Source of the DNA: Nocardia goodfellowii
GTDB lineage: Bacteria > Actinomycetota > Actinomycetes > Mycobacteriales > Mycobacteriaceae
Length of the DNA stretch: 64,000 bases
Reading direction: 5' to 3'
NCBI RefSeq assembly: GCF_017875645.1
Contig: NZ_JAGGMR010000001.1
Location: 5,084,001-5,148,000 of the forward strand
Part shown: positions 1-64,000 of the stretch, piece by piece
Layout of the letters: every line of letters starts with the position of its first letter
Numbering within the stretch: position 1 is the first letter of the stretch
Made by a program: the position numbers and the translations under genes
The notes under the pieces: model-generated
Databases searched by the model: none
Told to the model about the DNA's origin: nothing
What the model saw: the letters and a program-made list of their open reading frames with translations, nothing else

Positions 1-2
1 TC

Positions 3-3000
3 CTGGCCCAGCAGTTCGACTACTGGCGGGCCGAACTCGACGGACTGCCCGAGCAGCTGCGGCTGCCGTTCGACCGGCCCCGGCCGCGAGTGGCGAGCTA
101 TCGCGGCGACCTGGTGCTGTTCGGCATCGACGCCGAGGTGCGCGCCGGGGTGGAGCGGGTGGCCGCCGGCGCCGGTGCGACGGTGTCGATGGTGTTGCAG
201 TCGGCGCTGGCGGTGCTGTTGTCCAAACTCGGTGCGGGCGAAGACATTCCGATCGGCGCGCCGATCGCGGGTCGCACCGATGACGCGCTGACCGATCTGG
301 TCGGCTTCTTCGTCAATACCTGGGTGCTGCGCGCGGCGGTCGCTCCGGATGTCTCGTTCACCGAGATCGTGGACCAGGTCCGGGCGAAATCACTGGCGGC
401 CTACGAGAATCAGGACGCGCCGTTCGAGCTGCTGGTGGAGATGCTCAACCCGGTCCGGTCGGCGGCGCACCATCCGCTGTTCCAGGTGTCGCTGGCGTTC
501 CAGAACAACGCCATGCCCACGATGGAGTTCTCCGGAGTCGAGTTCGAGCCGTTCAACGCCTCCATCGCGGCCTCGCGGTTCGACCTGTTCTTCAATATCG
601 CGAATGCCCCGGCCGGCCAGCCGTGGGGCGGGTTCGTCGAATACGCGACGGACCTGTTCGACCGGTCCACCGTCGAGGCGATCGCGGCGCGACTGGTGCG
701 CGTATTGCGTCAGGTGGTGTCCGACTCGTCCGTCCCGGTGCGGGCGATCGACGTGCTCGACAGCGGCGAGCAGGAATCGGTTCTGCGGCGGTGGAACAAC
801 ACCGCCGTCGAGATCGACGCGAATCTCACGTTGATCGGCCTGTTCCAGGCGCGGGTGCGCAAGGCGCCGGATGCCGTCGCCGTAATGTGCGGCGATACCG
901 AGATCTCGTATGAGGACCTGGCGGCTCGCGTGGATACGCTGGCGGCCAGGTTGGTGGCGCACGGAGTGGGGCCGGACAGCATTGTGGCGGTCGCGCTGCC
1001 CAGGTCGCTCGAGCTGATCGTGGCATTGCTGGGTGTATTGCGGGCCGGTGGCGGGTATCTGCCCATCGATCCGGGTTATTCGTCGGATCGGCTGGCCTAC
1101 ATCCTCGCCGACGCGTCGCCGGTTGTTCTGGTCAGCGATTCCGCAACCGCTCGCCTGCTGCCCGAGCACGGCGCGATACCGCACATCCACCTCGACGACC
1201 CCGACCTGACGCGGCCGAGCACGGTCGACGGCGTCGAGTTCGGTGCGTTGCGCCCGCAGCACCTGGCCTATGTGATCTACACGTCCGGATCGACCGGCGT
1301 GCCGAAAGGCGTGGCGGTTACGCACCGCAACGCGGTGAATCTCGTGTCCCAGGCGTGGCAGGCCGAGACCGGCGATCGGGTGCTGATGCATTCTTCGGTC
1401 GCCTTCGATGCGTCGAGCTATGAGATCTGGCCCGCCCTGTGCGGCGGCGCGGCGCTGGTGGTGGCCAGTGCGCAGCGGTCGGACCCGGCGGAGATCACGC
1501 ACCTGGTCCAGACCCGGGCGGTGACGAAGATGTTCGCGACCCCGCCGCTGTTGTCGGCGTTGTTCGAATATTCGGATTCGTTGCCGGACAACAGTTTCCA
1601 GAGCCTGCGCCAGGTCAATACCGGAGCCGACTCGTTGACCGGCGGAGTCGTCGAGGCGGTGCGGTCCAGGTGGGGCGGAGTCCGGATGGACAACCTGTAC
1701 GGCCCGACCGAGGCGACGGTTTACGTGACGGCCTTCAACGTGCCGGACCAGATGCCGGGCACGGTCGTGCCGATCGGAACGCCGGTCGCCAATACGCGCG
1801 TCTACGTGCTGGATTCAGGGTTGACCCCGGTGCCGGTCGGAGTGACGGGGGAGTTGTACGTGGCGGGTGCGCAATTGGCGCGCGGCTACCACGGCAAGGC
1901 GGGGCTGACCGCGGCCCGGTTCGTCGCCGATCCGTTCGATCCCGCCGGTGGCCGGTTGTACCGGACCGGCGATGTCGTGCGCTGGAACGCCGGCGGCCAG
2001 TTGGAGTTCGGCGGACGAGTCGACGATCAGGTCAAGATCCGCGGCTTCCGGGTGGAACCGGGCGAGGTCGAAACCGTGCTGGCGCAACACCCGTCGGTGT
2101 CGCAGGCCGTTGTGGTGGCTCGGGATACCGGGACCGGCGGCAAGCAGCTGGTCGGGTATGTCGTCGCTGACAGGTCCGGGCCCGCCGTCGGCGAGGATGA
2201 ACTGGTCGGTCAGTGGCGCAAGGTGTATGACGACCTGTATTCCGCTGCCGATCAAGAGAGCCTGGACAGTCCGGTCGCGGTCGAGACCATGGACGAGTTC
2301 GGTGCCGGTTTCGAAGGCTGGAACAGCAGCTATACCGGAGAACCGATTCCGCTGGAACAAATGCGGGAATGGCGGGGCACGACTGTCGATCGGATCCGCG
2401 GGCTGGGTCTCGGCCGGGTGCTCGAGATCGGCGTGGGCTCGGGTCTGCTGCTGTCCCAGGTGGCCCCGGACTGTGCCGAGTACTGGGCGACGGATCTGTC
2501 GGCCGCGACGATCGCCGCGCTGCGCCGGCAGCTGGGTGAGCTCGGTGCCGGATGGGCTGATCGCGTGGTGTTGAGTGCGCAGGCGGCCGACGACATCACC
2601 GGTTTGCCCGAGAATTATTTCGACACAGTGGTGTTGAATTCGGTCATTCAGTATTTCCCCAGTCACGGTTATCTCCGTAGTGTGCTGGAGCGGGTGGCGG
2701 GGTTGCTGGCGCCCGGTGGTGCGGTGTTCGTGGGTGACGTGCGGAATTACGCGTTGCTGGAGGAGTTCGCGACCGCGGTACAGGTGAGTCGTAACGGCGG
2801 TGACGATCCGGCAGTGGTGGCGGACCGGGTCCGTCGCGACATCGCCGCCGAGCAAGAGCTCTTGCTCGCGCCGGAGTACTTCTCCGGATTGTGTGCTGAG
2901 ACAACTGCCTTCGACGCCGTCGATATCCGGCTCAAGCGCGGGTACTCGGTCAATGAGCTGACTCGGTATCGCTACGACGTCGTTCTGCACCGGTCTCCGG

Positions 3001-4571
3001 CAACGCCGATCTCCGTTGCCGACGTGCCCGCGGTGCGGTTCCGTGAGCTCGAGCGGTTGCGCGCGCACTTGCGCACCCGCCACCCCGAGGGTCTGCGTGT
3101 CACCGCGATCCCGCACGCCGGGCTGACCGGCGAGGTTGAGGCCGCGCGTCGAATCCGGTCGGACCAGCCGGTGCGGCCCGGCGAGAACGCTGGGCTCGCG
3201 GTCGGTTTCGAAGGCACGCTCGAACTGGTGTCCGCGCGGGCCGACGTGGGCGTGCTGCCCGAGGATCTGCATGTCCTGGGTGCCGAGCTCGGGTACACGA
3301 CCGCGGTCACCTGGTCCGCGGAGCCGGGCCACATGGAGGCGGTATTCCTCGAACCGGACTCGATTTCGGGCCGTCCGTTGACCGATGTGTATCCCGCGCA
3401 AGGTGCGGTGAGCGGGTTGGCGAACAATCCGCAGGCGGGTCTGCTGGCGGCGGATGTGCGGCGCTGGGCGGCGGACAGGTTGCCGGAGTTCATGGTGCCC
3501 GCGACGGTGCTGGTGCTCGACGCGGTGCCGCTGACCGCGACCGGCAAACTCGACCGTAAAGCCCTGCCGGATCCAGAACTTTTGTCCGCGAAGGAATATC
3601 GAGCGCCGCGCACCGAGCGTGAGCAGGCCTTGGCCGAGCTGTTCAGCGAAATATTGGGCGTGGCGCGGGTCGGTATCGACGACGACTTCTTCGCGCTGGG
3701 CGGTCACTCGCTGCTGGCGACTCGACTCACCAGTCTGATCCGCGCGACGCTGGGGGCGGAGGTTCCCGTGCGGGTGATCTTCGACGCCCCCACCGTCGCC
3801 GAACTCGCGCCGCGACTCGACGACGACAGCACCGGCATGGATTTCGATCAGGTGCTGACGTTGAAGAGCTCCGGCTCGCGCGAGCCGCTGTGGTGCCTGC
3901 ATCCCGGCGGTGGACTCGGCTGGTTCTACCAGCGCCTCGGCCGGGATCTGCCCGACCGGCCGGTCATCGCGATGCAATCCCGGGGCCTGAACGGAGGCGC
4001 GCCGGCCGAGTCGTATCAGGACATGATCGAGGACTACATCGACCGGATCGTCGAACGCCAGCCCGAAGGGCCGTACTACCTGCTGGGTTGGTCCTACGGC
4101 GGAATCGTCGCGCACTCGCTCGCGAGCGAACTGGCTGCCCGCGGCAAGTCGATCGGAATGCTCGGCATCATGGACAGCAAACCGCCGGTGAGCTCGGAAC
4201 CCGAACCGGATATCTCCGAAGACGACGCGCTGGCCAGCATCCGGGACTGGGTGGCCGACCGTTTCGGTGACCAGCTCGAATCGCCGGAGATCCAAAGTCT
4301 GGCGGAGCGGGCCACCCGGGTGCTTATCAACAACAGCAAGCTGCTGGCGGGATTCAGCACGCCCTGTTTCGACGGCGACGCGACCATATTCGCCGCCACG
4401 GTGGACGCGGAGGGCAACCGTCCCGAGGATCCGAGGAGTGAGCTCGAGCAGGCCTGGCGGCCTTATATCCGTGGGCGCATGGACGTTTTCGAGGTGGAGT
4501 GCGCGCACGGAGATTTCGATCAGCCCGAGAACATGGGCTTGGTGGGCCGAATCCTGGGCGACCTCCTGTGA
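3..4571 (+). CDS. Non-ribosomal peptide synthetase, C-terminal part: C(partial)-A(MT)-T-TE
   Basis: Final module of an NRPS, open at the 5' window edge (1522 residues visible; the frame is open from base 3). Order seen: C-terminal half of a condensation domain (to about nt 750); adenylation domain with the A3 phosphate loop YTSGSTGVPKG (nt about 1278-1310), A5 NLYGPTEATVY (about 1690) and A8 DQVKIRGFRVEPGE (about 2020-2065); an inserted SAM methyltransferase with motif I VLEIGVGSG (about 2420); A10 LTATGKLDRKALP (about 3530); a carrier domain with GGHSLL, phosphopantetheine Ser codon at 3708; and a thioesterase with GWSYGG, nucleophile Ser codon at 4092. The terminal TE means this module releases the product. 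The MT sits between A8 and A10, the place of N- or C-methylating inserts in NRPSs. By hand alignment to GrsA the pocket code reads D-A-Y-A-V-T-L-V-Y-K; I do not assign a substrate. Confidence 0.95.
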   Translation: MAQQFDYWRAELDGLPEQLRLPFDRPRPRVASYRGDLVLFGIDAEVRAGVERVAAGAGATVSMVLQSALAVLLSKLGAGEDIPIGAPIAGRTDDALTDLVGFFVNTWVLRAAVAPDVSFTEIVDQVRAKSLAAYENQDAPFELLVEMLNPVRSAAHHPLFQVSLAFQNNAMPTMEFSGVEFEPFNASIAASRFDLFFNIANAPAGQPWGGFVEYATDLFDRSTVEAIAARLVRVLRQVVSDSSVPVRAIDVLDSGEQESVLRRWNNTAVEIDANLTLIGLFQARVRKAPDAVAVMCGDTEISYEDLAARVDTLAARLVAHGVGPDSIVAVALPRSLELIVALLGVLRAGGGYLPIDPGYSSDRLAYILADASPVVLVSDSATARLLPEHGAIPHIHLDDPDLTRPSTVDGVEFGALRPQHLAYVIYTSGSTGVPKGVAVTHRNAVNLVSQAWQAETGDRVLMHSSVAFDASSYEIWPALCGGAALVVASAQRSDPAEITHLVQTRAVTKMFATPPLLSALFEYSDSLPDNSFQSLRQVNTGADSLTGGVVEAVRSRWGGVRMDNLYGPTEATVYVTAFNVPDQMPGTVVPIGTPVANTRVYVLDSGLTPVPVGVTGELYVAGAQLARGYHGKAGLTAARFVADPFDPAGGRLYRTGDVVRWNAGGQLEFGGRVDDQVKIRGFRVEPGEVETVLAQHPSVSQAVVVARDTGTGGKQLVGYVVADRSGPAVGEDELVGQWRKVYDDLYSAADQESLDSPVAVETMDEFGAGFEGWNSSYTGEPIPLEQMREWRGTTVDRIRGLGLGRVLEIGVGSGLLLSQVAPDCAEYWATDLSAATIAALRRQLGELGAGWADRVVLSAQAADDITGLPENYFDTVVLNSVIQYFPSHGYLRSVLERVAGLLAPGGAVFVGDVRNYALLEEFATAVQVSRNGGDDPAVVADRVRRDIAAEQELLLAPEYFSGLCAETTAFDAVDIRLKRGYSVNELTRYRYDVVLHRSPATPISVADVPAVRFRELERLRAHLRTRHPEGLRVTAIPHAGLTGEVEAARRIRSDQPVRPGENAGLAVGFEGTLELVSARADVGVLPEDLHVLGAELGYTTAVTWSAEPGHMEAVFLEPDSISGRPLTDVYPAQGAVSGLANNPQAGLLAADVRRWAADRLPEFMVPATVLVLDAVPLTATGKLDRKALPDPELLSAKEYRAPRTEREQALAELFSEILGVARVGIDDDFFALGGHSLLATRLTSLIRATLGAEVPVRVIFDAPTVAELAPRLDDDSTGMDFDQVLTLKSSGSREPLWCLHPGGGLGWFYQRLGRDLPDRPVIAMQSRGLNGGAPAESYQDMIEDYIDRIVERQPEGPYYLLGWSYGGIVAHSLASELAARGKSIGMLGIMDSKPPVSSEPEPDISEDDALASIRDWVADRFGDQLESPEIQSLAERATRVLINNSKLLAGFSTPCFDGDATIFAATVDAEGNRPEDPRSELEQAWRPYIRGRMDVFEVECAHGDFDQPENMGLVGRILGDLL

Positions 4572-4577
4572 GTTCGG

Positions 4578-4628
4578 CCGGCCCGCGCCCTGCTTCCGTC
4601 GTGTCGGCGGGCAGGTCGCGCGGGCCGG
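4578..4628 (+). terminator. GC-rich hairpin after the NRPS
   Basis: Outer arms CCGGCCCGCG (4578-4587) and CGCGGGCCGG (4619-4628) pair perfectly, and inside them CCTGC (4589-4593) pairs with GCAGG (4611-4615). It begins 7 nt after the NRPS stop codon. There is no U-run, as is common in high-GC actinobacteria. It could end NRPS transcription or only reduce read-through into the thioesterase gene at 4668. Confidence 0.5.
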
Positions 4629-4667
4629 TCGGTACGCTCGCGGCTGACCTTCGGGAAGGGAGCGTTC

Positions 4668-5444
4668 ATGGAGACCGCCACGACCGTCGACCGGTTGGCA
4701 GACATCGCTTTTCCGTTGCCCGCGTGCCTGGACGAGAGCCGGGCGTTCCACGAGCAGTGGCCGGTGCGGCTGGGTGACACCGATGACCGCCAGCGGCTAC
4801 GGCTGGACGGGGTGGCGCGGTATCTCCAGGACATCGGGTACGACCACCTCACCGTGGTCGAGGAGGGTGACCTGCATCCCGGCTGGATCGTGCGCCGCAC
4901 CGTGATCGATGTGCTGCGGCCGATCGAGTTCGGCGATCAGGTGCACCTGCGGCGCTGGCCCGCCGCGCTGTCGAATCGCTGGTGCAATATGCGGATCAAG
5001 ATCGACAGCGAGAACGGCGGCCTGATCGAGACGGAGATGTTCCTCATCCACGTCGATATCGAGGCGGGGCGGCCGGCCCGGATGAGCGACCGATTCATGG
5101 CGCCGATGCTCGCGGCCACCACCGACCACCGGCTGCGCTGGCGGGCCGCCCTGGCCGAAAGCGCCGCCCCGGACGCCGAACTGTGGCAGTTCCCGTTGCG
5201 GGTCACCGATGTCGACCACTACGGCCACGTCAACAATGCCGTGCACTGGGAGGCGGTGGAGGAGGCGCTCGCGCGCTACCCCGAGTTCCGGGCCCGGCCC
5301 TATCGGGTGATCCTCGAGCACGCCGGTCCGGTACTGAGCGGCGACGAAGTGCGGATCCGGGCCTGGCGCGCCGACGCCGCGCTGCACGTGCAGCTCGAAG
5401 TGGACGGCAGCGCGCGGACTTTGGCGCGCGTCACGGCGCTCTGA
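4668..5444 (+). CDS. Acyl-ACP thioesterase family protein (double hotdog)
   Basis: 258 residues, the usual size of bacterial acyl-ACP thioesterases made of two hotdog repeats. The first repeat has QWPVRLGDTDDRQRLRLDGVARYLQD and the second VTDVDHYGHVNNAVHWEAVEEAL; the D-x-x-x-H-V-N-N segment is the typical hotdog thioesterase signature. Family role: hydrolysis of acyl-ACP to free fatty acid in the cytoplasm. The start is supported by AAGGGAG 5 nt before ATG. It lies 96 bp after the NRPS on the same strand, separated by a hairpin, so it may supply or trim an acyl chain for that pathway, or be independent lipid metabolism. A thioesterase fold is clear; the substrate is not. Confidence 0.85.
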   Translation: METATTVDRLADIAFPLPACLDESRAFHEQWPVRLGDTDDRQRLRLDGVARYLQDIGYDHLTVVEEGDLHPGWIVRRTVIDVLRPIEFGDQVHLRRWPAALSNRWCNMRIKIDSENGGLIETEMFLIHVDIEAGRPARMSDRFMAPMLAATTDHRLRWRAALAESAAPDAELWQFPLRVTDVDHYGHVNNAVHWEAVEEALARYPEFRARPYRVILEHAGPVLSGDEVRIRAWRADAALHVQLEVDGSARTLARVTAL

Positions 5445-5451
5445 CCGTAGC

Positions 5452-6735
5452 TCACCCCGGCTGGAGTTCGATCGCCACCAGCAGTTCGACCAGGTCGTCG
5501 ATGCTGCGCACACTGCGTCCGGTCAGGTCCTGGATGCGCCGTAGCCGGTACTTGGCGGTGTTGTGGTGGATGCGGAGTTTGTCGGCGGCTTCGCGGATGT
5601 TCATATCGGCGGCGGCGAAGGCGCGGATGGTATCGGCGAGCACGCCGCCGCGGATTCTGTCCTCGGACAGCACCGCCGCGATACCGGGGTCGATGAGATG
5701 GCGGGCGGTGTCGTCCGCGCGCAACATGAGGTAGCGGAACGGCGTGAGGTGCGGCAGCGCCAGCACGCCGCCTGCCTCGGGCAGCAGCCCGAGGGCGTTG
5801 CGACTCTGCTGATACGCCTTCGGCAGCGCGGCGACACCGGAGACCACGGTGCTGACGCCGACCGCGAGGGTGATGCCCGCCGCGCTCAGTTTCGACTGCA
5901 TCGCCTGTAGTCGCTCGCACAGTTCCGCGGTGCTCGCGCTGCGGCCGAGCGCGGGTACGGCGATGATCTCCGCGCCGCGCACGACCGCGAGGGTCCGCAA
6001 GCCGTTCACTCCGACGCCCGCCATCGCCGCGGCGGCGAGTTGTCTTGCCTCGGTTTCGGTTCCGTACTGTTCCCCGCGCTGCTGGCTGCCGAGCACGGTC
6101 GCGGTGACGACCACCATGGCGGCGGTGCTTTCCGCGCCGATGCCGTGTGCGCTGGCTCGGGCGAGCTGGGGTCCACGCTCGGGTAGCGCGCCGGCGAGCA
6201 GGCTTTCCAGCAGCTCCTGACCCTCGCGCCCGGAGTCGGAGGCGCACGACCGCTGGAACTCGAGGAAGGCATTGGCCGCCTCGGTACTGATCAGATCGTT
6301 GTAGCGCGCCAGCGGGACGACGATCGACAGCGCGGCCTGCCGCCCGGCCTCGGATTCGCCCGCGAAGGACAGCAGCGATTTCCACGTCGCCTGCTGCCCG
6401 AGCCGGAACGCGGCGATGTAGTCGACCAGCGTGATCCCGGCCCTGGCTCGGCGCGCCGCGGCCTGCCGCGCGTAGGCGATGTCGTTGACGGTGACCTTGC
6501 GGTGGTCCAGGAACGCGCCGAGTCCGGACCGGGACAGCCTGGTCAATTGGTCGTGCACGTCGGCGTGGAAGGTTTCGTCGCGCCCCGCGTAGCCGGGGAT
6601 CTGCGCGAGGATCGCCGACATTCCCGCGTCCGCTATCTGCTCGGCGTGGTCATAGGCGTTGCCGATGATGCGTTTGCGCTCGGCCTGCACTTCGTCCGGA
6701 AACAACGCACTGTCCGAATGTGACCTAGCTGACAT
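5452..6735 (-). CDS. PucR-family transcriptional regulator
   Basis: About 427 residues. The C-terminal 60 residues (NIREAADKLRIHHNTAKYRLRRIQDLTGR) are the PucR-type helix-turn-helix; the middle resembles the GGDEF-like/CdaR sensory region of this family and the N-terminal third is a helical input region. ATG codons lie at 6750 and 6735. I chose 6735 because TTGACA (6765-6770), a 17-bp spacer and GAGTAT (6742-6747) on the minus strand put transcription start at about that ATG, which suggests a leaderless mRNA. It is divergent from the binding-protein gene at 6956 and may control it; PucR regulators often respond to nitrogen compounds. Target and ligand are unknown. Confidence 0.88.
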   Translation of the reverse strand: MSARSHSDSALFPDEVQAERKRIIGNAYDHAEQIADAGMSAILAQIPGYAGRDETFHADVHDQLTRLSRSGLGAFLDHRKVTVNDIAYARQAAARRARAGITLVDYIAAFRLGQQATWKSLLSFAGESEAGRQAALSIVVPLARYNDLISTEAANAFLEFQRSCASDSGREGQELLESLLAGALPERGPQLARASAHGIGAESTAAMVVVTATVLGSQQRGEQYGTETEARQLAAAAMAGVGVNGLRTLAVVRGAEIIAVPALGRSASTAELCERLQAMQSKLSAAGITLAVGVSTVVSGVAALPKAYQQSRNALGLLPEAGGVLALPHLTPFRYLMLRADDTARHLIDPGIAAVLSEDRIRGGVLADTIRAFAAADMNIREAADKLRIHHNTAKYRLRRIQDLTGRSVRSIDDLVELLVAIELQPG

Positions 6736-6741
6736 AAGCGG

Positions 6742-6770
6742 ATACTCCATCCCTGCGGCGGGGGTGTCAA
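6742..6770 (-). promoter_or_regulatory. Putative leaderless promoter of the PucR gene
   Basis: On the minus strand, -35 TTGACA (6770-6765), 17-bp spacer, -10 GAGTAT (6747-6742), then 6 nt to the ATG at 6735. The -35 is a perfect consensus; the -10 keeps only the conserved second A and last T. No Shine-Dalgarno sequence precedes this ATG. Confidence 0.5.
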
Positions 6771-6955
6771 CACGACGAGGGGCGGTCGCGGCCATGTCCC
6801 AGGAGGCCAATATCGCGGCCGGACTTTGGGCCATCGGAGCCGATGCGCGGGCTGACCAGCGAATTTACGCTGACCACCTGACCAAGCGGGACAGCAGAGG
6901 GTGTTGTCCCGCAAGGATTGTTTTTCCCGCGTCTCAAACGTGGGCAGGAGGCCGA

Positions 6956-8236
6956 ATGCTCGAAATATCCCCTCGCCGGAAACCGATGCGCGCCAGAGCG
7001 GTCCGCGCCGCCGGAGCGGCGGTGGCCGTCCTGCTGACAGTCACCGCCTGTGGCGGCCGCGACGGCGACGGCGGCACCGTAGGACAGGGCGACTGCCAGG
7101 GGCAGCAGACCACCGGAATCACCGACACGAGCCTCAAACTCGGCGGTGTGTTCCCGCTGTCCGGGCCCGCTTCCGCGTACGGCGAACTTCCCAAGGGCGT
7201 CCGCGCGTATTTCGACTATGTCAATGCCGAGCAGGACGGGGTCGACGGCCGCAAGGTCGAGTACCTGGTGCGTGATGACGGCTACCAGCCGCCGAAAACG
7301 GTGGAGGAGACCCGCCGGCTCGTCGAACAGGATCAGGTGTTCGCGGTCTTCTCGACCCTGGGCACGGCCACCTCGTCCGCGGTGTGGGACTACCTCAATC
7401 AGCGCAAGGTGCCACAGGCGTTCGTCGCGGGCGGTGCGACAAAATGGGGCACCGATACCGAACATCCGTGGACGATCGGCTGGCAGCCCAGTTATCGGGC
7501 CGAGGGGCAGGCGTTCGCGCGCTACGTCCGTGAACAGCGGCCGAACGCGACCGTCGCGGTGCTCTTCCAGAACGACGACTTCGGCAAGGATCTGTTGAGC
7601 AGCTTCACCGAAGCCATCGCCGGCAGCGGCGTCAAGATCGTGGGGGAGCAGAGCTACGAGGTCACCGATCCGTCCGTGGAACCACAGCTGCGAAATCTGG
7701 CGAACACCAAAGCCGATGTGCTGCTGAACTTCTCGACGCCGAAGTTCGCCTCCCAGGCCTTGGCCGCCGAAGCCCGCAATACCGACTGGAACCCGCTGCA
7801 CATCCTCGCGCAGGTCGCGAACACCGTCAGCATGCTCAAGCCGGTCGGCTTCCAGAACGTGCAGGGCGTGGTGTCGGTCGCCTTCATGAAGGACCCCGCC
7901 GACGCGCAGTGGACCGACGACAACGGGATGCGCACCTACCGCGAGAAAGTGGTTCAGTACGCGCCGGGCGCCGACCCGACCAACCAGTACACGGCGGTCG
8001 GCTGGGCGATGGCACAGACCTTCCACAAGACCATGGCAGCGGCGAAATGCCCGACCCGCGAAGGCTTGCGCGACGCCATGCGCGCGCTCGACAACGTCGG
8101 TGTCGACTTGTTGCTGCCCGGCGTCACCGTGAAAACCGCTCCCGGCGACGCCTTTCCGATCGAAGCCATGCGGATTCAGCGGTTCGAAGGCGACCACTGG
8201 ACCCTCACCGGCGACGTGATCAACACCAGCAAATAG
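6956..8236 (+). CDS. Substrate-binding lipoprotein of a branched-chain amino acid/amide-type ABC transporter
   Basis: 426 residues. An N-terminal signal with Arg-rich n-region ends in the lipobox V-T-A-C (lipid Cys at residue 32), so the mature protein should be tethered to the outer face of the membrane. The body has the periplasmic-binding-protein type I fold of LivK-like proteins (KLGGVFPLSGPASAYGELPKGVRAYFDYVN near residues 60-90). ATG 6956 is preceded by AGGAGG at 6946-6951. An upstream in-frame extension to 6659 overlaps the divergent regulator gene and is rejected. No permease or ATPase genes are adjacent, so it is an orphan binding protein here; it may use a transporter encoded elsewhere or act as a sensor. 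Ligand unknown. Confidence 0.9.
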   Translation: MLEISPRRKPMRARAVRAAGAAVAVLLTVTACGGRDGDGGTVGQGDCQGQQTTGITDTSLKLGGVFPLSGPASAYGELPKGVRAYFDYVNAEQDGVDGRKVEYLVRDDGYQPPKTVEETRRLVEQDQVFAVFSTLGTATSSAVWDYLNQRKVPQAFVAGGATKWGTDTEHPWTIGWQPSYRAEGQAFARYVREQRPNATVAVLFQNDDFGKDLLSSFTEAIAGSGVKIVGEQSYEVTDPSVEPQLRNLANTKADVLLNFSTPKFASQALAAEARNTDWNPLHILAQVANTVSMLKPVGFQNVQGVVSVAFMKDPADAQWTDDNGMRTYREKVVQYAPGADPTNQYTAVGWAMAQTFHKTMAAAKCPTREGLRDAMRALDNVGVDLLLPGVTVKTAPGDAFPIEAMRIQRFEGDHWTLTGDVINTSK

Positions 8237-8307
8237 CGGGCCATCCCACATGCCGCGGCGCAGTCCGGTGTCGCGGCCATCTCTGATATCCATCGATGAG
8301 GTTCAGC

Positions 8308-9063
8308 ATGAAATTGCACAGATCAGTCGTCACCGCCGCCCTCGCGGCTGTGGCTCTAGGCGTCAGCTCGGGTGTCACCAACGCCGAGCCCACGCCGGTC
8401 CCGAACGAGGTGCACTACGAGGTGAGCCGCCAGGGCGACTCCGCCGTGGTGTCGACCAGCAATGGAAAGCTCCTGACGGTCGGTGACCAGCTCGTGGTGA
8501 CCGACGCGCACGACACTCCCGTCGCCGCCGTCCCGCTGACCTACCGGATGGACGCCACGGCCTACCCGATCGCCGCCCGGATCGAGGGCAACACCGCGTT
8601 CCTCACCCCGTCCCGCGACGGTGGCCAGCCGGTCGCGGCGATCGCGCCGAGCGAAGTCGTCACCACCGACCAAGCTTTGAAGAGCGTCGCCGAATCCTTC
8701 ACCCCGCGGGACCAGGGCGCGCTCGGCGTCCTCGCCCAGCGTCTCACCATCGGCAGCGCGATCAGCGCGATCGTCGGCGCGGTGCTCGGCGGCGGCATCG
8801 GCTGCCTCGTCGGCGGCGCGGCGGGCGCGACCATCGCCAGCCCCGTCATCGCCCTGCTGCTGCCGTGGGTCGGTGCGACGATCGCGGGCTGCGTCCTGGG
8901 CGCGGCTACCCTCGGTGCGGTCGGCGCGATGGTCGGTCTGCTGACGGTCGGCGGCCCGCTCGCGCTGTTCTCGGCTTACCAGTACTTCTCCACCATCCTT
9001 TCGCCCTGCCCGCCGGAGCTCCCGGCGTGCAAGGACCCGATGGTTCCCGCACCGCCGAAGTAA
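8308..9063 (+). CDS. Secreted/envelope protein with glycine-rich hydrophobic C-terminal region, unknown function
   Basis: About 251 residues. A clear Sec signal peptide (KLHRSVVTAALAAVALGVSS, likely cleavage after TNA) is followed by a roughly 90-residue beta-rich domain (EVHYEVSRQGDSAVVSTSNGK...). Then comes a long glycine- and alanine-rich hydrophobic stretch (about residues 150-230) resembling a glycine-zipper membrane segment, and a Cys/Pro-rich tail (SPCPPELPACKDP). Similar secreted proteins of unknown function are numerous in Nocardia and relatives; I think the front half belongs to a DUF of that kind but cannot verify it. GAGG at 8298-8301 favours ATG 8308 over ATG 8296. It follows the binding-protein gene by 71 bp and ends at a strong bidirectional terminator. 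Confidence 0.8.
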   Translation: MKLHRSVVTAALAAVALGVSSGVTNAEPTPVPNEVHYEVSRQGDSAVVSTSNGKLLTVGDQLVVTDAHDTPVAAVPLTYRMDATAYPIAARIEGNTAFLTPSRDGGQPVAAIAPSEVVTTDQALKSVAESFTPRDQGALGVLAQRLTIGSAISAIVGAVLGGGIGCLVGGAAGATIASPVIALLLPWVGATIAGCVLGAATLGAVGAMVGLLTVGGPLALFSAYQYFSTILSPCPPELPACKDPMVPAPPK

Positions 9064-9077
9064 CCACCGCACCGAGT

Positions 9078-9114
9078 CGATGCGCCGGACCGTTCCGAAC
9101 GGTCCGGCGCATCG
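9078..9114. terminator. Bidirectional terminator between convergent genes
   Basis: Perfect inverted repeat with 18-bp arms, CGATGCGCCGGACCGTTC (9078-9095) and its complement (9097-9114), separated by one base. It lies in the 56-bp gap between a plus-strand stop (9063) and a minus-strand stop (9120), so it can serve both transcripts. Confidence 0.85.
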
Positions 9115-9119
9115 TCGCG

Positions 9120-9950
9120 TCAGTGGGCCAGTAGCTTCAGCACGACCGGGCGGGACAGCGTGCCCGCGACTTGCCGGGCGAGTTGGTTGGCGCCGGCGCC
9201 CGCGGCGTGCGCGGCGCGCAGCGCGGTGGCGAGTTCGTCGCGCGCGGCGTCGGCGGCGGCCTGGGCCGCGCGCAGGCGTTGGGCGGCGGCGTCTACCGGA
9301 TCGGTCAATGAGTTGACCGGCTCTGCCGGTGCGGGAGCCGCCGTTTCGGACGCGGTCCAGAGTCCGGCCTGCTCGTTCCGCATCGCCGCCCGCGCGAATT
9401 CCTGCATGAACTCGCGGGTGGCGTCGGTGTCCGCCGCGGCGTCGCCGAGCAGCAGGCGGGTGGTCTGCGGGACGGCGTGGGACCAGTTGGCGAGGCCGCA
9501 CAGGGCGAGCAACAGCCGGCCCGCCAGACGTTCGTCGACGCCGAATTGCTCTTGGGCGCGGTCGAATTTGGCCAGATAGTGCGCGGCGCGCCAGCCGTCG
9601 ATATCGTGCGCGTCGGCGCCCCGGTGCAGGCTCTCCCACAGCAGCAGGCGCAGCAATTGGGGGTTGGCCAGGTGGTAGTCGAAGAGCTTGCCGACGTACT
9701 CGCCGGGTTCGGTGTCGCTGAGCGGCTGCACGACTTCCAGGAACTCGCGCATGGTGTCGATGAGGATGACGTCGAACAGCTTGTCCTTGCTGCCGAACAG
9801 GCCGTAGATGCGTTCTTTGTTGACGCCGGCGGCTTCGGCGATGCGATCGACCCGGGCGCCGGCCAGACCGTACTGCGCGAATTCGTCTCGCGCGGCGCGC
9901 AGTAGAGCCTGCCGTGTCGCGTCGCTGCGTTTGATGGTGCTGGCCGTCAT
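9120..9950 (-). CDS. TetR-family regulator of the adjacent MFS exporter
   Basis: 276 residues. The N-terminal 50 residues are a canonical TetR DNA-binding domain (RQALLRAARDEFAQYGLAGARVDRIAEAAGVNKERIYGLFGSKDKLF). The C-terminal ligand domain is unusually long and ends in an Ala-rich helical tail. ATG 9950 is preferred over GTG 9959 because a minus-strand -10 box TAAAGT (9963-9958) lies 7 nt before it, implying leaderless translation. It is divergent from an MFS transporter across 75 bp that contain the palindrome AACCAA-CTAT-TTGGTT; it most likely binds there, repressing the pump and itself. The inducer cannot be read from sequence. Confidence 0.9.
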   Translation of the reverse strand: MTASTIKRSDATRQALLRAARDEFAQYGLAGARVDRIAEAAGVNKERIYGLFGSKDKLFDVILIDTMREFLEVVQPLSDTEPGEYVGKLFDYHLANPQLLRLLLWESLHRGADAHDIDGWRAAHYLAKFDRAQEQFGVDERLAGRLLLALCGLANWSHAVPQTTRLLLGDAAADTDATREFMQEFARAAMRNEQAGLWTASETAAPAPAEPVNSLTDPVDAAAQRLRAAQAAADAARDELATALRAAHAAGAGANQLARQVAGTLSRPVVLKLLAH

Positions 9951-9974
9951 GGGCGCCACTTTACCATTCCATTA

Positions 9975-9990
9975 AACCAACTATTTGGTT
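9975..9990. promoter_or_regulatory. Putative TetR operator
   Basis: Palindrome AACCAA-CTAT-TTGGTT, perfect 6-bp arms around 4 bp, in the 75-bp gap between the divergent TetR and MFS genes. It overlaps the first bases of the MFS -35 box (TTGACA, 9989-9994), so a bound repressor would block RNA polymerase. Confidence 0.65.
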
Positions 9991-10018
9991 GACAGCTGGT
10001 CTCGGGCGGACCTACTGT
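9989..10018 (+). promoter_or_regulatory. Promoter of the MFS exporter gene, apparently leaderless
   Basis: -35 TTGACA (9989-9994), 18-bp spacer, -10 TACTGT (10013-10018), then 7 nt to ATG 10026. The distance puts the transcription start at or next to the A of ATG, and no Shine-Dalgarno sequence is present. Confidence 0.65.
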
Positions 10019-10025
10019 CGTCGCC

Positions 10026-11270
10026 ATGGGAACCCCGACACTTCAGCTTCCGGCCGACGGCTCGGCCACGGAACCTGCCCACAGTGCGTCGCCGCGGGCT
10101 CGGACCTGGCGCACGCTGCCCGTCTTCGTGCTCTCGGCGCTGCTGGCGACCGGTCAGATGTACACCCCTATACCGCTGTTCACGGCCATGAAGGCGGAAT
10201 GGGACGTGGGTCCGGGAGTGATGACATGGGTCATCAGCGCCTTCGCTTTCGGATACGCGGGCGGCTTCGTACTCTTCGGCCCGCTCTCGGATCGCTACGG
10301 CCACCGCCGGGTCCTGGTTACCGGCATGCTTGTCGCGGCGGTGGTCACCCTATTGACCGGTCTGGCGTTCAGCGCGCCGGTGGCCGTCGCGCTGCGGATT
10401 GCGCAGGGCCTGGTGGTCGGCTCCATCCCGCCCGCGCTGATGGCCTATGTCGGCACCCGCATCACGCCGGGACATCGGGCCGTGGTCACCATGTCGGTGG
10501 CCACCGCGTTCCTGGCCGCCACCGTCATCGCGCAGATCGTCTCGCAGGCCGTGGTCGCCTCGTACCCGTGGCGCACCGTATTCCTCGGCTCCGCGGTCGT
10601 TTTCGCGGTGCTGGCCTTCGCGCTGCGGGCGGTCATGCTCGAGGACGAGCCCACCGGCCGAGACCTGCCGCTACGGCACAGCTATGCCGCCATTCCCGCC
10701 GTGCTCCGCATCAAGCCACTGCTTCCGATGCTCGTCGCGGGTGCGCTGAGCATGGCTGTCATGGTGGGCATCTACACCGGTATCGAACTCACCGGCCTGG
10801 TGACAGGATCCGGTGAGCTGCTGACCTTGCGTGCGGGCGCGCTTCCGGTGATGGTGCTGCTGCCGTTGCTGGCCATTCCGCTGGCCCGGCTGTCCAAGCC
10901 CGGCCAGATCGTTCTCGGCGTGCTGATCGCGACGATCGCGATGGTCGCCGCCACCTTCGAAGGCTCGCACCTCGCGGTGCTGACCGTGCTGCTGGCGGTG
11001 CTGGTCGGTGGTCTGGGTGTGATCGCACCGGCGGTGTTGCAGAGCGCGGGTGAACTCGGCGGTGACGCCCGCGCCGCCGCCTCCTCGGTCGCCATGTTCA
11101 GTTTCTACGTCGGTGCGACGGTGGGTCCGATGGTCGCGGCAACCGCCGCGCCACACGGGTTTTCGATCCTGGCCTGGACTCTGGCCTTGCTCCTGGTCGC
11201 CGCTCTCGGCCTGACGCTGCTGGGCGCTCGCCTGCAACGATCCGCGTCGGCCGCCGTCGCGCCGGGATGA
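10026..11270 (+). CDS. MFS efflux transporter
   Basis: 414 residues with about 12 predicted membrane segments. The loop 2-3 motif GPLSDRYGHRRVLVTG (about residues 89-104) is the major-facilitator motif A, typical of proton-driven drug exporters. The first 30 residues are a hydrophilic cytoplasmic tail. It is divergent from and probably repressed by the TetR gene at 9120-9950, the usual arrangement of an inducible efflux system. ATG 10026 lies 7 nt downstream of a -10 box, so translation probably starts at the mRNA 5' end. The exported compound is unknown. Confidence 0.9.
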   Translation: MGTPTLQLPADGSATEPAHSASPRARTWRTLPVFVLSALLATGQMYTPIPLFTAMKAEWDVGPGVMTWVISAFAFGYAGGFVLFGPLSDRYGHRRVLVTGMLVAAVVTLLTGLAFSAPVAVALRIAQGLVVGSIPPALMAYVGTRITPGHRAVVTMSVATAFLAATVIAQIVSQAVVASYPWRTVFLGSAVVFAVLAFALRAVMLEDEPTGRDLPLRHSYAAIPAVLRIKPLLPMLVAGALSMAVMVGIYTGIELTGLVTGSGELLTLRAGALPVMVLLPLLAIPLARLSKPGQIVLGVLIATIAMVAATFEGSHLAVLTVLLAVLVGGLGVIAPAVLQSAGELGGDARAAASSVAMFSFYVGATVGPMVAATAAPHGFSILAWTLALLLVAALGLTLLGARLQRSASAAVAPG

Positions 11271-11364
11271 TCGCGGGCCGGATTCGCCATCGGGCCGGTG
11301 CGCGGCGCCGTGGCGTGCCACACTGTCCGCGAAAAGTACACAGAGGCGTGGTGCTGGAGGACTG

Positions 11365-11604
11365 ATGGGCACGGAACCACTCGTCGATACGCAGCCGCTC
11401 CCGGCGGTGAGTTCGGAGGAGTCGGCCGATTTCGCTGAACTTGCCGTGGGGTGGGGCCCGTGGGCGGTGGGTTCGGCTGTGCGCGAGGACATGTCGATGA
11501 CCCAGAAGTGGCTCCGCTACCGCTGGCAGGTGTTCGGCGGAGTGCTCGCGGGAGCGGTGCTCATCGTCGTCATCGGGATCGCGTGGATAACCCACGCGCG
11601 GTGA
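11365..11604 (+). CDS. Small single-pass membrane protein, unknown
   Basis: 79 residues: a hydrophilic acidic N-terminal half (about 1-50), then one membrane helix (WQVFGGVLAGAVLIVVIGIAW, about 54-74) and a short basic end, so the bulk is probably cytoplasmic or the protein is a C-tail anchor. GGAGG lies 4 nt before ATG. It follows the MFS gene by 94 bp on the same strand and may be independent. No family recognised. Confidence 0.55.
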   Translation: MGTEPLVDTQPLPAVSSEESADFAELAVGWGPWAVGSAVREDMSMTQKWLRYRWQVFGGVLAGAVLIVVIGIAWITHAR

Positions 11605-11655
11605 TCTCGCGCCACGGCACGGCGGGATCGGGGCACAGCGGTTAGCATTCGGGAT

Positions 11656-12312
11656 GTGCGCCGTGGCAAGTGGTTTCGGGTCCTCGTGTGCCTGGTCGCG
11701 CTGAGCGGTACGGGCGGGTGCGTAGGCGCGGTCGATCGCGCGGATTTCGAAGACCAGATGCGTACTCGCGGCGGGGGATTGGTGAGTACGCTGCCGCAGG
11801 AGGCGATCGCGGCGATCGCGCGGCGGATCGACGCCGCCGACGTCGAAGCGAATCTGCTCCTGCTCACCGCGCCGAATTCCACCCAGTTCCGGCTGGTGCT
11901 GAACGACCAGCCCGACCAGGTCACCAGGTTCCTGTCCACGGGCGAGGACCTGGCGGCCCGTGAACCCACCGTCCGTCTCCGCGTCCGGCCACCGGACCGG
12001 CCGCGGCAGCTCGACGACTATTCGTTCACTCTCGGTGCGCTCAGTGCTCCACGGCCGGTGCGGGTTTCGGCCTACGACGACCTCGACACCGAGAACTTCC
12101 GGGTCAGCGAAGTGCCCGGCCTGTCGCGAATCGAAGACATCGTCGACACCGCCCGCGCGCAGAGCGCCCTGCCGGACGGGCAGGTGACCGTGATCGTGGT
12201 GAGCAGGTTCGGCCACGAGATCCGCATCGTCGCCAACGTGCTGTCACCGCGGGCGGAGATCGTCGCGGAATTCGACCGCACCGGAGCCTTCCTGCGGATG
12301 CGGCAGGTATAA
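11656..12312 (+). CDS. Putative lipoprotein, unknown function
   Basis: 218 residues from a GTG start. An N-terminal basic and hydrophobic stretch (RRGKWFRVLVCLVALSGTGGC) ends at Cys22 in a loose lipobox (T-G-G-C, not the canonical L-A-G-C), so lipidation is plausible but not certain. The rest is a mixed alpha/beta domain without a motif I recognise. Two near-contiguous small genes follow (next start 3 nt after this stop), so 11656-12711 looks like one transcript encoding envelope proteins. Confidence 0.65.
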   Translation: MRRGKWFRVLVCLVALSGTGGCVGAVDRADFEDQMRTRGGGLVSTLPQEAIAAIARRIDAADVEANLLLLTAPNSTQFRLVLNDQPDQVTRFLSTGEDLAAREPTVRLRVRPPDRPRQLDDYSFTLGALSAPRPVRVSAYDDLDTENFRVSEVPGLSRIEDIVDTARAQSALPDGQVTVIVVSRFGHEIRIVANVLSPRAEIVAEFDRTGAFLRMRQV

Positions 12313-12315
12313 CCG

Positions 12316-12711
12316 ATGACGCGCCTTCTCGTGACAGCTGCCTCGGCCGGCGTGAGCGCCGGTTTCCTCAGCACGATCATTCCCGTCGCGATCTGGCCGG
12401 GGGAGGCGAAACTCACCGCCCCCCTGTTCTGTTCGGCTCCGGCCACCGAGCCGATCGTCGTCTCGGACACCTTCCACGATTCGGAAGGGACCTCGACGAA
12501 CTACACGCTGTACTGCGTGGACGAGCGCGGCGCCCTCACCAACGAGGGCTTCGCCCTGCCGATGCTGGCGCTTTTCACCGCGCACGTGCTCATCCTGACC
12601 ACCCTGATATTGCTGGCGACCCTCGTCGGCCGCGCCCGAGCTCGGCAGCCGAGCGACCGGCTGCCCAGCGACCGATTGCCCGAGGACGCGCGCGAGTATC
12701 CCCCGCTCTAG
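12316..12711 (+). CDS. Small membrane protein with two membrane segments, unknown
   Basis: 131 residues with hydrophobic segments at about 5-27 and 80-103. The region between them, probably extracellular, carries two cysteines (LFCSAP and LYCVDE) that could form a disulfide. The cytoplasmic tail has a short internal duplication (PSDRLPSDRLPED). It starts 3 nt after the preceding lipoprotein gene, so the two are probably cotranscribed and may work together at the cell surface. Its stop is only 2 nt from the stop of the convergent ridA-like gene, with no terminator hairpin visible between them. Confidence 0.65.
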   Translation: MTRLLVTAASAGVSAGFLSTIIPVAIWPGEAKLTAPLFCSAPATEPIVVSDTFHDSEGTSTNYTLYCVDERGALTNEGFALPMLALFTAHVLILTTLILLATLVGRARARQPSDRLPSDRLPEDAREYPPL

Positions 12712-12713
12712 CG

Positions 12714-13121
12714 CTACTCCGAGACGATCGCGATCGCGTCGATCTCGACCAGCATCTCCGCGCGCGGCAGACCGGTGAAAACCGTAGTGCGACTGGGGAG
12801 TACGTCGCCGGTGGTGTGGGCGGTGACGAATTCGCCGTAGGCCTCGTTCATCGTGGCGAAGTCCTCGCGCTTGGTGAGATAGACCCGCAGCATCACCACA
12901 TCGTCGAAGGTGGCGCCGCTCGCGTCGATGATCGCCTTGACGTTCTGCAGGGTGCGGGTGGTCTGCGCCGCCACGTCACCGGGGTAGAGGTACTCGTTGG
13001 TCACCGGGTCGACCGGGCCCTGGCCTGAGACCTGGACGAACGGGCCCTTGCGCACGCCCTGGGAAAACGTGTGCGCCGGGGCGGGGGCGTCGGTGGTGCG
13101 GACGGCGATCTTCTCGCTCAT
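12714..13121 (-). CDS. RidA (YjgF/UK114) family imine deaminase
   Basis: 135 residues, standard length for RidA. Family features include HTFSQGVRKGPFVQVSGQGP near residues 17-36, the T-x-x-T-L-Q-N-V-K-A-I-I-D-A-S-G helix, and the conserved Arg in VVMLRVYLT. RidA proteins hydrolyse reactive enamine/imine intermediates released by PLP-dependent dehydratases, freeing ammonia. It is the last gene of the minus-strand operon kinase-iclR-ridA (2 nt after the iclR stop), opposite a PLP enzyme of the D-serine dehydratase fold at 15073. That placement fits a role in clearing the imine produced by that enzyme. Confidence 0.9.
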   Translation of the reverse strand: MSEKIAVRTTDAPAPAHTFSQGVRKGPFVQVSGQGPVDPVTNEYLYPGDVAAQTTRTLQNVKAIIDASGATFDDVVMLRVYLTKREDFATMNEAYGEFVTAHTTGDVLPSRTTVFTGLPRAEMLVEIDAIAIVSE

Positions 13122-13123
13122 GG

Positions 13124-13891
13124 TCAGCCTTTCGTGGTGGGAGGGGAATTACGGATCCAGCCGAGTTCGGCGGAGATGGCATCGGCCGCGGCGCGGAGCT
13201 GAGGTAGCCGGGCCAGCACCTGGTCGTGATCGAGCAGCATGTCCGGCACCGACATGGACACCGCGGCGACGACCGCGCCGGTGCCGTTGCGCACCGGGAC
13301 GCCGATGCAGTTGACGAAGGTCTCGTGCTCCTCGTGGTCTTCGGCATAGCCCTGCGCGGCAACGAGTTCCAGCTCGGCCAGGTACTGGTCCGGGGTCTGG
13401 ATGGTGCGTTCGGTGAACTTGCGGTAGTCGATCCGTTCCGCGACCGCCCGCCATTCCGACCGCGGCAGCGCGCTGACGAGCACCTTCCCGACCGCCGTGC
13501 AATGCAGCGGTGCGGGCCGGCCGATCCGGGAGTACATGCGCACACTCTGGGTCGCGTCGAACTTGTCGATGTAGATCGCGTCGCCCGATTCGTAGGTGGC
13601 GAGGTGGATCGTCTGTCCGGTGGCGGTATTGAGCGCGCTGAGATGCGGCCGCGCCAGCGTACGGACATCACGTTGTTCCAGCGCTTGATTGGCCAGTTCG
13701 AACAGTCGCGAGCCGAGCACGTAGCGGTGGTCGTCGTCATGGGTGACGAAGCGCTGCGATTCCATGGTCTGCAACAGTCGCAGCACCGTCGACTTGTGCA
13801 CGCCGAGTTCGCCCGCCAACTGATCGAGCGAACGCGCGTCGTCGCCGAGGGAGATGAGGATGGTCAACGCGCGCAACAGACTCTGACTCAT
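13124..13891 (-). CDS. IclR-family regulator of the sugar-acid catabolic locus
   Basis: 255 residues. The N-terminal winged helix-turn-helix (LLRALTILISLGDDARSLDQLAGELGVHKSTVLRLLQTME) is followed by the IclR effector domain with the family segment GRPAPLHCTAVGKVLVSAL and the C-terminal GYAEDHEEHETFVNCIGVPV. Its ATG overlaps the TGA of the upstream kinase gene (ATGA), so the two are translationally coupled. It should bind the palindromes at 14999-15024 in the divergent promoter and control both arms of the locus. The effector is probably a keto-sugar acid of the pathway; this is inference. Confidence 0.92.
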   Translation of the reverse strand: MSQSLLRALTILISLGDDARSLDQLAGELGVHKSTVLRLLQTMESQRFVTHDDDHRYVLGSRLFELANQALEQRDVRTLARPHLSALNTATGQTIHLATYESGDAIYIDKFDATQSVRMYSRIGRPAPLHCTAVGKVLVSALPRSEWRAVAERIDYRKFTERTIQTPDQYLAELELVAAQGYAEDHEEHETFVNCIGVPVRNGTGAVVAAVSMSVPDMLLDHDQVLARLPQLRAAADAISAELGWIRNSPPTTKG

Positions 13892-14931
13892 AACGTCACA
13901 TTCTCGGTGACCACCGCGTCGGTGTAGCGCAGCCGGGTCCAGTCGGTGCCGGAACAGGCGGCAAGGGCCGCAAGCCTTTCCGGCGCCGGCAGTTCCGCGA
14001 CGTCGCCGGTCCCGGTCAACGCGGCGGCGGCGCACAGGTGCCCGAAGCGCAATCGCTGCTCGAGCGGGCGTCCGTGCAGCAGCGCGGCGAGGTAGCCGCC
14101 GGCGAAGGCGTCGCCGGCGCCGATCCGCTCGGTGACGTCGAGGCTCAGCGCCGGTACCTCGACCCGGTCCGGGCCGGAGAAGCCGGTGACCGAATGCTCG
14201 TTGTTCTTGACCACCAGCTGGCCGGGTTCGGGAAACAGGGCGCGCAGTTCGTCGGCGTCCTCGGTGCCGAACACCGTGCCGGCCTCGTCGGCGCCGAGGA
14301 AGACCACATCACTGCCGCGCACGTGGCGGGCCAGGATCTCGGCCGCCTGCTCGGCGCGCCCGGCCCACAGTGCCGGACGAAAATTCAGGTCGAAGCTGAC
14401 CAGCCGGCCGCGGCGAGGGAGGGCGATCAGGGCTTCGGTGAGTTCGGTCGCCGATTCCGAGAGCGCGGTGGTGATTCCGGTGCAGTGCACGAGCGCGCAG
14501 CGATCCAGCAGTCCGGCCGCCGCCGCGAGGTCGGCCGTGGACAAAGCGCTGGCCGCGGATCCGGTGCGGTAGTACAGCATTCGGCTGTCTCGCGCGGCCA
14601 GATCGGTGGCCCTTCCGGAGCCGCCGCCGCGTTCCTTGACATACATGGCGGTCGGCCGGGTGGGATCGGTGACGACGGCGGAGACATCGACCCCGCGCGC
14701 CCGCAGATGCCCGGTCAGGTATCGCCCGAAGCCGTCGTCGCCGACCCGCGAGATCCAGCCGGCTTCGACCGCGAGCTGAGTGAGCACCGTCGCGACATTC
14801 GCCTCGGCTCCACCCGCGCTGCGGTCGAAGGTCTCCGACTCCTCGAGCGGGCCGGGCTGAGCCACCAATACCGCGAGCCCCTCACCGATCGTCACCGCCC
14901 GTGGGCGGTGCGGCGTAGTCGGCCACGTCAC
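13888..14931 (-). CDS. PfkB-family sugar kinase, probable 2-dehydro-3-deoxygluconokinase
   Basis: 347 residues from GTG 14931, preceded by AAGGGAG. PfkB signatures: N-terminal RSAGGAEANVATVLTQLAVEAGWISRVGDDGFG and C-terminal VTERIGAGDAFAGGYLAALLHG with the intact catalytic Asp of GAGD. The short N-terminal lid and locus context (KDPG-type aldolase, GntP permease, IclR) point to 2-keto-3-deoxygluconate kinase, which makes KDPG from ATP and KDG. Other PfkB sugars (fructose, ribose) are possible but fit the neighbours less well. It is the first gene of a minus-strand operon coupled to iclR and ridA. Confidence 0.85.
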   Translation of the reverse strand: MTWPTTPHRPRAVTIGEGLAVLVAQPGPLEESETFDRSAGGAEANVATVLTQLAVEAGWISRVGDDGFGRYLTGHLRARGVDVSAVVTDPTRPTAMYVKERGGGSGRATDLAARDSRMLYYRTGSAASALSTADLAAAAGLLDRCALVHCTGITTALSESATELTEALIALPRRGRLVSFDLNFRPALWAGRAEQAAEILARHVRGSDVVFLGADEAGTVFGTEDADELRALFPEPGQLVVKNNEHSVTGFSGPDRVEVPALSLDVTERIGAGDAFAGGYLAALLHGRPLEQRLRFGHLCAAAALTGTGDVAELPAPERLAALAACSGTDWTRLRYTDAVVTENVTL

Positions 14932-14998
14932 ATCGATCTCCCTTCTGCCCTTGCGGCCACCGGCCATCCCGTGCAGAATAACCCCACCAAACACGATG

Positions 14999-15024
14999 TG
15001 CAACAATCGTTGCAAAATATGCAA
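14999..15024. promoter_or_regulatory. Overlapping palindromes, putative IclR operator
   Basis: TGCAAC-AATC-GTTGCA (14999-15014) is a perfect palindrome, and its right arm is reused in a second one, TTGCA-AAATA-TGCAA (15010-15024). Three alternating TGCAA half-sites therefore lie about 10-11 bp apart. They sit in the 141-bp gap between the divergent kinase/iclR operon and the dehydratase operon, overlapping the likely -35 region of the latter. Confidence 0.65.
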
Positions 15025-15035
15025 TGCATGAAATG

Positions 15036-15041
15036 TATAAC
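15036..15041 (+). promoter_or_regulatory. Probable -10 box of the dehydratase operon
   Basis: TATAAC, followed by about 25 nt of leader and a GGAAGGAG ribosome site (15061-15068) before ATG 15073. Any -35 (TTGCAA at 15010-15015, 20-bp spacing) is weak and lies inside the palindrome cluster, as expected for a regulated promoter. Confidence 0.5.
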
Positions 15042-15072
15042 TGGCGGAGCCGGATCCGCGGGAAGGAGCGAC

Positions 15073-16350
15073 ATGGCGATCGACGAAAAAGCCGTTGCCG
15101 CACTGGACGATCGGGTGCTCGGCCCCGAACACAAAGCGCTTCCGCCCGCCGCCTGGGGCCGCACCGTCCGGCAATTCCTGGACTCCGGCCCGCACCTGGA
15201 CGACTTCGAAACCCCGGTGCTGACGATCGACCGTTCCGCCGTCGCGGCGAACGTCGCGGTCATGGCCGACTGGGCCGCCGCGTCCGGCGTCCGGCTCGCG
15301 CCGCACGGCAAGACCACGATGGCGCCGCAGTTGTGGGCCCGGCAGCTCGCCGCCGGTAGCTGGGGTCTGACCTTCGCCACCATCTGGCAGGCGCAGGTGG
15401 CCCGCTCCTTCGGTGTCGCTCGCATCGTCTTGGCCAACGCGCTGGTCGATCCCGTCGGATTGCGCTGGGTGGCGGCCGAATCGGCGCGGGACCCGGCGTT
15501 CGAGTTCGTCTGCTGGGCCGACAGCGTCGAGACGGTCGCGCTCATGGACGACCACTTGCGCTCGGCTCCCGGCGACGCGCGAATCCGGGTGATCGTGGAA
15601 CTCGGTGGGCCGCACGGCCGTACCGGTGCGCGCACCGTCGAACAGGCGCATGCCGTCGCGGCGGCGATCGGGCGCGCCGAGCGGCTGACGCTGGCAGGTG
15701 TCGGCGGCTATGAGGGCGCGCTCGCGCACGATCGCACCCCTGCCGCGCTCGCCGCCGTGCGCCGATACCTCGACGACGTGGCGCGGCTGCATCGCGAACT
15801 CGCCGAGAGCTATCCCGGCGGCGCGATCGTCACCGCGGGCGGCAGCGCCTATCCGGACCTGGTCGTCGAACGCCTGGCCCCGCTGGCGGACGAGCGCGGC
15901 GAGCGCGGGGTTCCGACCACCGTCGTCGTGCGCTCCGGCGCCTACATCATCCACGACGACGGCTTCTACGCCGGAATCTCGCCGCTGGCCGCGTCCCGCA
16001 GCGAGCGTCCGCTGCGGTCGGCAATGCACGGCTGGGCCCGCACCGTCTCCCGTCCGGAACCCGAGCTCGCCCTGCTGGACGCGGGCAAGCGCGACCTGCC
16101 GTTCGACGAAGGGCTGCCGGTCCCGCAAGGCCTTGCCGGAGCGGGGAATTCGGTGTCCGCGTTGAACGATCAGCACACCTTCCTGCGGCTGCCCGGCGGT
16201 ACGGCCGACGATCTGCCGATCGGCACGGTGGTGCGACTCGGCTTGTCGCATCCGTGCACCGCCTTCGACAAATGGCGACTCATCCCGGTGATCGACGACG
16301 TCCACGCGGAACGTCCGCGCGTCGTCGACCTCCTGCACACCTTCTTCTGA
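15073..16350 (+). CDS. PLP-dependent fold-type III enzyme, D-serine dehydratase/D-threonine aldolase-like; candidate amino-sugar-acid dehydratase
   Basis: 425 residues. The PLP lysine is in RLAPHGKTTMAP (about residue 80), in the alanine-racemase-like barrel. The C-terminal GLSHPCTAFDKW carries the H-x-C pair that binds zinc in eukaryotic-type D-serine dehydratase. The family removes ammonia from D-hydroxy amino acids or cleaves D-threonine. Its neighbours are an N-acyl-D-amino-acid deacylase, a KDPG-type aldolase, a KDG-type kinase, a gluconate-type permease and RidA. I infer a substrate such as D-glucosaminate (2-amino-2-deoxygluconate), giving 2-keto-3-deoxygluconate and ammonia. GGAAGGAG precedes ATG 15073. 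A plain D-serine or D-threonine role is the main alternative. Confidence 0.85.
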   Translation: MAIDEKAVAALDDRVLGPEHKALPPAAWGRTVRQFLDSGPHLDDFETPVLTIDRSAVAANVAVMADWAAASGVRLAPHGKTTMAPQLWARQLAAGSWGLTFATIWQAQVARSFGVARIVLANALVDPVGLRWVAAESARDPAFEFVCWADSVETVALMDDHLRSAPGDARIRVIVELGGPHGRTGARTVEQAHAVAAAIGRAERLTLAGVGGYEGALAHDRTPAALAAVRRYLDDVARLHRELAESYPGGAIVTAGGSAYPDLVVERLAPLADERGERGVPTTVVVRSGAYIIHDDGFYAGISPLAASRSERPLRSAMHGWARTVSRPEPELALLDAGKRDLPFDEGLPVPQGLAGAGNSVSALNDQHTFLRLPGGTADDLPIGTVVRLGLSHPCTAFDKWRLIPVIDDVHAERPRVVDLLHTFF

Positions 16351-16362
16351 CGAGCAGGCGAC

Positions 16363-17973
16363 ATGACCGACTTGGTTTTTCGAGACATCGACATCATCGA
16401 CGGCACGGGCGGGCCCCGGTACCGCGGTGACGTCCACATCGACCACGGGCGCATCAGCGCGATCACCGAGCCCGGTACCTGGACGGGGGACGCACAGGTC
16501 ATCGCCGCGCCCGGGTCCGTTCTCGCGCCGGGTTTCATCGATATGCACGCGCACTCGGATCTGCATCTGCTCACCGATCCGGGGCACTTCCCGAAGGTGA
16601 GCCAGGGCATCACCACCGAGGTGATCGGGCAGGACGGGTTGTCCTACGCCCCGATCGACGATCCGAGTCTGGCGGTGCTGCGCCGCCAGATCGCGGGCTG
16701 GAACGGCAATCCCGTCGATCTGGACTTCTCCTGGCGCAGCGTCGGCCAGTATCTGGACCGGCTCGATCAGGGCATCACGCCGAACGCCGCCTACCTGGTG
16801 CCGCAGGGCACGCTGCGGCTGCTGGTCGTCGGGAGCGAGCAGCGTCCGGCGACGGTGCCGGAGATCCGCCGCATGCGGGAGTTGCTCGCTCAGGGACTCG
16901 GCGAGGGTGCGGTCGGTATGTCGAGCGGGCTCACCTATACGCCCGGAATGTACGCGGACACCAGCGAATTGGCCGCGTTGTGCGAGGTCGTCGCCGAGTA
17001 CGGCGGATACTTCGCCCCGCACACCCGCTCCTACGGCAAAGGCGCGCTCGAGGCCTACGCCGAAATGATCGATCTGGCCCGCCGTACCGGCTGCGCGCTG
17101 CATCTGACCCACGCCACCATGAACTTCGGCGTGAACCGCGGCCGCGCACCGGAATTCCTGGCGCTGATCGACGCCGCCCGCGCCGAGGGCTGCGACATCA
17201 CGCTCGACACCTATCCGTATCTGCCCGGCTCGACCACGCTGTCGGCGCTGCTGCCGAGCTGGGCGATGTCCGGCGGCCCCGACGCGGCGCTGGCCCGCAT
17301 CGACGATCCGGCCCTGCGGGCGCGAATCGCCTTGGACGTCAACGTGCACGGCTCCGACGGCTGCCATGGCGTCACGGTGGAGTGGGAGACCATCCAGATC
17401 AGCGGCGTCGCGAATTCGGCGCTGGACCGCTATGTCGGCAAGACCGTCGCGCAGATCGCCTCGGACAGCGGCACGCCGCCGGTCGAGGTGTTCTTCGACC
17501 TGCTCCGCCGCGATCAGCTGGCCACCACGATTCTGCAGCACGTCGGCCACGAGGAGAACGTGCGCGCGATCATGGCGGACCCGGGCCACATGGGCGGCAG
17601 CGACGCGCTGCTCGTCGGTGACCGCCCGCATCCCCGCGCGTGGGGCACCTTCCCGCGCTACCTCGGTCACTATGTCCGTGATCTGGGCGTGCTCGGGCTC
17701 GAGGACTGCGTGCACCATCTCACCGGCCGGCCCGCCGAACGTCTCCGGCTCACCGACCGCGGCCGTGTCTTCCCCGGTTATGCCGCCGACCTGGTGCTGT
17801 TCGATCCGGCGACGATCACCGATACCGCGACCTTCGAGCAGCCGAAGCAGCAGGCGCGCGGTATCCAGCACGTGCTGGTCAACGGGGAGTTCGTGATCAA
17901 GGACGGTGCGCCGACCGGCGCGCTCGCCGGCCGGGCGCTGCGGCGGCAGACCTCGGGAAAGGAGACAGTGTGA
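16363..17973 (+). CDS. N-acyl-D-amino-acid deacylase (amidohydrolase)
   Basis: 536 residues. Features: amidohydrolase N-terminal beta domain; metal motif IDMHAHSD (about residues 62-69); a further His in CALHLTHATMN; HVGHEENVRAIM and DPGHMGGSDALLVGD toward the C-terminus; and the closing ADLVLFDPATI typical of D-aminoacylases. The reaction is hydrolysis of the amide in N-acyl-D-amino acids. Here it lies 12 nt downstream of the PLP enzyme gene and overlaps the aldolase gene by 4 nt, so deacylation probably precedes deamination in one pathway, for example N-acetyl-D-glucosaminate to D-glucosaminate. The acyl group and exact substrate are inference. Confidence 0.9.
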   Translation: MTDLVFRDIDIIDGTGGPRYRGDVHIDHGRISAITEPGTWTGDAQVIAAPGSVLAPGFIDMHAHSDLHLLTDPGHFPKVSQGITTEVIGQDGLSYAPIDDPSLAVLRRQIAGWNGNPVDLDFSWRSVGQYLDRLDQGITPNAAYLVPQGTLRLLVVGSEQRPATVPEIRRMRELLAQGLGEGAVGMSSGLTYTPGMYADTSELAALCEVVAEYGGYFAPHTRSYGKGALEAYAEMIDLARRTGCALHLTHATMNFGVNRGRAPEFLALIDAARAEGCDITLDTYPYLPGSTTLSALLPSWAMSGGPDAALARIDDPALRARIALDVNVHGSDGCHGVTVEWETIQISGVANSALDRYVGKTVAQIASDSGTPPVEVFFDLLRRDQLATTILQHVGHEENVRAIMADPGHMGGSDALLVGDRPHPRAWGTFPRYLGHYVRDLGVLGLEDCVHHLTGRPAERLRLTDRGRVFPGYAADLVLFDPATITDTATFEQPKQQARGIQHVLVNGEFVIKDGAPTGALAGRALRRQTSGKETV

Positions 17974-18596
17974 ACGACACCAGCGCGATGGAGGTCATCC
18001 GCGCCGATCGTGTGCTCAGCGTGGTCCGCGCGCCGGCGATCCCGGATCCGGCCGCGTTGGCGGATGCCTTGGCGCGCTCCGGGATTCGCACCCTGGAGCT
18101 CACTTTCACGACGCCGGGTGTGCTCGGATACCTGCGGGTGGCCGCGGCCGTCGAGGGCGCGATGGTCGGTGTCGGGACCGTCCTGCACGCCGACCAGGCC
18201 GAAGCCGCCATCGAGCACGGCGCGCGGTTCCTGGTGACTCCCGGTGTCCGCCCGGAGGTCGCCGCGGTCGCCGCCGCGCGCGGCATACCGGTGGTCATGG
18301 GCGCGTTCACACCCACCGAGGTACTCACCGCACTCGATCTCGGGGCCGCCGCGGTGAAGATCTTTCCGGCGCGGGCCCTCGGCCCGGGCTATCTGAAAGA
18401 CCTGCGCGGTCCCTTCCCTGATGTGGCGCTCATCCCCTCCGGAGGCGTCAACGCGGGCAACGCCGCGGAATTCCTCGCCTGCGGGGCCGTCGCGGTCACC
18501 GCGGGCACCGATGTCGTTGCCCCTTCCGACGTCGCCGCGGGCCGATGGTCCGACATCGCCTCGCGCGCGGCGTCATTCGTTCGATCCATGAATTGA
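17970..18596 (+). CDS. KDPG/4-hydroxy-2-oxoglutarate-type aldolase
   Basis: 208 residues, the normal length for the Eda family. Conserved points are RTLELTFTTPG (catalytic Glu), MVGVGTVLHADQ, FLVTPGVRPEV and the Schiff-base lysine in AAVKIFPARALGPGYLKDLRGP, then IPSGGVNAGNAAEFL. It cleaves 2-keto-3-deoxy-6-phosphogluconate to pyruvate and glyceraldehyde-3-phosphate. The GTG start overlaps the deacylase stop (GTGA), so translation is coupled. The divergent kinase would supply its phosphorylated substrate. Use of 4-hydroxy-2-oxoglutarate or KDPGal cannot be excluded. Confidence 0.92.
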   Translation: MNDTSAMEVIRADRVLSVVRAPAIPDPAALADALARSGIRTLELTFTTPGVLGYLRVAAAVEGAMVGVGTVLHADQAEAAIEHGARFLVTPGVRPEVAAVAAARGIPVVMGAFTPTEVLTALDLGAAAVKIFPARALGPGYLKDLRGPFPDVALIPSGGVNAGNAAEFLACGAVAVTAGTDVVAPSDVAAGRWSDIASRAASFVRSMN

Positions 18597-18610
18597 GAGG
18601 TACCCCGGTC

Positions 18611-20080
18611 ATGACCGCCACCGTCGACTGGCTCCGCGACACCACCCCCGGGCTACTAGTGCTCTGCGGTCTCGCGATCGCAGTCCTGCTGTTCGCCATC
18701 ATCAAGATCAAACTAGAACCGTTCATCGCACTGCTGCTCACCGGTCTCGGGCTCGCGCTCGCCGCCGGCCTGCCGGTGTCGCAGATCGTCGGCACGGCCA
18801 TCAAGGCCGGTGATTCCCTGCTGGAGACCGGTTTCGGTGGGATCCTGGGGCACATCGCGGTCATCATCGGACTCGGGACCGTGCTCGGCGCGATCCTCGA
18901 GCAGTCCGGTGGGGCCGATGTGCTGACCGGAAAGCTGCTGAAGCTCTTCGGTGAGAAGGGCGCTCCGATGGCCATGGGCCTGCTCGGGCTCATCTTCGGC
19001 ATCCCGGTCTTCTTCGATATCGGCATCTTCGTGCTGGCGCCGCTGATCTACGTCGCCGCCAAGCGCGGTGGGCGGTCGCTGGTGCTGTACGCGATGCCGA
19101 TGCTGGCGGGTCTGTCGATGACGCACGCGTTCCTGCCGCCGCATCCGGGACCGGTCGCGCTGGGCGGCCTGCTCGGGGTGAGCCTCGGCTGGCTGATCCT
19201 GATGGGATTCGTCTGCGGTATCCCGGGTTTCATCGCCGCCGGTCTGGTGTGGGGCTCCTACATCGGCAAGCGGATCATCGTCGAGGTACCCGATGAGTTC
19301 CTGGTGCGCGCGGACGGCTCGCGGACCGACGGCGAGGAGTCCGGCAAGCCCGGCGAGGGGCCCGGCACCGCGACGGATCCGGCGACCACGACGGTCGCGA
19401 CCAAGCCGCCGTCGGCCGGGCTGATCGGCGCGATCATCGCGATCCCACTGGTGCTCATTCTCGGCGCGACCTTCGGAACCCAGCTGCTGGCCAAGGATTC
19501 GCGGCTGCTGCAAGTGCTGACCTTCCTGGGCACGCCCGCCGTCGCGCTGCTGATCGCGGTGCTCATCGCCTTCTACGTGCTCGGTATCCGGCGCGGATCG
19601 AGCGTGCAGCAACTCAGCACGCTGACCGCGGAGTCGCTGCGACCGGTCGGCATGCTGCTGCTGGTCGTCGGCGCGGGCGCGTTCTTCGGCAAGGTCATCT
19701 CGGCCACCGGCATCGGCACCGCACTCGCCGAGACCATGTCCGATGCGGGGCTGCCGGTGATCGTGCTGGCCTACATCATCAGCTGTGGTCTGCGCGTCGC
19801 GCAGGGTTCGGCGACCGTCGCCATCGTCACCACCGGCGGCATCGTCGCGCCGTTGGTCGCCGGGAACGACTATTCGCAGATGTCAATCGCGTTGATCGCG
19901 ATGGCCATCGCGGCCGGGTCGATCATCCTCAGCCACGTCAACGACGGCGGCTTCTGGATCATCGCGAAGTACTTCAACCTCACCGTGAAGCAGACGTTGC
20001 AGACCTGGACGGTGCTCGAAACCATCCTGTCCGTGGTGAGTTTCGCGGTGGCGGCCGTGCTGTTCGCGTTCGTCAGCTAG
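18611..20080 (+). CDS. GntP-family permease (gluconate/sugar-acid:H+ symporter)
   Basis: 489 residues with about 12-14 membrane segments. GntP family features: LEPFIALLLTGLGLALAAGLP at the start, GLIFGIPVFFDIGIFVLAPLIY, LSMTHAFLPPHPGPVAL, and a C-terminal LSHVNDGGFWIIAKYFNLTVKQTLQTWTVLETI. A hydrophilic loop rich in Gly/Thr/Pro (about residues 230-275) separates the halves. It closes the plus-strand operon and would import the pathway substrate. GntP members carry gluconate, idonate, glycerate or D-serine, so the ligand must be inferred from context. The convergent response-regulator gene ends 16 nt away with no clear hairpin. Confidence 0.92.
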   Translation: MTATVDWLRDTTPGLLVLCGLAIAVLLFAIIKIKLEPFIALLLTGLGLALAAGLPVSQIVGTAIKAGDSLLETGFGGILGHIAVIIGLGTVLGAILEQSGGADVLTGKLLKLFGEKGAPMAMGLLGLIFGIPVFFDIGIFVLAPLIYVAAKRGGRSLVLYAMPMLAGLSMTHAFLPPHPGPVALGGLLGVSLGWLILMGFVCGIPGFIAAGLVWGSYIGKRIIVEVPDEFLVRADGSRTDGEESGKPGEGPGTATDPATTTVATKPPSAGLIGAIIAIPLVLILGATFGTQLLAKDSRLLQVLTFLGTPAVALLIAVLIAFYVLGIRRGSSVQQLSTLTAESLRPVGMLLLVVGAGAFFGKVISATGIGTALAETMSDAGLPVIVLAYIISCGLRVAQGSATVAIVTTGGIVAPLVAGNDYSQMSIALIAMAIAAGSIILSHVNDGGFWIIAKYFNLTVKQTLQTWTVLETILSVVSFAVAAVLFAFVS

Positions 20081-20096
20081 TCCCGCGGCACCGTAC

Positions 20097-20738
20097 CTAC
20101 GCCGGCCCGCGCCTGGGCAGCAGACCGCGATCCATGGCGACGACGACGGCGTGGGTACGGTCGCTCACGTCGAGCTTGGCGAAAATGCGCAGCAGGTGCG
20201 TTTTCACGGTGGCCTCGGCGATGGTGAGGCGGATGCCGATCTCGGGGTTGGAGAGGCCGTCGGCCACCGCGTGCAGCACATCGATCTCCCGGGCGGTCAG
20301 GGTCACCGGGCCGGGGCGGCGGATGCGGGCGACCAGTCGTTCGGCCACGCGGGGCGCCAGGACGGTGCTGCCGCGTGCCGCGGCGTGGATGGCCTCGACG
20401 AGCTGCTCGCGGCTGGTGTCCTTGAGCAGATAGCCGATGGCTCCCGCCGCCATGGCCCGCTCGATATCGGCGTCGGTGTCGTAGGTGGTGAGGATCAGCA
20501 CGCGCGTGCTGCTACGCCCGGCGATTTCGCGGGTGGCCGTGACACCGTCCAGCACCGGCATCCGCAGATCCAGCAGCGCCACATCGGGTTTGAGTCGTTC
20601 GACGAGCGCGATCGCCTCGCTGCCGTCCGCGGCTTCGCCGACGATGTCGATGCTGGGTTCGGCGGCCAGCAGGGCTACCAGACCCGCGCGCATGACCAGA
20701 TGGTCGTCGGCCAGGATCAAGCGGAGGCGTTCGGCCAT
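20097..20738 (-). CDS. NarL/LuxR-type response regulator
   Basis: 213 residues. Receiver domain with the acidic pair DD (residues 11-12), phosphoacceptor Asp57 in VALLDLRMP, Thr in LILTTYD and Lys in YLLKDTS. It is followed by a LuxR-type helix-turn-helix (LTAREIDVLHAVADGLSNPEIGIRLTIAEATVKTHLLRIFAKLDVSDRTHAV). It lies 1 nt after the sensor kinase gene and in the same operon as an MMPL exporter, which is its likely target. The signal is unknown. Confidence 0.95.
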   Translation of the reverse strand: MAERLRLILADDHLVMRAGLVALLAAEPSIDIVGEAADGSEAIALVERLKPDVALLDLRMPVLDGVTATREIAGRSSTRVLILTTYDTDADIERAMAAGAIGYLLKDTSREQLVEAIHAAARGSTVLAPRVAERLVARIRRPGPVTLTAREIDVLHAVADGLSNPEIGIRLTIAEATVKTHLLRIFAKLDVSDRTHAVVVAMDRGLLPRRGPA

Positions 20739-20739
20739 G

Positions 20740-21912
20740 TCAGTTCCGATCGTTCGTGGGCAGCGACGCGAAGATCCGGGCGCCTTCGCCGGGTGCGCTG
20801 GTCACGGTCAGTTCGCCGCCGAGTTCGGCGAGGCGGTTACGCATGCCGTGCAGGCCGAAGCCGCGGGCCTCGTGCGGTGTGAATCCGATTCCATCATCGG
20901 TGATTTCGAGTTCCACGCCGGACGCTCCGCGGCCCAGCACAATGCTCACCGTGCTCGCCTGCGCATGCTTGCGCACATTCGCCAGCGATTCCTGGGTACA
21001 GCGCAGCAGCGCGATCCGGGTGGGCTGATCGCACTCGATATCGGCGAGTTCCGCGTGCACGGTGAGTCCGGTGTCCTCGACGTAGCGATCCACGATGCGC
21101 CGCAGCGACCGCGCGATCCCCTCGCTCGCGCCCCCACCGGCCGGCGCGGCGCCGACGAGAACTCTGGCCTCGGTCAGGTTCTCGCGGGCCGTACGCTCGA
21201 TCGAGAGCAACTGTTTGGCGCTCGTCGCCGGATCGGTCCGGAGACCGCCGCGCGCCGCCTCGGCCAGCACGATGATGGACGCGAACCCCTGGGCGAGGGT
21301 GTCGTGAATTTCGCGGGCGAGCCGCTCGCGCTCCTCGGCCGCGCCCTGGCGCTGGTGCGCGGCGGCCAGCTCCGATTGCGCGCGTTCCAGTTCCGCGCCG
21401 AGCAGGCGGGCGCGCTCGTCGGCCTGCTCGAGCACGCGGTCCAGCCATAGTCCGAACAGGACGCCGCCCGCCAGGCCGATCAGGGTGAACACCGCGTTGC
21501 CGGGCGAGAACGGCGCACCGACGAGAGTTCCGAGCAGTGTGGCCGCCGCACCCGCACCGAGGTAGCCGATCGCCTGCCGCGGGGTCGCGGTGTGGATCCA
21601 GAACATCGGTAGCGAGACGATGAAGAAGGCCGCACCGCCGTCGAGCAGGATGGCCGTCGTGCCGAGCACCAGGACGAGCAGAACCAGGAACCCGTTCGGC
21701 CGGACCAGCGGATTGCGTGGAAACACTTGCAGCAGCAGGTAACTTACGCCGAGCACGGCGACCAGCGCCCACGTGCCGTACTTGGTGAGATCGACCCGAT
21801 CGTGCACCGCGATCATCGGCGGGCCGAGGCCGAACAGCACCCAGCAGCCGATATACCACCGCCGCAGGACGTGGATCCGGGACCGGTTCTCGGTTCGCGG
21901 CGGTGGGTTCAT
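20740..21912 (-). CDS. Sensor histidine kinase (HisKA_3 type)
   Basis: 390 residues. An N-terminal sensor region has about five or six membrane segments and little extracellular sequence, a design often seen in envelope-stress or membrane-state sensors. It is followed by a coiled dimerisation helix, the phosphorylated His in EERERLAREIHDTLAQGFASIIVLAE, and an HATPase domain with ITDDGIGFTPHEARGFGLHGMRNRLAELGGEL. ATG 21912 is chosen over an upstream ATG because the longer form runs into the MMPL gene. Partner of the adjacent response regulator. Confidence 0.95.
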   Translation of the reverse strand: MNPPPRTENRSRIHVLRRWYIGCWVLFGLGPPMIAVHDRVDLTKYGTWALVAVLGVSYLLLQVFPRNPLVRPNGFLVLLVLVLGTTAILLDGGAAFFIVSLPMFWIHTATPRQAIGYLGAGAAATLLGTLVGAPFSPGNAVFTLIGLAGGVLFGLWLDRVLEQADERARLLGAELERAQSELAAAHQRQGAAEERERLAREIHDTLAQGFASIIVLAEAARGGLRTDPATSAKQLLSIERTARENLTEARVLVGAAPAGGGASEGIARSLRRIVDRYVEDTGLTVHAELADIECDQPTRIALLRCTQESLANVRKHAQASTVSIVLGRGASGVELEITDDGIGFTPHEARGFGLHGMRNRLAELGGELTVTSAPGEGARIFASLPTNDRN

Positions 21913-21917
21913 TTCGA

Positions 21918-24074
21918 TCAGCCTACTTTCACCGGTGCGCGGCCCGCGGCGGTGGCGGCGACGGCTCTGGGCCACCAGGTCCGATCACCAAGAAGCAGCA
22001 GCAGCGCGGGCAGGATCACGATTCGGATGACGAACGCGTCGAGCAGCACGGCCGCCGCGAGCGCGAAACCCATCTGTTTCATCTCCATGATGTGCAGCGG
22101 GACGAAGCTGGCGAACACCGTCACCATGACGAACGCGGCGCTGGTGACCACTCCGGCCGAACCGCCGACACCGTCGAGCACGGCCTGCCGGGTGGACGCA
22201 CCGTTGTCCACCGCCTCCTGGATGCGGCTCAGCACGAACACCTGATAGTCCATCGACAGGCCGAACAGAATCACGAACAGCAGCAACGGAACCCGGGAAC
22301 CGATCGTGCCGGTCGAATCGAAATCGAGCAGCGACTCGGCCCAGGTGTGCTGGAAGACCACGGTCAGCAGACCCAGCGCGGCGCCCGCCGAGAGCAGGTT
22401 CAGCACCACGCCGACCAGACCGAGCACCACGGATCGGAATGCCACGGCGGTCAGGGCGAAGGTCATCATTAGCAGCGCCGCGATGATCAGCGGCAGTTTT
22501 CGTTTCTGGTGGTCCGGATAGTCCGCGTAGCGGGCTACGTCGCCGGTCACCGCGTAGTCGAGATCGCCGAGCGCGCCGATCGTGGCGGGCACATAGTCCG
22601 CACGTACGCGTTCCAGTGAACGCAGCGCCGCACTGTCGCTGACGTGATGCGGCACCGGTAGTTGGAGCAGGCTGACCCGCGCGTCGGCGGAGGTGCGCAG
22701 CGTGGCGGTACCGGTCAGCGCCGGGTCGGCCGCGGCTCGTCCGGCCAAGGCGCGCAGCGCGCTCGTGACCTCGGCGGCCCGGGCCGGGTCCGCGGCCACC
22801 ACGACCTGATGCATCGACTTCAGTTCCGGGAAAGCGGCATTCAGATGATCGAAGGTCTGCATGGCGGGGAGGGAGCGCGGGTGGGTCTCCCGTCCCATAT
22901 CGGTCAGGCGCAGGCCGAGCAGCGGTGCGGTGAGCGCGAGCATGGCCAACACCGAAACAGTCAGTGCGACAGCGGGTTTCGCCGCGATCCGGCGTAGGGC
23001 CCAGGCGGTGATCCGTCCACCCTCGCGCGCTTCGCGGTGGGCGGGCGTCTTACCGGCGGCGCGCCGCTCGGCGCGCTCGGTGAGCACGGTCAGCAGTGCG
23101 GGCAGCGCGGTCAGCGAACTGGCCACCGAGACCAGGGTGACCAGGATCGCGGCGGTCGCGATCGAGGAGAAGATCACGTCGTCGGCGAGATACAGGGTCG
23201 CCGCCGAGACCGCGACGGCGAGCCCCGACACGACGACGGCTCGGCCCGAGGTCGCGGCCGCTATCTCGACCAGCTCCCGGGAAGCCGGCCGGCCACCGGA
23301 GCGCGCGCGTTCCTCGCGCGCCCGCTTCAGATAGAAGAGGGTGTAGTCGACGCCGACCGCCAACCCGATGAGCAAGATGATGTTGGTGCCGACGCCGTTG
23401 TCCGGGAACAGATGCGATGCGGGCATGGCCAACCCGATGGCGGCGACGATGGACGACACCGCCAGCAGCAACGGCACCAGCGCCATGGCCACCGATCGGA
23501 AGACGACGAGCAGGGTGAGCAAGGTGACCGGCACGGCGATCATTTCGGTACGAACCAGGTCGCGCCCGCGCAACGCGTCGACCGCACTGCTGATCGAGGG
23601 GCCGCCGGTCTCCTCGATCAGCAGTCCGGGGTACGCCTGCCGTACCTGCTCGGTTTGTGCCCGCAACGCCGCCACGTGCCGATCGGCGTCCAACTCCGCA
23701 CCGGCCATGGTCACATCGACCCGCATCGCCGTCCCGTCGGCGGAATACACCGGCGCGGCAACGGATTCGACTTCCGGCAGTGCCCGCATCCGGTCGGTGA
23801 TCTCGCGCGCCGCGGTGGCCGCGGCCGCGTCCAACCGGGTCCCGTGGCCGGTGATCAACACGCGTTCGATCGGCTGCTGCTGCAATCCGCCCGAGGTGGC
23901 TATCGCCTCCCCGCGCCCGGCCTCGCCGATCCAGAAGTCCTCGGTCGCCGCGGGTTTCGTGCCGATACCGAGCCCGATCCCGAGACACAGCGCCACGAAC
24001 ACAAACCATCCGACTATGGCGAGCCAGGGCCGGCGCGCACTCCAACCGGCTATGGCTACCAGGTGATTTCGCAT
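21918..24074 (-). CDS. MMPL/RND-family transporter
   Basis: 718 residues with the two-fold RND architecture: a membrane segment near residue 20, a large extracytoplasmic domain, a block of five to six helices (about 170-340) containing IGLAVGVDYTLFYLKRAREE, a second extracytoplasmic domain, and a second block with VILFGLSMDYQVFVLSRIQEAV. The GxxxDY motifs hold the proton-relay Asp residues. MMPL proteins export lipids or small molecules. It is the first gene of the operon MMPL-kinase-regulator (5 nt gap to the kinase), so the two-component system probably controls it. Substrate unknown. Confidence 0.93.
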   Translation of the reverse strand: MRNHLVAIAGWSARRPWLAIVGWFVFVALCLGIGLGIGTKPAATEDFWIGEAGRGEAIATSGGLQQQPIERVLITGHGTRLDAAAATAAREITDRMRALPEVESVAAPVYSADGTAMRVDVTMAGAELDADRHVAALRAQTEQVRQAYPGLLIEETGGPSISSAVDALRGRDLVRTEMIAVPVTLLTLLVVFRSVAMALVPLLLAVSSIVAAIGLAMPASHLFPDNGVGTNIILLIGLAVGVDYTLFYLKRAREERARSGGRPASRELVEIAAATSGRAVVVSGLAVAVSAATLYLADDVIFSSIATAAILVTLVSVASSLTALPALLTVLTERAERRAAGKTPAHREAREGGRITAWALRRIAAKPAVALTVSVLAMLALTAPLLGLRLTDMGRETHPRSLPAMQTFDHLNAAFPELKSMHQVVVAADPARAAEVTSALRALAGRAAADPALTGTATLRTSADARVSLLQLPVPHHVSDSAALRSLERVRADYVPATIGALGDLDYAVTGDVARYADYPDHQKRKLPLIIAALLMMTFALTAVAFRSVVLGLVGVVLNLLSAGAALGLLTVVFQHTWAESLLDFDSTGTIGSRVPLLLFVILFGLSMDYQVFVLSRIQEAVDNGASTRQAVLDGVGGSAGVVTSAAFVMVTVFASFVPLHIMEMKQMGFALAAAVLLDAFVIRIVILPALLLLLGDRTWWPRAVAATAAGRAPVKVG

Positions 24075-24132
24075 GCCCTGAATGCTGCTCGGTCACCGCC
24101 CGCCGCCGACAGCATCGACCGGTCGAACTTCG

Positions 24133-24152
24133 TGTCCACCGGTCGGTGGACA
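24133..24152. promoter_or_regulatory. Perfect inverted repeat upstream of the MMPL gene
   Basis: TGTCCACCG-GT-CGGTGGACA: 9-bp arms around 2 bp, 59-78 bp upstream of the MMPL start and 35 bp downstream of the preceding minus-strand stop. The short loop and the position favour a TetR-type operator over a terminator, but both are possible. Confidence 0.5.
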
Positions 24153-24186
24153 GCCGGCGGCAGCTACGTGCGTTGGCCAGAAGTTC

Positions 24187-25656
24187 TCACGCCGTCAGCA
24201 GGTGTGCCAATCGCTGAGCCTCGGCGGCCAGACCGGGCGGGTTGGTGGCGATGAACATGGCGTCGGCGGCCAGATTTCCCAGCACGTGCCAGGTCGGATC
24301 GGGGCGGCCGTGCACCAGCGGTGCGCGGGTGCCGGGGTCGGTCGACAGGCCGCCGGACGCGTGGAGTTCGACGGCTCCGGCGGCCAGCAGGGCGCTGAGC
24401 AGGGATTCGGTTTCCGCCGGTGTGGTGTAGGCGGGTGGATTGACGGCATTGACGACCACATCGGCGGTCCAGGCGCCGTGGTCGGCGATCGTGAAGCCGC
24501 CACCGGTGCGCGCCTCGATCTTCGTGACTCCGGTTCGCAGGCGCAACTGCCCGGAATCCAGCAGGCGCAGCACGATTTTCGCATTGTGCGGCACCATGGG
24601 GGAGCTGATGCTGTTGACGGTGCGGAAATGCCGATGGCGTAACAGGGTTCGATCGGCCTCGGGTAGCAGCGGCCATGCCGTCGGTCCGGTCACGCGAATG
24701 GCCATGGTGAGCAGGCGCGGGCCGTGCCCCGGCGAATCGACTTCCGCCAACTGCCGGCGTAGCCGGTCGACGGGTGGTTCGGACTCGGCGGCAAGGATCT
24801 CGGCGGCGAAGGCGTCGAAGTCCTCGCCGAGGTCGGCCAGTTCGGCGCGCATGAGTGCGACGAGGTGGGCGAAGGTGAGGCCGCCGTCGCTGGCCGCGGC
24901 GCGGATCGTCTCCGGGGTGAGGTGACGCAGCTCCAGTCGGACCGGGCGTTTCTGCACGAAAGGCAATGTCCCGCTTCGGGAAACGAAACTGATCGGGCCG
25001 GTGTGCCCGTTCGCCGTCAAGGCGGCCGCGATATCGACGGCGGTCAGTCCGCTGCCGATCACCGCGACATGCGCCGCGGCCGGGATTTCGGTGATCGTCC
25101 GAGCCAGGGGATAGGGCTCGTCGACATAGCCCGGTGCGCCGGTCAGACCGTAATGGTCCAGGGGGCGGCCGTTTCCGACGGACAGGACCGCTCGATCCAC
25201 CGGCACCTGCCCGCCGTCCTCGGTGTACAGCACCGCGCCGCCGTCCTTCGAATGCTCCGCCCGCGCGAACCCGGTGACGCGGGCGTTGACGACGCTCACT
25301 TGCCAACCGGCCCTACGTAATACGCCGATGGCGGTGCGCGCGGTGTCCTCCAGATAGTCGCCGTAGCGCGCACGCGGTACCAGGATCTGGTCCAGCGACT
25401 CGTCGCGATACTTCGCCACATCGGTGCGGGCCGCCAGCCACCGCTGGTAATGCTCCGGATCCGCGGCCCGGATCGACATGAGCATGGGCGGGGCGTTGAC
25501 CCGCACCGCCTCGATATCCGGCTGATACGGCCGCCCGCGCCACAGCGCGGACGAGCCGTCGAAAACCGTGATGGTTCCCGGCTTTCCACCTGTCGCCGCG
25601 AGTGCGTCGAGCAGTCCGACTCCGGCCGCTCCGGCCCCGACGATTCCGATACGCAT
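24187..25656 (-). CDS. FAD/NAD(P)-binding protein, flavin monooxygenase-like
   Basis: 489 residues. The N-terminal Rossmann motif GIVGAGAAGVGLLDAL (residues 4-19) binds FAD, and a second nucleotide-binding motif VAVIGSGLTAVDIAAAL lies near residue 190. Between them is the region with WRGRPYQPDIEAVRVNAPPMLMS typical of the NAD_binding_9/HpyO-like group. It is probably a flavin oxidoreductase or N-hydroxylase-like enzyme; the catalytic role is not established. A longer open frame upstream covers the regulator gene on the other strand and is rejected. It is divergent from the LuxR-type regulator at 25816 across 159 bp containing two similar palindromes, so it is probably that regulator's target. 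Confidence 0.85.
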   Translation of the reverse strand: MRIGIVGAGAAGVGLLDALAATGGKPGTITVFDGSSALWRGRPYQPDIEAVRVNAPPMLMSIRAADPEHYQRWLAARTDVAKYRDESLDQILVPRARYGDYLEDTARTAIGVLRRAGWQVSVVNARVTGFARAEHSKDGGAVLYTEDGGQVPVDRAVLSVGNGRPLDHYGLTGAPGYVDEPYPLARTITEIPAAAHVAVIGSGLTAVDIAAALTANGHTGPISFVSRSGTLPFVQKRPVRLELRHLTPETIRAAASDGGLTFAHLVALMRAELADLGEDFDAFAAEILAAESEPPVDRLRRQLAEVDSPGHGPRLLTMAIRVTGPTAWPLLPEADRTLLRHRHFRTVNSISSPMVPHNAKIVLRLLDSGQLRLRTGVTKIEARTGGGFTIADHGAWTADVVVNAVNPPAYTTPAETESLLSALLAAGAVELHASGGLSTDPGTRAPLVHGRPDPTWHVLGNLAADAMFIATNPPGLAAEAQRLAHLLTA

Positions 25657-25723
25657 GGCATTCCTTTCCGAGCACCCCGATGGTGCGTTGACCAGCGTCA
25701 TCGCCTTCGGCTCCGGGTCACAT

Positions 25724-25738
25724 CCCCCGATTGAGGGG
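25724..25738. promoter_or_regulatory. Palindrome copy 1 in the LuxR/flavoprotein divergent region
   Basis: CCCCCGATTGAGGGG; with flanking bases the arms read TCCCC and GGGGA. A similar element lies 39-40 bp downstream. Likely binding site of the regulator encoded at 25816. Confidence 0.5.
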
Positions 25739-25762
25739 AATTTCCGCGCCACAGCCCGGGTT

Positions 25763-25778
25763 CCCCCTCGAATGAGGG
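25763..25778. promoter_or_regulatory. Palindrome copy 2 in the LuxR/flavoprotein divergent region
   Basis: CCCCCTCGAATGAGGG, containing the perfect inverted repeat CCCTC-GAAT-GAGGG. It shares CCCC..GA.TGAGGG with copy 1; the centres are about 40 bp (four helical turns) apart, which suits cooperative binding. Confidence 0.5.
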
Positions 25779-25815
25779 ATGGCGGACCGGTGTGCAGCCC
25801 AGCAGGATTTCCACC

Positions 25816-26922
25816 ATGAGCACTCGCAACGCGGTCCAGGCACTGCTGCACGACATCGCGAGCGCGCCGGACTCGCACACCCTGTTCGCGAACGCTTCCA
25901 CGCGGCTGCGCCGCCTCTCGCCCTTCGACGCCGCCGTGTGGGTTGCCACCGACCCCATCAACGGTTTGACCACCGCACCGGTGCGAGTGGAGAACCTGCA
26001 CGAGGGGGGTTGCGGAACATATTGGGAATCCGAGCTTTTCGCCGAGCATGTCAACCGCTTCCGTGACCTCGCGCAGGCTCAGGTTCCGGTCGCCGGTCTG
26101 CGCGCCGTGACCGAGGGTGACCCGGCCCGGAGCCCGCTCTACCGGAACTTCATGCGGCCCCGCGGTCTGGAAGACGAGTTGCGCGCGGTCTTCCGCGTCG
26201 ACGGCCAACCCTGGGGGCAGCTCAGTCTGTTCCGCGAACGTGGTCGCGCCGATTTCGACGAGGCCGATATCGCGCTGGTCACCGCACTGTCCGCGCCGCT
26301 CGCCCAGCGGCTGCGTTCCTTCGTCCAACCCTCGACCACACCGACCCCGGAGGACACCACCCAGGCACCCGGGATGTTGCTGTTCGACGCGGACGGAAAC
26401 CTGGTGTCGCTCAATGACGAAGCCCGGGACCTGCTCGCCCGGATGCCGCCGGGTCCGTCCACCACGACACCGCTCGGCATCGAATTACCGCTGCCGGTGT
26501 GGATTCTCAGCACCGCCGGCCGGGCCCGGCTCACCGGCGGCAGCGCCCGCATCCGCATCCGTGCCACGACCGGACGCTGGCTGGTCTGTCACGCGTCGTG
26601 CCTGCGCGGCGCCGACGGCACCGGCGGCTCGACCGCCCTGGTCATCGAGTTCGCCAAACCCTCCGAGATCGCGGCTCTGGTGACCGCCGCCTACGAATTG
26701 ACCCACCGGGAACTCGACGTCATCGAACTCATCGCCCGCGGCTTGCCGACCGGAGACATCGCCGCCCGACTGCACCTGTCCCCGCACACGGTCCGCGACC
26801 ACGTGAAGGCCATCTTCGACAAGGTCGGCGTCACCAGCCGCGGGGAACTGGTCGCGAAACTGTTCACCGAATTCCAGCAACCCTTCGCCGCGCGAAACAC
26901 CGTCCGCGTCGAACGGAACTGA
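25816..26922 (+). CDS. LuxR-type helix-turn-helix regulator with GAF-like sensor
   Basis: 368 residues. An N-terminal GAF-like domain (about 1-170) is followed by a PAS-like middle (LLFDADGNLVSLNDEARDLLARM) and a C-terminal LuxR helix-turn-helix (LTHRELDVIELIARGLPTGDIAARLHLSPHTVRDHVKAIFDKVGVTSRGELVAKLF). AGGA 8 nt before ATG 25816 supports this start over GTG 25792. It lacks a receiver domain, so it should respond to a ligand rather than phosphorylation. It is divergent from the flavoprotein gene and close to two palindromes. Convergent with the P450 gene (6-bp gap). Confidence 0.9.
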   Translation: MSTRNAVQALLHDIASAPDSHTLFANASTRLRRLSPFDAAVWVATDPINGLTTAPVRVENLHEGGCGTYWESELFAEHVNRFRDLAQAQVPVAGLRAVTEGDPARSPLYRNFMRPRGLEDELRAVFRVDGQPWGQLSLFRERGRADFDEADIALVTALSAPLAQRLRSFVQPSTTPTPEDTTQAPGMLLFDADGNLVSLNDEARDLLARMPPGPSTTTPLGIELPLPVWILSTAGRARLTGGSARIRIRATTGRWLVCHASCLRGADGTGGSTALVIEFAKPSEIAALVTAAYELTHRELDVIELIARGLPTGDIAARLHLSPHTVRDHVKAIFDKVGVTSRGELVAKLFTEFQQPFAARNTVRVERN

Positions 26923-26928
26923 GCCCGG

Positions 26929-28131
26929 CTACCAGGTCACGAGCAATTCTTCCGGGCCGCGCACGAGTAGCCCGCGCTTCCACGGCACCTCGTCGAGCGG
27001 GACGGCCAAGCGCAGACCGGGGAATCCGCGCAGCAGCGAACTCATCGCGACCTGAAGTTCCAGGCGAGCCAGTTGAGCGCCGAGACAGTGGTGCGCGCCG
27101 TGACCGAAGGCGATGTGCGGGTTGCTGATTCGAGTGAGGTCCAGCTCTTCCGGCTCGGCGAAGACGGATTCGTCCCGGTTCGCGGCCTGCGTGTTGACGA
27201 ACACCGCCTCGCCCGCCCGGACCGTGACGCCGCTGAGGGTCACGTCCTCGGTGGCGATCCGCGCGAAGGCCCCGCCGGAACCGAGTTGCACGTGCCGCAG
27301 CAGTTCCTCGACCGCGCGCGGCACCAGGTCGGGCTCGCGCCGCAGCAGATCCCAGTGTCCAGGCTCGCTGAGCAGCACGTAGGTGAAGTTCGCGATCTGG
27401 TTGGCTGTGGTCTCGTGCCCGGCGATGAGCAGGCCCAGACCCAGGTTGACCAGTTCGGTCTCACTGAGCCGGTCATCGTTGTCACGCGCGGCGACCAGTG
27501 CGCCCAGCAGGTCGTCGGCTGGTTCGGCGCGGCGCTGTGCGATCAATTCCGCCAGGTAGGTTTCCAGCTCGGCCCTAGCGGCCGCGATCTGCGTCCGGGT
27601 GTAGGCGGTGGTGGACAGGATCGCGTCGGAGAAATCCCGGAATCGATGCTGGTGCTCGGTGGGCACGCCCAGCATTTCGCAGATCAGCGTGACCGGCAGC
27701 GGCAACGCGAGCTGCCGTACCAGGTCGGCGGGCGGCCCGGACGCCGCGATCGCGGCGAGATGCTCATCGACGATCTGTTGGGCGCGGGGACGCAGTTGCT
27801 CGACCCGGCGGCTGGTGAACGCCTTGGCGACCAGCTTGCGCAGCCGGGTGTGTTCCGGCGGGTCCATGCTGAGTAGCGAATCACCGCGCGGGGGCTCGGG
27901 TGTCGCGCGGGGCAGATCCTCCCGGTCGACGGCCCGTGCCCGGCTGAATCGCGGATCCGCCAGCACCAGCCGGACATCGTCGTAGCGGGTGACCAGCCAG
28001 CCCTCGCCGCCGTAGGGGAGCTGGATTCGTGCCACCGGTTCCGTTCGGCGTAATCGTGCCAGCAACGGATCGATGTCGAGCCGGACCGGCTCGCCGAATG
28101 GGTACTGCCGAACCTCGAAATCGGTGGTCAT
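26929..28131 (-). CDS. Cytochrome P450
   Basis: 400 residues, normal size for a soluble bacterial class I P450. I-helix AGHETT (oxygen activation), K-helix E-x-x-R in VEELLRH, and heme-binding FGHGAHHCLGAQLAR with the Cys thiolate ligand; C-helix segment PPEHTRLRKLVAKAF. It needs ferredoxin and a reductase, neither of which is adjacent. It may act in secondary metabolism or catabolism. ATG 28131 is preferred; an extension to 28215 has no ribosome site. The upstream gap contains an AT-rich TTTAATTTAGC stretch that may be its promoter. Confidence 0.95.
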   Translation of the reverse strand: MTTDFEVRQYPFGEPVRLDIDPLLARLRRTEPVARIQLPYGGEGWLVTRYDDVRLVLADPRFSRARAVDREDLPRATPEPPRGDSLLSMDPPEHTRLRKLVAKAFTSRRVEQLRPRAQQIVDEHLAAIAASGPPADLVRQLALPLPVTLICEMLGVPTEHQHRFRDFSDAILSTTAYTRTQIAAARAELETYLAELIAQRRAEPADDLLGALVAARDNDDRLSETELVNLGLGLLIAGHETTANQIANFTYVLLSEPGHWDLLRREPDLVPRAVEELLRHVQLGSGGAFARIATEDVTLSGVTVRAGEAVFVNTQAANRDESVFAEPEELDLTRISNPHIAFGHGAHHCLGAQLARLELQVAMSSLLRGFPGLRLAVPLDEVPWKRGLLVRGPEELLVTW

Positions 28132-28330
28132 CGCGCTCTCGCTTCCGAATTGAGCGGGCCCTACTGACGAAATCGTTTCCCTAGCTAAATTAAACGCCCT
28201 GTCGCCGTCCGTCAACGACGAATGCCGTTACGCGGCTTGGCAATCAGCTTCCTCGTTGCGAGGTGCTGGACAAACCCACATCTTGTGACATACTTGCGGT
28301 CGGTGGACGACCGAAAGTTGGTTGATTGAC

Positions 28331-29254
28331 GTGAGTATGACGAGTCCGGGCACGCGCCCGCCCGAACAGGTTCCGCCGCAACCTGATTCGCCGCCGGGTC
28401 CACCGGCGCGGTCGAGCGGGCGGATCGACGGCTATGGCCAGTCGGTCCGGGATGGCGCGAGCACCTTCTGGAACGAGCACCCCAAGCGCGCGGTGGATAC
28501 CTTCGGCCGGCAGCTGTCCATGGGGCGGGAATTGATCGTCGGTCTGATCGTGTCGCTGGTTCGTGGGCAGTTCAACTGGCGGGAGTTCGTGCGCCAGTGC
28601 GGGTTCATGGCCAGCGTGTCGGCGATCCCGACGATGATCGTCGCGATTCCGGTCGGTGTGGTGGTCTCGCTACAGGTCAGCCTGGTCATCAAGCAGGTCG
28701 GCGCGGATTCTTTCGTCGGCGCCGCGGTCGGCATCGGCGTGGTGAAACAGGGTGCGCCACTGGTCACCTCGCTGATGATCGCCGGTGCGGTCGGCTCGGC
28801 CATCTGCGCGGACCTGGGCTCGCGCACCATCCGCGAGGAGATCGACGCGATGCGGACGATGGCGGTGGATCCACTGCAACGGCTGGTCGGCCCGCGCCTG
28901 CTCGCGGCGACGGTCGTCAGCACACTGCTCTGCGGGCTGGTGGTCTTCGTCGGGTTCGCCGCCACCTACGGCTTCTTCATCTATGTCGACGGCGGGACAC
29001 CGGGGTCGTTCCTGTCCGCGTTCGTCGGGTTCGCCAACTCCAATGATCTTTTGATCGCGTTCTTCAAATCGGCGCTGTTCGGCGTCTTCACCGCCATTAT
29101 CGCCGGCTATCACGGCCTGCACGCTCGCGGCGGCCCGGCGGGCGTGGCCAACGCCGTCAACGCGGCGGTGGTGCAGTCGGCACTCGTGCTCTTCGGGGTG
29201 AACGTGCTGATCTCGCAGATCTACAACTCCCTCGTCCCGAGTCAGCTGGGGTAA
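28331..29254 (+). CDS. MlaE/YrbE-family permease, A subunit
   Basis: About 307 residues. A Pro-rich cytoplasmic tail (about 40 residues) precedes five to six membrane segments and the MlaE core VGAAVGIGVVKQGAPLVTSLMIAGAVGSAICADLGSRTIREEIDAMRTM, which holds the coupling helix with E-E-I-D-A. YrbEA/B pairs form the permease of Mce lipid importers in mycolate bacteria. Here no mce genes follow, so the substrate-binding part must come from another locus. Start is uncertain: TTG 28322, GTG 28331 and ATG 28337 are in frame without a good ribosome site. The B subunit starts 2 nt after this stop. Confidence 0.9.
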   Translation: MSMTSPGTRPPEQVPPQPDSPPGPPARSSGRIDGYGQSVRDGASTFWNEHPKRAVDTFGRQLSMGRELIVGLIVSLVRGQFNWREFVRQCGFMASVSAIPTMIVAIPVGVVVSLQVSLVIKQVGADSFVGAAVGIGVVKQGAPLVTSLMIAGAVGSAICADLGSRTIREEIDAMRTMAVDPLQRLVGPRLLAATVVSTLLCGLVVFVGFAATYGFFIYVDGGTPGSFLSAFVGFANSNDLLIAFFKSALFGVFTAIIAGYHGLHARGGPAGVANAVNAAVVQSALVLFGVNVLISQIYNSLVPSQLG

Positions 29255-29256
29255 TC

Positions 29257-30111
29257 ATGGCCGCCACACATACGCCGCCGTTGCTGCGGCCCGCCCGCGT
29301 CCTCGCCCGGCCCGCCCGGGTGCTGGCCACGATGGGGCATCAGGTCTACTTCCTGATTCGCGCACTCGCCGCCATCCCGATCGCCATCCGGCACTACTCC
29401 CGGGAGATCAGTCGCCTGGTGGGCGATATCAGCTGGGGTAACGGAACATTGGTCGCAGGCGGCGGTACGGCGGGCGTGATGGTGGTGATCTGCGCGTTCG
29501 GCGGCATGACCCTCGGAATCGAGGCGTTCACCAACCTGGACCTGCTGGGCATCGGCCAGGTGACCGGGGCGATCTCGGCGCTGGGCAGCACCCGGGAGAT
29601 CGCGCCGATCCTGGCCACCGAGGCGTTCATCATCCAGGCGGGCTGCCGGTTCACCGCGCAACTGGGCGCCATGCGGATCTCGGAGGAGATCGACGCCCTG
29701 GAGTCCATCGCGATCCGGCCGATGCCCTATCTGGTGACCACGCGCATGCTGGCCAGTGTCATCGTCGCGGTGCCGCTCTACGTTGCCGCGCTAGCGGTTT
29801 CGTACCTGTCCACCGAACTGACGGTGGCGTTGATCGGCGACGTGCCCGGCGGGACGTATCGGCACTACTTCGAAATTTTCGCCGTCTCCTCGGACATGCT
29901 CTATTCGATCCTGAAGGTGGTCGTCCTGGTCATGCTGACCATCTTCATCCAGTGCTACTACGGCTATTTCGCCACCGGCGGCCCGGAGGGCGTCGGGGTG
30001 GCCGCCGGGCGGGCGATCCGGATGTCGATCATCGTCGTCGTGACGGCGAATCTGTTCATGTCGCTGGCCATCTGGGGCACCGCCGTCGGCACCGCGCGGT
30101 TCACGGGGTGA
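29257..30111 (+). CDS. MlaE/YrbE-family permease, B subunit
   Basis: 284 residues with about five membrane helices and the MlaE signature STREIAPILATEAFIIQAGCRFTAQLGAMRISEEIDALESIAIRPMPYLVTTRMLA. It pairs with the preceding A subunit to form the membrane channel of a lipid ABC transporter; the ATPase (Mkl/MceG type) is usually encoded elsewhere in these genomes. Its stop overlaps a possible GTG start of the MoxR gene, tying the permease pair to a MoxR/DUF58 operon rather than to mce genes, which is unusual. Confidence 0.93.
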   Translation: MAATHTPPLLRPARVLARPARVLATMGHQVYFLIRALAAIPIAIRHYSREISRLVGDISWGNGTLVAGGGTAGVMVVICAFGGMTLGIEAFTNLDLLGIGQVTGAISALGSTREIAPILATEAFIIQAGCRFTAQLGAMRISEEIDALESIAIRPMPYLVTTRMLASVIVAVPLYVAALAVSYLSTELTVALIGDVPGGTYRHYFEIFAVSSDMLYSILKVVVLVMLTIFIQCYYGYFATGGPEGVGVAAGRAIRMSIIVVVTANLFMSLAIWGTAVGTARFTG

Positions 30112-30116
30112 ACGCG

Positions 30117-31124
30117 ATGTCCGAGGCGGCGCCGGCGCACCGCGCTCTCGACGAATTACAGCGGGTCATCGTGGGCAGGCGCGAAGCCCTCGGCGTGATC
30201 ATGGCGACGATCCTGGCGGGCGGTCATGTCCTGATCGAAGATCTGCCCGGCCTCGGCAAGACCATGATCGCGCGGTCCTTCGGCGCGGTGCTCGGACTGG
30301 AGGTGAAGCGGATCCAGTTCACGCCCGATCTGCTGCCCGCCGACGTCCTGGGGTCGACGGTATTCAACTCCGGCACAAGCACATTCGAATACCGGCCGGG
30401 ACCGATCCGGACCAATATCCTGATCGCCGACGAGATCAACCGGACGCCGCCGAAAACGCAGTCCGCCCTGCTGGAGGCGATGGCCGAAGGTCAGGTGAGC
30501 GTCGACGGAATTACCCGGCCCTTGCCGTCGCCGTTCCTGGTACTGGCGACACAGAACCCGATCGAGCACGAAGGCACCTACGAGTTGCCCGAGGCACAGC
30601 TCGATCGGTTCGCGACCCGGCTGCGGCTCGGCTATTCGACCGCGGGGGAGGAGAAGTCGCTGCTGCGCCGGCGGATGGAGCGCACCGGGCAGGCGCCGCG
30701 GGCACGGCAAATCCTCGACGCCGGCGCGGTCCTCGGCCTGCGGGACGCGGTGGACGCCGTCACCGCGCACGACGACATCCTCGAATACATCGTCGCGCTG
30801 GCGCGCGCCACCCGGACGCATGTGCACGTGGCGGTCGGGGCGAGTCCCCGGGCCGAACTCGACTTGCTGCAGCTGGCACGCGCGTACGCGCTGCTGGGCG
30901 GCCGCGATTTCGTCGTGCCCGAAGACGTCAAGGCGCTGGCCGCGACAACGTTGTCCCATCGCATCACGCCGCGACCGGAATCGTGGGTGCGCGGCATCAC
31001 CGGCGAAACCATCGTCGCGGAGGTGCTCGGGCGTGTGCCCGCGCCGCGGCTGGCCGGATCGCGGCACACCGAACCCGCGGACAGCGAGCCGCCGCGACTG
31101 ATCGGTTCGTCGGTCGCTCCCTAG
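30117..31124 (+). CDS. MoxR-family AAA ATPase
   Basis: 335 residues. Walker A-like GHVLIEDLPGLGKTMIARSF, Walker B LIADEINRTPPKTQSALLEAM, sensor FLVLATQNPIEHEGTYELPEAQLDRF, and the C-terminal AAA lid. MoxR ATPases act as chaperones that activate partner proteins with VWA or DUF58 domains; a DUF58 gene lies downstream. An in-frame GTG at 30108 overlaps the upstream stop (GTGA) and is an equally possible start. Part of an overlapping operon from yrbE to the HD protein, probably concerned with the cell envelope. Confidence 0.93.
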   Translation: MSEAAPAHRALDELQRVIVGRREALGVIMATILAGGHVLIEDLPGLGKTMIARSFGAVLGLEVKRIQFTPDLLPADVLGSTVFNSGTSTFEYRPGPIRTNILIADEINRTPPKTQSALLEAMAEGQVSVDGITRPLPSPFLVLATQNPIEHEGTYELPEAQLDRFATRLRLGYSTAGEEKSLLRRRMERTGQAPRARQILDAGAVLGLRDAVDAVTAHDDILEYIVALARATRTHVHVAVGASPRAELDLLQLARAYALLGGRDFVVPEDVKALAATTLSHRITPRPESWVRGITGETIVAEVLGRVPAPRLAGSRHTEPADSEPPRLIGSSVAP

Positions 31125-31158
31125 GCCCCGGGGCGCGGGTAAGGACGGAGGTGTGCGG

Positions 31159-32079
31159 ATGACGCTTCGAGTGCTGGTCATGCTGGGGCTGCTGGGTGTC
31201 ACGGTCGTCGCCGTCGGCGGCTATCTGCCCGCCGCGGAACCGCCGTCGCCGCACCAGGATTCGCCTGCGGAGCGATCCGTTGTGCCGTTGGCCGCGGTCT
31301 CCGTGATCGCGCTGTTCCTCATCGGCCTCACCGTGCTCGCGTACCTGCGCCGTCCGCCGGTGCCGGTGCTGGCGGGGAACGCCGACCAGTCGGCGGGAGG
31401 CCGCGGGCCGATCCGTTTCTCCGGCCGGGATCTGTTCGTCGCCGCGGTGGTCTGCCTGGCTCTGGCCCTGCCACTCGGTGTGGCGATGGTACTCACGCCG
31501 CGCGGGCCACTGGCCGCCGAGACCCGCCCGCCGGAACGCACGCAGCCGCCCGAATCGGTTCGGGGCGAACCCGTTTCCGCGGCGCCGACGCAGCGGGACC
31601 GTCGCTCCGAGGAATCGCCGCTCGCGGGGGTGGGTGTGGTCGCGGGGTCGGTGCTGCTGGTATCGCTCGGCGCGCTCGTCGTCGTCGCGGTGCGGTCGGC
31701 ACGTCGAGCACCGGTGACCGCGGTGGCCGACGAGCCGGTAGCGCTGCGCGAGGTGGTGGCCCGGGCGACGACGTGTGCGCTCACCGAAATGTCGGAGCCG
31801 CACCATGATCCGCGCGGTGCCGTACTGGCCTGCTACTACGCGATGGAGCGCGAGTTCGCCGGACTGCCCGCGGTGGCTCCGGTCGCCTCGGATACGCCGT
31901 CGGAGGTGCTCGGCCGCGCCGTGCGGGGCGGGGTGGTGAGCCGTACGGTGGCGACCCGGTTGGTGACGTTGTTCGCGGTGGCGCGATTCAGCGGCCACGT
32001 CATGGGCGAGCGCGACCGGATCGAAGCGGCCGCGATTCTGCGGGCCGTGCTAGAGGAGCTGGACAGGGGACGGCGATGA
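31159..32079 (+). CDS. Membrane protein with C-terminal DUF4129-like domain
   Basis: 306 residues. Membrane segments lie at about 5-22, 46-64, 95-114 and 155-178, with Pro/Thr-rich extracellular stretches. The C-terminal about 100 residues (AVLACYYAMEREFAGLPAVAPVASDTPSEVLGRAVRGGVVS) match the DUF4129 pattern found beside transglutaminase, DUF58 and MoxR genes. GGAGG (31147-31151) lies 7 nt before ATG 31159, better than GTG 31153. Its stop overlaps the next start (ATGA). Function unknown; an envelope role is inferred from the gene set. Confidence 0.8.
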   Translation: MTLRVLVMLGLLGVTVVAVGGYLPAAEPPSPHQDSPAERSVVPLAAVSVIALFLIGLTVLAYLRRPPVPVLAGNADQSAGGRGPIRFSGRDLFVAAVVCLALALPLGVAMVLTPRGPLAAETRPPERTQPPESVRGEPVSAAPTQRDRRSEESPLAGVGVVAGSVLLVSLGALVVVAVRSARRAPVTAVADEPVALREVVARATTCALTEMSEPHHDPRGAVLACYYAMEREFAGLPAVAPVASDTPSEVLGRAVRGGVVSRTVATRLVTLFAVARFSGHVMGERDRIEAAAILRAVLEELDRGRR

Positions 32080-32555
32080 GCTTCGATCGCACGGTGGCCG
32101 CCGCCTCGGTGCTGGTGTGCGGCGCGCAGATCGCCGCGCTCGCACTGGCGCGGCAGGCCGTTCTTCCCGTCGCGGCCGCGGCGCTGGCGCTGCTGGTCGT
32201 CGCGGTCGTCGCGGTCGCGCGGTCCAGTTCGGCCCCGGAGCCGGCCGGCGTGGACCGCGGGCCCGCCGACGCCTTGCCGCGCTGGCGGTCCCGCGTCGCC
32301 CTGCTGCTGGACTACGCGGAGGGCACCCAGGCGGAATGGGACCGCCATATCCGCCCGTTCCTGGCCCGGGAATTCCAGCTGGCGCTGGGCCATTACGGCA
32401 CGAACGAGGCCGAGGCGACCGAGGCGGCCGGTAGCGCGTACTTCGGACCGGAGCTGTGGGAGTGGGTGCGTCCGCACGCGATATCGGACGCGGCGGAGCC
32501 AGGACCGGGCCGGGCGGTGTTCGTCGCCGCGGTCGAGCGGCTGGAACGACTATGA
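32076..32555 (+). CDS. Small membrane protein of the MoxR/DUF58 operon, unknown
   Basis: 159 residues: two adjacent membrane helices (about 5-48) and a cytoplasmic acidic domain (ALPRWRSRVALLLDYAEGTQAEWDRHIRPFLAREFQLAL). Genes of this size and layout commonly sit between DUF4129 and DUF58 genes in actinobacteria. ATGA overlaps at both ends indicate coupled translation with its neighbours. No enzymatic motif seen. Confidence 0.75.
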   Translation: MSFDRTVAAASVLVCGAQIAALALARQAVLPVAAAALALLVVAVVAVARSSSAPEPAGVDRGPADALPRWRSRVALLLDYAEGTQAEWDRHIRPFLAREFQLALGHYGTNEAEATEAAGSAYFGPELWEWVRPHAISDAAEPGPGRAVFVAAVERLERL

Positions 32556-33817
32556 CGATGCTCGAATCAGACACTGCCGCAATAGATCTCAGCTGGCGCC
32601 CGGCACCGGCGGCGGTCGCCCTGGCCGGCTGCGCGGGCGTGGTGCTCGCCGTGGCGGTACTGTACGGCGCACCCCAGCTGGTGGCCTTCGCGGCGCCGCT
32701 GCTCGGCGTGCTCACGGTCCAGCGCCCGATCGCCGTGCGGCTCGTGGCCGCCGACTCCGGAAACGGCCTACCGCATATCGTCCGCTGTCTCGAAGCCGAG
32801 CAGATCGAGGTGTGCCTGGGCATCGCGGTACGGGGCCGGGTGCGGGTGACGGCGCGGATCCTGACTTCCGCGGGAATGGAAACCGAAACACTCGGCGGCA
32901 GCGAAGATTCGGTGCGAGCGCGGCTGCGTGCGCCGAGCTGGGGCCGGTATCCGGTGCGGGTCGAGGTCGCCGCCGTTACCGGCGCCGGGTTGCTGCGCGG
33001 CACCGCGGTGTGTCAGCCGATGTGGCTGCATGTCTATCCACCGATCGTTCCGCAGCGCATGCCGCTGCCCGGCGACCCGCCTCGCCGGCGTACCGGCGCG
33101 CTCGACACTCGATTCCGTGGCGACGGTATCGAGTTCGAGGACATCCGCGGCTACGTTTCGGGCGACAGTCTGCGCTCGATCAACTGGCCCGCCACTGCCC
33201 GGCGCGGCAGCGTTCAGGTGACCGAACGCCGCTTGGCGCAAGCACAGGACGTGGTGCTGCTGTTCGACGGCACGCGCCAGCGGCCGGGCCCCGCGCCCGA
33301 GTCGCTGGATCGCGCGTTGCGCGGGGCCGCGGAGCTGGCGCGGTCGGCGCTGCGCGCCGGGGATCGAGTGGGCGTGGTGTGCCTGGGCGACCGAACTCGG
33401 TGGCTGCCCGCCCGCAGCGGTGCGCCGCGCATCCACGCCATCGCCGCCTGCCTGCTCGACCCGGACGATTCCGGCGTGACCCGAGAACAGGGCACGGGCC
33501 CGCCGGTGTCCGCGGTTCCCACCGGTGCGCTCGTCATCGCGTTCTCCACCTTGACCGACACCGACTGCGTGGCGGCGTTGATCGGTCTGCGTAAGCGCGG
33601 TCATCGCGTGCTGGCGGTGGATGTGGTGGGAGAGAACATGTTTCGCGACGAAACCGAGCCGCTGATCGGCCGGTTGTGGTCGCTGGAACGGGCCGCGATG
33701 TACCGGGATCTGGGCGCGGTCGGCATCGAGGTGGTGGCGTGGGGTGCGGCGCCGGACATCGCCGATGTGCTGCGCGTGCTGCGGCGGCGCCCCGCGCGGT
33801 ATCGGAGGTTCCGGTGA
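32552..33817 (+). CDS. DUF58 domain protein
   Basis: 421 residues. Two N-terminal membrane helices (about 15-60) are followed by a beta-rich region and the DUF58 core near residues 190-215 (FRGDGIEFEDIRGYVSGDSLRSINWPATARRGSVQVTE). A VWA-like remainder begins DVVLLFDGTRQ, where the metal site is degenerate. DUF58 proteins are the usual partners of MoxR ATPases. The ATG overlaps the previous stop, and the next gene starts in a GTGA overlap. In this operon it probably works with MoxR at the membrane in envelope assembly or stress. Confidence 0.9.
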   Translation: MTMLESDTAAIDLSWRPAPAAVALAGCAGVVLAVAVLYGAPQLVAFAAPLLGVLTVQRPIAVRLVAADSGNGLPHIVRCLEAEQIEVCLGIAVRGRVRVTARILTSAGMETETLGGSEDSVRARLRAPSWGRYPVRVEVAAVTGAGLLRGTAVCQPMWLHVYPPIVPQRMPLPGDPPRRRTGALDTRFRGDGIEFEDIRGYVSGDSLRSINWPATARRGSVQVTERRLAQAQDVVLLFDGTRQRPGPAPESLDRALRGAAELARSALRAGDRVGVVCLGDRTRWLPARSGAPRIHAIAACLLDPDDSGVTREQGTGPPVSAVPTGALVIAFSTLTDTDCVAALIGLRKRGHRVLAVDVVGENMFRDETEPLIGRLWSLERAAMYRDLGAVGIEVVAWGAAPDIADVLRVLRRRPARYRRFR

Positions 33818-34356
33818 AGCACACGGATATCGTGGCGGCCGCGGCGTTTTCGGTGCCGCTGGCGGCGGCCGCCGGTTCAGGGACGGGTCTCGCGGTACTT
33901 GCCGCGCTGGCCGCGCTGGGTCTGGCCGGGTTGCGCAACGCGGCGTGCGCGTACCTCGCGGTGGTCGGAACGGCTGCGACACTGGCTGTTTCCGGCGGCG
34001 GCAGTGCGGTGGCGGCTGTCGCCGGTGCGGGTGCGACGGGGTATCTGACGGCGAGCCGGTCCGAGGGTGCGTGGTCGCGGGCCGAGTTGCCCGACCTGCT
34101 GGCTCCGGCGTCGGCCGCCTGCGCCTTCGGTGCGCTCGCGGTCGCGGTCAGCGCCGCACCGATGCACCTGCCGTGGGCGCCGCTGGCCGCCCCCGTGGCG
34201 GCGCTCGTCATGGTGGCGCTACCGCTGCGTGCCATGCGGGCCACCCCGCGGCGCGGTGATTTCAGGACCACGTCAGCGGTGTCGATCACGCTGAATCCCG
34301 ACCCGCACCGTCGAGCCACGGAGGAAAGCAATGGCGACAGGTCACACGATCGGTGA
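33814..34356 (+). CDS. Ala/Gly-rich multi-pass membrane protein, unknown
   Basis: 180 residues from GTG 33814 (GTGA overlap with the DUF58 stop). It has four to five hydrophobic segments between residues 8 and 140, very rich in Ala and Gly, and a polar C-terminus. The last 26 nt overlap the start of the next gene, so the operon continues. No recognised family; probably an accessory membrane subunit of the MoxR/DUF58 group. Confidence 0.65.
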   Translation: MKHTDIVAAAAFSVPLAAAAGSGTGLAVLAALAALGLAGLRNAACAYLAVVGTAATLAVSGGGSAVAAVAGAGATGYLTASRSEGAWSRAELPDLLAPASAACAFGALAVAVSAAPMHLPWAPLAAPVAALVMVALPLRAMRATPRRGDFRTTSAVSITLNPDPHRRATEESNGDRSHDR

Positions 34357-35341
34357 AGCGGCACACGATGATCCGGACCGGGCGGCGATCGACGCGATCG
34401 CGGCCTACGCGGACCATCCGAGCGCGTTCATCGCCTGCAACGACGAGACCAGTCACTACTTCGCGCCCGGCCTGCCCGGTGTCGTGCCGTACCGGGCGCG
34501 CGGCGGGACGGTCCTGGTCTTCGGCGGCCCCTTCGGACCACCGGGGGCGCGCGAGCGATTGCTCGAGCATTTCCGGCGCGATGTGGTGCGCCGTCGCCGC
34601 ATCGTCGCGGTCCAGGTGCGACCCGGTGATGTCGAACTGTTCGCCCGGCAGGGATTCACGGTGAACCAGTTCGGCTGTACCTACGGAATCGACCTGAGCG
34701 CCTTCACCAGCAAGGGCAAGCCGCTGGCCAAGGTCCGCCAGAATGTCTCCCGCGCCGCCCGCGAAGGCACCACCGTGCACGAGCTCGCACCCGGTCTGCG
34801 CGGCGACGAACTCGATGCCATCGATCGGCAGTGGTTGCGCGCCAAAGGCTGGCACGTCAAGAAGCTCGACTTCATGGTCGGCCAGCGCGAGGGCCGCGGC
34901 GCGGAAGCGCGCCGGCTGTTCGTCGCCGAGCGGGCGGGCCGGATCACCGGGTATGTGTCGTACTCGCCCGCCTACGGTTCCCGGCCGGGCTGGCTCTACG
35001 ATCTCACCCGGCGCACTCCCGAAGCCTCGGTCGGCACCATCGAGCTTGTGAATCTCACTGCGCTGCAACAGTTCAAGGCCGAAGGCGCGGGCTGGCTGCA
35101 CCTGGGCCTCACGCCGTTCGCCGGCATCGGCCCGGACGATCACGCCTCGGGCAACGGGCTGGTGCGGTGGATGATCCGGACCCTGTCCGAGCGCGGGGCA
35201 TTCGTGTATCCGGCGGCCAGCCAGCAGGCGTTCAAACGAAAATGGGCGCCACACGTGATCGAGCCCGAGTACCTGGCCTTCGGCGGCGGGCCGCGCCCCA
35301 GTTCGGTGTGGCAGCTGCTGCGGGTCACCAATTCGATCTGA
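34331..35341 (+). CDS. DUF2156 protein, soluble MprF-like aminoacyl/acyl transferase domain
   Basis: 336 residues without membrane helices. It matches the C-terminal catalytic domain of phosphatidylglycerol lysyltransferase (MprF), a tandem GNAT fold: FIACNDETSHYFAPGLPGVVPYRARGGTVLVFGGPFGP near the start, LAKVRQNVSRAAREGTTVHEL in the middle, and FKRKWAPHVIEPEYLAF near the end. MprF uses Lys-tRNA to modify lipids with a flippase domain that is absent here. Free-standing forms modify lipids or other acceptors in some bacteria. Being in one operon with YrbE and MoxR/DUF58 genes supports an envelope lipid role. GGAGG lies 8 nt before ATG. Confidence 0.85.
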   Translation: MATGHTIGEAAHDDPDRAAIDAIAAYADHPSAFIACNDETSHYFAPGLPGVVPYRARGGTVLVFGGPFGPPGARERLLEHFRRDVVRRRRIVAVQVRPGDVELFARQGFTVNQFGCTYGIDLSAFTSKGKPLAKVRQNVSRAAREGTTVHELAPGLRGDELDAIDRQWLRAKGWHVKKLDFMVGQREGRGAEARRLFVAERAGRITGYVSYSPAYGSRPGWLYDLTRRTPEASVGTIELVNLTALQQFKAEGAGWLHLGLTPFAGIGPDDHASGNGLVRWMIRTLSERGAFVYPAASQQAFKRKWAPHVIEPEYLAFGGGPRPSSVWQLLRVTNSI

Positions 35342-35366
35342 TCCACCAACAGAACGGAGAAAACCC

Positions 35367-36125
35367 ATGTCGCACAACGAGTCCGGTGATGTCGGACGGC
35401 TGGACCGCCGGGCGAAGCTCGGCTTCGCCCGGCGCGCGGCCGCGGCGCAGCTGGCGGGTCTGCCCAGCGTCGTCCGCGCCGGTCTGGGCCGCGGCGGACG
35501 GGGCGGCGGCGTGGAATTGGCCGACGCGCCACCCGACAGCCGGTTCACGCGGGAGGCGCGGGACCTGGCCGAGGCCTGCTACAGCCGCGAGCTCGAACAG
35601 CACGCGCTGCGGTGCTGGTACTTCGGGGATATCTTCGCGCAGCTGGACGGTCGCGTCTACGACGCCGAACTGCTCTACGTCGCCTGTCTGCTGCACGACG
35701 TGGGTTTGACCGAACGGCATCGCCCACGCCCGGACGGTGCGTCGTGCTTCGCCGTGCACGGTGCCGAGGTGGCCCGCGCGAGCCTCCTGGACTGGGGCGC
35801 GGATGCCGTGTTCGCGGAGACGGTTTCGCAGGCCATCGCCTTGCACATGGATGTCAGCGTGCCGGTGGAGCGCGGTATCGAGGCGCACCTGCTGCACGCG
35901 GGCGCGCATTTGGATGTGGCGGGCGTGCGCAGTGGTGAGGTACCGCGCGCGGCGCTCGTGGAGGTGATCCGGGCGCACCCGCGCGACGGATTCGTGCCGC
36001 TGTTCCTGGATGCCATGCGGCGCGAGGCCCGCGAGCGTCCGGACTCGCGGGCGGCGGTGCTGTGGAAACAGGGGATGCGCCTCCCGGTTTCGCTGAATCC
36101 ACTCGATCGCCTCTCGACAAGCTGA
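35367..36125 (+). CDS. HD-domain protein (putative phosphohydrolase)
   Basis: 252 residues. The HD motif is in YVACLLHDVGLTERHRP (about residues 108-124) with a supporting upstream His in LEQHALRCWYFGD and later His residues in CFAVHGAEVARASL and ALHMDVS, matching the metal ligands of HD-superfamily hydrolases. The N-terminus is basic and Ala/Gly rich. Last gene of the operon that begins with yrbE, 25 nt after the DUF2156 gene. Members of this subgroup are often annotated as nucleotide or cyanamide hydratase-like; the substrate is unknown. Confidence 0.85.
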   Translation: MSHNESGDVGRLDRRAKLGFARRAAAAQLAGLPSVVRAGLGRGGRGGGVELADAPPDSRFTREARDLAEACYSRELEQHALRCWYFGDIFAQLDGRVYDAELLYVACLLHDVGLTERHRPRPDGASCFAVHGAEVARASLLDWGADAVFAETVSQAIALHMDVSVPVERGIEAHLLHAGAHLDVAGVRSGEVPRAALVEVIRAHPRDGFVPLFLDAMRREARERPDSRAAVLWKQGMRLPVSLNPLDRLSTS

Positions 36126-36142
36126 CATACTCGGAGTAGGTT
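36114..36142 (+). promoter_or_regulatory. Promoter of the second MMPL gene
   Basis: -35 TCGACA (36114-36119), 17-bp spacer, -10 TAGGTT (36137-36142). The predicted start near 36149 lies inside the palindrome at 36144-36156. The -35 overlaps the last codons of the upstream HD gene. Confidence 0.5.
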
Positions 36143-36143
36143 T

Positions 36144-36156
36144 ACCGACTGTCGGT
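36144..36156. promoter_or_regulatory. TetR-like operator at the MMPL transcription start
   Basis: ACCGAC-T-GTCGGT, a perfect 13-bp palindrome followed by a further CGGT. This type of ACCGACNGTCGGT dyad is common for TetR repressors of exporters. It directly follows the -10 box. No regulator gene is adjacent. Confidence 0.6.
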
Positions 36157-36203
36157 CGGTGGATGCCGAGCCGACCGTCCTACGACATCCCAGGGGGTTC
36201 CGC

Positions 36204-38483
36204 ATGGTGCGCGTCCAACTGCTCACCAGGTTCGCGCGCTTGGCCGCGCGTGCGCCGCGCGCGGTTCTGCTCGCGGCGCTCGCGGTGCTGGTCGTCGCGG
36301 GCGGCTACGGCATTCCCGCGAGCCTCGAGTTGCCCGCCGCCGGATACGACGTGCCGGATTCGGAATCGGCCCGGGCGGACCAGGTGCTGGAAAGTGCTTT
36401 CGGTGCGGGCGGATACACCATGGTGTTCACCGTGCGCGCCGACGCCGGTGTCGACAGTCCGGCCGCGCGTGCGCGTGCGGAGACCGTAGCCGCAGCCCTG
36501 CGGGAGTCGCCGCACATCCGCAACGTGCTGTCCTACTGGACCGCGCCCGCCCCGTTGAACACCGCGCTGCGCGGTACCGACGGCGCGGCCGGGTTGGTGG
36601 TGGCGCGGATCGCCGGTGACGACGAGGAGGCGACCGTCCGGGCGCGGGCGCTGGCCGATCCGCTGGTCGGCGCCCGCGACGGGGTGGAGGTCGCCGCCGG
36701 TGGCCAGGCGATGACCTACTCCGAAGGCGGAGATCAGTCCAAACGCGACCTGTTCCTGATGGAGGCCATCGCTTTTCCGCTGACCTTCCTGGCACTGGTG
36801 TGGATCTTCGGCAGCGTCACCGCGGCCTCCTTGCCGATGGCGGTCTCGGCGGTGGCGGTCGCCGGGTCCGCGGCCGCGTTGAGCCTCATCGACAAGATGA
36901 CCGATGTCTCGGTCTTCGCGGTCAACCTGGCCACCGCACTGTGTTTGGCGCTGGCCATCGACTACACGCTGTTCATCGTCAACCGCTACCGCGAGGAACT
37001 CGCGAACGGCACACCGCCGGAAGCTGCCCTGGTGCGCACGATGAACACTGCGGGCCGCACCGTCACCTACTCCGCGTTGACCGTGGCACTGACGATTTCG
37101 GCCATGGTCATCTTCCCGCAGTACCTGGTGCGCTCACTGGCCTTCGCCGGGCTGGTCAGTGTGGTGTTCTCGCTACTCGGTTCGCTGCTCATCGCACCGG
37201 CGTTGCTGGTGGTGCTCGGACCGCGCATCGACGCACTGGACATCCGGCGGCCGATCGCCCGGCTGTTCGGACGGACCGTGCGCGACCAGCACGTCTCCAC
37301 GGAAAACCATTGGTACCGGACGGCGATGTTCTCCATGCGGCACGCGGTGCCGGTGGTGGGTGTGATCGGCGCCCTGCTGCTGGTGCTCGCCCTGCCCGCC
37401 CTCGGCATGAAGCTCGGCTACCCCGACGACCGGGTGCTGCCGGCTACGGCGTCGGCCCGCGCGGCCGGGGACACCTTGCGGTCGGACTTCACCAGAAACT
37501 TCGCCGGGACGGTCTACATCGTGCTGCCGGAGGGAGTCACGAACCCGCAGGCGTTGAGCGGTTACGCCGAAAACCTTTCCCGGGTACCCGATGTCGTGGC
37601 GGTGTCCGCTCCCGGCGGGTCGTATGCGGGCGGGAGCCTCGTATCACCGGCGACCTACGATTCCGCGATGCGCGCGGACGCGGCATACCTGACGGTGGCC
37701 ACCACGCTGGATCCCTACTCGGACGCGGGCAAGCGGCAGCTGGACGCTTTACGCGCGGTGGGCTCGCCCGCACCCACGCTGTTCGGCGGTGTGGCACAGC
37801 GCAATATCGACAATGTCGCGGGCATCACCGACCGCACGCTCTACGTGCTGGCCGGCATCGCCGTGATGACCTTCGTGCTGATCTTCCTCATGACAGGTTC
37901 GCTGGTACTCCCGATCAAGGCGCTGCTGATGAACGTGCTGTCGCTCGGTGCGGCGTTCGGCGCGCTGGTGTGGCTTTTCCAGGACGGCCACCTGGGCGCC
38001 CTGGGGACGACCGCCACCGGGCAATTCACCGCCTTCATCCCGCCGTTGCTGGCCTGCGTCGCGTACGCGCTGGCGATGGACTACGAAGTGTTCGTGCTCT
38101 CCCGCGTTCGCGAGGAATGGCTGAAGTCCGGCCGGACCGCGGCGGACAACGAACGCGCGGTCGCGCTGGGTCTGGCACGTACCGGGCGCATCGTCACCGC
38201 GGCGGCCGCCGTGATGATCGTGGTGTTCATCGCGATGAGCGCCGGGCAGGTCTCGTTCATGCGCGGGCTCGGTGTCGGCCTGGCCGTCGGGGTCGCGCTG
38301 GACGCTTTCCTGGTGCGCCCCTTGCTCGTTCCGGCGGCGATGCGCCTGATGGGACGATTCAACTGGTGGGCCCCCGCGCCGCTGGCACGCTGGCACGACC
38401 GGTGGGGGCTGACCGAACTTGAGACCGTGTCGGAATCGCGCCGCGCCCCCGCGCCGGCGCCGGTCGCGGCGGTGGCGGAATGA
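36204..38483 (+). CDS. MMPL/RND-family transporter
   Basis: 759 residues, two-fold RND architecture: helix near residue 15-35, extracytoplasmic domain, helices at about 185-340 with LCLALAIDYTLFIVNRYREEL, second extracytoplasmic domain, helices at about 550-720 with CVAYALAMDYEVFVLSRVREEW. The Asp-Tyr pairs in both halves are the proton-relay sites. It probably exports a lipid or a secondary metabolite. AGGGGG lies 7 nt before ATG 36204. It lies next to the SARP cluster (convergent, 8-bp gap) and could export that product, but its promoter carries a separate TetR-type operator. Confidence 0.93.
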   Translation: MVRVQLLTRFARLAARAPRAVLLAALAVLVVAGGYGIPASLELPAAGYDVPDSESARADQVLESAFGAGGYTMVFTVRADAGVDSPAARARAETVAAALRESPHIRNVLSYWTAPAPLNTALRGTDGAAGLVVARIAGDDEEATVRARALADPLVGARDGVEVAAGGQAMTYSEGGDQSKRDLFLMEAIAFPLTFLALVWIFGSVTAASLPMAVSAVAVAGSAAALSLIDKMTDVSVFAVNLATALCLALAIDYTLFIVNRYREELANGTPPEAALVRTMNTAGRTVTYSALTVALTISAMVIFPQYLVRSLAFAGLVSVVFSLLGSLLIAPALLVVLGPRIDALDIRRPIARLFGRTVRDQHVSTENHWYRTAMFSMRHAVPVVGVIGALLLVLALPALGMKLGYPDDRVLPATASARAAGDTLRSDFTRNFAGTVYIVLPEGVTNPQALSGYAENLSRVPDVVAVSAPGGSYAGGSLVSPATYDSAMRADAAYLTVATTLDPYSDAGKRQLDALRAVGSPAPTLFGGVAQRNIDNVAGITDRTLYVLAGIAVMTFVLIFLMTGSLVLPIKALLMNVLSLGAAFGALVWLFQDGHLGALGTTATGQFTAFIPPLLACVAYALAMDYEVFVLSRVREEWLKSGRTAADNERAVALGLARTGRIVTAAAAVMIVVFIAMSAGQVSFMRGLGVGLAVGVALDAFLVRPLLVPAAMRLMGRFNWWAPAPLARWHDRWGLTELETVSESRRAPAPAPVAAVAE

Positions 38484-38491
38484 CCGGCCCG

Positions 38492-39238
38492 TTACGCGCA
38501 GTGCTCGGTGCCGAGCGACCGGATCAGGCTGGGGTTGGGCAGGATTCCGAGCTCGTCCCGCAGCAGGCGTTCGAGGCGATGGTAGGAAGCTATCGCCTCG
38601 GCATCGCGCCCGGTACGCCGCAACGCCATTATCAGCATTTCCCACAGCCGCTCGTTCAACGGGTTCTCGGCAATGAATTTACGGGCGGTGAGGATTATTC
38701 GATCATATCGTTCGAGAGTCATCCAGGTAGTGAGGAGGAGTTCCTGCGCATGCGCTTTCGAAGCATACAAATCATCGGAAAAGCTCTGCAGTAGAGCGCT
38801 GTCCGTCACGTCTCGAAGCGCTTCGCCACGCCATAATCCGAAAGCATCCTCCACCATGCTCGCTACCACCGACGGTGTTTTCGGTGCCAGTCCGGCCGCG
38901 TGCTCGACGGTATCCATGAATCGCAAAGCATCGATACGCTCACGGGGAATGTCGAGCCGATAGCCGGCGACGCCGACAGTTTTCACCACATCGGCGGGTG
39001 CGCCATGGGATTTGAACCAGCGCCGCAGCCGGGCGATATGCGCGTGCAGCGCGTTGGTGGAGTTCTTGGTCGTCTCGAACAGGCCGAGCGCGTCCGTCAA
39101 CTCGTCGCGACCGACCGTATTGCCTTGCCGTGCAACCAATATGGCCGCTATACTGCGCAGCTTCCGGCCGTCCATAGGGTAGGCGGTGCCGTCGATCACC
39201 AGCTCCACCGGTCCGAGAACATCGATTCCGATCCGCAC
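38492..39238 (-). CDS. SARP-family (OmpR-like winged helix + BTAD) transcriptional activator
   Basis: 248 residues from GTG 39238. The N-terminal winged helix (LRSIAAILVARQGNTVGRDELTDALGLFETTKNSTNALHAHIARLRRWF) and bacterial transcriptional activation domain (EDAFGLWRGEALRDVTDSALLQSFSDDLYASKAHAQELLLTTWMTLERYDRIILTARKFI) give the small-SARP architecture of antibiotic pathway activators. It is divergent from the halogenase operon, whose promoter has tandem repeats with SARP spacing. Base composition is visibly more AT-rich than in neighbouring genes, especially at 38640-38960. It is very likely the pathway-specific activator. Confidence 0.95.
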   Translation of the reverse strand: MRIGIDVLGPVELVIDGTAYPMDGRKLRSIAAILVARQGNTVGRDELTDALGLFETTKNSTNALHAHIARLRRWFKSHGAPADVVKTVGVAGYRLDIPRERIDALRFMDTVEHAAGLAPKTPSVVASMVEDAFGLWRGEALRDVTDSALLQSFSDDLYASKAHAQELLLTTWMTLERYDRIILTARKFIAENPLNERLWEMLIMALRRTGRDAEAIASYHRLERLLRDELGILPNPSLIRSLGTEHCA

Positions 39239-39299
39239 AACACCCCCGAAGATCTCAGACCCGAACTAACCCCGACAGACGCCGCCGCCTCCATCGCAC

Positions 39300-39328
39300 A
39301 CGGTATTTTTCCGCACTCCTCTTGTCAA
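39300..39328 (-). promoter_or_regulatory. Promoter of the SARP gene
   Basis: Minus strand: -35 TTGACA (39328-39323), 17-bp spacer, -10 TACCGT (39305-39300), giving a leader of about 55 nt before GTG 39238. The consensus -35 and standard spacing suggest a housekeeping sigma factor. Confidence 0.6.
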
Positions 39329-39386
39329 TTGTGACGGCTCACCAACGAACCGTTCTGACAGTGTGCCGAGTGACCCCGCCCTCGAA

Positions 39387-39419
39387 TTTCAGTGCGATTT
39401 CAGTGTCGTCTCGTACTGT
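39387..39419 (+). promoter_or_regulatory. SARP-type activator site and promoter of the halogenase operon
   Basis: Direct repeats TTTCAGTG at 39387-39394 and 39398-39405 (11 bp apart, one helical turn), then 8 nt, then -10 TACTGT (39414-39419). Heptamer-like repeats spaced 11 bp, with the last one 8 bp from the -10, are the known arrangement for ActII-ORF4/DnrI-type SARPs. There is no good -35 box, as expected when the activator replaces it. Confidence 0.75.
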
Positions 39420-39427
39420 CCCTCGGG

Positions 39428-41098
39428 ATGGGATCGATCATGCTCCCCAATATTTTCCAGGGGTTGCTGAACAGAGGTTGGTGCGGTATGTCGAGTGGTG
39501 GATCAGGAGTGGATATTCCGTCGTTCGGAAGTTATGTCGAGGGCCGGGAATTAGCTGCGGACCAATGGGTTTACGTTCCGGTAACCCGGGCGCTGCTCAC
39601 CGATTCGTTCACGAGCCTCACCGTGAAACGAAAGCTGGACAGCGGCGAGCTCAGCGAATCCGCAGCGACCCCGGATATCTTCGCCGGACGCGTCGCGGTC
39701 GCGGACGCCGGCGTGGTCGCCGAGGCCTTGCGCGCGGCCTCGGACGCGGCGCGGGTGTGGCGCTCGGCGCCGTTGTCGACCCGGGTGGACGACCTGCTGG
39801 AGGCGGTGCGCGCCAACATCATCGGCAAGACCGAGACCATCGAGCGGATGATGACCTACGAGGGGCACCCGCTGGAGCTGGCCCGCTGGGAGATCGCCGG
39901 TTGGCTGGAAGCGCTGACTCCCTTGTCGCGCAGCTTCTTTCGGGCCGAGCTGCACAAGGAATTCGACTATCAGGGCCGGCGGCAGATCGTGCGGCGCCGG
40001 CCCGACGGCGTGGTGTGCGTGAATCCGCCCGCCAACGCGCCGATGTCGAGTGTGATCTTCGCGGCGACACTGAGCATTGTCGGCGGCAACGCGGTGGTGG
40101 TCCGGGCGCCCCGATCGGTGCCGCTGGGGGCGATGTGGGCGATCCGTGAAGTGCTCGCCCCGGCGCTGGCCGAGGTGGGCGCGCCACCGGGCACGGTCAA
40201 CGCCGTGTGCGGCGATCCGGAGCCGATCCTGCAGGCGTGGCTGGACAGTCCGCTGGTACACGACGTGATGTACTTCGGCAGCGTCGCGAACGGACTGGCC
40301 TTCGAGAAGCGTTGTGTCGCAGCGGGTAAGAAGCCGGTGCTCGAACTGGCGGGCAACGACACCGTGGTCGTCTGGTCGGACGCGAACCTCGAGCACGCCT
40401 CGGAGGCGCTGCTGGAGAGCTTCTTCGGCTCCGGTCAGCTGTGCATGATTCCGAACGTGGTGCTGGCGCACCCCGCGATCGCGGACGAACTGATCGCGCT
40501 GGTCGCGAAGAAGGCGCAGGCGCTGCGGCCCGGGCACCCCGACGAGGAAGGCGTGTTGCTCTCGCCGGTCCTGCGCCACGACGGTTTCCACCGCTGCCTG
40601 GCCGACGCGCTCGAGCGGGGTGCGCGATTGGTGATCGGGGGTGGCGGCATGCACCTCGATGGCACACCGAGCGACAGCGGCTATTTCTTGCAGCCCACCG
40701 TGGTGCGCGTCGACGGGCTCGCCGGGGCCCGGTCGCTGGAGGCGGTGGCGCACGAGACATTCTTCCCGCTGCTCCCGATCGTCGTGCCCGCCGAGGATGA
40801 CGACGCGACGTTGCTGGAAGCCTTCGTCGAATTCGTGAACTCGAACCTCTACGGGTTGCGGAATTCATTGTGGGCGCGCGACCAGGCGGTCATCGATCGC
40901 TACCTGGATCACGTGAGCAACGGCGGACTGCTGAAGGTCAACGATTCGCATATCGCGTTCTCGGCTCCGCTGCCCTCACACGGCGGCACCGGGCGCACCG
41001 GCGGCGTCTTCGGCGAAGCGAACTACCCGGTGTTGCGCACGACCCATGTCCAAGGCGTGTCGATCCTGCCCGCCGATACCGCGCCCAGATATCGATAG
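39428..41098 (+). CDS. Aldehyde dehydrogenase family protein
   Basis: 556 residues if ATG 39428, 8 nt after the -10 box, is a leaderless start; ATG 39440 and ATG 39488 are alternatives and the first 20 residues look dispensable. The NAD(P)-aldehyde dehydrogenase fold shows VVCVNPPANAPMSSVIFAATLSIVGGNAVVVRAP, the catalytic Glu in PVLELAGNDTVVVW and the nucleophile Cys in FGSGQLCMIPN. It oxidises an aldehyde, or reduces an acyl thioester if it works in reverse. The extended N-terminus (about 70 residues before the core) is longer than usual. First gene of the SARP-controlled operon. Confidence 0.88.
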   Translation: MGSIMLPNIFQGLLNRGWCGMSSGGSGVDIPSFGSYVEGRELAADQWVYVPVTRALLTDSFTSLTVKRKLDSGELSESAATPDIFAGRVAVADAGVVAEALRAASDAARVWRSAPLSTRVDDLLEAVRANIIGKTETIERMMTYEGHPLELARWEIAGWLEALTPLSRSFFRAELHKEFDYQGRRQIVRRRPDGVVCVNPPANAPMSSVIFAATLSIVGGNAVVVRAPRSVPLGAMWAIREVLAPALAEVGAPPGTVNAVCGDPEPILQAWLDSPLVHDVMYFGSVANGLAFEKRCVAAGKKPVLELAGNDTVVVWSDANLEHASEALLESFFGSGQLCMIPNVVLAHPAIADELIALVAKKAQALRPGHPDEEGVLLSPVLRHDGFHRCLADALERGARLVIGGGGMHLDGTPSDSGYFLQPTVVRVDGLAGARSLEAVAHETFFPLLPIVVPAEDDDATLLEAFVEFVNSNLYGLRNSLWARDQAVIDRYLDHVSNGGLLKVNDSHIAFSAPLPSHGGTGRTGGVFGEANYPVLRTTHVQGVSILPADTAPRYR

Positions 41099-41105
41099 GA
41101 GCCCG

Positions 41106-42245
41106 ATGATGCGCAGTTTGGACGACGCCCGCGCCGTCTGCGAAAAGCACCTGCCCGGACTGTATCCGGCGTTGGCGAGCGCCCCGCTGATGGAATGGGA
41201 ACGGCCCGGCAACCAGGGCCTGGACCTGTTCCGCAAGTTCGGCGGGCCCGGCCTGCTCATCCCCGCCGAGTACGCCGGTCACGGCGTGACTCCGCTGGAG
41301 GCGCTGCGGATCACCCAGGCGATCGGTTCGTGCGCGCCCTCGCTGGCGGTGGCGAGCACCATGCACCACTTCTCGGTCGCGACCATCTTCACCCTGGCCG
41401 CGAGCCTGCGCGCCAGTGGCTTGGAATGGGCACTGCTGGAAGGCATTTCGGATCAGAACCTGTTGGTCGCGTCAGGCTTCGCCGAGGGCAATCCGGGACA
41501 GGGCATCCTGACGCCGACGCTGCGGGGCGTACCGGCCGCCGGCGGATTGACGGTGCACGGCTCGAAGAAACCGTGCAGCATGGCGCGGTCGATGGACCTG
41601 TTCTCGGCGAGTGTCGCGGTCCCGGGGGCCGACGGCGCGGAGTCCGCGGCGGTCATCCTGATTCCGGCGTCGACGCCGGGGATGTCGGTGCATCAGTTCT
41701 GGGCGAGCCCGATATTGGGCGGAGCCGAGAGCGACGAGGTGCGCCTGACCGACGTCTTCGTGGACGAGCGGCTGCTCATCCCGATCGGCACCACCGCCGA
41801 CGGTGCGCTGGACGAACTGCAGACCGTCGGGTTCATCTGGTTCGAAATGCTGATCACGGCGTGCTACCTCGGAATGGCCACCGGGCTGGTGGAGCGAGTC
41901 TTCGCGGATTCCCGGCTGGGCGCGGAACGCCTTGCGGCGCTGGGCATCCGGCTGGAGACCGGCGTACTGCTGCTGGAGCGGATCGCGGCGTCGATCGCCG
42001 CGGGCCGGACCGGCAACGCCGAGCTGGCCACGGCGCTGGTCGCTCGCTACGCCGCCGTGGAGGCGATCAACGACGTCGTCACCGCGGCGGTGGCCGCTCT
42101 GGGCGGTCTGGCCTTCATCACCGATCAGGAGGTGGGCTACCTCGCCTCGGCGTCCCGGTGCGCGGGCTTCCATCCACCGTCCCGCTCGGCGATGAGCGAA
42201 GCCTTGGCCGCCAGCTTCACCGGCGCCGCGTTACGGATCGAGTGA
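41106..42245 (+). CDS. Acyl-CoA dehydrogenase family protein
   Basis: 379 residues. Acyl-CoA dehydrogenase fold: N-terminal helical domain with FGGPGLLIPAEYAGHGVTPLEALRITQAIGS, middle beta domain (ASGFAEGNPGQG, LTVHGSKKPCSMARSMDLFSASV), and C-terminal helical bundle (YAAVEAINDVVTAAVAALGG). It could form a C=C bond beta to a thioester, or act as an FAD-dependent oxygenase-like member; several natural-product clusters use such proteins on carrier-bound acids. AGGAG overlaps the preceding stop codon. ATG 41109 is an alternative start. Confidence 0.88.
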   Translation: MMRSLDDARAVCEKHLPGLYPALASAPLMEWERPGNQGLDLFRKFGGPGLLIPAEYAGHGVTPLEALRITQAIGSCAPSLAVASTMHHFSVATIFTLAASLRASGLEWALLEGISDQNLLVASGFAEGNPGQGILTPTLRGVPAAGGLTVHGSKKPCSMARSMDLFSASVAVPGADGAESAAVILIPASTPGMSVHQFWASPILGGAESDEVRLTDVFVDERLLIPIGTTADGALDELQTVGFIWFEMLITACYLGMATGLVERVFADSRLGAERLAALGIRLETGVLLLERIAASIAAGRTGNAELATALVARYAAVEAINDVVTAAVAALGGLAFITDQEVGYLASASRCAGFHPPSRSAMSEALAASFTGAALRIE

Positions 42246-42251
42246 GGAACG

Positions 42252-43514
42252 ATGACTACGACTGACACCGACACCACGGCCGAGCGGATCTCCCGCATCT
42301 ACCGCACGAATCTGAGCACCGGCCGGGCACGGCTGGGCGAGCTGGTCGGCGGGCAGGTCGAGGTGGAATCCAGCGGAGCCTGGATCCGCACGATGGACGG
42401 CCGGCGCTATCTCAACGCCGGGGGATACGGCGTATTCCTCATGGGCGCAAGACATCCCACGGTACTCACGGCCATCGACCGGCAGCTGCGCACGCATCCG
42501 GTCGGTTCGCGGATGTTCCTGGAACCGATGGCCGCGTGGGCCGCCGAGGCGCTGATCCGGGTGGCCCCCGCCGGGTTGACGCGGGTGCACTTCAGCGGAT
42601 CGGGCACCGAAGCGACCGAGACCGCGCTCAAACTCGCCCGGCTCAACGGTCGCCGGCAGGTGATCTCGATGCGCGGCGGCTATCACGGCAAGACCCTCGG
42701 GGCGCTGTCCGTGACCGGAAAGGCGTTGTTCCAGGACCCTTTCCGGCCCTTGCTGCCCGGCATCACGCATGTGCCGTTCGGCAGCGCCGAAGCGTTGGCC
42801 GCGGCGCTGGCACAGCACGCCGGGGAGGCCTGTGTCATCCTCGAGCCGATTCAAGGTGAGGCGGGCGTGGTCATCCCGCCGGCGGGCTACCTCGCTACGG
42901 TGGCCGCGCTGTGCGCGGAATACGACGCCCTGCTGATCATCGACGAGATCCAGACCGGCCTCGGCCGCACCGGCAGCTGGTGGGCGATCGAACAGGAGCA
43001 GGTGCGGCCCGACATCCTGTTGTCGGGCAAGGCGTTGGGCGGCGGGGTGCTACCGGTCTCGGCGGCGATCGCCTCCGAAGCGGTCTACACCGTGCTGGAC
43101 CGCGATCCTTTCCTGCACACCTCGACCTTCGCCGGCGCTCCCATCGCGATGGCCGCGGTGTGCGGTGCGCTCGAGGCGATCACCGATGACCGGTTGGTCG
43201 AGCGCGCCGCGACGCTCGGGACACTGCTCTTCACCCAGATGGAAGCCTTGGTCGCGCAATACTTTTCGCCGCGGGCGTGCCGGCTCCGGGGGCGTGGACT
43301 GCTGCTGGGCCTGGAGTTCGCCGATCCGGCCATGGCGACCGATCTGCTGGTGGAACTGGTGGCCGAGCACGTCATCGCCAACCACTCGCTCAATGCCGAA
43401 CGGGTGGTCCGGCTGACACCACCCGCGATTCTCGACGACAACGAAGTCGATTTCCTGTTGGACCGCTTCGAGAATGCGGTCCGCACGACCGCATCGCGCT
43501 ATCCCGAATCCTGA
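42252..43514 (+). CDS. Class III PLP aminotransferase
   Basis: 420 residues. Fold-type I class III transaminase: HFSGSGTEATETALKLAR (phosphate-binding), YHGKTLGALSVTG, CVILEPIQGEAGVVIPPAGY, ALLIIDEIQTGLGRTGSWWAIE with the PLP Asp, and the Schiff-base Lys in DILLSGKALGGGVLPVSAAI. It resembles ornithine/acetylornithine and omega-aminotransferases that convert aldehydes to terminal amines or the reverse. With the aldehyde dehydrogenase and acyl-CoA dehydrogenase it could install or remove an amine on the cluster product. Starts 6 nt after the preceding gene. Confidence 0.92.
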   Translation: MTTTDTDTTAERISRIYRTNLSTGRARLGELVGGQVEVESSGAWIRTMDGRRYLNAGGYGVFLMGARHPTVLTAIDRQLRTHPVGSRMFLEPMAAWAAEALIRVAPAGLTRVHFSGSGTEATETALKLARLNGRRQVISMRGGYHGKTLGALSVTGKALFQDPFRPLLPGITHVPFGSAEALAAALAQHAGEACVILEPIQGEAGVVIPPAGYLATVAALCAEYDALLIIDEIQTGLGRTGSWWAIEQEQVRPDILLSGKALGGGVLPVSAAIASEAVYTVLDRDPFLHTSTFAGAPIAMAAVCGALEAITDDRLVERAATLGTLLFTQMEALVAQYFSPRACRLRGRGLLLGLEFADPAMATDLLVELVAEHVIANHSLNAERVVRLTPPAILDDNEVDFLLDRFENAVRTTASRYPES

Positions 43515-43524
43515 GGTGAACACC

Positions 43525-44043
43525 GTGCGAAGTGCCACATTGACCGTGCGGTCGACGACCGTCGACCCCGACCAGGCCTATGACATCGTCCGCCGTTTCG
43601 AATCGTATCCGGGTCTCGTCGAAGAGGTCCGATCCGTCGTGGTGCGCGAGGCGCCGGACGGCCGTTCCTCGATGAGCGACTGGGAGGTGTATTTCCGCAA
43701 CGGCCCGCTGCGGTGGACCGAGGTCGACTATTTCCAGCCGGAACGCCGCAACATCGTCTTCGAGCAGGAGTCCGGCGACTTCCACGTCTTCCGCGGATCC
43801 TGGCAGGTGCGTCCGGCCGGCGCCGGCAGCGCCGTAACCTTCGAGGCCGCGTTCGATTTCGGGATCCCGAGCATGACCGGAGTGCTGGAACCCATCGCGG
43901 AGAAGGTGCTCAAGGAGGGCATCGCCACCATCCTGATCCGACTGCTGGGCGATGGCGAGGTGGTCGGCGATCCCGCGGTGGCCGCCGCCGTCGCCAAGAA
44001 ACTCGCGGTCGCCGCGACCGCGCCGATCGGAGCGGGTGACTGA
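43525..44043 (+). CDS. SRPBCC/polyketide cyclase-like protein
   Basis: 172 residues from GTG 43525 (GAGG 9 nt upstream). START/Bet v1-like helix-grip fold: TVDPDQAYDIVRRFESYPGLVEEVRSVVVRE, then YFRNGPLRWTEVDYFQPERRNIVFEQESGDFHVFRGSWQV, and a long C-terminal helix. Related proteins act as aromatases/cyclases or as lipid-binding (COQ10-type) proteins. In this operon it could cyclise or dehydrate an intermediate, but no polyketide synthase is visible in the window. Tight spacing with its neighbours shows operon membership. Confidence 0.85.
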   Translation: MRSATLTVRSTTVDPDQAYDIVRRFESYPGLVEEVRSVVVREAPDGRSSMSDWEVYFRNGPLRWTEVDYFQPERRNIVFEQESGDFHVFRGSWQVRPAGAGSAVTFEAAFDFGIPSMTGVLEPIAEKVLKEGIATILIRLLGDGEVVGDPAVAAAVAKKLAVAATAPIGAGD

Positions 44044-44044
44044 G

Positions 44045-44497
44045 ATGGATCACGCGAACCGATTCACCACCCCCACCACCTATCGGTTGATGCGCCTGGA
44101 ATACGGCGTCGCGACCGTGGCGTGCGGGCTGCTGTTCTTATGGCACATCGACGAGGTGCGGTGGTGGCCCGCCATCGCACTGTTCGCCTACATCGACGTA
44201 ATCGGTTACATCCCAGGTTTGCTCGTCTACCTGCGGAACAAACCCGGTCCGGTGCCGCGGGTGTACTACATCCTCTACAACACCATGCACAGCTTCCTCA
44301 CGCAGTCGGCGGTGGTGGGTGCCTGGGTGCTGCTGTTCGGGTTCGAATGGGCGTTGCTGGTCGTACCGATCCATCTCTGCGGTGACCGCGCGCTGTTCGG
44401 GAACTTCATCAAGCCCTTCAGCGTGCCGTTCGAACCGAAAGCGGTGCCGGAGTTCGAGGAATTCGAACGCCGGCTGGCCGCCCGGGTCGCGGGGTGA
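44045..44497 (+). CDS. Multi-pass membrane protein of the halogenase operon, unknown
   Basis: 150 residues with three to four membrane segments (about 17-33, 39-60, 84-104, 106-120) and charged ends. The conserved-looking polar residues RVYYILYNTMHSF and IHLCGDRALFGNFIKPF could line a cavity. An upstream in-frame GTG (44036) overlaps the previous stop and is an alternative start. It has no transporter family signature that I recognise. Being inside the operon suggests a role in product synthesis at the membrane or in export. Confidence 0.75.
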   Translation: MDHANRFTTPTTYRLMRLEYGVATVACGLLFLWHIDEVRWWPAIALFAYIDVIGYIPGLLVYLRNKPGPVPRVYYILYNTMHSFLTQSAVVGAWVLLFGFEWALLVVPIHLCGDRALFGNFIKPFSVPFEPKAVPEFEEFERRLAARVAG

Positions 44498-44503
44498 ACG
44501 GCG

Positions 44504-44989
44504 ATGAGCGAGGTCGATATCGGACCCGATTCCCAACAGTGCCTGCGGCTGTACCGCAAGCTCGCCGCCAGCGTCGCCATCATCTCGGCGCAAGGCCCCG
44601 CCGGTCCGGTCGGGATGACGGCCTCGTCGCTGACCTCGTTGTCGCTGCGGCCGCCGCTGCTGCTGGCGTGTCTGGCCGTCGGGTCGCAGACCCTGACCGC
44701 GATCGAGCGCAGCGGCGCGTTCGGAGTGGCGCTGCTCAGCGAGCGGCAGCAAGCGCTGGCAGAGGATTTCGCGTCACCGGCGGGCGCCAGGTTCGCCGGG
44801 GCGGGGTACCGCAGTGTGCTCGGGGTGCCGGTGCTCCCGGATCCGCTGGCCTGGTCGGTCTGCCTGCTGACCGACACCCGGACCTATGGCGATCACGTCG
44901 TGATCGTCGGAGAAATCATCGCGTTGGAGACGGATTCAGGGAGGCCGCTGCTGTGGCACAGTCAAGCGTTCGCGTTGCTTCGAACATGA
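44504..44989 (+). CDS. Flavin reductase-like protein (likely FADH2 supply for the halogenase)
   Basis: 161 residues, the standard size of the FMN-binding split-barrel flavin reductases of two-component monooxygenases. Typical segments: LYRKLAASVAIISAQGPAGPVGMTASSLTSLSLRPPLLLACLA and the C-terminal RTYGDHVVIVGEIIALE. It reduces FAD or FMN with NAD(P)H. Its stop overlaps the start of the FAD oxidase gene and it is two genes upstream of the halogenase, which requires reduced FAD, so the partner is encoded in the same transcript. Confidence 0.92.
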   Translation: MSEVDIGPDSQQCLRLYRKLAASVAIISAQGPAGPVGMTASSLTSLSLRPPLLLACLAVGSQTLTAIERSGAFGVALLSERQQALAEDFASPAGARFAGAGYRSVLGVPVLPDPLAWSVCLLTDTRTYGDHVVIVGEIIALETDSGRPLLWHSQAFALLRT

Positions 44990-46323
44990 GGAACGTACCC
45001 GTCTGGTGGCCCGAAACGGGCCTGGCGCCGGGCGGTGACCGGCTCGCGAGCACCGGGCGGGTAGATCTGGCGATCGTCGGCGGCGGCCTGGCGGGATTGG
45101 CCACCGCGCACTACGTCGCCGCGGCCCGGCCGGAGTGGAAAATCGCTGTGCTGGAAGCGGAGACGATCGGTGCGGGTGCTACCGGTCGCAGCACCGGCAT
45201 CGTCTCGCCGGGACTGAGCATCCCGCTGCCCCAGTTGCGGCGCAGGATCGGTGACGCCCGCACGCTGGCGGCCTTCGACGCCTCCCAGCGCGGTGTCACC
45301 CTGCTGCGTGAGCTGATCAAAACCGAGCGCATCGACTGCGACGCCCGCGACGAGCCGCACACCCTGGTGGCCCTCACCCCGGCGAAGCGCCGGCGGATGA
45401 GCACCCACCTCGCGGCACTGCGCGAGCTCGGCCGGCCGGTGCGCTGGCTCACCGCCGACGAGGTGGTCGAATCGGCCGGACCCGGATACACGGCCGGATT
45501 CGCCTACGAGAACGCGATGGTCATCGATCCCTATCGACTGCTGACCGGTCTGGCGGCCACACTGCGCGAACGCGGGGTGCGGATCTTGGAGAACAGCCGG
45601 GTGCTGTCGCTGGACACCGTCGACGGGGCACCCAAGGTGTACACCGAGACCGGAGCGTTGACCGCCCGCCGCGTACTGCTCACCGTCGACGGTTACGCGG
45701 GACCGCTGAACCCGGTGCCGGCGTCGGTGGTGCCGTTGCGCACGCACCTGCTGGCCACCGCGCCGTTGACGAAAGCGCAACTGGCGCAACTGGGTTGGTC
45801 GGGTCGCGGCGGCATCATCGACCAGCGCAACTTCTTCAACTATTACCGCATGACCGAGGACAACCGCGTCGTGTTCGGCGGCGGTCCCGCGCTGGTGCCT
45901 ACCGGTGATCCCGCTCGGGACGAGCAGCGATCGGCACGCGTCCAGCGCCGGGTCGACGCCGAACTGCTGCGACGGTTTCCGGTACTCGCCGAAGTCGAGG
46001 TGGTGGCCCGCTGGTCGGGCTTGACCGCCAGCAGCCTGGATCGGCTGCCCGTGGTCGGCCCGGTGCCCGGCCGGGACGGCTTCTACTACGCGGGCGCCTG
46101 GTGCGGGCATGGTTTCGCCATGTCGGTGGACTCGGCCTGGCGTTTCGCCGACGCGCTCAGCGGCGGACCCGCGCCCCGGCTGCCCTGGAGCCGCAGCACC
46201 GCTCAGCGCCTGCCGACGAAATACGCCCGGACACATGGCGTTCGGGCGTACCTGCGCTACCTCGACTATGCCGACCGGTTGGACCTGCGCCGTACGCGCG
46301 CCCGCGAAGGAGGACTCCGATGA
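44986..46323 (+). CDS. FAD-dependent oxidoreductase, DadA/D-amino acid oxidase-like
   Basis: 445 residues. N-terminal FAD motif LAIVGGGLAGLATAHYVA (about residues 28-45), ATGRSTGIVSPG, and C-terminal WSGLTASSLDRLPVVGPVPGRDGFYYAGAWCGHGFAMSVDSA, as in the glycine/D-amino acid oxidase (DAO) family. Such enzymes oxidise amines or amino acids to imines. ATG overlaps the flavin reductase stop (ATGA) and its own stop overlaps the halogenase start. It may dehydrogenate an amine made by the aminotransferase. Substrate unknown. Confidence 0.9.
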   Translation: MRNVPVWWPETGLAPGGDRLASTGRVDLAIVGGGLAGLATAHYVAAARPEWKIAVLEAETIGAGATGRSTGIVSPGLSIPLPQLRRRIGDARTLAAFDASQRGVTLLRELIKTERIDCDARDEPHTLVALTPAKRRRMSTHLAALRELGRPVRWLTADEVVESAGPGYTAGFAYENAMVIDPYRLLTGLAATLRERGVRILENSRVLSLDTVDGAPKVYTETGALTARRVLLTVDGYAGPLNPVPASVVPLRTHLLATAPLTKAQLAQLGWSGRGGIIDQRNFFNYYRMTEDNRVVFGGGPALVPTGDPARDEQRSARVQRRVDAELLRRFPVLAEVEVVARWSGLTASSLDRLPVVGPVPGRDGFYYAGAWCGHGFAMSVDSAWRFADALSGGPAPRLPWSRSTAQRLPTKYARTHGVRAYLRYLDYADRLDLRRTRAREGGLR

Positions 46324-48053
46324 AGGACGACAAGACATTCGATGTGGCCATCGTCGGCGGGGGGATCGGCGGCGCCGCGCTGGCCGCGATCCTGGCCCGG
46401 CACGGCGTACGGGTGGTGATCATCGAGGCGGGCGGGCATCCGCGCTTCGCCATCGGCGAGTCCACCGTGCCGGAAACCATTATGGGACTGCGGAATCTGG
46501 CCCGCCGCTACGATGTCCCGGAGCTGGAGAATCTCTCCTCGCACACGAAGTTGCGGCGGGTGGTGAGCGCCGGTTCGGGCGTGAAACGAAACTTCAGCTT
46601 CGCCTATCACCGCGACGGCGAGGCGTTCCGCCCCACCGAATGCACCCAGTACCCGACCTGGGGTCCGCCGATCGGCCCCGACTCGCACTTCTTCCGCCAG
46701 GATGTCGACGCCTACGTCTATCAGGTGGCGCTGTCCTACGGAGCGGTCGGGCACACCTATCGCCCGGTCACCGGCGTCGATTTCGATGCCGACGGCGCGA
46801 CGCTGCGTACGGCCGACGGCGCGGAGTTCCGGGCCGGGTTCGTCGTCGACGCGGGTGGAATGCGCAGTCTGCTCGGGGAATCGCTGGATCTGCGGATGGA
46901 ACCGCCGTACCGGACGCGCTCGCGCACGATCTTCACCCACTTCACCGGTGTCGAACCCTTCGACCGGTTCGCCGGTCCGCGCAGTGCGCACGGCATGCCG
47001 AGCCCGTTCGCGCAGGGCACCCTGCACCATCTGTTCGAGGGCGGCTGGGCCTGGGTGATCCCCTTCGACAACCATCCCGATACCACCAGCAGTCTGTGCT
47101 CGGTGGGCATCAGCCTCGACCTGGATCGGTATCCGAGCCCGGCCGAGGACTCGCCCGAGGCCGAATTCTGGGCGCACGTACGGCGTTTCCCCGATTTCGA
47201 GCGGCAACTCGCCGGGGCGCGCGCGGTGCGGCCGTACATGTCGACCAAGCGCAACCAGTTCGCCTCCCGCCAGGTCGTCGGTGACCGATGGTGCTTGCTG
47301 CCGCACGCCTCGGACTTCATCGACCCGCTGTTCTCCAGCGGTCTGGCGGTCACCGTGATGGCGCTCAACGCGTTGGGGCACCGGCTCATCGACGCGGTGC
47401 GTGAAGGCGATTTCGCCAGGGAGCGTTTCGAATACGTCGAAACCTGGGTCAAGCGGGCCTTCGCCTACTACGACGATCTGGTGAGCTACTCCTATGTCGC
47501 GTTCGACGATTTCGAGCTGTGGAACGCCTGGTTCCGGGTGTGGACGATCGGGACCCTCTACGGGGTGAACGGCCAGATGCAGACCGGATTCGCCTACGAC
47601 CGGACCCGGAACCGGCTGGTATTCGACACGCTGGAACAGGCGCCGTACCGCGGCGTGCAGGGCATCGACAACCCCGACTGCGCCGCGCTGTTCACCAAGG
47701 CCTGCCGGGCCATGCAGGCCTACCGGGACAAGGAGATCGACGTCGGCGAGGCCTGCGGGCGCATCTACACCGCGCTGGCCGACAGCGAGCTCGCGCCGGG
47801 ATTCTGGCGCATCCTGGAACCGGCCGACCGATGCCCCTCCGGACCGTTCACGCTGCTGTCGATGACTCGAATCCTGTTGTGGGGCAAGTATTCCAGCCCG
47901 GCGCATGTCCGCGGCCGATACTTCACCAACGGCTTCGGCGTGGTGGTGGGGGAGGCCGGTCGTTTCTACGGCCACGAACTGCGCAACAGCCTGCGCACGG
48001 CCACCCACGGGGTGCGGGACATGTTCGTCGCCGGTAACCGCGACTGGCGCTGA
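46320..48053 (+). CDS. Flavin-dependent halogenase
   Basis: 577 residues. FAD motif VAIVGGGIGGAALAAIL (residues 10-26), GESTVPE (46-52) and the halogenase signature W-x-W-x-I-P as W243-A-W245-V-I-P248, which shields the flavin and suppresses plain monooxygenation. A Lys in GSGVKRNFSFAYH (about residue 90) is a candidate for the lysine that binds HOCl. FADH2 probably comes from the reductase encoded at 44504. Length and sequence feel closer to carrier-bound or phenolic-type halogenases than to tryptophan halogenases, but I cannot place it. It is coupled by ATGA to the upstream oxidase gene. The key tailoring enzyme of the cluster. Confidence 0.9.
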   Translation: MKDDKTFDVAIVGGGIGGAALAAILARHGVRVVIIEAGGHPRFAIGESTVPETIMGLRNLARRYDVPELENLSSHTKLRRVVSAGSGVKRNFSFAYHRDGEAFRPTECTQYPTWGPPIGPDSHFFRQDVDAYVYQVALSYGAVGHTYRPVTGVDFDADGATLRTADGAEFRAGFVVDAGGMRSLLGESLDLRMEPPYRTRSRTIFTHFTGVEPFDRFAGPRSAHGMPSPFAQGTLHHLFEGGWAWVIPFDNHPDTTSSLCSVGISLDLDRYPSPAEDSPEAEFWAHVRRFPDFERQLAGARAVRPYMSTKRNQFASRQVVGDRWCLLPHASDFIDPLFSSGLAVTVMALNALGHRLIDAVREGDFARERFEYVETWVKRAFAYYDDLVSYSYVAFDDFELWNAWFRVWTIGTLYGVNGQMQTGFAYDRTRNRLVFDTLEQAPYRGVQGIDNPDCAALFTKACRAMQAYRDKEIDVGEACGRIYTALADSELAPGFWRILEPADRCPSGPFTLLSMTRILLWGKYSSPAHVRGRYFTNGFGVVVGEAGRFYGHELRNSLRTATHGVRDMFVAGNRDWR

Positions 48054-48055
48054 GG

Positions 48056-49396
48056 GTGTCGTCCCTGGCGGCCGCGCCGGTATCTCCGATCCCGGCGCAC
48101 AGCGTGCTGATCCTGCTCGTTCAGTTGTGTGTGCTGCTGGTCGCGGCCCGAGGGCTGGGCAGCCTCGCACTGCGCTGCGGTCTGCCTCGAATCGTCGGCG
48201 AGCTCTCGGCCGGCATCCTGGTCGGCCCCTCGGTGCTGGGCCACCTCGCACCGGAGATCGCGACGTGGCTGTTCCCGGTACGGGCCGAACAGCAGCACCT
48301 GCTCGACGCCGTCGGCCAGATCGGCGTGCTGCTGTTGGTGGGGCTGGCGGGTACGCATTTGGACGTCGGGTACATCCGGACGCGAGCCGGCACCGCGGCC
48401 AAGGTGAGTGGCGCCGGACTGGTCCTGCCGCTCGCGCTCGGCGTGGGCGTCGGCCTGCTCGCGCCCGTTCCGCTCCGGCCGGCGGGCGCGGACCCGATCG
48501 TGTTCGCCCTGTTCCTCGGGGTCGCCCTGTGCGTTTCGGCGATACCGGTGATCGCCAAGACGCTGCGCGAGCTGAATCTGTTGCACCGCAACATCGGTCA
48601 GCTCATCCTGACGGCGGGCACGATCGACGACGCGGTCGGCTGGTTGCTGCTGTCGGTGGTGGCGGCGCTCGCGGTGCACGGGCTGACCGCGGCGACCGTG
48701 TTCACCTCGATCGGCTGGCTGGTGGCGGTGCTGGCGGTGGCGCTGCTCATCGGTCGGCCGCTCGTGCGGTTCGCGATCCGTCGCGCCCGCGCGGGTGACG
48801 AGTCGACGCGGGTGACGGCCGTGGTCGTGGTCGTGCTGCTGGCCGGGGCGGCGGCCACGCAGTCGGTCGGCTTCGAGGCGATCCTCGGGGCGTTCGTGTG
48901 TGGTGTGCTGATCCGTTCGGCCGGGGCGCCCGCGGCACTGCTGCAGCCGCTCGACACCACCGTGCTCGCCGTGCTGGCCCCGATCTATTTCGCCACCGCC
49001 GGTCTCCGGATGGATCTGTCCGCGTTGGCCGAGCCGCGCCTGCTCGGCATCTCGCTACTGATCCTGGCCACCGCGGTCGCGGGCAAGTTCGCCGGCGCGT
49101 TCCTCGGCGGATATCTCAGCGGTCTGACGCGGCGCGAGTGCGTCGCGCTGGGCGCGGGCATGAACGCCCGCGGTGTCATCGAGGTGATCATCGCGATGGT
49201 GGGGTTGCGGATGGGCGTGCTCGGGGCCGAGGCCTACACCGCGCTCGTGCTGGTCGCGGTGATCACCTCGGTGATGGCGCCGCCGATTCTGCGCTGGTCT
49301 CTCGCGGCCGCGCCGGTCACGGCGGAGGAGGAGAACCGCCGAACCGGTACGACGATCGACCCGGAGTCTGTCGGTGAGCGCGCGTCCAACGACTAG
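48056..49396 (+). CDS. CPA2-type cation:proton antiporter
   Basis: 446 residues from GTG, 2 nt after the halogenase stop. About 12-13 membrane helices; GLPRIVGELSAGILVGPSVLG and LTAGTIDDAVGWLLLSVVAAL contain the motif with the paired Asp residues of the ion-binding unwound helix. The C-terminus is short, without the TrkA domain of KefB/C. Antiporters of this kind accompany several actinobacterial natural-product clusters, where they may give resistance or ion balance. It appears to be in the same transcript as the halogenase. Confidence 0.9.
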   Translation: MSSLAAAPVSPIPAHSVLILLVQLCVLLVAARGLGSLALRCGLPRIVGELSAGILVGPSVLGHLAPEIATWLFPVRAEQQHLLDAVGQIGVLLLVGLAGTHLDVGYIRTRAGTAAKVSGAGLVLPLALGVGVGLLAPVPLRPAGADPIVFALFLGVALCVSAIPVIAKTLRELNLLHRNIGQLILTAGTIDDAVGWLLLSVVAALAVHGLTAATVFTSIGWLVAVLAVALLIGRPLVRFAIRRARAGDESTRVTAVVVVVLLAGAAATQSVGFEAILGAFVCGVLIRSAGAPAALLQPLDTTVLAVLAPIYFATAGLRMDLSALAEPRLLGISLLILATAVAGKFAGAFLGGYLSGLTRRECVALGAGMNARGVIEVIIAMVGLRMGVLGAEAYTALVLVAVITSVMAPPILRWSLAAAPVTAEEENRRTGTTIDPESVGERASND

Positions 49397-49406
49397 ACTG
49401 GTGATT

Positions 49407-50024
49407 GTGGACGAGGTGCAGCCCAGCCGGCGCGAGATGTATGCCGCGCTGACGAAGAACGCGATTGTCGACGCCGCGAAGAAGTTGTTCGTCGAACGCG
49501 GCTACGACGATACCTCGGTGGACGATATCGCGCGCGCCTCCAATGTCAGCAAAGGCGCTGTGTACCACCACTTCCGCGATAAGCAGCAGGTGTTCGCCGA
49601 GGTGTATCGCGCCGCCACCGCGGTGGTCACCGGGGTGGTCGCCGAGGCGGTGCTGGCCGCGCCCGCCGACTCGTGGGAACGGGTCGAGGTCGCGGTGCGC
49701 ACCGCCATCCGCACCTACGCCGGAGATCCGGAGGCGCGCGCGTTGCTGCGTCAGGTGATCCGGGTGCTGGGGGAGGACAAGACCAAGGAACTGGAGCTGG
49801 AGTTGGCGTTGCCGCTCATCCGGGGCCTGCTCGACGAGATGGCGCGCATCGGCGAATTGCGATCCTTCGATACCGATATCGCGGCACAACTGGCGTTCCG
49901 GGTGCTGTGTGAGGCGTCGCTGATCGTCGCCGCGGCCGACGACCCCGCCGCGGTTTCCCTGGAAGCCGAGACGGTCATGCTGCAGATGCTCGAGGGATTG
50001 CGCACCCGGACCCAGGCCGCCTGA
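49407..50024 (+). CDS. TetR-family regulator at the end of the halogenase operon
   Basis: About 205 residues. N-terminal helix-turn-helix: NAIVDAAKKLFVERGYDDTSVDDIARASNVSKGAVYHHFRDKQQVFAEVYR; the C-terminal ligand domain is standard. In-frame GTG codons lie at 49374, 49401 and 49407. I chose 49407 because TAGACT (49394-49399) would be a -10 box 7 nt upstream, as for other regulators in the window. An imperfect inverted repeat (AGTCTGTCG 49365-49373, CGACTAGACT 49390-49399) brackets that box and may be its own operator. It may control export or the cluster. Confidence 0.88.
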   Translation: MDEVQPSRREMYAALTKNAIVDAAKKLFVERGYDDTSVDDIARASNVSKGAVYHHFRDKQQVFAEVYRAATAVVTGVVAEAVLAAPADSWERVEVAVRTAIRTYAGDPEARALLRQVIRVLGEDKTKELELELALPLIRGLLDEMARIGELRSFDTDIAAQLAFRVLCEASLIVAAADDPAAVSLEAETVMLQMLEGLRTRTQAA

Positions 50025-50028
50025 GCGG

Positions 50029-50802
50029 CTAGGTCGCAGGGTCCACTCGCTCGATTCTGGTCCAGCCGGTCCAGCCGCGCTGACGGAGTAGCTCTAGGAA
50101 ACGGTGCGCGGCTGGCCAGGTGCCGACAGCCAACGCGTCCGGCAGGTGCACCAGAGACGGTTCGATGTCGCCGCCCAGATAGTCGTCGCCGCGCTCGTCG
50201 GCCAGCCGGCTCAGGTAGTCGGCGATCCGGTCGGCCAAGTCGCCGAGTGTTCGACCGTCCTCCGGGTGGTCGATGACCCGGCCGAGGGTGCGGTAGAAGT
50301 CGATGAGTGGCGGATGGGTGATCTGGTCGCGCTTGCGGGCGATCCATTCCGGGATTCGTTCGGGAGCGTGGGCGGCCAGGGGAATCCAGCCGTCCCGTTC
50401 CACCTCGACGATTCGTTCGTCGATGCCGAGTGACCGCAGGTGGTCGAGGAAGCCGACGACTTCGGCCGGCAGGGCGAGGTTGTCGCCGGCGGCGAGTCGC
50501 GCGATGCGTTCGCGGTGCCGCCGGCGTTCGGCGATCTCGCCGCGCAGTCGCTCGTCGATCTCCTCGATGGCCGCGGCGAACTCGGCCGGTTCGGCTCGCA
50601 GCAACTCCCGGACGCGAGCGAGGGGGACGCCCGCCGCGGCGAGGGTGCGGATCCGGATCAGCTCGACCGCGGCGGCGGCGTCGTAGCTCCGGTAGCCGGA
50701 GCGGTCGCGTTCCGGTTCCGGGAGAAGGCCTTTGGCGTGATAGTGCCGGACCGCGCGCACCGTCACCCCGGCGTAGGACGCCAGCTCGCCGATCGTCATC
50801 AT
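50029..50802 (-). CDS. MerR-family regulator
   Basis: 257 residues. The MerR winged helix is at the N-terminus (MTIGELASYAGVTVRAVRHYHAKGLLPEPERDRSGYRSYDAAAAVELIRIRTLAAAGVPLARVRELL), followed by a coiled-coil dimerisation helix and an effector domain of about 150 residues without Cys metal ligands, so probably a drug- or metabolite-sensing member. It lies 13 nt downstream of the alpha/beta hydrolase gene in the same operon, and convergent with the TetR gene (4-bp gap). Confidence 0.92.
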   Translation of the reverse strand: MMTIGELASYAGVTVRAVRHYHAKGLLPEPERDRSGYRSYDAAAAVELIRIRTLAAAGVPLARVRELLRAEPAEFAAAIEEIDERLRGEIAERRRHRERIARLAAGDNLALPAEVVGFLDHLRSLGIDERIVEVERDGWIPLAAHAPERIPEWIARKRDQITHPPLIDFYRTLGRVIDHPEDGRTLGDLADRIADYLSRLADERGDDYLGGDIEPSLVHLPDALAVGTWPAAHRFLELLRQRGWTGWTRIERVDPAT

Positions 50803-50815
50803 CAGGCCAGTCTTC

Positions 50816-51646
50816 CTAGTTGTGCGCGCGGTCGCTGGGGCGGGCGGGTGTCCGGCAGCTCCGGACGAGCCGCGCGACGTCGGCGGCGTGCGTGACGACC
50901 AGCCCGTGGCCGGCGTCGAGCCAGTGCGTGACGATGTGCGGTTGGTCCCGGACCAGCCGGTCGACGCCGTCCCGCCAGAGTTGATTGTGCCGCGGTATCC
51001 GGCCTTCGCCGCCGGCGCCGGCCATGGCGGTCGACATGATCATGGTGATCGGGCAGTCGACCTTCCGATACCGGTCGAGATGCTCCGCCCGGATTCCGTC
51101 CAGCTCCATGTTGAGCTCGAGTATTTCCGCAGGGGTGAGCGACATTCGGCGCGGCGTCCCCGTCGCGGCTTCGTGCCACGGCGCCGAGCTTTCCCACATC
51201 GCGCGAAACTCCGGCAGATCGACCTGCGTGATGAACGGTTCGGGCAGCGGGTTGGCCCCGTCGATGAGCACCAGCCCCGCGGCGGTTCCGGGATGGTGCG
51301 CCGCGTAGTGCACGATCAGATCCGCGCCGTAGGAGTGACCCGCGAGTATCGGCTTCGTGGACAGCTCGAACCGTTCGAGTTCAGCCACCACGGCCCCGAA
51401 ATCAGCGGCGAACGTCTCGAAGGAATACCGCTCGGCCGCCGTGGAGAGCCCATGGCCGCGCAGGTCGAAGGACACCACTTCGAAATCGTGTCGCAACAGG
51501 TCGATCAGCTCGCGCAATTCCTCCTGCGACGAGGTCAAGCCGGGGCAGAAAAGCAGCGTCGGCCCGTGCCCGCCGCGGGTCACCGGGATCGTGACCCCGT
51601 CATGGTGCACAGTGAACCGTCGAATCGTGTGGTTGTTCGTAGTCAT
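50816..51646 (-). CDS. Alpha/beta hydrolase
   Basis: 276 residues. Oxyanion-side motif LLFCPGLTSSQEELRELIDLL, FDLRGHGLST, nucleophile elbow ILAGHSYGADLIVHYA (Ser in GHSYG), acid Asp in the VLIDGA or later strand, and catalytic His in WLDAGHGLVVTH near the C-terminus. Substrate not predictable; haloperoxidase-like, esterase and epoxide hydrolase roles are open. First gene of a two-gene operon with the MerR regulator, preceded by a dyad in the promoter region. Confidence 0.88.
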   Translation of the reverse strand: MTTNNHTIRRFTVHHDGVTIPVTRGGHGPTLLFCPGLTSSQEELRELIDLLRHDFEVVSFDLRGHGLSTAAERYSFETFAADFGAVVAELERFELSTKPILAGHSYGADLIVHYAAHHPGTAAGLVLIDGANPLPEPFITQVDLPEFRAMWESSAPWHEAATGTPRRMSLTPAEILELNMELDGIRAEHLDRYRKVDCPITMIMSTAMAGAGGEGRIPRHNQLWRDGVDRLVRDQPHIVTHWLDAGHGLVVTHAADVARLVRSCRTPARPSDRAHN

Positions 51647-51662
51647 GCCTCCATGCTGGGGC

Positions 51663-51680
51663 CCTTCCCCTGGGTCAAGG
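51663..51680. promoter_or_regulatory. Imperfect dyad in the hydrolase-merR promoter
   Basis: On the minus strand CCTTGACCCAGGGGAAGG, matching CCTT-N2-CC-N2-GG-N2-AAGG. It overlaps repeated TTGACC hexamers that could be a -35. MerR regulators bind such dyads between -35 and -10. It starts 17 bp upstream of the hydrolase ATG. Confidence 0.4.
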
Positions 51681-51870
51681 TCAAGCCCGCGCTTCCCGCG
51701 GATGGGTGAGACATGAATTCGATTGGGTCACCACTGAATAACGCATTCGGCGGATGGGCACCAGTCCGGCAAATCCTCAGCGTTCGAGCAAAGCCGCTGC
51801 CACACTGACGAAGCCGCGCCGTTCCGGCCGGGCGGCGCCGAAGACCGATCCTCGACAGGAGCGTGATCGC

Positions 51871-52152
51871 ATGTCGCAGCAGCGGAATGAACGCGGATCT
51901 CGAAGCGAGGAAGCGGTGCTGCTGGCCGCGGGGCTAGCGGACGTGGCGCTGAGCCGGATCGGCCCGGTGCTGGAGCGCGCGGTGGGATTGCTACGGCGGT
52001 CGGACCTTCCGGGCCTGGCCCGGGAAGCGGAGACCGACTTGAAGGCGCGCGGCCGGCTGGCGCTGGACCGCAGCACCGTGCTGCCGCCCGCCCACCTGGA
52101 GATCCTCGCGCAGCATGTCGTGGCCCGGGAGACTGGTCCCGATGCCGGCTGA
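51871..52152 (+). CDS. Small protein preceding the polyprenyl synthase, unknown
   Basis: 93 residues from ATG 51871 (AGGAG about 10 nt upstream); an in-frame ATG at 51754 would add a basic, low-complexity extension and is less likely. Predicted largely helical (SEEAVLLAAGLADVALSRIGPVLERAVGLLRRSDLPGLAREAE). It overlaps the polyprenyl synthase gene by 11 nt, so the two are translationally linked; it may be an accessory or regulatory subunit. No family recognised. Confidence 0.6.
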   Translation: MSQQRNERGSRSEEAVLLAAGLADVALSRIGPVLERAVGLLRRSDLPGLAREAETDLKARGRLALDRSTVLPPAHLEILAQHVVARETGPDAG

Positions 52153-53191
52153 CCGGTACGACGCCCGCGTCTTCAAGGCACGCGTGGACGAAGTACTCGG
52201 CGAATTCGTCGGGCGGGAACGTGACCAGTTGCTCGACATCGATCCACGATTGGGTCCGGTGGCCGAGCAGCTGGTGTCGGCAAGCGGTCAGGGCAAGCGG
52301 TTTCGAGCGGCGTTCTGCTATTGGGGCTGGCGCGCGGCCGGGCAACCGGACAGCGACGCCTTCCTCCGGGCCGCCGCGGCATTGGAATTGGTGCACGCGG
52401 CGGCGAGCGTGCACGACGACATCATCGACGACAGTCCGCTGCGGCACGGCCGGCCGACCGCGCACGTCGCGCTGCACGCACCGCCGCGCCGGACAGTCGA
52501 CACGGAGCAGACCGGCAAGGCGCTGGCCATGCTGGTCGGTGATCTGCTGATGGCGCTGGCCGGTCAGATGTTCGTGACCAGCGGCCTGCCCGCCGCCTAC
52601 CTGTCGCGGGCGCGCCCGCTGTGGGCGGTGCTGGCCCGCGAACTCATCGCCGGCGAATGCCTCGAGATCCTGTGCACGGGCGCGGTCCCGGACGTCGCCG
52701 AGTCGCTGAAGGTCGTGCGCTACAAGACGGCGAAATACACCGTCGAACAACCGCTGCTGATCGGGGGCGCGCTCGGCGGTGCGAATGACCGGATGCGAAA
52801 AGCATTCTCCGCGTACGGTTTACCACTGGGGGAGGCCTTCCAGCTGCGCGACGATCTGCTCGGCCTGTTCGGTGACCGAGCCAGCACCGGCAAGGCGAAT
52901 CTCGACGACCTGCGCGGCCGCCGCCCCACCGCCCTGCTCGCCGAAACCTGGCGGGCCGCCGACCGCGCGCAGCGGGAACGACTGACGTGGCTGCTCAACC
53001 GGAGCGAACCCGACGATACGACCCTGGGTGAACTGCGCGAGCTGATGACCCGGGTGGGCGCGCCCGCGCGGATCGAGCAGATGATCACCGCCCGGGTCGA
53101 GGAGGCCACGGGGGCACTGACCGATCTGCCCGCGCCCGCCGCGCACGCGCTGACCGAGCTCGCGCGCGCCGCGACCACGCGCCGCTACTGA
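52142..53191 (+). CDS. Polyprenyl diphosphate synthase
   Basis: 349 residues, trans-isoprenyl diphosphate synthase fold. First Asp-rich motif VHDDIIDDSPLRHGRPTAH (D-D-x-x-D-D), GKRFRAAFCYWGW substrate lysine/arginine region, and second motif FQLRDDLLGLFGD with K-T-A-K-Y upstream. It condenses isopentenyl diphosphate onto allylic diphosphates; the chain length cannot be read confidently. The adjacent oxygenase of the MpaB/rubber-oxygenase family suggests a pathway in which a prenyl chain is built and then oxidatively cleaved. Confidence 0.93.
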   Translation: MPADRYDARVFKARVDEVLGEFVGRERDQLLDIDPRLGPVAEQLVSASGQGKRFRAAFCYWGWRAAGQPDSDAFLRAAAALELVHAAASVHDDIIDDSPLRHGRPTAHVALHAPPRRTVDTEQTGKALAMLVGDLLMALAGQMFVTSGLPAAYLSRARPLWAVLARELIAGECLEILCTGAVPDVAESLKVVRYKTAKYTVEQPLLIGGALGGANDRMRKAFSAYGLPLGEAFQLRDDLLGLFGDRASTGKANLDDLRGRRPTALLAETWRAADRAQRERLTWLLNRSEPDDTTLGELRELMTRVGAPARIEQMITARVEEATGALTDLPAPAAHALTELARAATTRRY

Positions 53192-53221
53192 TCCACCGCG
53201 TCACCGACACAAGGAGTTTCG

Positions 53222-54388
53222 ATGACCTACACCAAGTCCTCGATGGACGCGCTGCGCCGCCACGGCGACGAACTCGCCGATGCCACCGTGGCCACCCTGT
53301 TCGAGCGCGGCGAGGTGGGCAAGTTCAACACCCTCATGCGTTACGTCTCCACCGCGGGCGCACCGTTACCCGACGGCCTGCCCGAGGTCGCCCGGGAATA
53401 TCTACACGTCACCGCGAGCCCGCCCGCCTGGGTGGATTGGGAGGAGATGGAAAAGGCCCGGCTGTTCTTCATCGACAACAACGTGCACATCTCCACCGCG
53501 TTGTCCTTCGCGTCCATGCCCGCCTGCTATGTCCTGCCGCCGGTCGCGAAACTGCTCTCGGCCACCCATTCGCTGGAGTATCCGTCCAAGCGGATGGCCG
53601 AGACCGGGCAGTTCACCGTCTATCTCATGCAGCCCGACGCCTTCGAAGCCGGTAGCCGGTTCATTCCGGCAGTGCAGAAGGTGCGGTTGCTGCACGCGGC
53701 GATCCGGCACCATCTGGCTCGCGAGAACCGCTGGGACATCGAGACTTCGGGCACGCCGATCTGCCAGGAGGACATGATCGGCGGCCAGATGCTGTTCTCC
53801 ATCCTGGTGCTCGACAGCCTGCACCGGCTGAACATTCACATGAGCGTGGACGGCGCCGAAGCGTATTTCTATGCCTGGCGGGTGGTGGGCGCCATGCTCG
53901 GCGTCGACCAGGCGCACGCGCCCGCGGATATGGCCGCCGCGCGGCAGTTCCTCGACCTCTACATGATTCGGCACATGGGTCCCAGCCCGGAGGGCGTGCG
54001 GCTCACCCGCCAACTCATCGACCTCTACGAGGAGGTCGTCCCGGGCACCTTCTTCGACCCGGTGGTCGCCGCGCTGATCCGCTACCTGATCGGCGACACC
54101 TGTGCCGACTGGCTCGACGTGCCGCGCACCGCCTGGGACACCGCCGTCAAAACCGTTCCTGCGCTGCTCGGCGTCCTGGAAACCATCGAGGACAGTTCAC
54201 CCATGGGCGAATGGGCACTGGATCGTCTCGGCCACCTCACCACCTGGTTCGAACTCAGCTCGCTCACCCGCGGCCGCGTCATGCACTACGCCATCCCGGA
54301 AGAACTCAAACCCGCCTTCGGCATCTCCTCGGCGGCGTCGCGCACCCGCCGCTGGACCCCACCGGAGCCCACCATCGCCACCCCCTGA
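53222..54388 (+). CDS. MpaB/Lcp-family oxygenase (DUF2236)
   Basis: 388 residues. DUF2236 core: LPEVAREYLHVTASPPAWVDWEEMEKARLFF, then KVRLLHAAIRHHLARENRWD, whose R-x-x-H-A-x-x-R pattern is the heme-binding helix of this family, and INQEDM-like ICQEDMIGGQMLFSILVLDSLHRLNI. Latex-clearing protein (Lcp) and fungal MpaB cleave C=C bonds of polyisoprene and of a farnesyl chain, respectively. There is no signal peptide, so it should act inside the cell, unlike secreted Lcp. It starts 30 nt after the polyprenyl synthase gene, so a prenyl substrate is likely. Confidence 0.88.
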   Translation: MTYTKSSMDALRRHGDELADATVATLFERGEVGKFNTLMRYVSTAGAPLPDGLPEVAREYLHVTASPPAWVDWEEMEKARLFFIDNNVHISTALSFASMPACYVLPPVAKLLSATHSLEYPSKRMAETGQFTVYLMQPDAFEAGSRFIPAVQKVRLLHAAIRHHLARENRWDIETSGTPICQEDMIGGQMLFSILVLDSLHRLNIHMSVDGAEAYFYAWRVVGAMLGVDQAHAPADMAAARQFLDLYMIRHMGPSPEGVRLTRQLIDLYEEVVPGTFFDPVVAALIRYLIGDTCADWLDVPRTAWDTAVKTVPALLGVLETIEDSSPMGEWALDRLGHLTTWFELSSLTRGRVMHYAIPEELKPAFGISSAASRTRRWTPPEPTIATP

Positions 54389-54393
54389 CCGAT

Positions 54394-54422
54394 CGAATCG
54401 TGAACGCCGCGGTAACGATTCG
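54394..54422 (+). terminator. Inverted repeat after the oxygenase gene
   Basis: CGAATCGT (54394-54401) pairs with ACGATTCG (54415-54422) across a 13-nt loop, 5 nt past the stop codon. The 8-bp stem has no U-run; it could be a weak terminator or an RNA-end stabiliser. Confidence 0.4.
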
Positions 54423-54502
54423 GCGGCCCGGCCGAATGATAAGGAGCACTTGCTATTTGGTTGGGTTCGGTGGTGCCGCCGTGCGGCGGCAAGAAGAGGT
54501 GG

Positions 54503-55075
54503 ATGATGCGAAACGGTCCTCGATTACGGGCGATGCCGGGCCTGCTGTTGGCCCTGATAGCCGCGGTGCTGGCCGTAACCGCGTGCACGTCGGAGAAATC
54601 CGGTTCCGCGGCGCCGGCTTCGAGCTCGGTGACCAAGACCTCGGCCTCGGCGACACCGACCACGACGACGAATCCGCCTGTGGCGCCGGATGTTCCGACG
54701 GCGGAGCCCAGCAGTCCGGGTGATCGAGCACCCAGCGCGGCGCCGCAGCCGGTGGCGACAGCGCCCGGTACGGACAACTGCGGACCGGGTACCTGCGGTA
54801 ATCCGGTCCCCACCACGCCGCCCGGCGGCGGAACCGACGAATGCGGGATCATCGTCTGCGGCGAGTGGCAGAAATGCACGGACCGGCTGGACTACACCGG
54901 TGACCCGCGCTCGGTCGACGAGATCAACGGCCTGGAGACGGACGGCAGGTGCCCGTTGCCGATCGCGGCCACGAGCACCAGTTCGCCGACCGAACCGCCC
55001 GCGACCACGGTGACCACCACGTCCGAAGCGCCGCCGACCGAGACCACGACGGCTGCTCCGACCACTACGCAGTAG
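54503..55075 (+). CDS. Thr/Pro-rich lipoprotein with six mature cysteines, unknown
   Basis: 190 residues. Signal sequence with lipobox V-T-A-C (Cys28), then a Ser/Thr/Pro-rich linker (about 30-80), a compact Cys-rich segment of about 60 residues (DNCGPGTCGNP ... DECGIIVCGEWQKCTDR ... GRCPLP; six Cys, probably three disulfides) and a second Thr/Pro-rich tail to the end. The low-complexity flanks look like cell-wall spacers, possibly glycosylated. GAGG precedes the two ATG codons at 54503 and 54506. No known family; the Cys-rich core resembles a small binding knot. Confidence 0.75.
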   Translation: MMRNGPRLRAMPGLLLALIAAVLAVTACTSEKSGSAAPASSSVTKTSASATPTTTTNPPVAPDVPTAEPSSPGDRAPSAAPQPVATAPGTDNCGPGTCGNPVPTTPPGGGTDECGIIVCGEWQKCTDRLDYTGDPRSVDEINGLETDGRCPLPIAATSTSSPTEPPATTVTTTSEAPPTETTTAAPTTTQ

Positions 55076-55087
55076 GTTTCGGGGACA

Positions 55088-55120
55088 ACTGGCCGGTCCG
55101 GATCATCCGGGCCGGCCAGT
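55088..55120. terminator. Bidirectional terminator between convergent genes
   Basis: ACTGGCCGGTCCGGAT (55088-55103) pairs with ATCCGGGCCGGCCAGT (55105-55120), a 16-bp stem with one G-U pair, in the 50-bp gap between the lipoprotein stop and the DDN-like gene stop. Confidence 0.8.
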
Positions 55121-55125
55121 GTCGT

Positions 55126-55578
55126 TCAGCGGGGTTCGAGCACTACGACAGCGGTCTCGGACGAGCGGCGGGCAGCGAAACCGTCCAGGTCGCTGTCGAT
55201 TTCGCGCCACCTCGCCCACAACCGGTCCCGTTCCGCGCCGGTGGCGGCGTGCCCGCGCACCGCCCGTGAACCGCCCTTCAGGTCGAGCGTGGCGTCCGGT
55301 CGCGCCTGGAGGTTGAGCCACCACGCCGGTTCCCCTTCACCCCAGCCGTTCATCGCGAGGGTCACCAAGTTCGCCCCGTCCTCGAAATAGCCGAGCATCA
55401 CACTGCGCGGCTGACCGGTGCGGCGTCCTACCGTGGTGAGCCGCATCGTCCCCCAGTGGGTCCGGTCTTTGGGCTGTCCCAGCCCGACCCTGCCGCCGGT
55501 GACGCGGTAGAGCGCCCGATGGGTGTACCAGGCGAGAACGATGAACCAGCGGGGCGGGACATAAGGCTTGCGCGACAT
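55126..55578 (-). CDS. Nitroreductase/DDN-family deazaflavin-dependent protein
   Basis: 150 residues. Typical of the F420-dependent quinone/nitro-reductase (Ddn) family: YRVTGGRVGLG, MRLTTVGRRTGQPRSVMLGYFEDGANLVTLAMNGWGEGEPAWWLNLQARPDATLDLKGGSRAVRG. Related proteins bind reduced F420 or heme-like cofactors and reduce quinones or fatty acids. The longer upstream frame overlaps the AhpD-like gene on the other strand and is rejected. Single-gene unit, divergent from 55750. Confidence 0.9.
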   Translation of the reverse strand: MSRKPYVPPRWFIVLAWYTHRALYRVTGGRVGLGQPKDRTHWGTMRLTTVGRRTGQPRSVMLGYFEDGANLVTLAMNGWGEGEPAWWLNLQARPDATLDLKGGSRAVRGHAATGAERDRLWARWREIDSDLDGFAARRSSETAVVVLEPR

Positions 55579-55749
55579 GACATCACTGTCCGCCGCCGCG
55601 GTCGCGCGCACATCCGGGTGACCCCCGATTCCAGCCCTGAATTCGGCGTGACCGCCCTCACACTCCGGACCTGTCACGTTCGGCGACCGCCGATTGTCTC
55701 CAGTACAGCTGCCGCCGAACCGAGCGGCACCGAGAGTAGGGACAAGGCA

Positions 55750-56223
55750 ATGGAACCGCGCATCAACCTCTTCGACAGCGAGATCGCCGCCAAGGTCGTC
55801 AAGCGCCTCGCCAACGCGCATCAGGTCTATGTGGGAGGTCCGGTACCGAACTCCACCCTGCATCTGCTCGAGATCCGGGCCAGCCAGATCAACGGTTGCG
55901 GCTTCTGCGTCGACATGCACACCAAAGACGCTGCCGCCGAAGGCGAAACCTCGTTGCGGCTGAACCTGGTGGCGGCCTGGCGCGAGGCCACCGTGTTCAC
56001 CGACGCCGAGCGCGCCGCGCTGGCGCTCGCCGAGGAGGGTACCCGGCTGGCCGATGCCCATCAGGGCGTCAGCGACCACACCTGGGAACAGGTTCGCAAA
56101 CACTACGACGACGAACAGATCGCCACGCTGTTCTCCGCGATCGCGCTGATCAACGCGTTCAACCGGCTCAATGTCATGGCACAAACCCCCGCCGGTGGTT
56201 ATCAGCCCGGCATGTTCCACTGA
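55750..56223 (+). CDS. Carboxymuconolactone decarboxylase/AhpD-like peroxidase family protein
   Basis: 157 residues. The AhpD core ISQINGCGFCVDMHTKDA-type helix carries the redox pair Cys50-x-x-Cys53 and His57 of the E-x11-CxxC-x3-H motif, which supports peroxidase or disulfide reductase activity rather than lactone decarboxylation. An all-helical protein of the usual length. Divergent from the DDN-like gene across 171 bp. Probably part of oxidative defence. Confidence 0.9.
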   Translation: MEPRINLFDSEIAAKVVKRLANAHQVYVGGPVPNSTLHLLEIRASQINGCGFCVDMHTKDAAAEGETSLRLNLVAAWREATVFTDAERAALALAEEGTRLADAHQGVSDHTWEQVRKHYDDEQIATLFSAIALINAFNRLNVMAQTPAGGYQPGMFH

Positions 56224-56318
56224 AAAGGCGGGGAAAACGCCGGAATCATCCTCGGTGAACAGCGTCCGTCGCTCTACCATTCCGCCCAGGACGAAAACAA
56301 ACACCGAAAAGGAGTGGC

Positions 56319-56471
56319 ATGCGTTACGCACGGATGTTCGCGATCAGTGGTGTGGTTTCGGTTCTGATGACGGCAATCGGTCTCGCGCTCGCCGAAGCGG
56401 AGGCCGCACCCCTTTCCGATCGGAGCTGCGCGTACGTCTTCGCGTGCGCGCAGCCCGAATCGGCGCGTTGA
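56319..56471 (+). CDS. Secreted 50-residue peptide with two cysteines
   Basis: Short open frame with AAAGGAG (56308-56314) 4 nt before ATG. It encodes a Sec signal peptide (basic start, hydrophobic VVSVLMTAIGLALA, likely cleavage around AEA/APL) and a mature part of only about 20 residues with two Cys (SCAYVFAC) that could form a disulfide loop. TACCAT at 56274-56279 may be its -10. It lies 73 nt upstream of the M20 peptidase gene on the same strand. No known family. Confidence 0.6.
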   Translation: MRYARMFAISGVVSVLMTAIGLALAEAEAAPLSDRSCAYVFACAQPESAR

Positions 56472-56544
56472 CCGACTGGTTTCCCGCGCCGGGCCGGAGG
56501 GGGAGCGCGGGCGCCGCGTCCACCTCGGATGGTAGGAAAGGGGC

Positions 56545-57906
56545 GTGTCCGCAAACGGTGAACGTCCCGAATCCCCCGGCAGGTCTCGCGCGGTAGCGGA
56601 GGTGGTCGAGTTGGTCAGCGCGCTGATCAGATTCGACACCTCCAACACCGGCGAGTTGGCGACGACCAAGGGCGAGCGCGAGTGTGCGCAGTGGGTGGCC
56701 GATCAGCTGCAACAGGTGGGCTACACCACCGAGTACGTCGAGTCCGGGCAGCCGGGCCGCGGCAATGTCTTCGCGCGGTTGGCGGGCGCCGATCCCGGTC
56801 GCGGCGCGCTGCTCATGCACGGTCACCTCGACGTGGTGCCCGCCGAGGCCTCCGATTGGAGCGTGCACCCGTTCTCCGGCGCGGTCCGCGACGGCTACGT
56901 CTGGGGCCGCGGCGCGATCGACATGAAGGACATGGTCGGCATGATGCTGGCCATCGCCCGCCAATTCAAGGTCGAAGGCACTGTCCCGCCGCGCGATATC
57001 GTCTTCGCGTTCCTGGCCGACGAGGAGGCCGGCGGCAAGTGGGGGGCGCAGTGGCTGGTGGACAACCGGCCCGACCTGTTCGAGGGTGTCACCGAGGCCG
57101 TCGGAGAGGTCGGCGGGTTCTCGCTGACCGTCCCGCGCCCGGACGGCACCGAGCGCCGCCTGTATCTGGTCGAAACCGCCGAAAAGGGTTTGGGCTGGAT
57201 GCGGTTGCGCGCCAAGGCCCGCGCCGGGCACGGCTCCTTTTTGCACGAGGACAATGCGGTCACCATTCTCGCCGACGCGGTGGCCCGCCTCGGTAAGCAC
57301 ACTTTTCCGCTGGTGATCTCGGATTCGGTAGCGGAATTCCTGGCGGCGGTGGCCGAGGAAACGGGTCTGCGATTCGATCCGCACAGTCCCGATATCGAAG
57401 GTCAACTCGCCAAACTCGGCACCATTTCCCGCATTATCGGCGCCACCCTGCGCGATACCGCGAATCCGACCATGCTCAATGCCGGATACAAGGCCAATGT
57501 CATCCCGCAGACGGCCGAAGCCGTGGTCGACTGCCGGGTGGTGCCGGGCCGCCAGGCCGCGTTCGAACGCGAAGTCGACGAACTCATCGGCCCGGACGTG
57601 CAGCGCGAGTGGATCACCAAGCTCGATTCCTACGAGACCACCTTCGACGGCCACCTGGTCGACGCCATGAACGACGCGATCCTGGCGCACGATCCACAGG
57701 GCCGCACCGTGCCCTACATGCTCTCCGGCGGCACCGACGCGAAAGCCTTCGCCCGCTTGGGTATTCGCTGCTTCGGATTCGCGCCGTTGCAGCTGCCGCC
57801 CGATCTGGACTTCAGTGCCCTGTTCCACGGCGTGGACGAGCGGGTTCCGGTGGCCGCGCTCGAATTCGGCACCCGGGTACTGGAACACTTCCTGTTGCAC
57901 AGCTGA
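56545..57906 (+). CDS. M20-family metallopeptidase
   Basis: 453 residues from GTG 56545. M20 signatures: LLMHGHLDVVPAEASDWSVHPFSG (zinc His and catalytic Asp), WGRGAIDMKDMVGMMLAI (bridging Asp), FAFLADEEAGGKWGAQWL (Glu pair), dimerisation domain with NAVTILADAVARL, and PYMLSGGTDAKAFARLGIRCFGFAPL with the C-terminal LFHGVDERVPV zinc His. Cytoplasmic dipeptidase or aminoacylase-like hydrolase, the actinobacterial ArgE/DapE/carboxypeptidase G2-type group. Exact substrate unknown. Confidence 0.95.
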   Translation: MSANGERPESPGRSRAVAEVVELVSALIRFDTSNTGELATTKGERECAQWVADQLQQVGYTTEYVESGQPGRGNVFARLAGADPGRGALLMHGHLDVVPAEASDWSVHPFSGAVRDGYVWGRGAIDMKDMVGMMLAIARQFKVEGTVPPRDIVFAFLADEEAGGKWGAQWLVDNRPDLFEGVTEAVGEVGGFSLTVPRPDGTERRLYLVETAEKGLGWMRLRAKARAGHGSFLHEDNAVTILADAVARLGKHTFPLVISDSVAEFLAAVAEETGLRFDPHSPDIEGQLAKLGTISRIIGATLRDTANPTMLNAGYKANVIPQTAEAVVDCRVVPGRQAAFEREVDELIGPDVQREWITKLDSYETTFDGHLVDAMNDAILAHDPQGRTVPYMLSGGTDAKAFARLGIRCFGFAPLQLPPDLDFSALFHGVDERVPVAALEFGTRVLEHFLLHS

Positions 57907-57930
57907 TGTCATCGAAGTAGAAGGGGAACC

Positions 57931-58458
57931 ATGAGCTACAACCCGTACGACGCGCTCCCGCAGGTACCGAGCTTCACCGTCACCTCCGCCGATATCGAGG
58001 ACGGCGGCACCCTGGGCAACGATCAGGTCAGTGATGTCCTGGGCGCCGGGGGCAAAGACCTCTCCCCGCAATTGTCCTGGTCCGGATTCCCCGCGGAGAC
58101 AAAGAGTTTCGCGGTCACCGTCTACGATCCGGACGCTCCGACCGCGTCGGGTTTCTGGCACTGGGCCGTCGCGAATATCCCGGCCGGCACCACCGAACTG
58201 GCCGCCGGCGCGGGCAGCAAGGGCGGCAGCCTGCCCGAGGGCGCGCTGAACCTGCGCAATGACGCCGGTTTCCCCGGCTTCGTCGGCGCGGCGCCGCCGC
58301 AAGGCCACGGCCCGCACCGGTACTTCGTCGTGGTGCACGCGGTCGACGTCGAGAAGCTCGATATCGACGAGAACTCCAGCCCGGCGGTGCTCGGGTTCAA
58401 CCTGTTCTTCCACACCCTGGGCCGTGCGACCCTGATCGGGCAGTACGAGATCAAGTGA
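57931..58458 (+). CDS. YbhB/YbcL-type PEBP (Raf kinase inhibitor-like) protein
   Basis: 175 residues. PEBP motifs [19 protein letters not shown] and [13 protein letters not shown]; the N-terminal segment [12 protein letters not shown] is also typical. Bacterial PEBPs bind small anionic ligands, and their role is mostly unknown. It follows the M20 gene by 24 nt with a good AGGGGAA site (AGAAGGGGAACC before ATG), so the two are probably cotranscribed. A strong terminator follows. Confidence 0.93.
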
Positions 58459-58463
58459 GACCG

Positions 58464-58506
58464 AACGACGGTGGCCCCGGGCGAAATGCCCGGGGCCACC
58501 GTCGTT
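58464..58506. terminator. Strong bidirectional terminator
   Basis: Perfect 19-bp stem AACGACGGTGGCCCCGGGC (58464-58482) with its complement (58488-58506) around a GAAAT loop; AA on one side and TTT on the other give a short U-run in both directions. It lies between the stops of the convergent PEBP and acyl-CoA ligase genes. Confidence 0.93.
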
Positions 58507-58515
58507 TCCGGCGAA

Positions 58516-60348
58516 CTACTTCATGTCGATGACGTTGGCCGGGGCGTCCTTCTCATACAGCGAGGCGATCTCCGCGCCGTACTTGGCCGCGATCGGATTG
58601 CGCTTGAGTTTCATGGTCGGGGTGAGCTCCTCGCCGCCCGGCTCCCACGGCTGCGGAACCACGGTGAAGCGCTTGATCTGCTCCACCCGCGACAGCTTCC
58701 GGTTGCCCGCCTCGACGGCCGCGCGCACCTCGTCCAGGATCTCCTTGCGGGTGGACAGCGCGGCGAGATCGTCGCCGGGGACGTCCAGCGCCTTGGCTCG
58801 CAGGGCGGCGGTGTCGGGATCGAGGGTGATCAGCGCGCCGATGTAGGGCTTGGCCTCACCGATCGCGACGACCTGACCGATCAGCGAGGACGCCGACTTC
58901 ACCGAGTTCTCGATATTGGTGGGGGACAGGTTCTTCCCCGCCTCGTTGATGATCAGTTCCTTCTTGCGGTCCACGATGCGCACGTAGCCGTCGGCGTCGA
59001 TGGTGGCGACGTCACCGGTGTGCAGCCAGCCGTCGTCGTCGATGGCTTCCTTGGTCTTCTCGGCCTGCTTGCGGTAGCCGGGAGTGACGATCGGGCCGCG
59101 GCACAGCAGTTCGCCGTCCTCGCCCAAGCGCAGCTCGAGCCCGTCGACCGCGCGGCCGACCGAGCCGGGGCGCGGCTTGTTCAGTTCGGTGTAGGTGCCG
59201 ACGCCGGTGGTCTCGGACATGCCCCAGACCTCGGTGACGGTGAACCCGAGACCGAGGTAGTACTCGAGGGTTTCCGGCGGGATCGCGGCCGCACCGGAGG
59301 CGGCGACCTTGAGGTTGTCCATGCCCAGGGCGGCGCGCAGCTTCGACAGCACGAGCGTGTCCGCGACCTTGTACTGCAGGCCGAGCACCGGGCCGCGGCT
59401 CTTGCCGGCCAGGTCGGCGCGGGCAGCCGCGATGCCGGTCTCGATCGCCCAGTTGGCCAGCTTCTTCTTCACTGGGCTCGGCTCGGTGGACAGCTTGCCG
59501 TCGATACCGGCCTTGATCTTCTGCCACACCCGCGGCACACCGAAGAACACGGTCGGGCGGGCGTCGGGCAGCGCGGCGGCGATCTCCCGCGGGTCCGGCA
59601 CGCAGGTGACGAGCATGCCGGTGAGCAGGCTGATGGCGTGTCCGGAGATGCGGTCGGCGACGTGCGCGGCCGGCAGGTAGGAGATGGCGCGATCGTCATA
59701 GCCGACCCGCAGCGGACCATTGACCAGCGCGATGATCTGAGCCAGCACATTGCGGTGGGTGATCTCCACGCCCTTGGACGGGCCGGTGGTGCCGGAGGTG
59801 TAGATCAGCGTGGCCAGGTCGCCGGGGTTCACGGCTTTCCAGGACTCGTCGAAGTCGAAGTCCAGCAGCGGATCCGCCTCCACGGCCGTCAGGTCGAGCG
59901 CGCCCTCGGCGGGGCCGTCGACGAGCACGATGTGCTCGAGTTCCACGCCCGCGGCCCGGATGGTCGCCAGGAAGGCGCGCTCGGTGATCACGACCTTGTT
60001 CTCGGCATTGCTGAACAGATGCGTGATCTGCTCGGGCGAGCTGGTGTTGTAGATGGAGAAGGGGGTGGCGCCCAGGTGCAGCGCGGCGGTGTCGACCAGG
60101 TTGAACTCCGGCCGGTTGGTGAGCATGATCCCGACGGTGTCGCCGTGGCCGATACCCAGCTTCGCCAGGCCCGCCGCGATGACCCGGACCCGGTCGCCGT
60201 ACTGCTGCCAGCTGATCTCGGTGGTGCCGCCGACCGTCCGCAACGCGATGGCGTCCGGCCGAAGCTTGATCGTCTCCTGGAATGCCTCGGGAACGGTATA
60301 GACCGTCTTGCCGGACTCGTGCGCGAAACCGATTTCTGTAGTGCTCAT
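58516..60348 (-). CDS. Long-chain fatty acyl-CoA ligase (FadD15-like)
   Basis: 610 residues. ANL superfamily: P-loop DLATLIYTSGTTGPSKGVEITHRN, EVWGMSETTGVGTYTE, GELLCRGPIVTPGYRKQAEKTKEAIDDDGWLHTGDVATIDADGYVRIVDRKKELIINEAGKNLSPTNIEN, with the catalytic Lys in the C-terminal domain. It activates fatty acids to acyl-CoA via acyl-AMP. Sequence layout resembles mycobacterial FadD15 and plant-type long-chain ligases. A monocistronic gene with a 193-bp upstream gap that contains AT-rich stretches suited to a promoter (60480-60505). Confidence 0.95.
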   Translation of the reverse strand: MSTTEIGFAHESGKTVYTVPEAFQETIKLRPDAIALRTVGGTTEISWQQYGDRVRVIAAGLAKLGIGHGDTVGIMLTNRPEFNLVDTAALHLGATPFSIYNTSSPEQITHLFSNAENKVVITERAFLATIRAAGVELEHIVLVDGPAEGALDLTAVEADPLLDFDFDESWKAVNPGDLATLIYTSGTTGPSKGVEITHRNVLAQIIALVNGPLRVGYDDRAISYLPAAHVADRISGHAISLLTGMLVTCVPDPREIAAALPDARPTVFFGVPRVWQKIKAGIDGKLSTEPSPVKKKLANWAIETGIAAARADLAGKSRGPVLGLQYKVADTLVLSKLRAALGMDNLKVAASGAAAIPPETLEYYLGLGFTVTEVWGMSETTGVGTYTELNKPRPGSVGRAVDGLELRLGEDGELLCRGPIVTPGYRKQAEKTKEAIDDDGWLHTGDVATIDADGYVRIVDRKKELIINEAGKNLSPTNIENSVKSASSLIGQVVAIGEAKPYIGALITLDPDTAALRAKALDVPGDDLAALSTRKEILDEVRAAVEAGNRKLSRVEQIKRFTVVPQPWEPGGEELTPTMKLKRNPIAAKYGAEIASLYEKDAPANVIDMK

Positions 60349-60541
60349 ATTCCTGTTCCCGATAGCTCAGTGTGGAGAACCGTCCTCGAAGCGCCGTACC
60401 ACGGCTGACACAGTGTGCAGAAGGTTGCGTCATCAACTCACGGTGCGGCGCGTCATCGAGTGGCGCGGCTCACTTATCGTAGCCAAAGAAACAGTAAAGT
60501 GGCGTCCGTTACCCGGATGCCGGGTATTCCGGGACCGGGAT

Positions 60542-61303
60542 TCAGGCAGTAGGGCCGGTCGTCGCCGGATTCTTTTTCCGCAGCCAGGAGCGCCAACGCG
60601 GCAGCTCAGGGGCGGCGGCGGCGGTCTGCTCGTCCCAGGGGGCATCGAGAGACAGCGGTTCGAGGGTCGCGGTGTCCTGCAGCGCCGCTTCGAGCGGGAT
60701 CCAATGCCGGCGGTGCCGCCGTTTGGCTTCCAGATATTTGCGGGCACGCTCGCTGCGAGCCTGCGTGCCCAGCGGCACCGGCCGCACCGCGAGCCCGGCC
60801 GACTCCAGTGCTTGCACCTTGTCCGGATTGTTGGTGAGCAGGCGCACCGAGTCGACGCCGAACGCACCGGACAACAGGTCGGCGAGCGCGCGGGCCGCCA
60901 GCTTGTAGCACCGCGCGTCCTCCGGATAGCCGAGGCTGTGATAGCTGGTGAAGGTGTCCTCCCCGGACAGTTCGGTCCGCCGCAGTCCTCGCGCCTTCGC
61001 GATCAGCCCGACGCCGCGACCCTCCTGCTCGAGGTAGACCAAGACGCCGGACCCTTCGTCCTGGATCATGTCCATGGCCATGTCCAGCTCGGGGCCGCAG
61101 TCGCAATCGTCGGACCGCAAAGCGTCGCCGTAGAGGCAGCGGGAATGCACCCGCACCAGACAGCCGGCACCGGGCTCCCCGAAAACCAGAAGATAGCCAC
61201 CGTCGCATTCGGCAGGCAACTCCTGGACTCGGACCTGCAAATCGCGACCCTTGCGGGTCAGCGTGTGTGCGGTTTCCGCGAGGATCCCGGCGTCAGTGTT
61301 CAA
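60542..61303 (-). CDS. ribA: GTP cyclohydrolase II
   Basis: 253 residues if TTG 61303 is the start, chosen because GGAGGAG (61312-61306) lies just upstream; ATG 61357 has no ribosome site and is the alternative. RibA features: zinc-binding CLYGDALRSDDCDCGPELDMAM (three Cys), GVLVYLEQEGRGVGLIAKARGL (catalytic Arg), DARCYKLAARALADLLSG and VRLLTNNPDKVQALESAG. It opens GTP to the first riboflavin precursor. It is free-standing, without the RibB domain, and has an unusual basic C-terminal tail (KRRHRRHW ... RSWLRKKN). A second copy of ribA-type activity outside the window is likely, as no other riboflavin genes are adjacent. Confidence 0.9.
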   Translation of the reverse strand: MNTDAGILAETAHTLTRKGRDLQVRVQELPAECDGGYLLVFGEPGAGCLVRVHSRCLYGDALRSDDCDCGPELDMAMDMIQDEGSGVLVYLEQEGRGVGLIAKARGLRRTELSGEDTFTSYHSLGYPEDARCYKLAARALADLLSGAFGVDSVRLLTNNPDKVQALESAGLAVRPVPLGTQARSERARKYLEAKRRHRRHWIPLEAALQDTATLEPLSLDAPWDEQTAAAAPELPRWRSWLRKKNPATTGPTA

Positions 61304-61480
61304 TGCTCCTCCGATGTAGTGATGGGATGAAAAAGTCTGGGGCAGAGCGGAAAACATCCGGCGCGGGATGCCTGGCCGGAGCGAGACGGTGTGGAGTGAC
61401 GATAGCGACCGACTATCGAACGTGTCGAGGCGACCACCTGCGACGGCACTCGGCCGACCCGTTTGCTGTGACGGCCATGG

Positions 61481-63028
61481 TCAGTTCCCCTCGGTGCCGT
61501 TCGCGGGGAAGCGCGCGATGCGGTCGATCTCCTCGGCGAGCGGCATGGCGTCGGCGACGTCGCTGAACGACTGTGTGGCCGCCATCGCGGCCGTGGCCCA
61601 GGCGAAATCGTCTCGATCCGCCGAGCGCTCGTTCGTCAGCAGCCGGGAGGCCAGGGCGGCGGCGAAAGCCGCACGGGCGCCGGGGGATTCGTCGAGCTGG
61701 GCGGCGATGGGGCGGGGGATGCGGTATTCGGTCTGCGCCGAGCGCGCGGCGCACTCGAAGCCTTCGACGGTGCAGACCGTGTCCACGCCCATAGCAAGGA
61801 GTTGCTGGGCCACCAGTTCCGCGTCCCCGGCCCGCCCGCCGCGGGTCGGCGACGTGGCGGCGCGCTCGCCCGGCGCGAGCAGACTGCTCAGTTCCCGGCG
61901 GGTTCCGATCAGGTAGTCGATCTGGCCGAAGTATTCGTACAGATACTGGGGGCGGTCCAGCGACGGTGTGGGTTGCACCAGCAGCCAGGGCGGATCCTGG
62001 GCCAACCGGACTGTCCGGAAGGCCTGCTCGATGACGGTGATGGGTTGTTCGAATGTCATCAGCAAGGCGTCGGATTCGATCAGCGCCTCGCGGGCCGCGG
62101 GATTGTTCAGGTCGTTCTCGCTGAGCCGGACGGCCGCATCGATGTTGCCGATGGTGCCGATCCCGCCGGTGCCGGTAATGATCATGGCCGCCACCGGAGT
62201 TCGCAACCCCGGCAACAATTTGACCAGTTCGGTATCGATCTTCTCCTCGCGTAACCGATGCAGGATGCGATGGCCGTAGACATCGTCTCCCACCGCGGTG
62301 AGCAGCCGCACCTGGTACCCGAGGCGGGCCGCGGCGACTGCCCGGTTGAGTCCTTTGCCGCCGATCCGTTCCTCGAACCGGCCGCGGGCCGGTGGGCCGC
62401 CCACGGTGGGCATGAGATCGGTGCGGTAGATGTGATCGATGACGGCGTCGCCGATCACGGTGACGACGCCCTTGGCCGTGCGTGAGGCGCGCTGCCGGAC
62501 GCCGATCTCGGTGGCCGTGGCGAGTCCGTAAGATGTTCCGCCGTAACTGGTTTCGCTGGCGAGCAGGCGTGCGAGCAGGGTGACGGCGTGGTGTTCACGC
62601 TTTTCCCGCAGCGATCGCACCGAGGGCGCCGCCGGGATCAGCTCGACGCCGAGATGGGTCAGCAGCGCTGCCCAGTTCTCGGTGAGGAACTCGCGCCGCT
62701 TGCCGAGGTCGGCGCCGTAGAACCGGCCCAGATCCACACCGTCGGGCGGATTCTCCGCCAGTAACTCGAGTGCCAGGGCGGCGTCGGCGATCAGGCGTTC
62801 GGTCGGCGGGAGTTGCCGGGCGAGGTCGCGCACCACCGACAGCACCGCCTGCTCCGGCTCCACACGATCGCGGTAGGCGCGTTTGCGGACCGCTTCCACC
62901 TCCAGCAGCGGGCCGATGTCGACGACGGAGGCGCGCAGGCGTGCCGCGCCGCCGACCAGGCCGCGATGCTTTCCCAGCCGGGTGAGAATGTTCTGCACCG
63001 CGGCGGCTCCTGAGTCCTGCGGTGCCAT
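61481..63028 (-). CDS. PfkB-fold protein with helical N-terminal domain and degenerate catalytic motif
   Basis: 515 residues. The N-terminal about 190 residues are a mainly helical domain I do not recognise. From about residue 205 it is ribokinase-like: VVTVIGDAVIDHIYRTDLMP, RFEERIGGKGLNRAVAAARLGYQVRLLTAVGDDVYG (sugar-binding GGKGxN intact). The second signature, normally DTxGAGDxF, reads DESPGARAAFAAALAS: GARA lies at 61670-61681 and the catalytic Asp is Ala453. The N-x-x-E motif also reads T-R-R-E. It may therefore bind a sugar or nucleotide without phosphorylating it, perhaps as a regulator. Its stop is 123 nt upstream of the ATG 61357 of the ribA frame. Divergent from small unknown genes. 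Confidence 0.85.
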   Translation of the reverse strand: MAPQDSGAAAVQNILTRLGKHRGLVGGAARLRASVVDIGPLLEVEAVRKRAYRDRVEPEQAVLSVVRDLARQLPPTERLIADAALALELLAENPPDGVDLGRFYGADLGKRREFLTENWAALLTHLGVELIPAAPSVRSLREKREHHAVTLLARLLASETSYGGTSYGLATATEIGVRQRASRTAKGVVTVIGDAVIDHIYRTDLMPTVGGPPARGRFEERIGGKGLNRAVAAARLGYQVRLLTAVGDDVYGHRILHRLREEKIDTELVKLLPGLRTPVAAMIITGTGGIGTIGNIDAAVRLSENDLNNPAAREALIESDALLMTFEQPITVIEQAFRTVRLAQDPPWLLVQPTPSLDRPQYLYEYFGQIDYLIGTRRELSSLLAPGERAATSPTRGGRAGDAELVAQQLLAMGVDTVCTVEGFECAARSAQTEYRIPRPIAAQLDESPGARAAFAAALASRLLTNERSADRDDFAWATAAMAATQSFSDVADAMPLAEEIDRIARFPANGTEGN

Positions 63029-63138
63029 AGCGCGATCCACTCCTGAGGTGGTCGGGGGGTTTGCTGGCGTATGGCGCTCACGATAGGCGGCATCTGCGTG
63101 TTTAGCCAGCCCGCGCGCGGTGAATTCCATATACGTCA

Positions 63139-63171
63139 TGACAATTGACGCCGACATGGTGGCAATTGTCA
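63139..63171. repeat. Inverted repeat TGACAATTG-N15-CAATTGTCA
   Basis: Perfect 9-bp arms (63139-63147 and 63163-63171), 33 bp overall, about 110-145 bp upstream of the PfkB-like ATG. The arms contain TTGACA-like hexamers on both strands, so it may be an operator covering divergent promoters. Confidence 0.6.
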
Positions 63172-63258
63172 AAGTAGTTGCAGCGATGGTCCTCTCGGCT
63201 CAGCCCACACCGGAGTCTTGGCGACATCGCCCCACCAGAAGCTCGGGAGGGTCTGGTG

Positions 63259-63345
63259 ATGAGAGTGGTTCTCGTGAAACGGCGCATCCGCCGACGCAGG
63301 CAGCACCGGCCCGATACCGAGCTGGAGCCGAACGTCCGAGGCTAG
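63259..63345 (+). CDS. Possible 28-residue Arg-rich peptide
   Basis: ATG with GGGAGG about 8 nt upstream; the product begins MRVVLVKRRIRRRRQ and ends in an acidic tail. Very short and of biased composition, so it could be chance in GC-rich DNA; the ribosome site is the main support. Confidence 0.3.
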   Translation: MRVVLVKRRIRRRRQHRPDTELEPNVRG

Positions 63346-63425
63346 GCGACGCCGCTTGGTTCGCCGCATTCCCACAGACACCTTGTCCTTGTCGACGCCG
63401 GGCCGCAATCAGCTTTCGGACTCAC

Positions 63426-63449
63426 CCGACCGACCGGTCTTACCGGTCG
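63426..63449. repeat. Imperfect dyad with CCGAC/GTCGG arms
   Basis: CCGACCGACCGGTCTTACCGGTCGG: ACCGGT occurs twice (one each side of CTT), giving arms CCGACCGGT and ACCGGTCGG. It lies about 60-80 bp upstream of the small gene at 63509 and may be a regulatory dyad. Confidence 0.35.
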
Positions 63450-63508
63450 GCGGATCCTTACGTACCCGACAGCGCACCGGTCGACGACACGCCTCTCGGG
63501 AGACAGCC

Positions 63509-63778
63509 GTGACGATCTACGCCAGCAGCCGGCATATGACCAGCAGCGTCACGCCGGATTGGGCTTGGCGGCCCAGTCGCTTCGCCGCGGAGCCGGCGTG
63601 GCGGCTGAGTTGGGAGCCGGACTCGTCGGTGCTGTACACCCGGGAACAAGCCCGGGCGGCAATGGAATTGCGCGAACTGCTGCACGCCGGCCTGGTCCCG
63701 GAACCCGCCGCTGAGCGGGGCCACCCGACCGCGACACCGGTGCGGCGGGTGTTCACCCGGCTGCATCTGCGGAGATAA
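63509..63778 (+). CDS. Small protein of unknown function
   Basis: 89 residues from GTG 63509, with GGGAGA (63498-63503) 5 nt upstream. Composition is Trp-rich near the N-terminus (DWAWRPSRFAAEPAWRLSWEPD), followed by a helix SVLYTREQARAAMELRELLHAG and a basic end. No membrane segment or known motif. First of at least three closely spaced genes (2-nt gap to the next), divergent from the PfkB-like gene. Confidence 0.6.
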   Translation: MTIYASSRHMTSSVTPDWAWRPSRFAAEPAWRLSWEPDSSVLYTREQARAAMELRELLHAGLVPEPAAERGHPTATPVRRVFTRLHLRR

Positions 63779-63780
63779 CC

Positions 63781-63984
63781 GTGCGGCGACATGTAACCGA
63801 ATATGCCCTGACCAGCGATATCACCACCGAAGTGCGGGAATGGATCTCCCGAAGATCCGCAGCACCCAGGCATTCCGGCACGACCGGATGGCACACCTTC
63901 GAGCCATCCGCTGCGCTGGACAACTCAGAATTCCGTCAGAGCGGCCCGTCATCGAGCCGCGGCACCCGGAGAGAGCCCCAATGA
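63781..63984 (+). CDS. Small hydrophilic protein of unknown function
   Basis: 67 residues from GTG, 2 nt after the preceding stop. The first half looks ordered (EYALTSDITTEVREWISRR); the second half is Ser/Arg-rich and probably disordered. Its TGA overlaps the ATG of the next gene (ATGA), so it belongs to a coupled small operon. Not recognised. Confidence 0.5.
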   Translation: MRRHVTEYALTSDITTEVREWISRRSAAPRHSGTTGWHTFEPSAALDNSEFRQSGPSSSRGTRREPQ

Positions 63985-64000
63985 TCCGTACCACCGAATG
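63981..64000 (+). CDS. Start of a gene cut by the window end
   Basis: ATG at 63981 overlaps the TGA of the previous gene; only MIRTTE is visible before the window ends. Identity cannot be told. Confidence 0.5.

Follow-up and report, generated by a model that had tools for sequence, protein, structure and literature searches.

The closest described relatives of the cluster considered here are the azodyrecin (ady) and valanimycin (vlm) pathways. For azodyrecin, PMC9379638 proposes a core of the Ady2 dehydrogenase, the Ady4 transaminase, Ady3/Ady10, Ady7 (PF09924) and Ady6. Enzymes of the VlmA type draw their amino acid from aminoacyl-tRNA, according to PMC9379638 and PMC12945691. Four residues, D51, H82, H110 and D114, are reported as essential in VlmO in PMC11705231, where the DAO homologues Spb39, Tri27 and Apy10 are described as cleaving hydrazine intermediates oxidatively. 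The azoxy group is made by VlmB, a ferritin-like diiron oxygenase. Genes of PF04820 in the neighbourhood of VlmA were mentioned in a 2022 publication, which gave no product for them.

What directs a hydrazine intermediate towards an azoxy, azo, hydrazone or diazo group is largely an open question. A directly testable case is offered by Nocardia, Rhodococcus and Streptomyces, where a flavin oxidase, in many loci accompanied by a halogenase, seems to have replaced the diiron enzyme more than once. The titles, openings of abstracts and main-text passages searched in the open-access literature described neither a product for a halogenase-bearing VlmO cluster nor an exchange of VlmB for a DAO-family enzyme.

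Gene content and extent of the Nocardia cluster

The window analysed is a stretch of 64,000 nucleotides from Nocardia goodfellowii (contig NZ_JAGGMR010000001.1, positions 5,084,001 to 5,148,000). The cluster starts at 34331, about 4 kb upstream of the 38492 given in an earlier note, whose interval (38492..50024) cut off the first three genes listed here. The order of these three is common to the Nocardia genomes G044, G182 and G183.

34331..35341, plus strand: VlmA-like aminoacyl-tRNA-dependent transferase, outside the interval first noted (PF09924, LPG_synthase_C, Pfam 5.6e-55)
35367..36125, plus strand: HD-domain protein (PF01966), distant relative of PDB 6dk9, "DNA damage-inducible protein" (2.1e-7)
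36204..38483, plus strand: MMPL family transporter, probably for export (PF03176), adjoining the cluster in Nocardia relatives too
38492..39238, minus strand: SARP-family regulator (BTAD and winged helix), divergent from the operon (PF03704, 1.6e-28)
39386..39405, plus strand: weak candidate SARP box, two 9-nt direct repeats ATTTCAGTG, 11 bp start to start
39488..41098, plus strand: ALDH-family enzyme, proposed to turn an acyl group into a fatty aldehyde (Ady2 role; PF00171, 7.3e-59)
41106..42245, plus strand: VlmH-like flavin-dependent amine N-hydroxylase of acyl-CoA dehydrogenase fold (weak Acyl-CoA_dh Pfam matches)
42252..43514, plus strand: class III PLP aminotransferase, proposed to turn the aldehyde into an alkylamine (Ady4 role; PF00202, 2e-87)
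43516..44043, plus strand: SRPBCC protein, a core member (PF03364, 7.9e-22, translated from 43525)
44045..44497, plus strand: VlmO-like membrane hydrazine synthase (D51, H82, H110 and D114 kept)
44504..44989, plus strand: flavin reductase in the VlmR role, perhaps also supplying the halogenase (PF01613, 9.8e-34)
44986..46323, plus strand: FAD-dependent DAO-family oxidase, proposed to replace VlmB (PF01266, 8.8e-62), never with VlmB in 50 loci
46320..48053, plus strand: predicted flavin-dependent halogenase of CtcP/PltM type (PDB tetracycline 7-halogenase, 3e-125; PltM, 4.4e-98)
48056..49396, plus strand: CPA2-type cation/proton antiporter (PF00999, 2.9e-48; TIGR00932 below its cut-off)
49374..50024, plus strand: TetR regulator, starting at 49374 or 49401 (PF00440, 6.7e-20, translated from 49401)

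Gene calls and Pfam recovered all ten genes that the earlier note had named together with the divergent SARP gene, so its picture of a closely coupled, halogenase-bearing operon beside a SARP gene, with no PKS or NRPS, is upheld. Matches above cut-off were obtained for BTAD (SARP), Aldedh, Aminotran_3, Polyketide_cyc (SRPBCC), Flavin_Reduct, DAO, Trp_halogenase, Na_H_Exchanger and TetR_N. Spacing from the ALDH gene, whose start we moved from 39392 to 39488 or 39509, to the TetR gene runs from -23 to +7 nt, which makes a single operon plausible. The complete set is kept in order in G044, G182 and G183, with 52-82% identity per gene, and is thus conserved beyond chance. Downstream GGPPS and MpaB genes (52142-54388) were rejected as members, as no match lay beside the cluster in the relatives compared.

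The pathway is probably under SARP control. The candidate SARP box was not upheld: an equally good repeat occurred in 7 of 5000 mononucleotide shuffles, and none comparable was found in the six relatives searched.

By comparison, the proteins first read as an acyl-CoA dehydrogenase and a small membrane protein appear to be a VlmH-type N-hydroxylase and VlmO. The former has a C-terminal acyl-CoA-dehydrogenase domain at 25.8 bits (cut-off 22.4), its other two domains falling below cut-off, and in PDB it matches prolyl-PCP dehydrogenase and DszC weakly. The latter matched no family of Pfam or NCBIfam at E 0.001, and the four reported residues stand at VlmO's own numbers, invariant in all 55 aligned relatives. 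PDB matches of the VlmA-like protein are to MprF and alanyl-PG synthase domains (about 4e-18). The VlmH and VlmA identities rest on cluster membership and fold, not on comparison with the valanimycin proteins; likewise, the pairing of the acyl-CoA-dehydrogenase-fold protein with the flavin reductase is assigned from their joint presence and linkage to VlmO across loci rather than from direct comparison with valanimycin enzymes.

The absence of a carrier protein, pointed out earlier, was confirmed. Because VlmA-type enzymes use aminoacyl-tRNA as amino acid source, no acyl or peptide carrier is required, and the "missing carrier" is most likely a tRNA. Prodigiosin or pyrrole-type logic, suggested by weak PigA, RedW and PigE matches, was rejected, since the cluster has no carrier protein and the VlmO set explains the core genes.

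VlmB and the DAO-family enzyme at VlmO loci

The survey retrieved 56 VlmO places (all 16 in Nocardia, 40 of 41 in Streptomyces, a partial place in G314 being left out), and 50 loci, chosen for holding VlmA or VlmH, entered the counts. Three of the remaining six (G012, G022, G150b) hold neither VlmA nor VlmH; in two (G017, G188) VlmO was not recovered by our gene caller, a simple custom script rather than a standard gene finder, and neither VlmB nor DAO was seen; the last (G292) is a 5-kb contig carrying VlmB. Two loci reached by way of the halogenase, L020 of Rhodococcus and L037 of S. tendae, also stand outside the count, and L020 is in the trees. The genome loci listed are the best 80 of 552.

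In the 50 loci, so chosen, labels were found for VlmH in 49, VlmA in 47, the aminotransferase in 46 and SRPBCC in 45. A male-sterility-type reductase (NAD_binding_4) replaces the ALDH in Rhodococcus, azodyrecin-like Streptomyces and halogenase Streptomyces loci. Where the earlier note knew no described pathway with this exact gene order, the type is recognisable as the VlmH/VlmR/VlmA/VlmO route, and we are highly confident that the cluster encodes an N-N pathway.

VlmB was identified through PDB 6d9f ("Putative VlmB homolog", 1.9e-91) and NCBI names. The gene content check found none in the cluster locus, and the VlmB query matched 0 of 150 Nocardia genomes, the host (G000) included; as a positive control, the same query matched 24 of 199 Streptomyces genomes, each of them VlmO-positive. 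In other Nocardia loci a DAG-kinase-like neighbour came into question as VlmB and was rejected once its sequence had been read. Among the 50 loci, 23 carry VlmB only, 20 a DAO homologue only, none both and seven neither. Five of these seven are cut by contig ends; G113 and G158 have about 17 kb on each side, so other endings exist. The exclusion gives a Fisher value of 2.4e-8, not corrected for descent. On the VlmH+VlmO+VlmA tree there are four switches between VlmB and DAO, three of them forced by starred branches, and 0% of 200 bootstrap trees had one switch only; with 3-4 independent switches, a paired sign test (p 0.25) cannot reach significance. Six further loci gave VlmB in three, DAO in two, neither in one and both in none. 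G508 was dropped from this sample, its coordinates being identical to those of G323, and G518 and G668 share its genus, so that these loci and the Streptomyces set are not mutually independent.

VlmB lies 0.8-1.8 kb from VlmO in 24 of 24 loci carrying it; the DAO-VlmO distance is larger (1.4-20 kb), the 20-kb case (G036) being visible only because the fetched region reached further out. VlmA-like relatives stand directly 5' of DAO within the operon in L019, L020, L025 and L035. In Streptomyces, a block with a PF04072 methyltransferase recurs in four VlmB loci of the azodyrecin-like kind and in eight halogenase loci; beside it are VlmB and a desaturase in the former, and DAO, halogenase and a WS/DGAT-like gene in the latter. 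These patterns suggest, with good probability, that the DAO enzyme stands in for VlmB. Identity to the DAO of the cluster is only 31-37% for the Streptomyces enzymes and for those of the Nocardia loci G115, G150a and G036, so the proteins may not all share one reaction.

If DAO takes the place of VlmB, then we can ask: Could it perform the whole VlmB reaction, alone or with the halogenase as flavin N-oxygenase, to give an azoxy compound halogenated on its chain? The presence of DAO where VlmB is absent would fit, as would the core and, in Streptomyces, the PF04072 block shared with azodyrecin-like loci. We nevertheless consider it unlikely. The closest folds to the predicted DAO structure (pLDDT 92.2) are glycine, sarcosine and iminodiacetate oxidases, that is, amino-acid and secondary-amine oxidases; enzymes of this family oxidise C-N bonds and are not known as oxygenases. 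In PMC11705231, the hydrazine-acting homologues cleave their substrates and do not form azoxides. Some other enzyme may nonetheless form an azoxy group.

Halogenase and proposed pathway

The identification of the gene product as a flavin-dependent halogenase, already proposed in the earlier note, is well supported. Matches cover residues 3-447 against CtcP and 6-493 against PltM, and the profile match is 7.6e-178. Among 23 aligned homologues G13/G15/G18, K89, W243/W245/I247/P248, F333, S339 and G341 are invariant and P336 is kept in at least 90%; we take these residues to match the halogenase motifs GxGxxG, catalytic lysine, WxWxIP and FxxPxxSxG. Halogenases of CtcP/PltM type were found solely with DAO (16 of 16 loci). 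Close homologues occurred in four genomes among 99 relatives (at least 57% identity) and in 10 of 199 Streptomyces (63-65%), all VlmO-positive.

An antiporter label is present in 11 of 16 halogenase loci and 0 of 27 other classified loci. The HD protein has tblastn matches in 12 of 16 halogenase loci, but in none of the 4 DAO-only or 23 VlmB loci. A role for it as a diiron oxygenase was not supported; its nearest solved relative, 6dk9, is presumably yeast DDI2, a cyanamide hydratase. One candidate ligand differs, by eye, in the single Streptomyces copy read (L037).

From the gene content we infer, as probable on balance, a form of the valanimycin/azodyrecin azoxy route that lacks VlmB and gives a long-chain aliphatic N-N compound. 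The ALDH would convert an acyl group to an aldehyde and the aminotransferase this to an alkylamine, which the VlmH-like enzyme and flavin reductase would N-hydroxylate. The VlmA-like enzyme would take an amino acid from aminoacyl-tRNA and esterify the hydroxylamine with it, and VlmO would rearrange the ester to an N-alkyl hydrazino acid. Oxidation of the hydrazine would then fall to the DAO flavoenzyme in place of diiron VlmB; the likeliest site is C-alpha-N, giving a hydrazone that might go on to be cleaved to a terminal alkylhydrazine, the alternative being N-N, giving an azo compound. The halogenase may next halogenate the DAO-derived unit or a tautomer, or alternatively help to oxidise the N-N product; the MMPL protein and antiporter would serve export or protection. 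With a flavin oxidase and a halogenase standing at the point where the described route uses an iron enzyme, the cluster points to an as yet undescribed product family, which, with the close halogenase in 10 of 199 sampled Streptomyces, could be found by hydrazine-guided and halogen-guided screening.

CtcP and PltM act on free substrates, phenols, and no aromatic substrate for the halogenase is visible in the cluster. That it acts on the N-N product is the reading we lean towards. A bolder form appears doubtful: the diiron oxygenase would be exchanged for a flavin amine oxidase plus halogenase, the N-N unit itself being attacked by electrophilic halogen through N-halogenation and elimination or through alpha-halogenation of a hydrazone or ene-hydrazine. 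Its products would be hydrazone, azo or diazo lipids, either halogenated or formed by way of cryptic halogenation. Vanadium haloperoxidases convert hydrazones to diazo compounds in vitro, N-halogenation being proposed in PMC12833808. Against this form, four DAO loci (G216, G332, G269, G357) hold no halogenase within the fetched stretch.

Since the halogenase is thus dispensable for the DAO variant, it might also be a passenger, serving another pathway or losing function beside an unhalogenated N-N product. We regard this as improbable: its close homologues are confined to VlmO-positive genomes of the samples searched, its active-site residues are kept, and its gene overlaps DAO by 4 nt. The likely amine intermediate agrees with the halogenated amine or amino-acid product envisaged earlier, and the aminotransferase, the amine-oxidase fold, the halogenase and the VlmO-like genes lacking nearby VlmA or VlmH in three loci (G012, G022, G150b) would suit such a product with no N-N bond, the VlmO- and VlmA-like genes serving otherwise, but this is very improbable in view of the retained VlmO residues and the frequency of VlmA, VlmH, aminotransferase and SRPBCC among the VlmO loci counted.

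Comparison with known systems

With azodyrecin of Streptomyces sp. RM72 / A1C6, as presented in PMC9379638, the Nocardia cluster shares an acyl-derived aldehyde and transaminase, a putative VlmH/VlmR-type pair, VlmA (PF09924) and VlmO. It adds DAO, halogenase, HD protein and antiporter, whereas family members of Ady8 (VlmB), the Ady9 desaturase and the Ady1 methyltransferase were not found in 34331-50024. The VlmH/R/A/O logic is also that of valanimycin, as described in PMC9379638 and PMC11705231; there, however, the amine is short (isobutylamine) and a dedicated seryl-tRNA synthetase, VlmL, and VlmB are present, none of which occurs in the Nocardia cluster. Spb39, Tri27 and Apy10 are, like the cluster enzyme, DAO-family flavoenzymes, the likeness being one of superfamily. 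According to PMC11705231 they act on hydrazines after N-N bond formation, but follow an ATP-dependent hydrazine synthetase of Spb40 or Apy9 type, not VlmO. CtcP (tetracycline 7-halogenase) and PltM are the closest solved structures to the halogenase and share its lysine and WxWxIP regions, whereas the cluster enzyme belongs to a distinct subfamily that goes with VlmO clusters in the samples searched.

Gene content and borders of the cluster

Gene and Pfam/profile checks placed every gene claimed in the earlier note where that note had located it in this genome of 7.98 Mb. From the aldehyde dehydrogenase (ALDH) gene through the TetR gene, intergenic distances are only -23 to +7 nt. The genes within the interval first reported as starting at 38492 stand, but its border does not, since the cluster extends upstream to a VlmA-like PF09924 gene. 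The features used below are as follows.

34331-35341: PF09924 gene, VlmA-like
38492-39238, divergent from the operon: SARP gene
about 39488 to 50024, + strand: probable operon from ALDH to TetR
41106-42245: ACAD-fold protein
43516-44043: SRPBCC protein
44045-44497: small membrane protein, VlmO-like
44986-46323: FAD-dependent oxidase (DAO)

The order PF09924 protein, HD protein, MMPL, SARP and operon is kept in three relatives (G044, G182 and G183, with 52-82% identity per gene). In N. pseudovaccinii (locus L019), N. pseudobrasiliensis (L025), N. bovistercoris (L035) and Rhodococcus ruber (L020) the PF09924 gene sits within the operon, immediately ahead of DAO. Judged by these gene arrangements, it is a cluster member despite its position ahead of the first reported start.

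A block of an MlaE permease pair, MoxR ATPase, DUF4129 and DUF58 genes (28337-34356) adjoins the cluster. Its MoxR-to-DUF58 part also flanks VlmO clusters, varied in gene content and direction, in six further Nocardia genomes (G044, G182, G115, G150, G113 and G009), five of which have the MlaE pair; this recurrent border suggests a common chromosomal site for such clusters. At 52142-54388 a polyprenyl synthetase gene is followed by an MpaB/Lcp-type oxygenase gene, and comparison with relatives ruled out both as members.

A core probably of azoxy-pathway type

Of 150 Nocardia genomes 15 carry a VlmO-like gene, as do 39 of 199 Streptomyces genomes. We fetched 56 VlmO neighbourhoods, the window being one of them, usually with about 17 kb per side, and counted the 50 places where a called VlmO was accompanied by VlmA or VlmH.

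VlmO is described as a membrane-bound hydrazine-forming enzyme in which D51, H82, H110 and D114 are essential, its product being taken towards the azoxide by the diiron oxygenase VlmB (PMC11705231). All four residues are present in the small membrane protein of the window and invariant in 55 of its 55 aligned relatives. The VlmO-like genes of three genomes (G012, G022 and G150; loci L129-L134) keep the four metal residues as well, in a different gene context common to them, with no VlmA or VlmH called nearby.

The azodyrecin proposal starts with a dehydrogenase that supplies the aldehyde and a PLP transaminase, followed by N-hydroxylation of VlmH/VlmR type, a VlmA-type transfer step drawing on aminoacyl-tRNA and finally Ady6/Ady8 (VlmO/VlmB), a conserved pair; the same paper uses the Pfam model PF09924 for VlmA (PMC9379638). 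The remaining core places of this pathway appear to be filled in the window by ALDH, aminotransferase, ACAD-fold protein, flavin reductase and PF09924 protein. We tentatively assign the ACAD-fold protein to VlmH because it occurs in 49 of the 50 loci and has weak similarity to the flavin monooxygenase DszC and to dehydrogenases. The SRPBCC protein, nearly universal (45/50), is absent from the five genes named in the azodyrecin text as common to the valanimycin, KA57-A and azodyrecin clusters (PMC9379638).

Probable exchange of VlmB for DAO

Next to VlmO, a protein family some 326 residues long was identified as VlmB by PDB 6d9f, 'Putative VlmB homolog' (1.9e-91), and by the NCBI names 'VlmB-like protein'. 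VlmB is present in 23 of the 50 loci and a DAO homologue in 20, while none has both and seven have neither (Fisher p 2.4e-8, common descent ignored). Scores were at least 509 bits for VlmB vs 24 for the next protein, and at least 475 vs 75 for DAO. The distance to VlmO is 0.8-1.8 kb for VlmB, in 24 of 24 VlmB loci, and 1.4-20 kb for DAO; the value of 20 kb comes from G036, where a longer region had been retrieved on account of the halogenase. Five of the seven loci with neither gene end at contig borders (G176, G303, G191, S. rochei G099 and G325), that of G325 breaking off inside the first 67 residues of a DAO; the other two, G113 and G158, are genuine exceptions. The VlmB query matched 0 of 150 Nocardia genomes, and as positive control 24 of 199 Streptomyces genomes, all VlmO-positive.

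Another 325 genomes, drawn from across the class, gave six unused loci, three of them from one genus, that of G508 (Streptomyces G323 by coordinates): three with VlmB, two with DAO, one with neither (G472, on an 18-kb contig) and none with both. The concatenated VlmH, VlmO and VlmA tree (47 rows including R. ruber, 41 with a VlmB/DAO state) needs four switches, three of them forced by starred branches, and a single switch sufficed in 0% of 200 bootstrap trees. A sign test on the switches gave p 0.25, three independent pairs being too few for significance. Streptomyces G276 offers a natural within-genome comparison, with one cluster of VlmB type and one of DAO and halogenase type (L197/L198 and L244/L245).

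Neither VlmB nor DAO is seen in the VlmA/VlmH loci of G113 (L127/L128), G158 (L136/L137), G017 (L141/L142) and G472 (L261/L262), where VlmO was called in three and, for G017, detected by a search. Inspection by eye showed a BVMO-like flavoprotein together with a DAG-kinase-like gene in all four, and PKS-like genes in the last three; such gene content may represent a third route for completing the N-N unit.

Halogenase, proposed reaction and known pathways

The halogenase is of CtcP/PltM type by structure-database and profile matches, and retains conserved motif positions, the lysine and WxWxIP among them; its nearest named homologue is from N. transvalensis (82%), and by its homologues the window belongs to a Nocardia. 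Among the 50 loci it occurs only with DAO (16/20, against 0/23 VlmB loci), and was not found within the stretch seen in four DAO loci. Close homologues fall in VlmO-positive genomes in 10 of 10 cases among 199 Streptomyces, where the next match drops from 829 to 464 bits, and in 4 of 4 among 99 relatives of the window. The HD protein accompanies it (12/16 halogenase loci, 0/23 VlmB loci). Three gene families are common to eight halogenase loci and four azodyrecin-like VlmB loci of Streptomyces: a PF04072 methyltransferase plus, as judged by eye, a UbiB-type kinase and a sigma factor. In place of the VlmB and PF00487 desaturase genes of the VlmB loci, the halogenase loci carry genes for DAO, the halogenase and a WS/DGAT-like protein. 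One gene of the desaturase cluster is present in a Nocardia halogenase locus (G009). DAO homologues in Mycobacteroides abscessus and M. stephanolepidis (P0250, P0254; 57-59%) and close halogenases in Mycobacterium sp. E802 and a M. stephanolepidis MAG (P0012, P0023; 67-69%) hint at related clusters in mycobacteria.

DAO belongs to PF01266, and its model (pLDDT 92.2) is nearest to glycine, sarcosine and iminodiacetate oxidases, L-proline dehydrogenase and L-amino acid deaminases, enzymes which oxidise amino-acid C-N bonds. VlmO should yield a hydrazino acid, a compound resembling an N-substituted amino acid. In other N-N pathways hydrazine intermediates are the substrates of the DAO homologues Spb39, Tri27 and Apy10; of these, Spb39 and Apy10 are described as cleaving their hydrazines oxidatively, Apy10 at C-alpha-N (PMC11705231). 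Given these fold neighbours, the amino-acid-like product and this precedent, the most economical reading is that DAO would oxidise the hydrazino acid to a hydrazone, perhaps cleaved to a terminal alkylhydrazine; the alternative is oxidation to an azo group. One reaction for all DAO proteins is not certain, because the window's DAO has 51-73% identity to near relatives and 31-37% to those of Streptomyces, G115, G150a and G036. The halogenase could act on a carbon of the hydrazone or ene-hydrazine, or on a nitrogen; for N-halogenation, vanadium haloperoxidases offer a precedent in vitro (PMC12833808).

The azodyrecin paper calls VlmB/O/R highly conserved and in 2022 mentioned PF04820 genes alongside some VlmA groups, there without a product (PMC9379638). 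The first half of the pathway is of a known kind. No description of the proposed VlmB-to-DAO exchange was found in the open-access literature searched.
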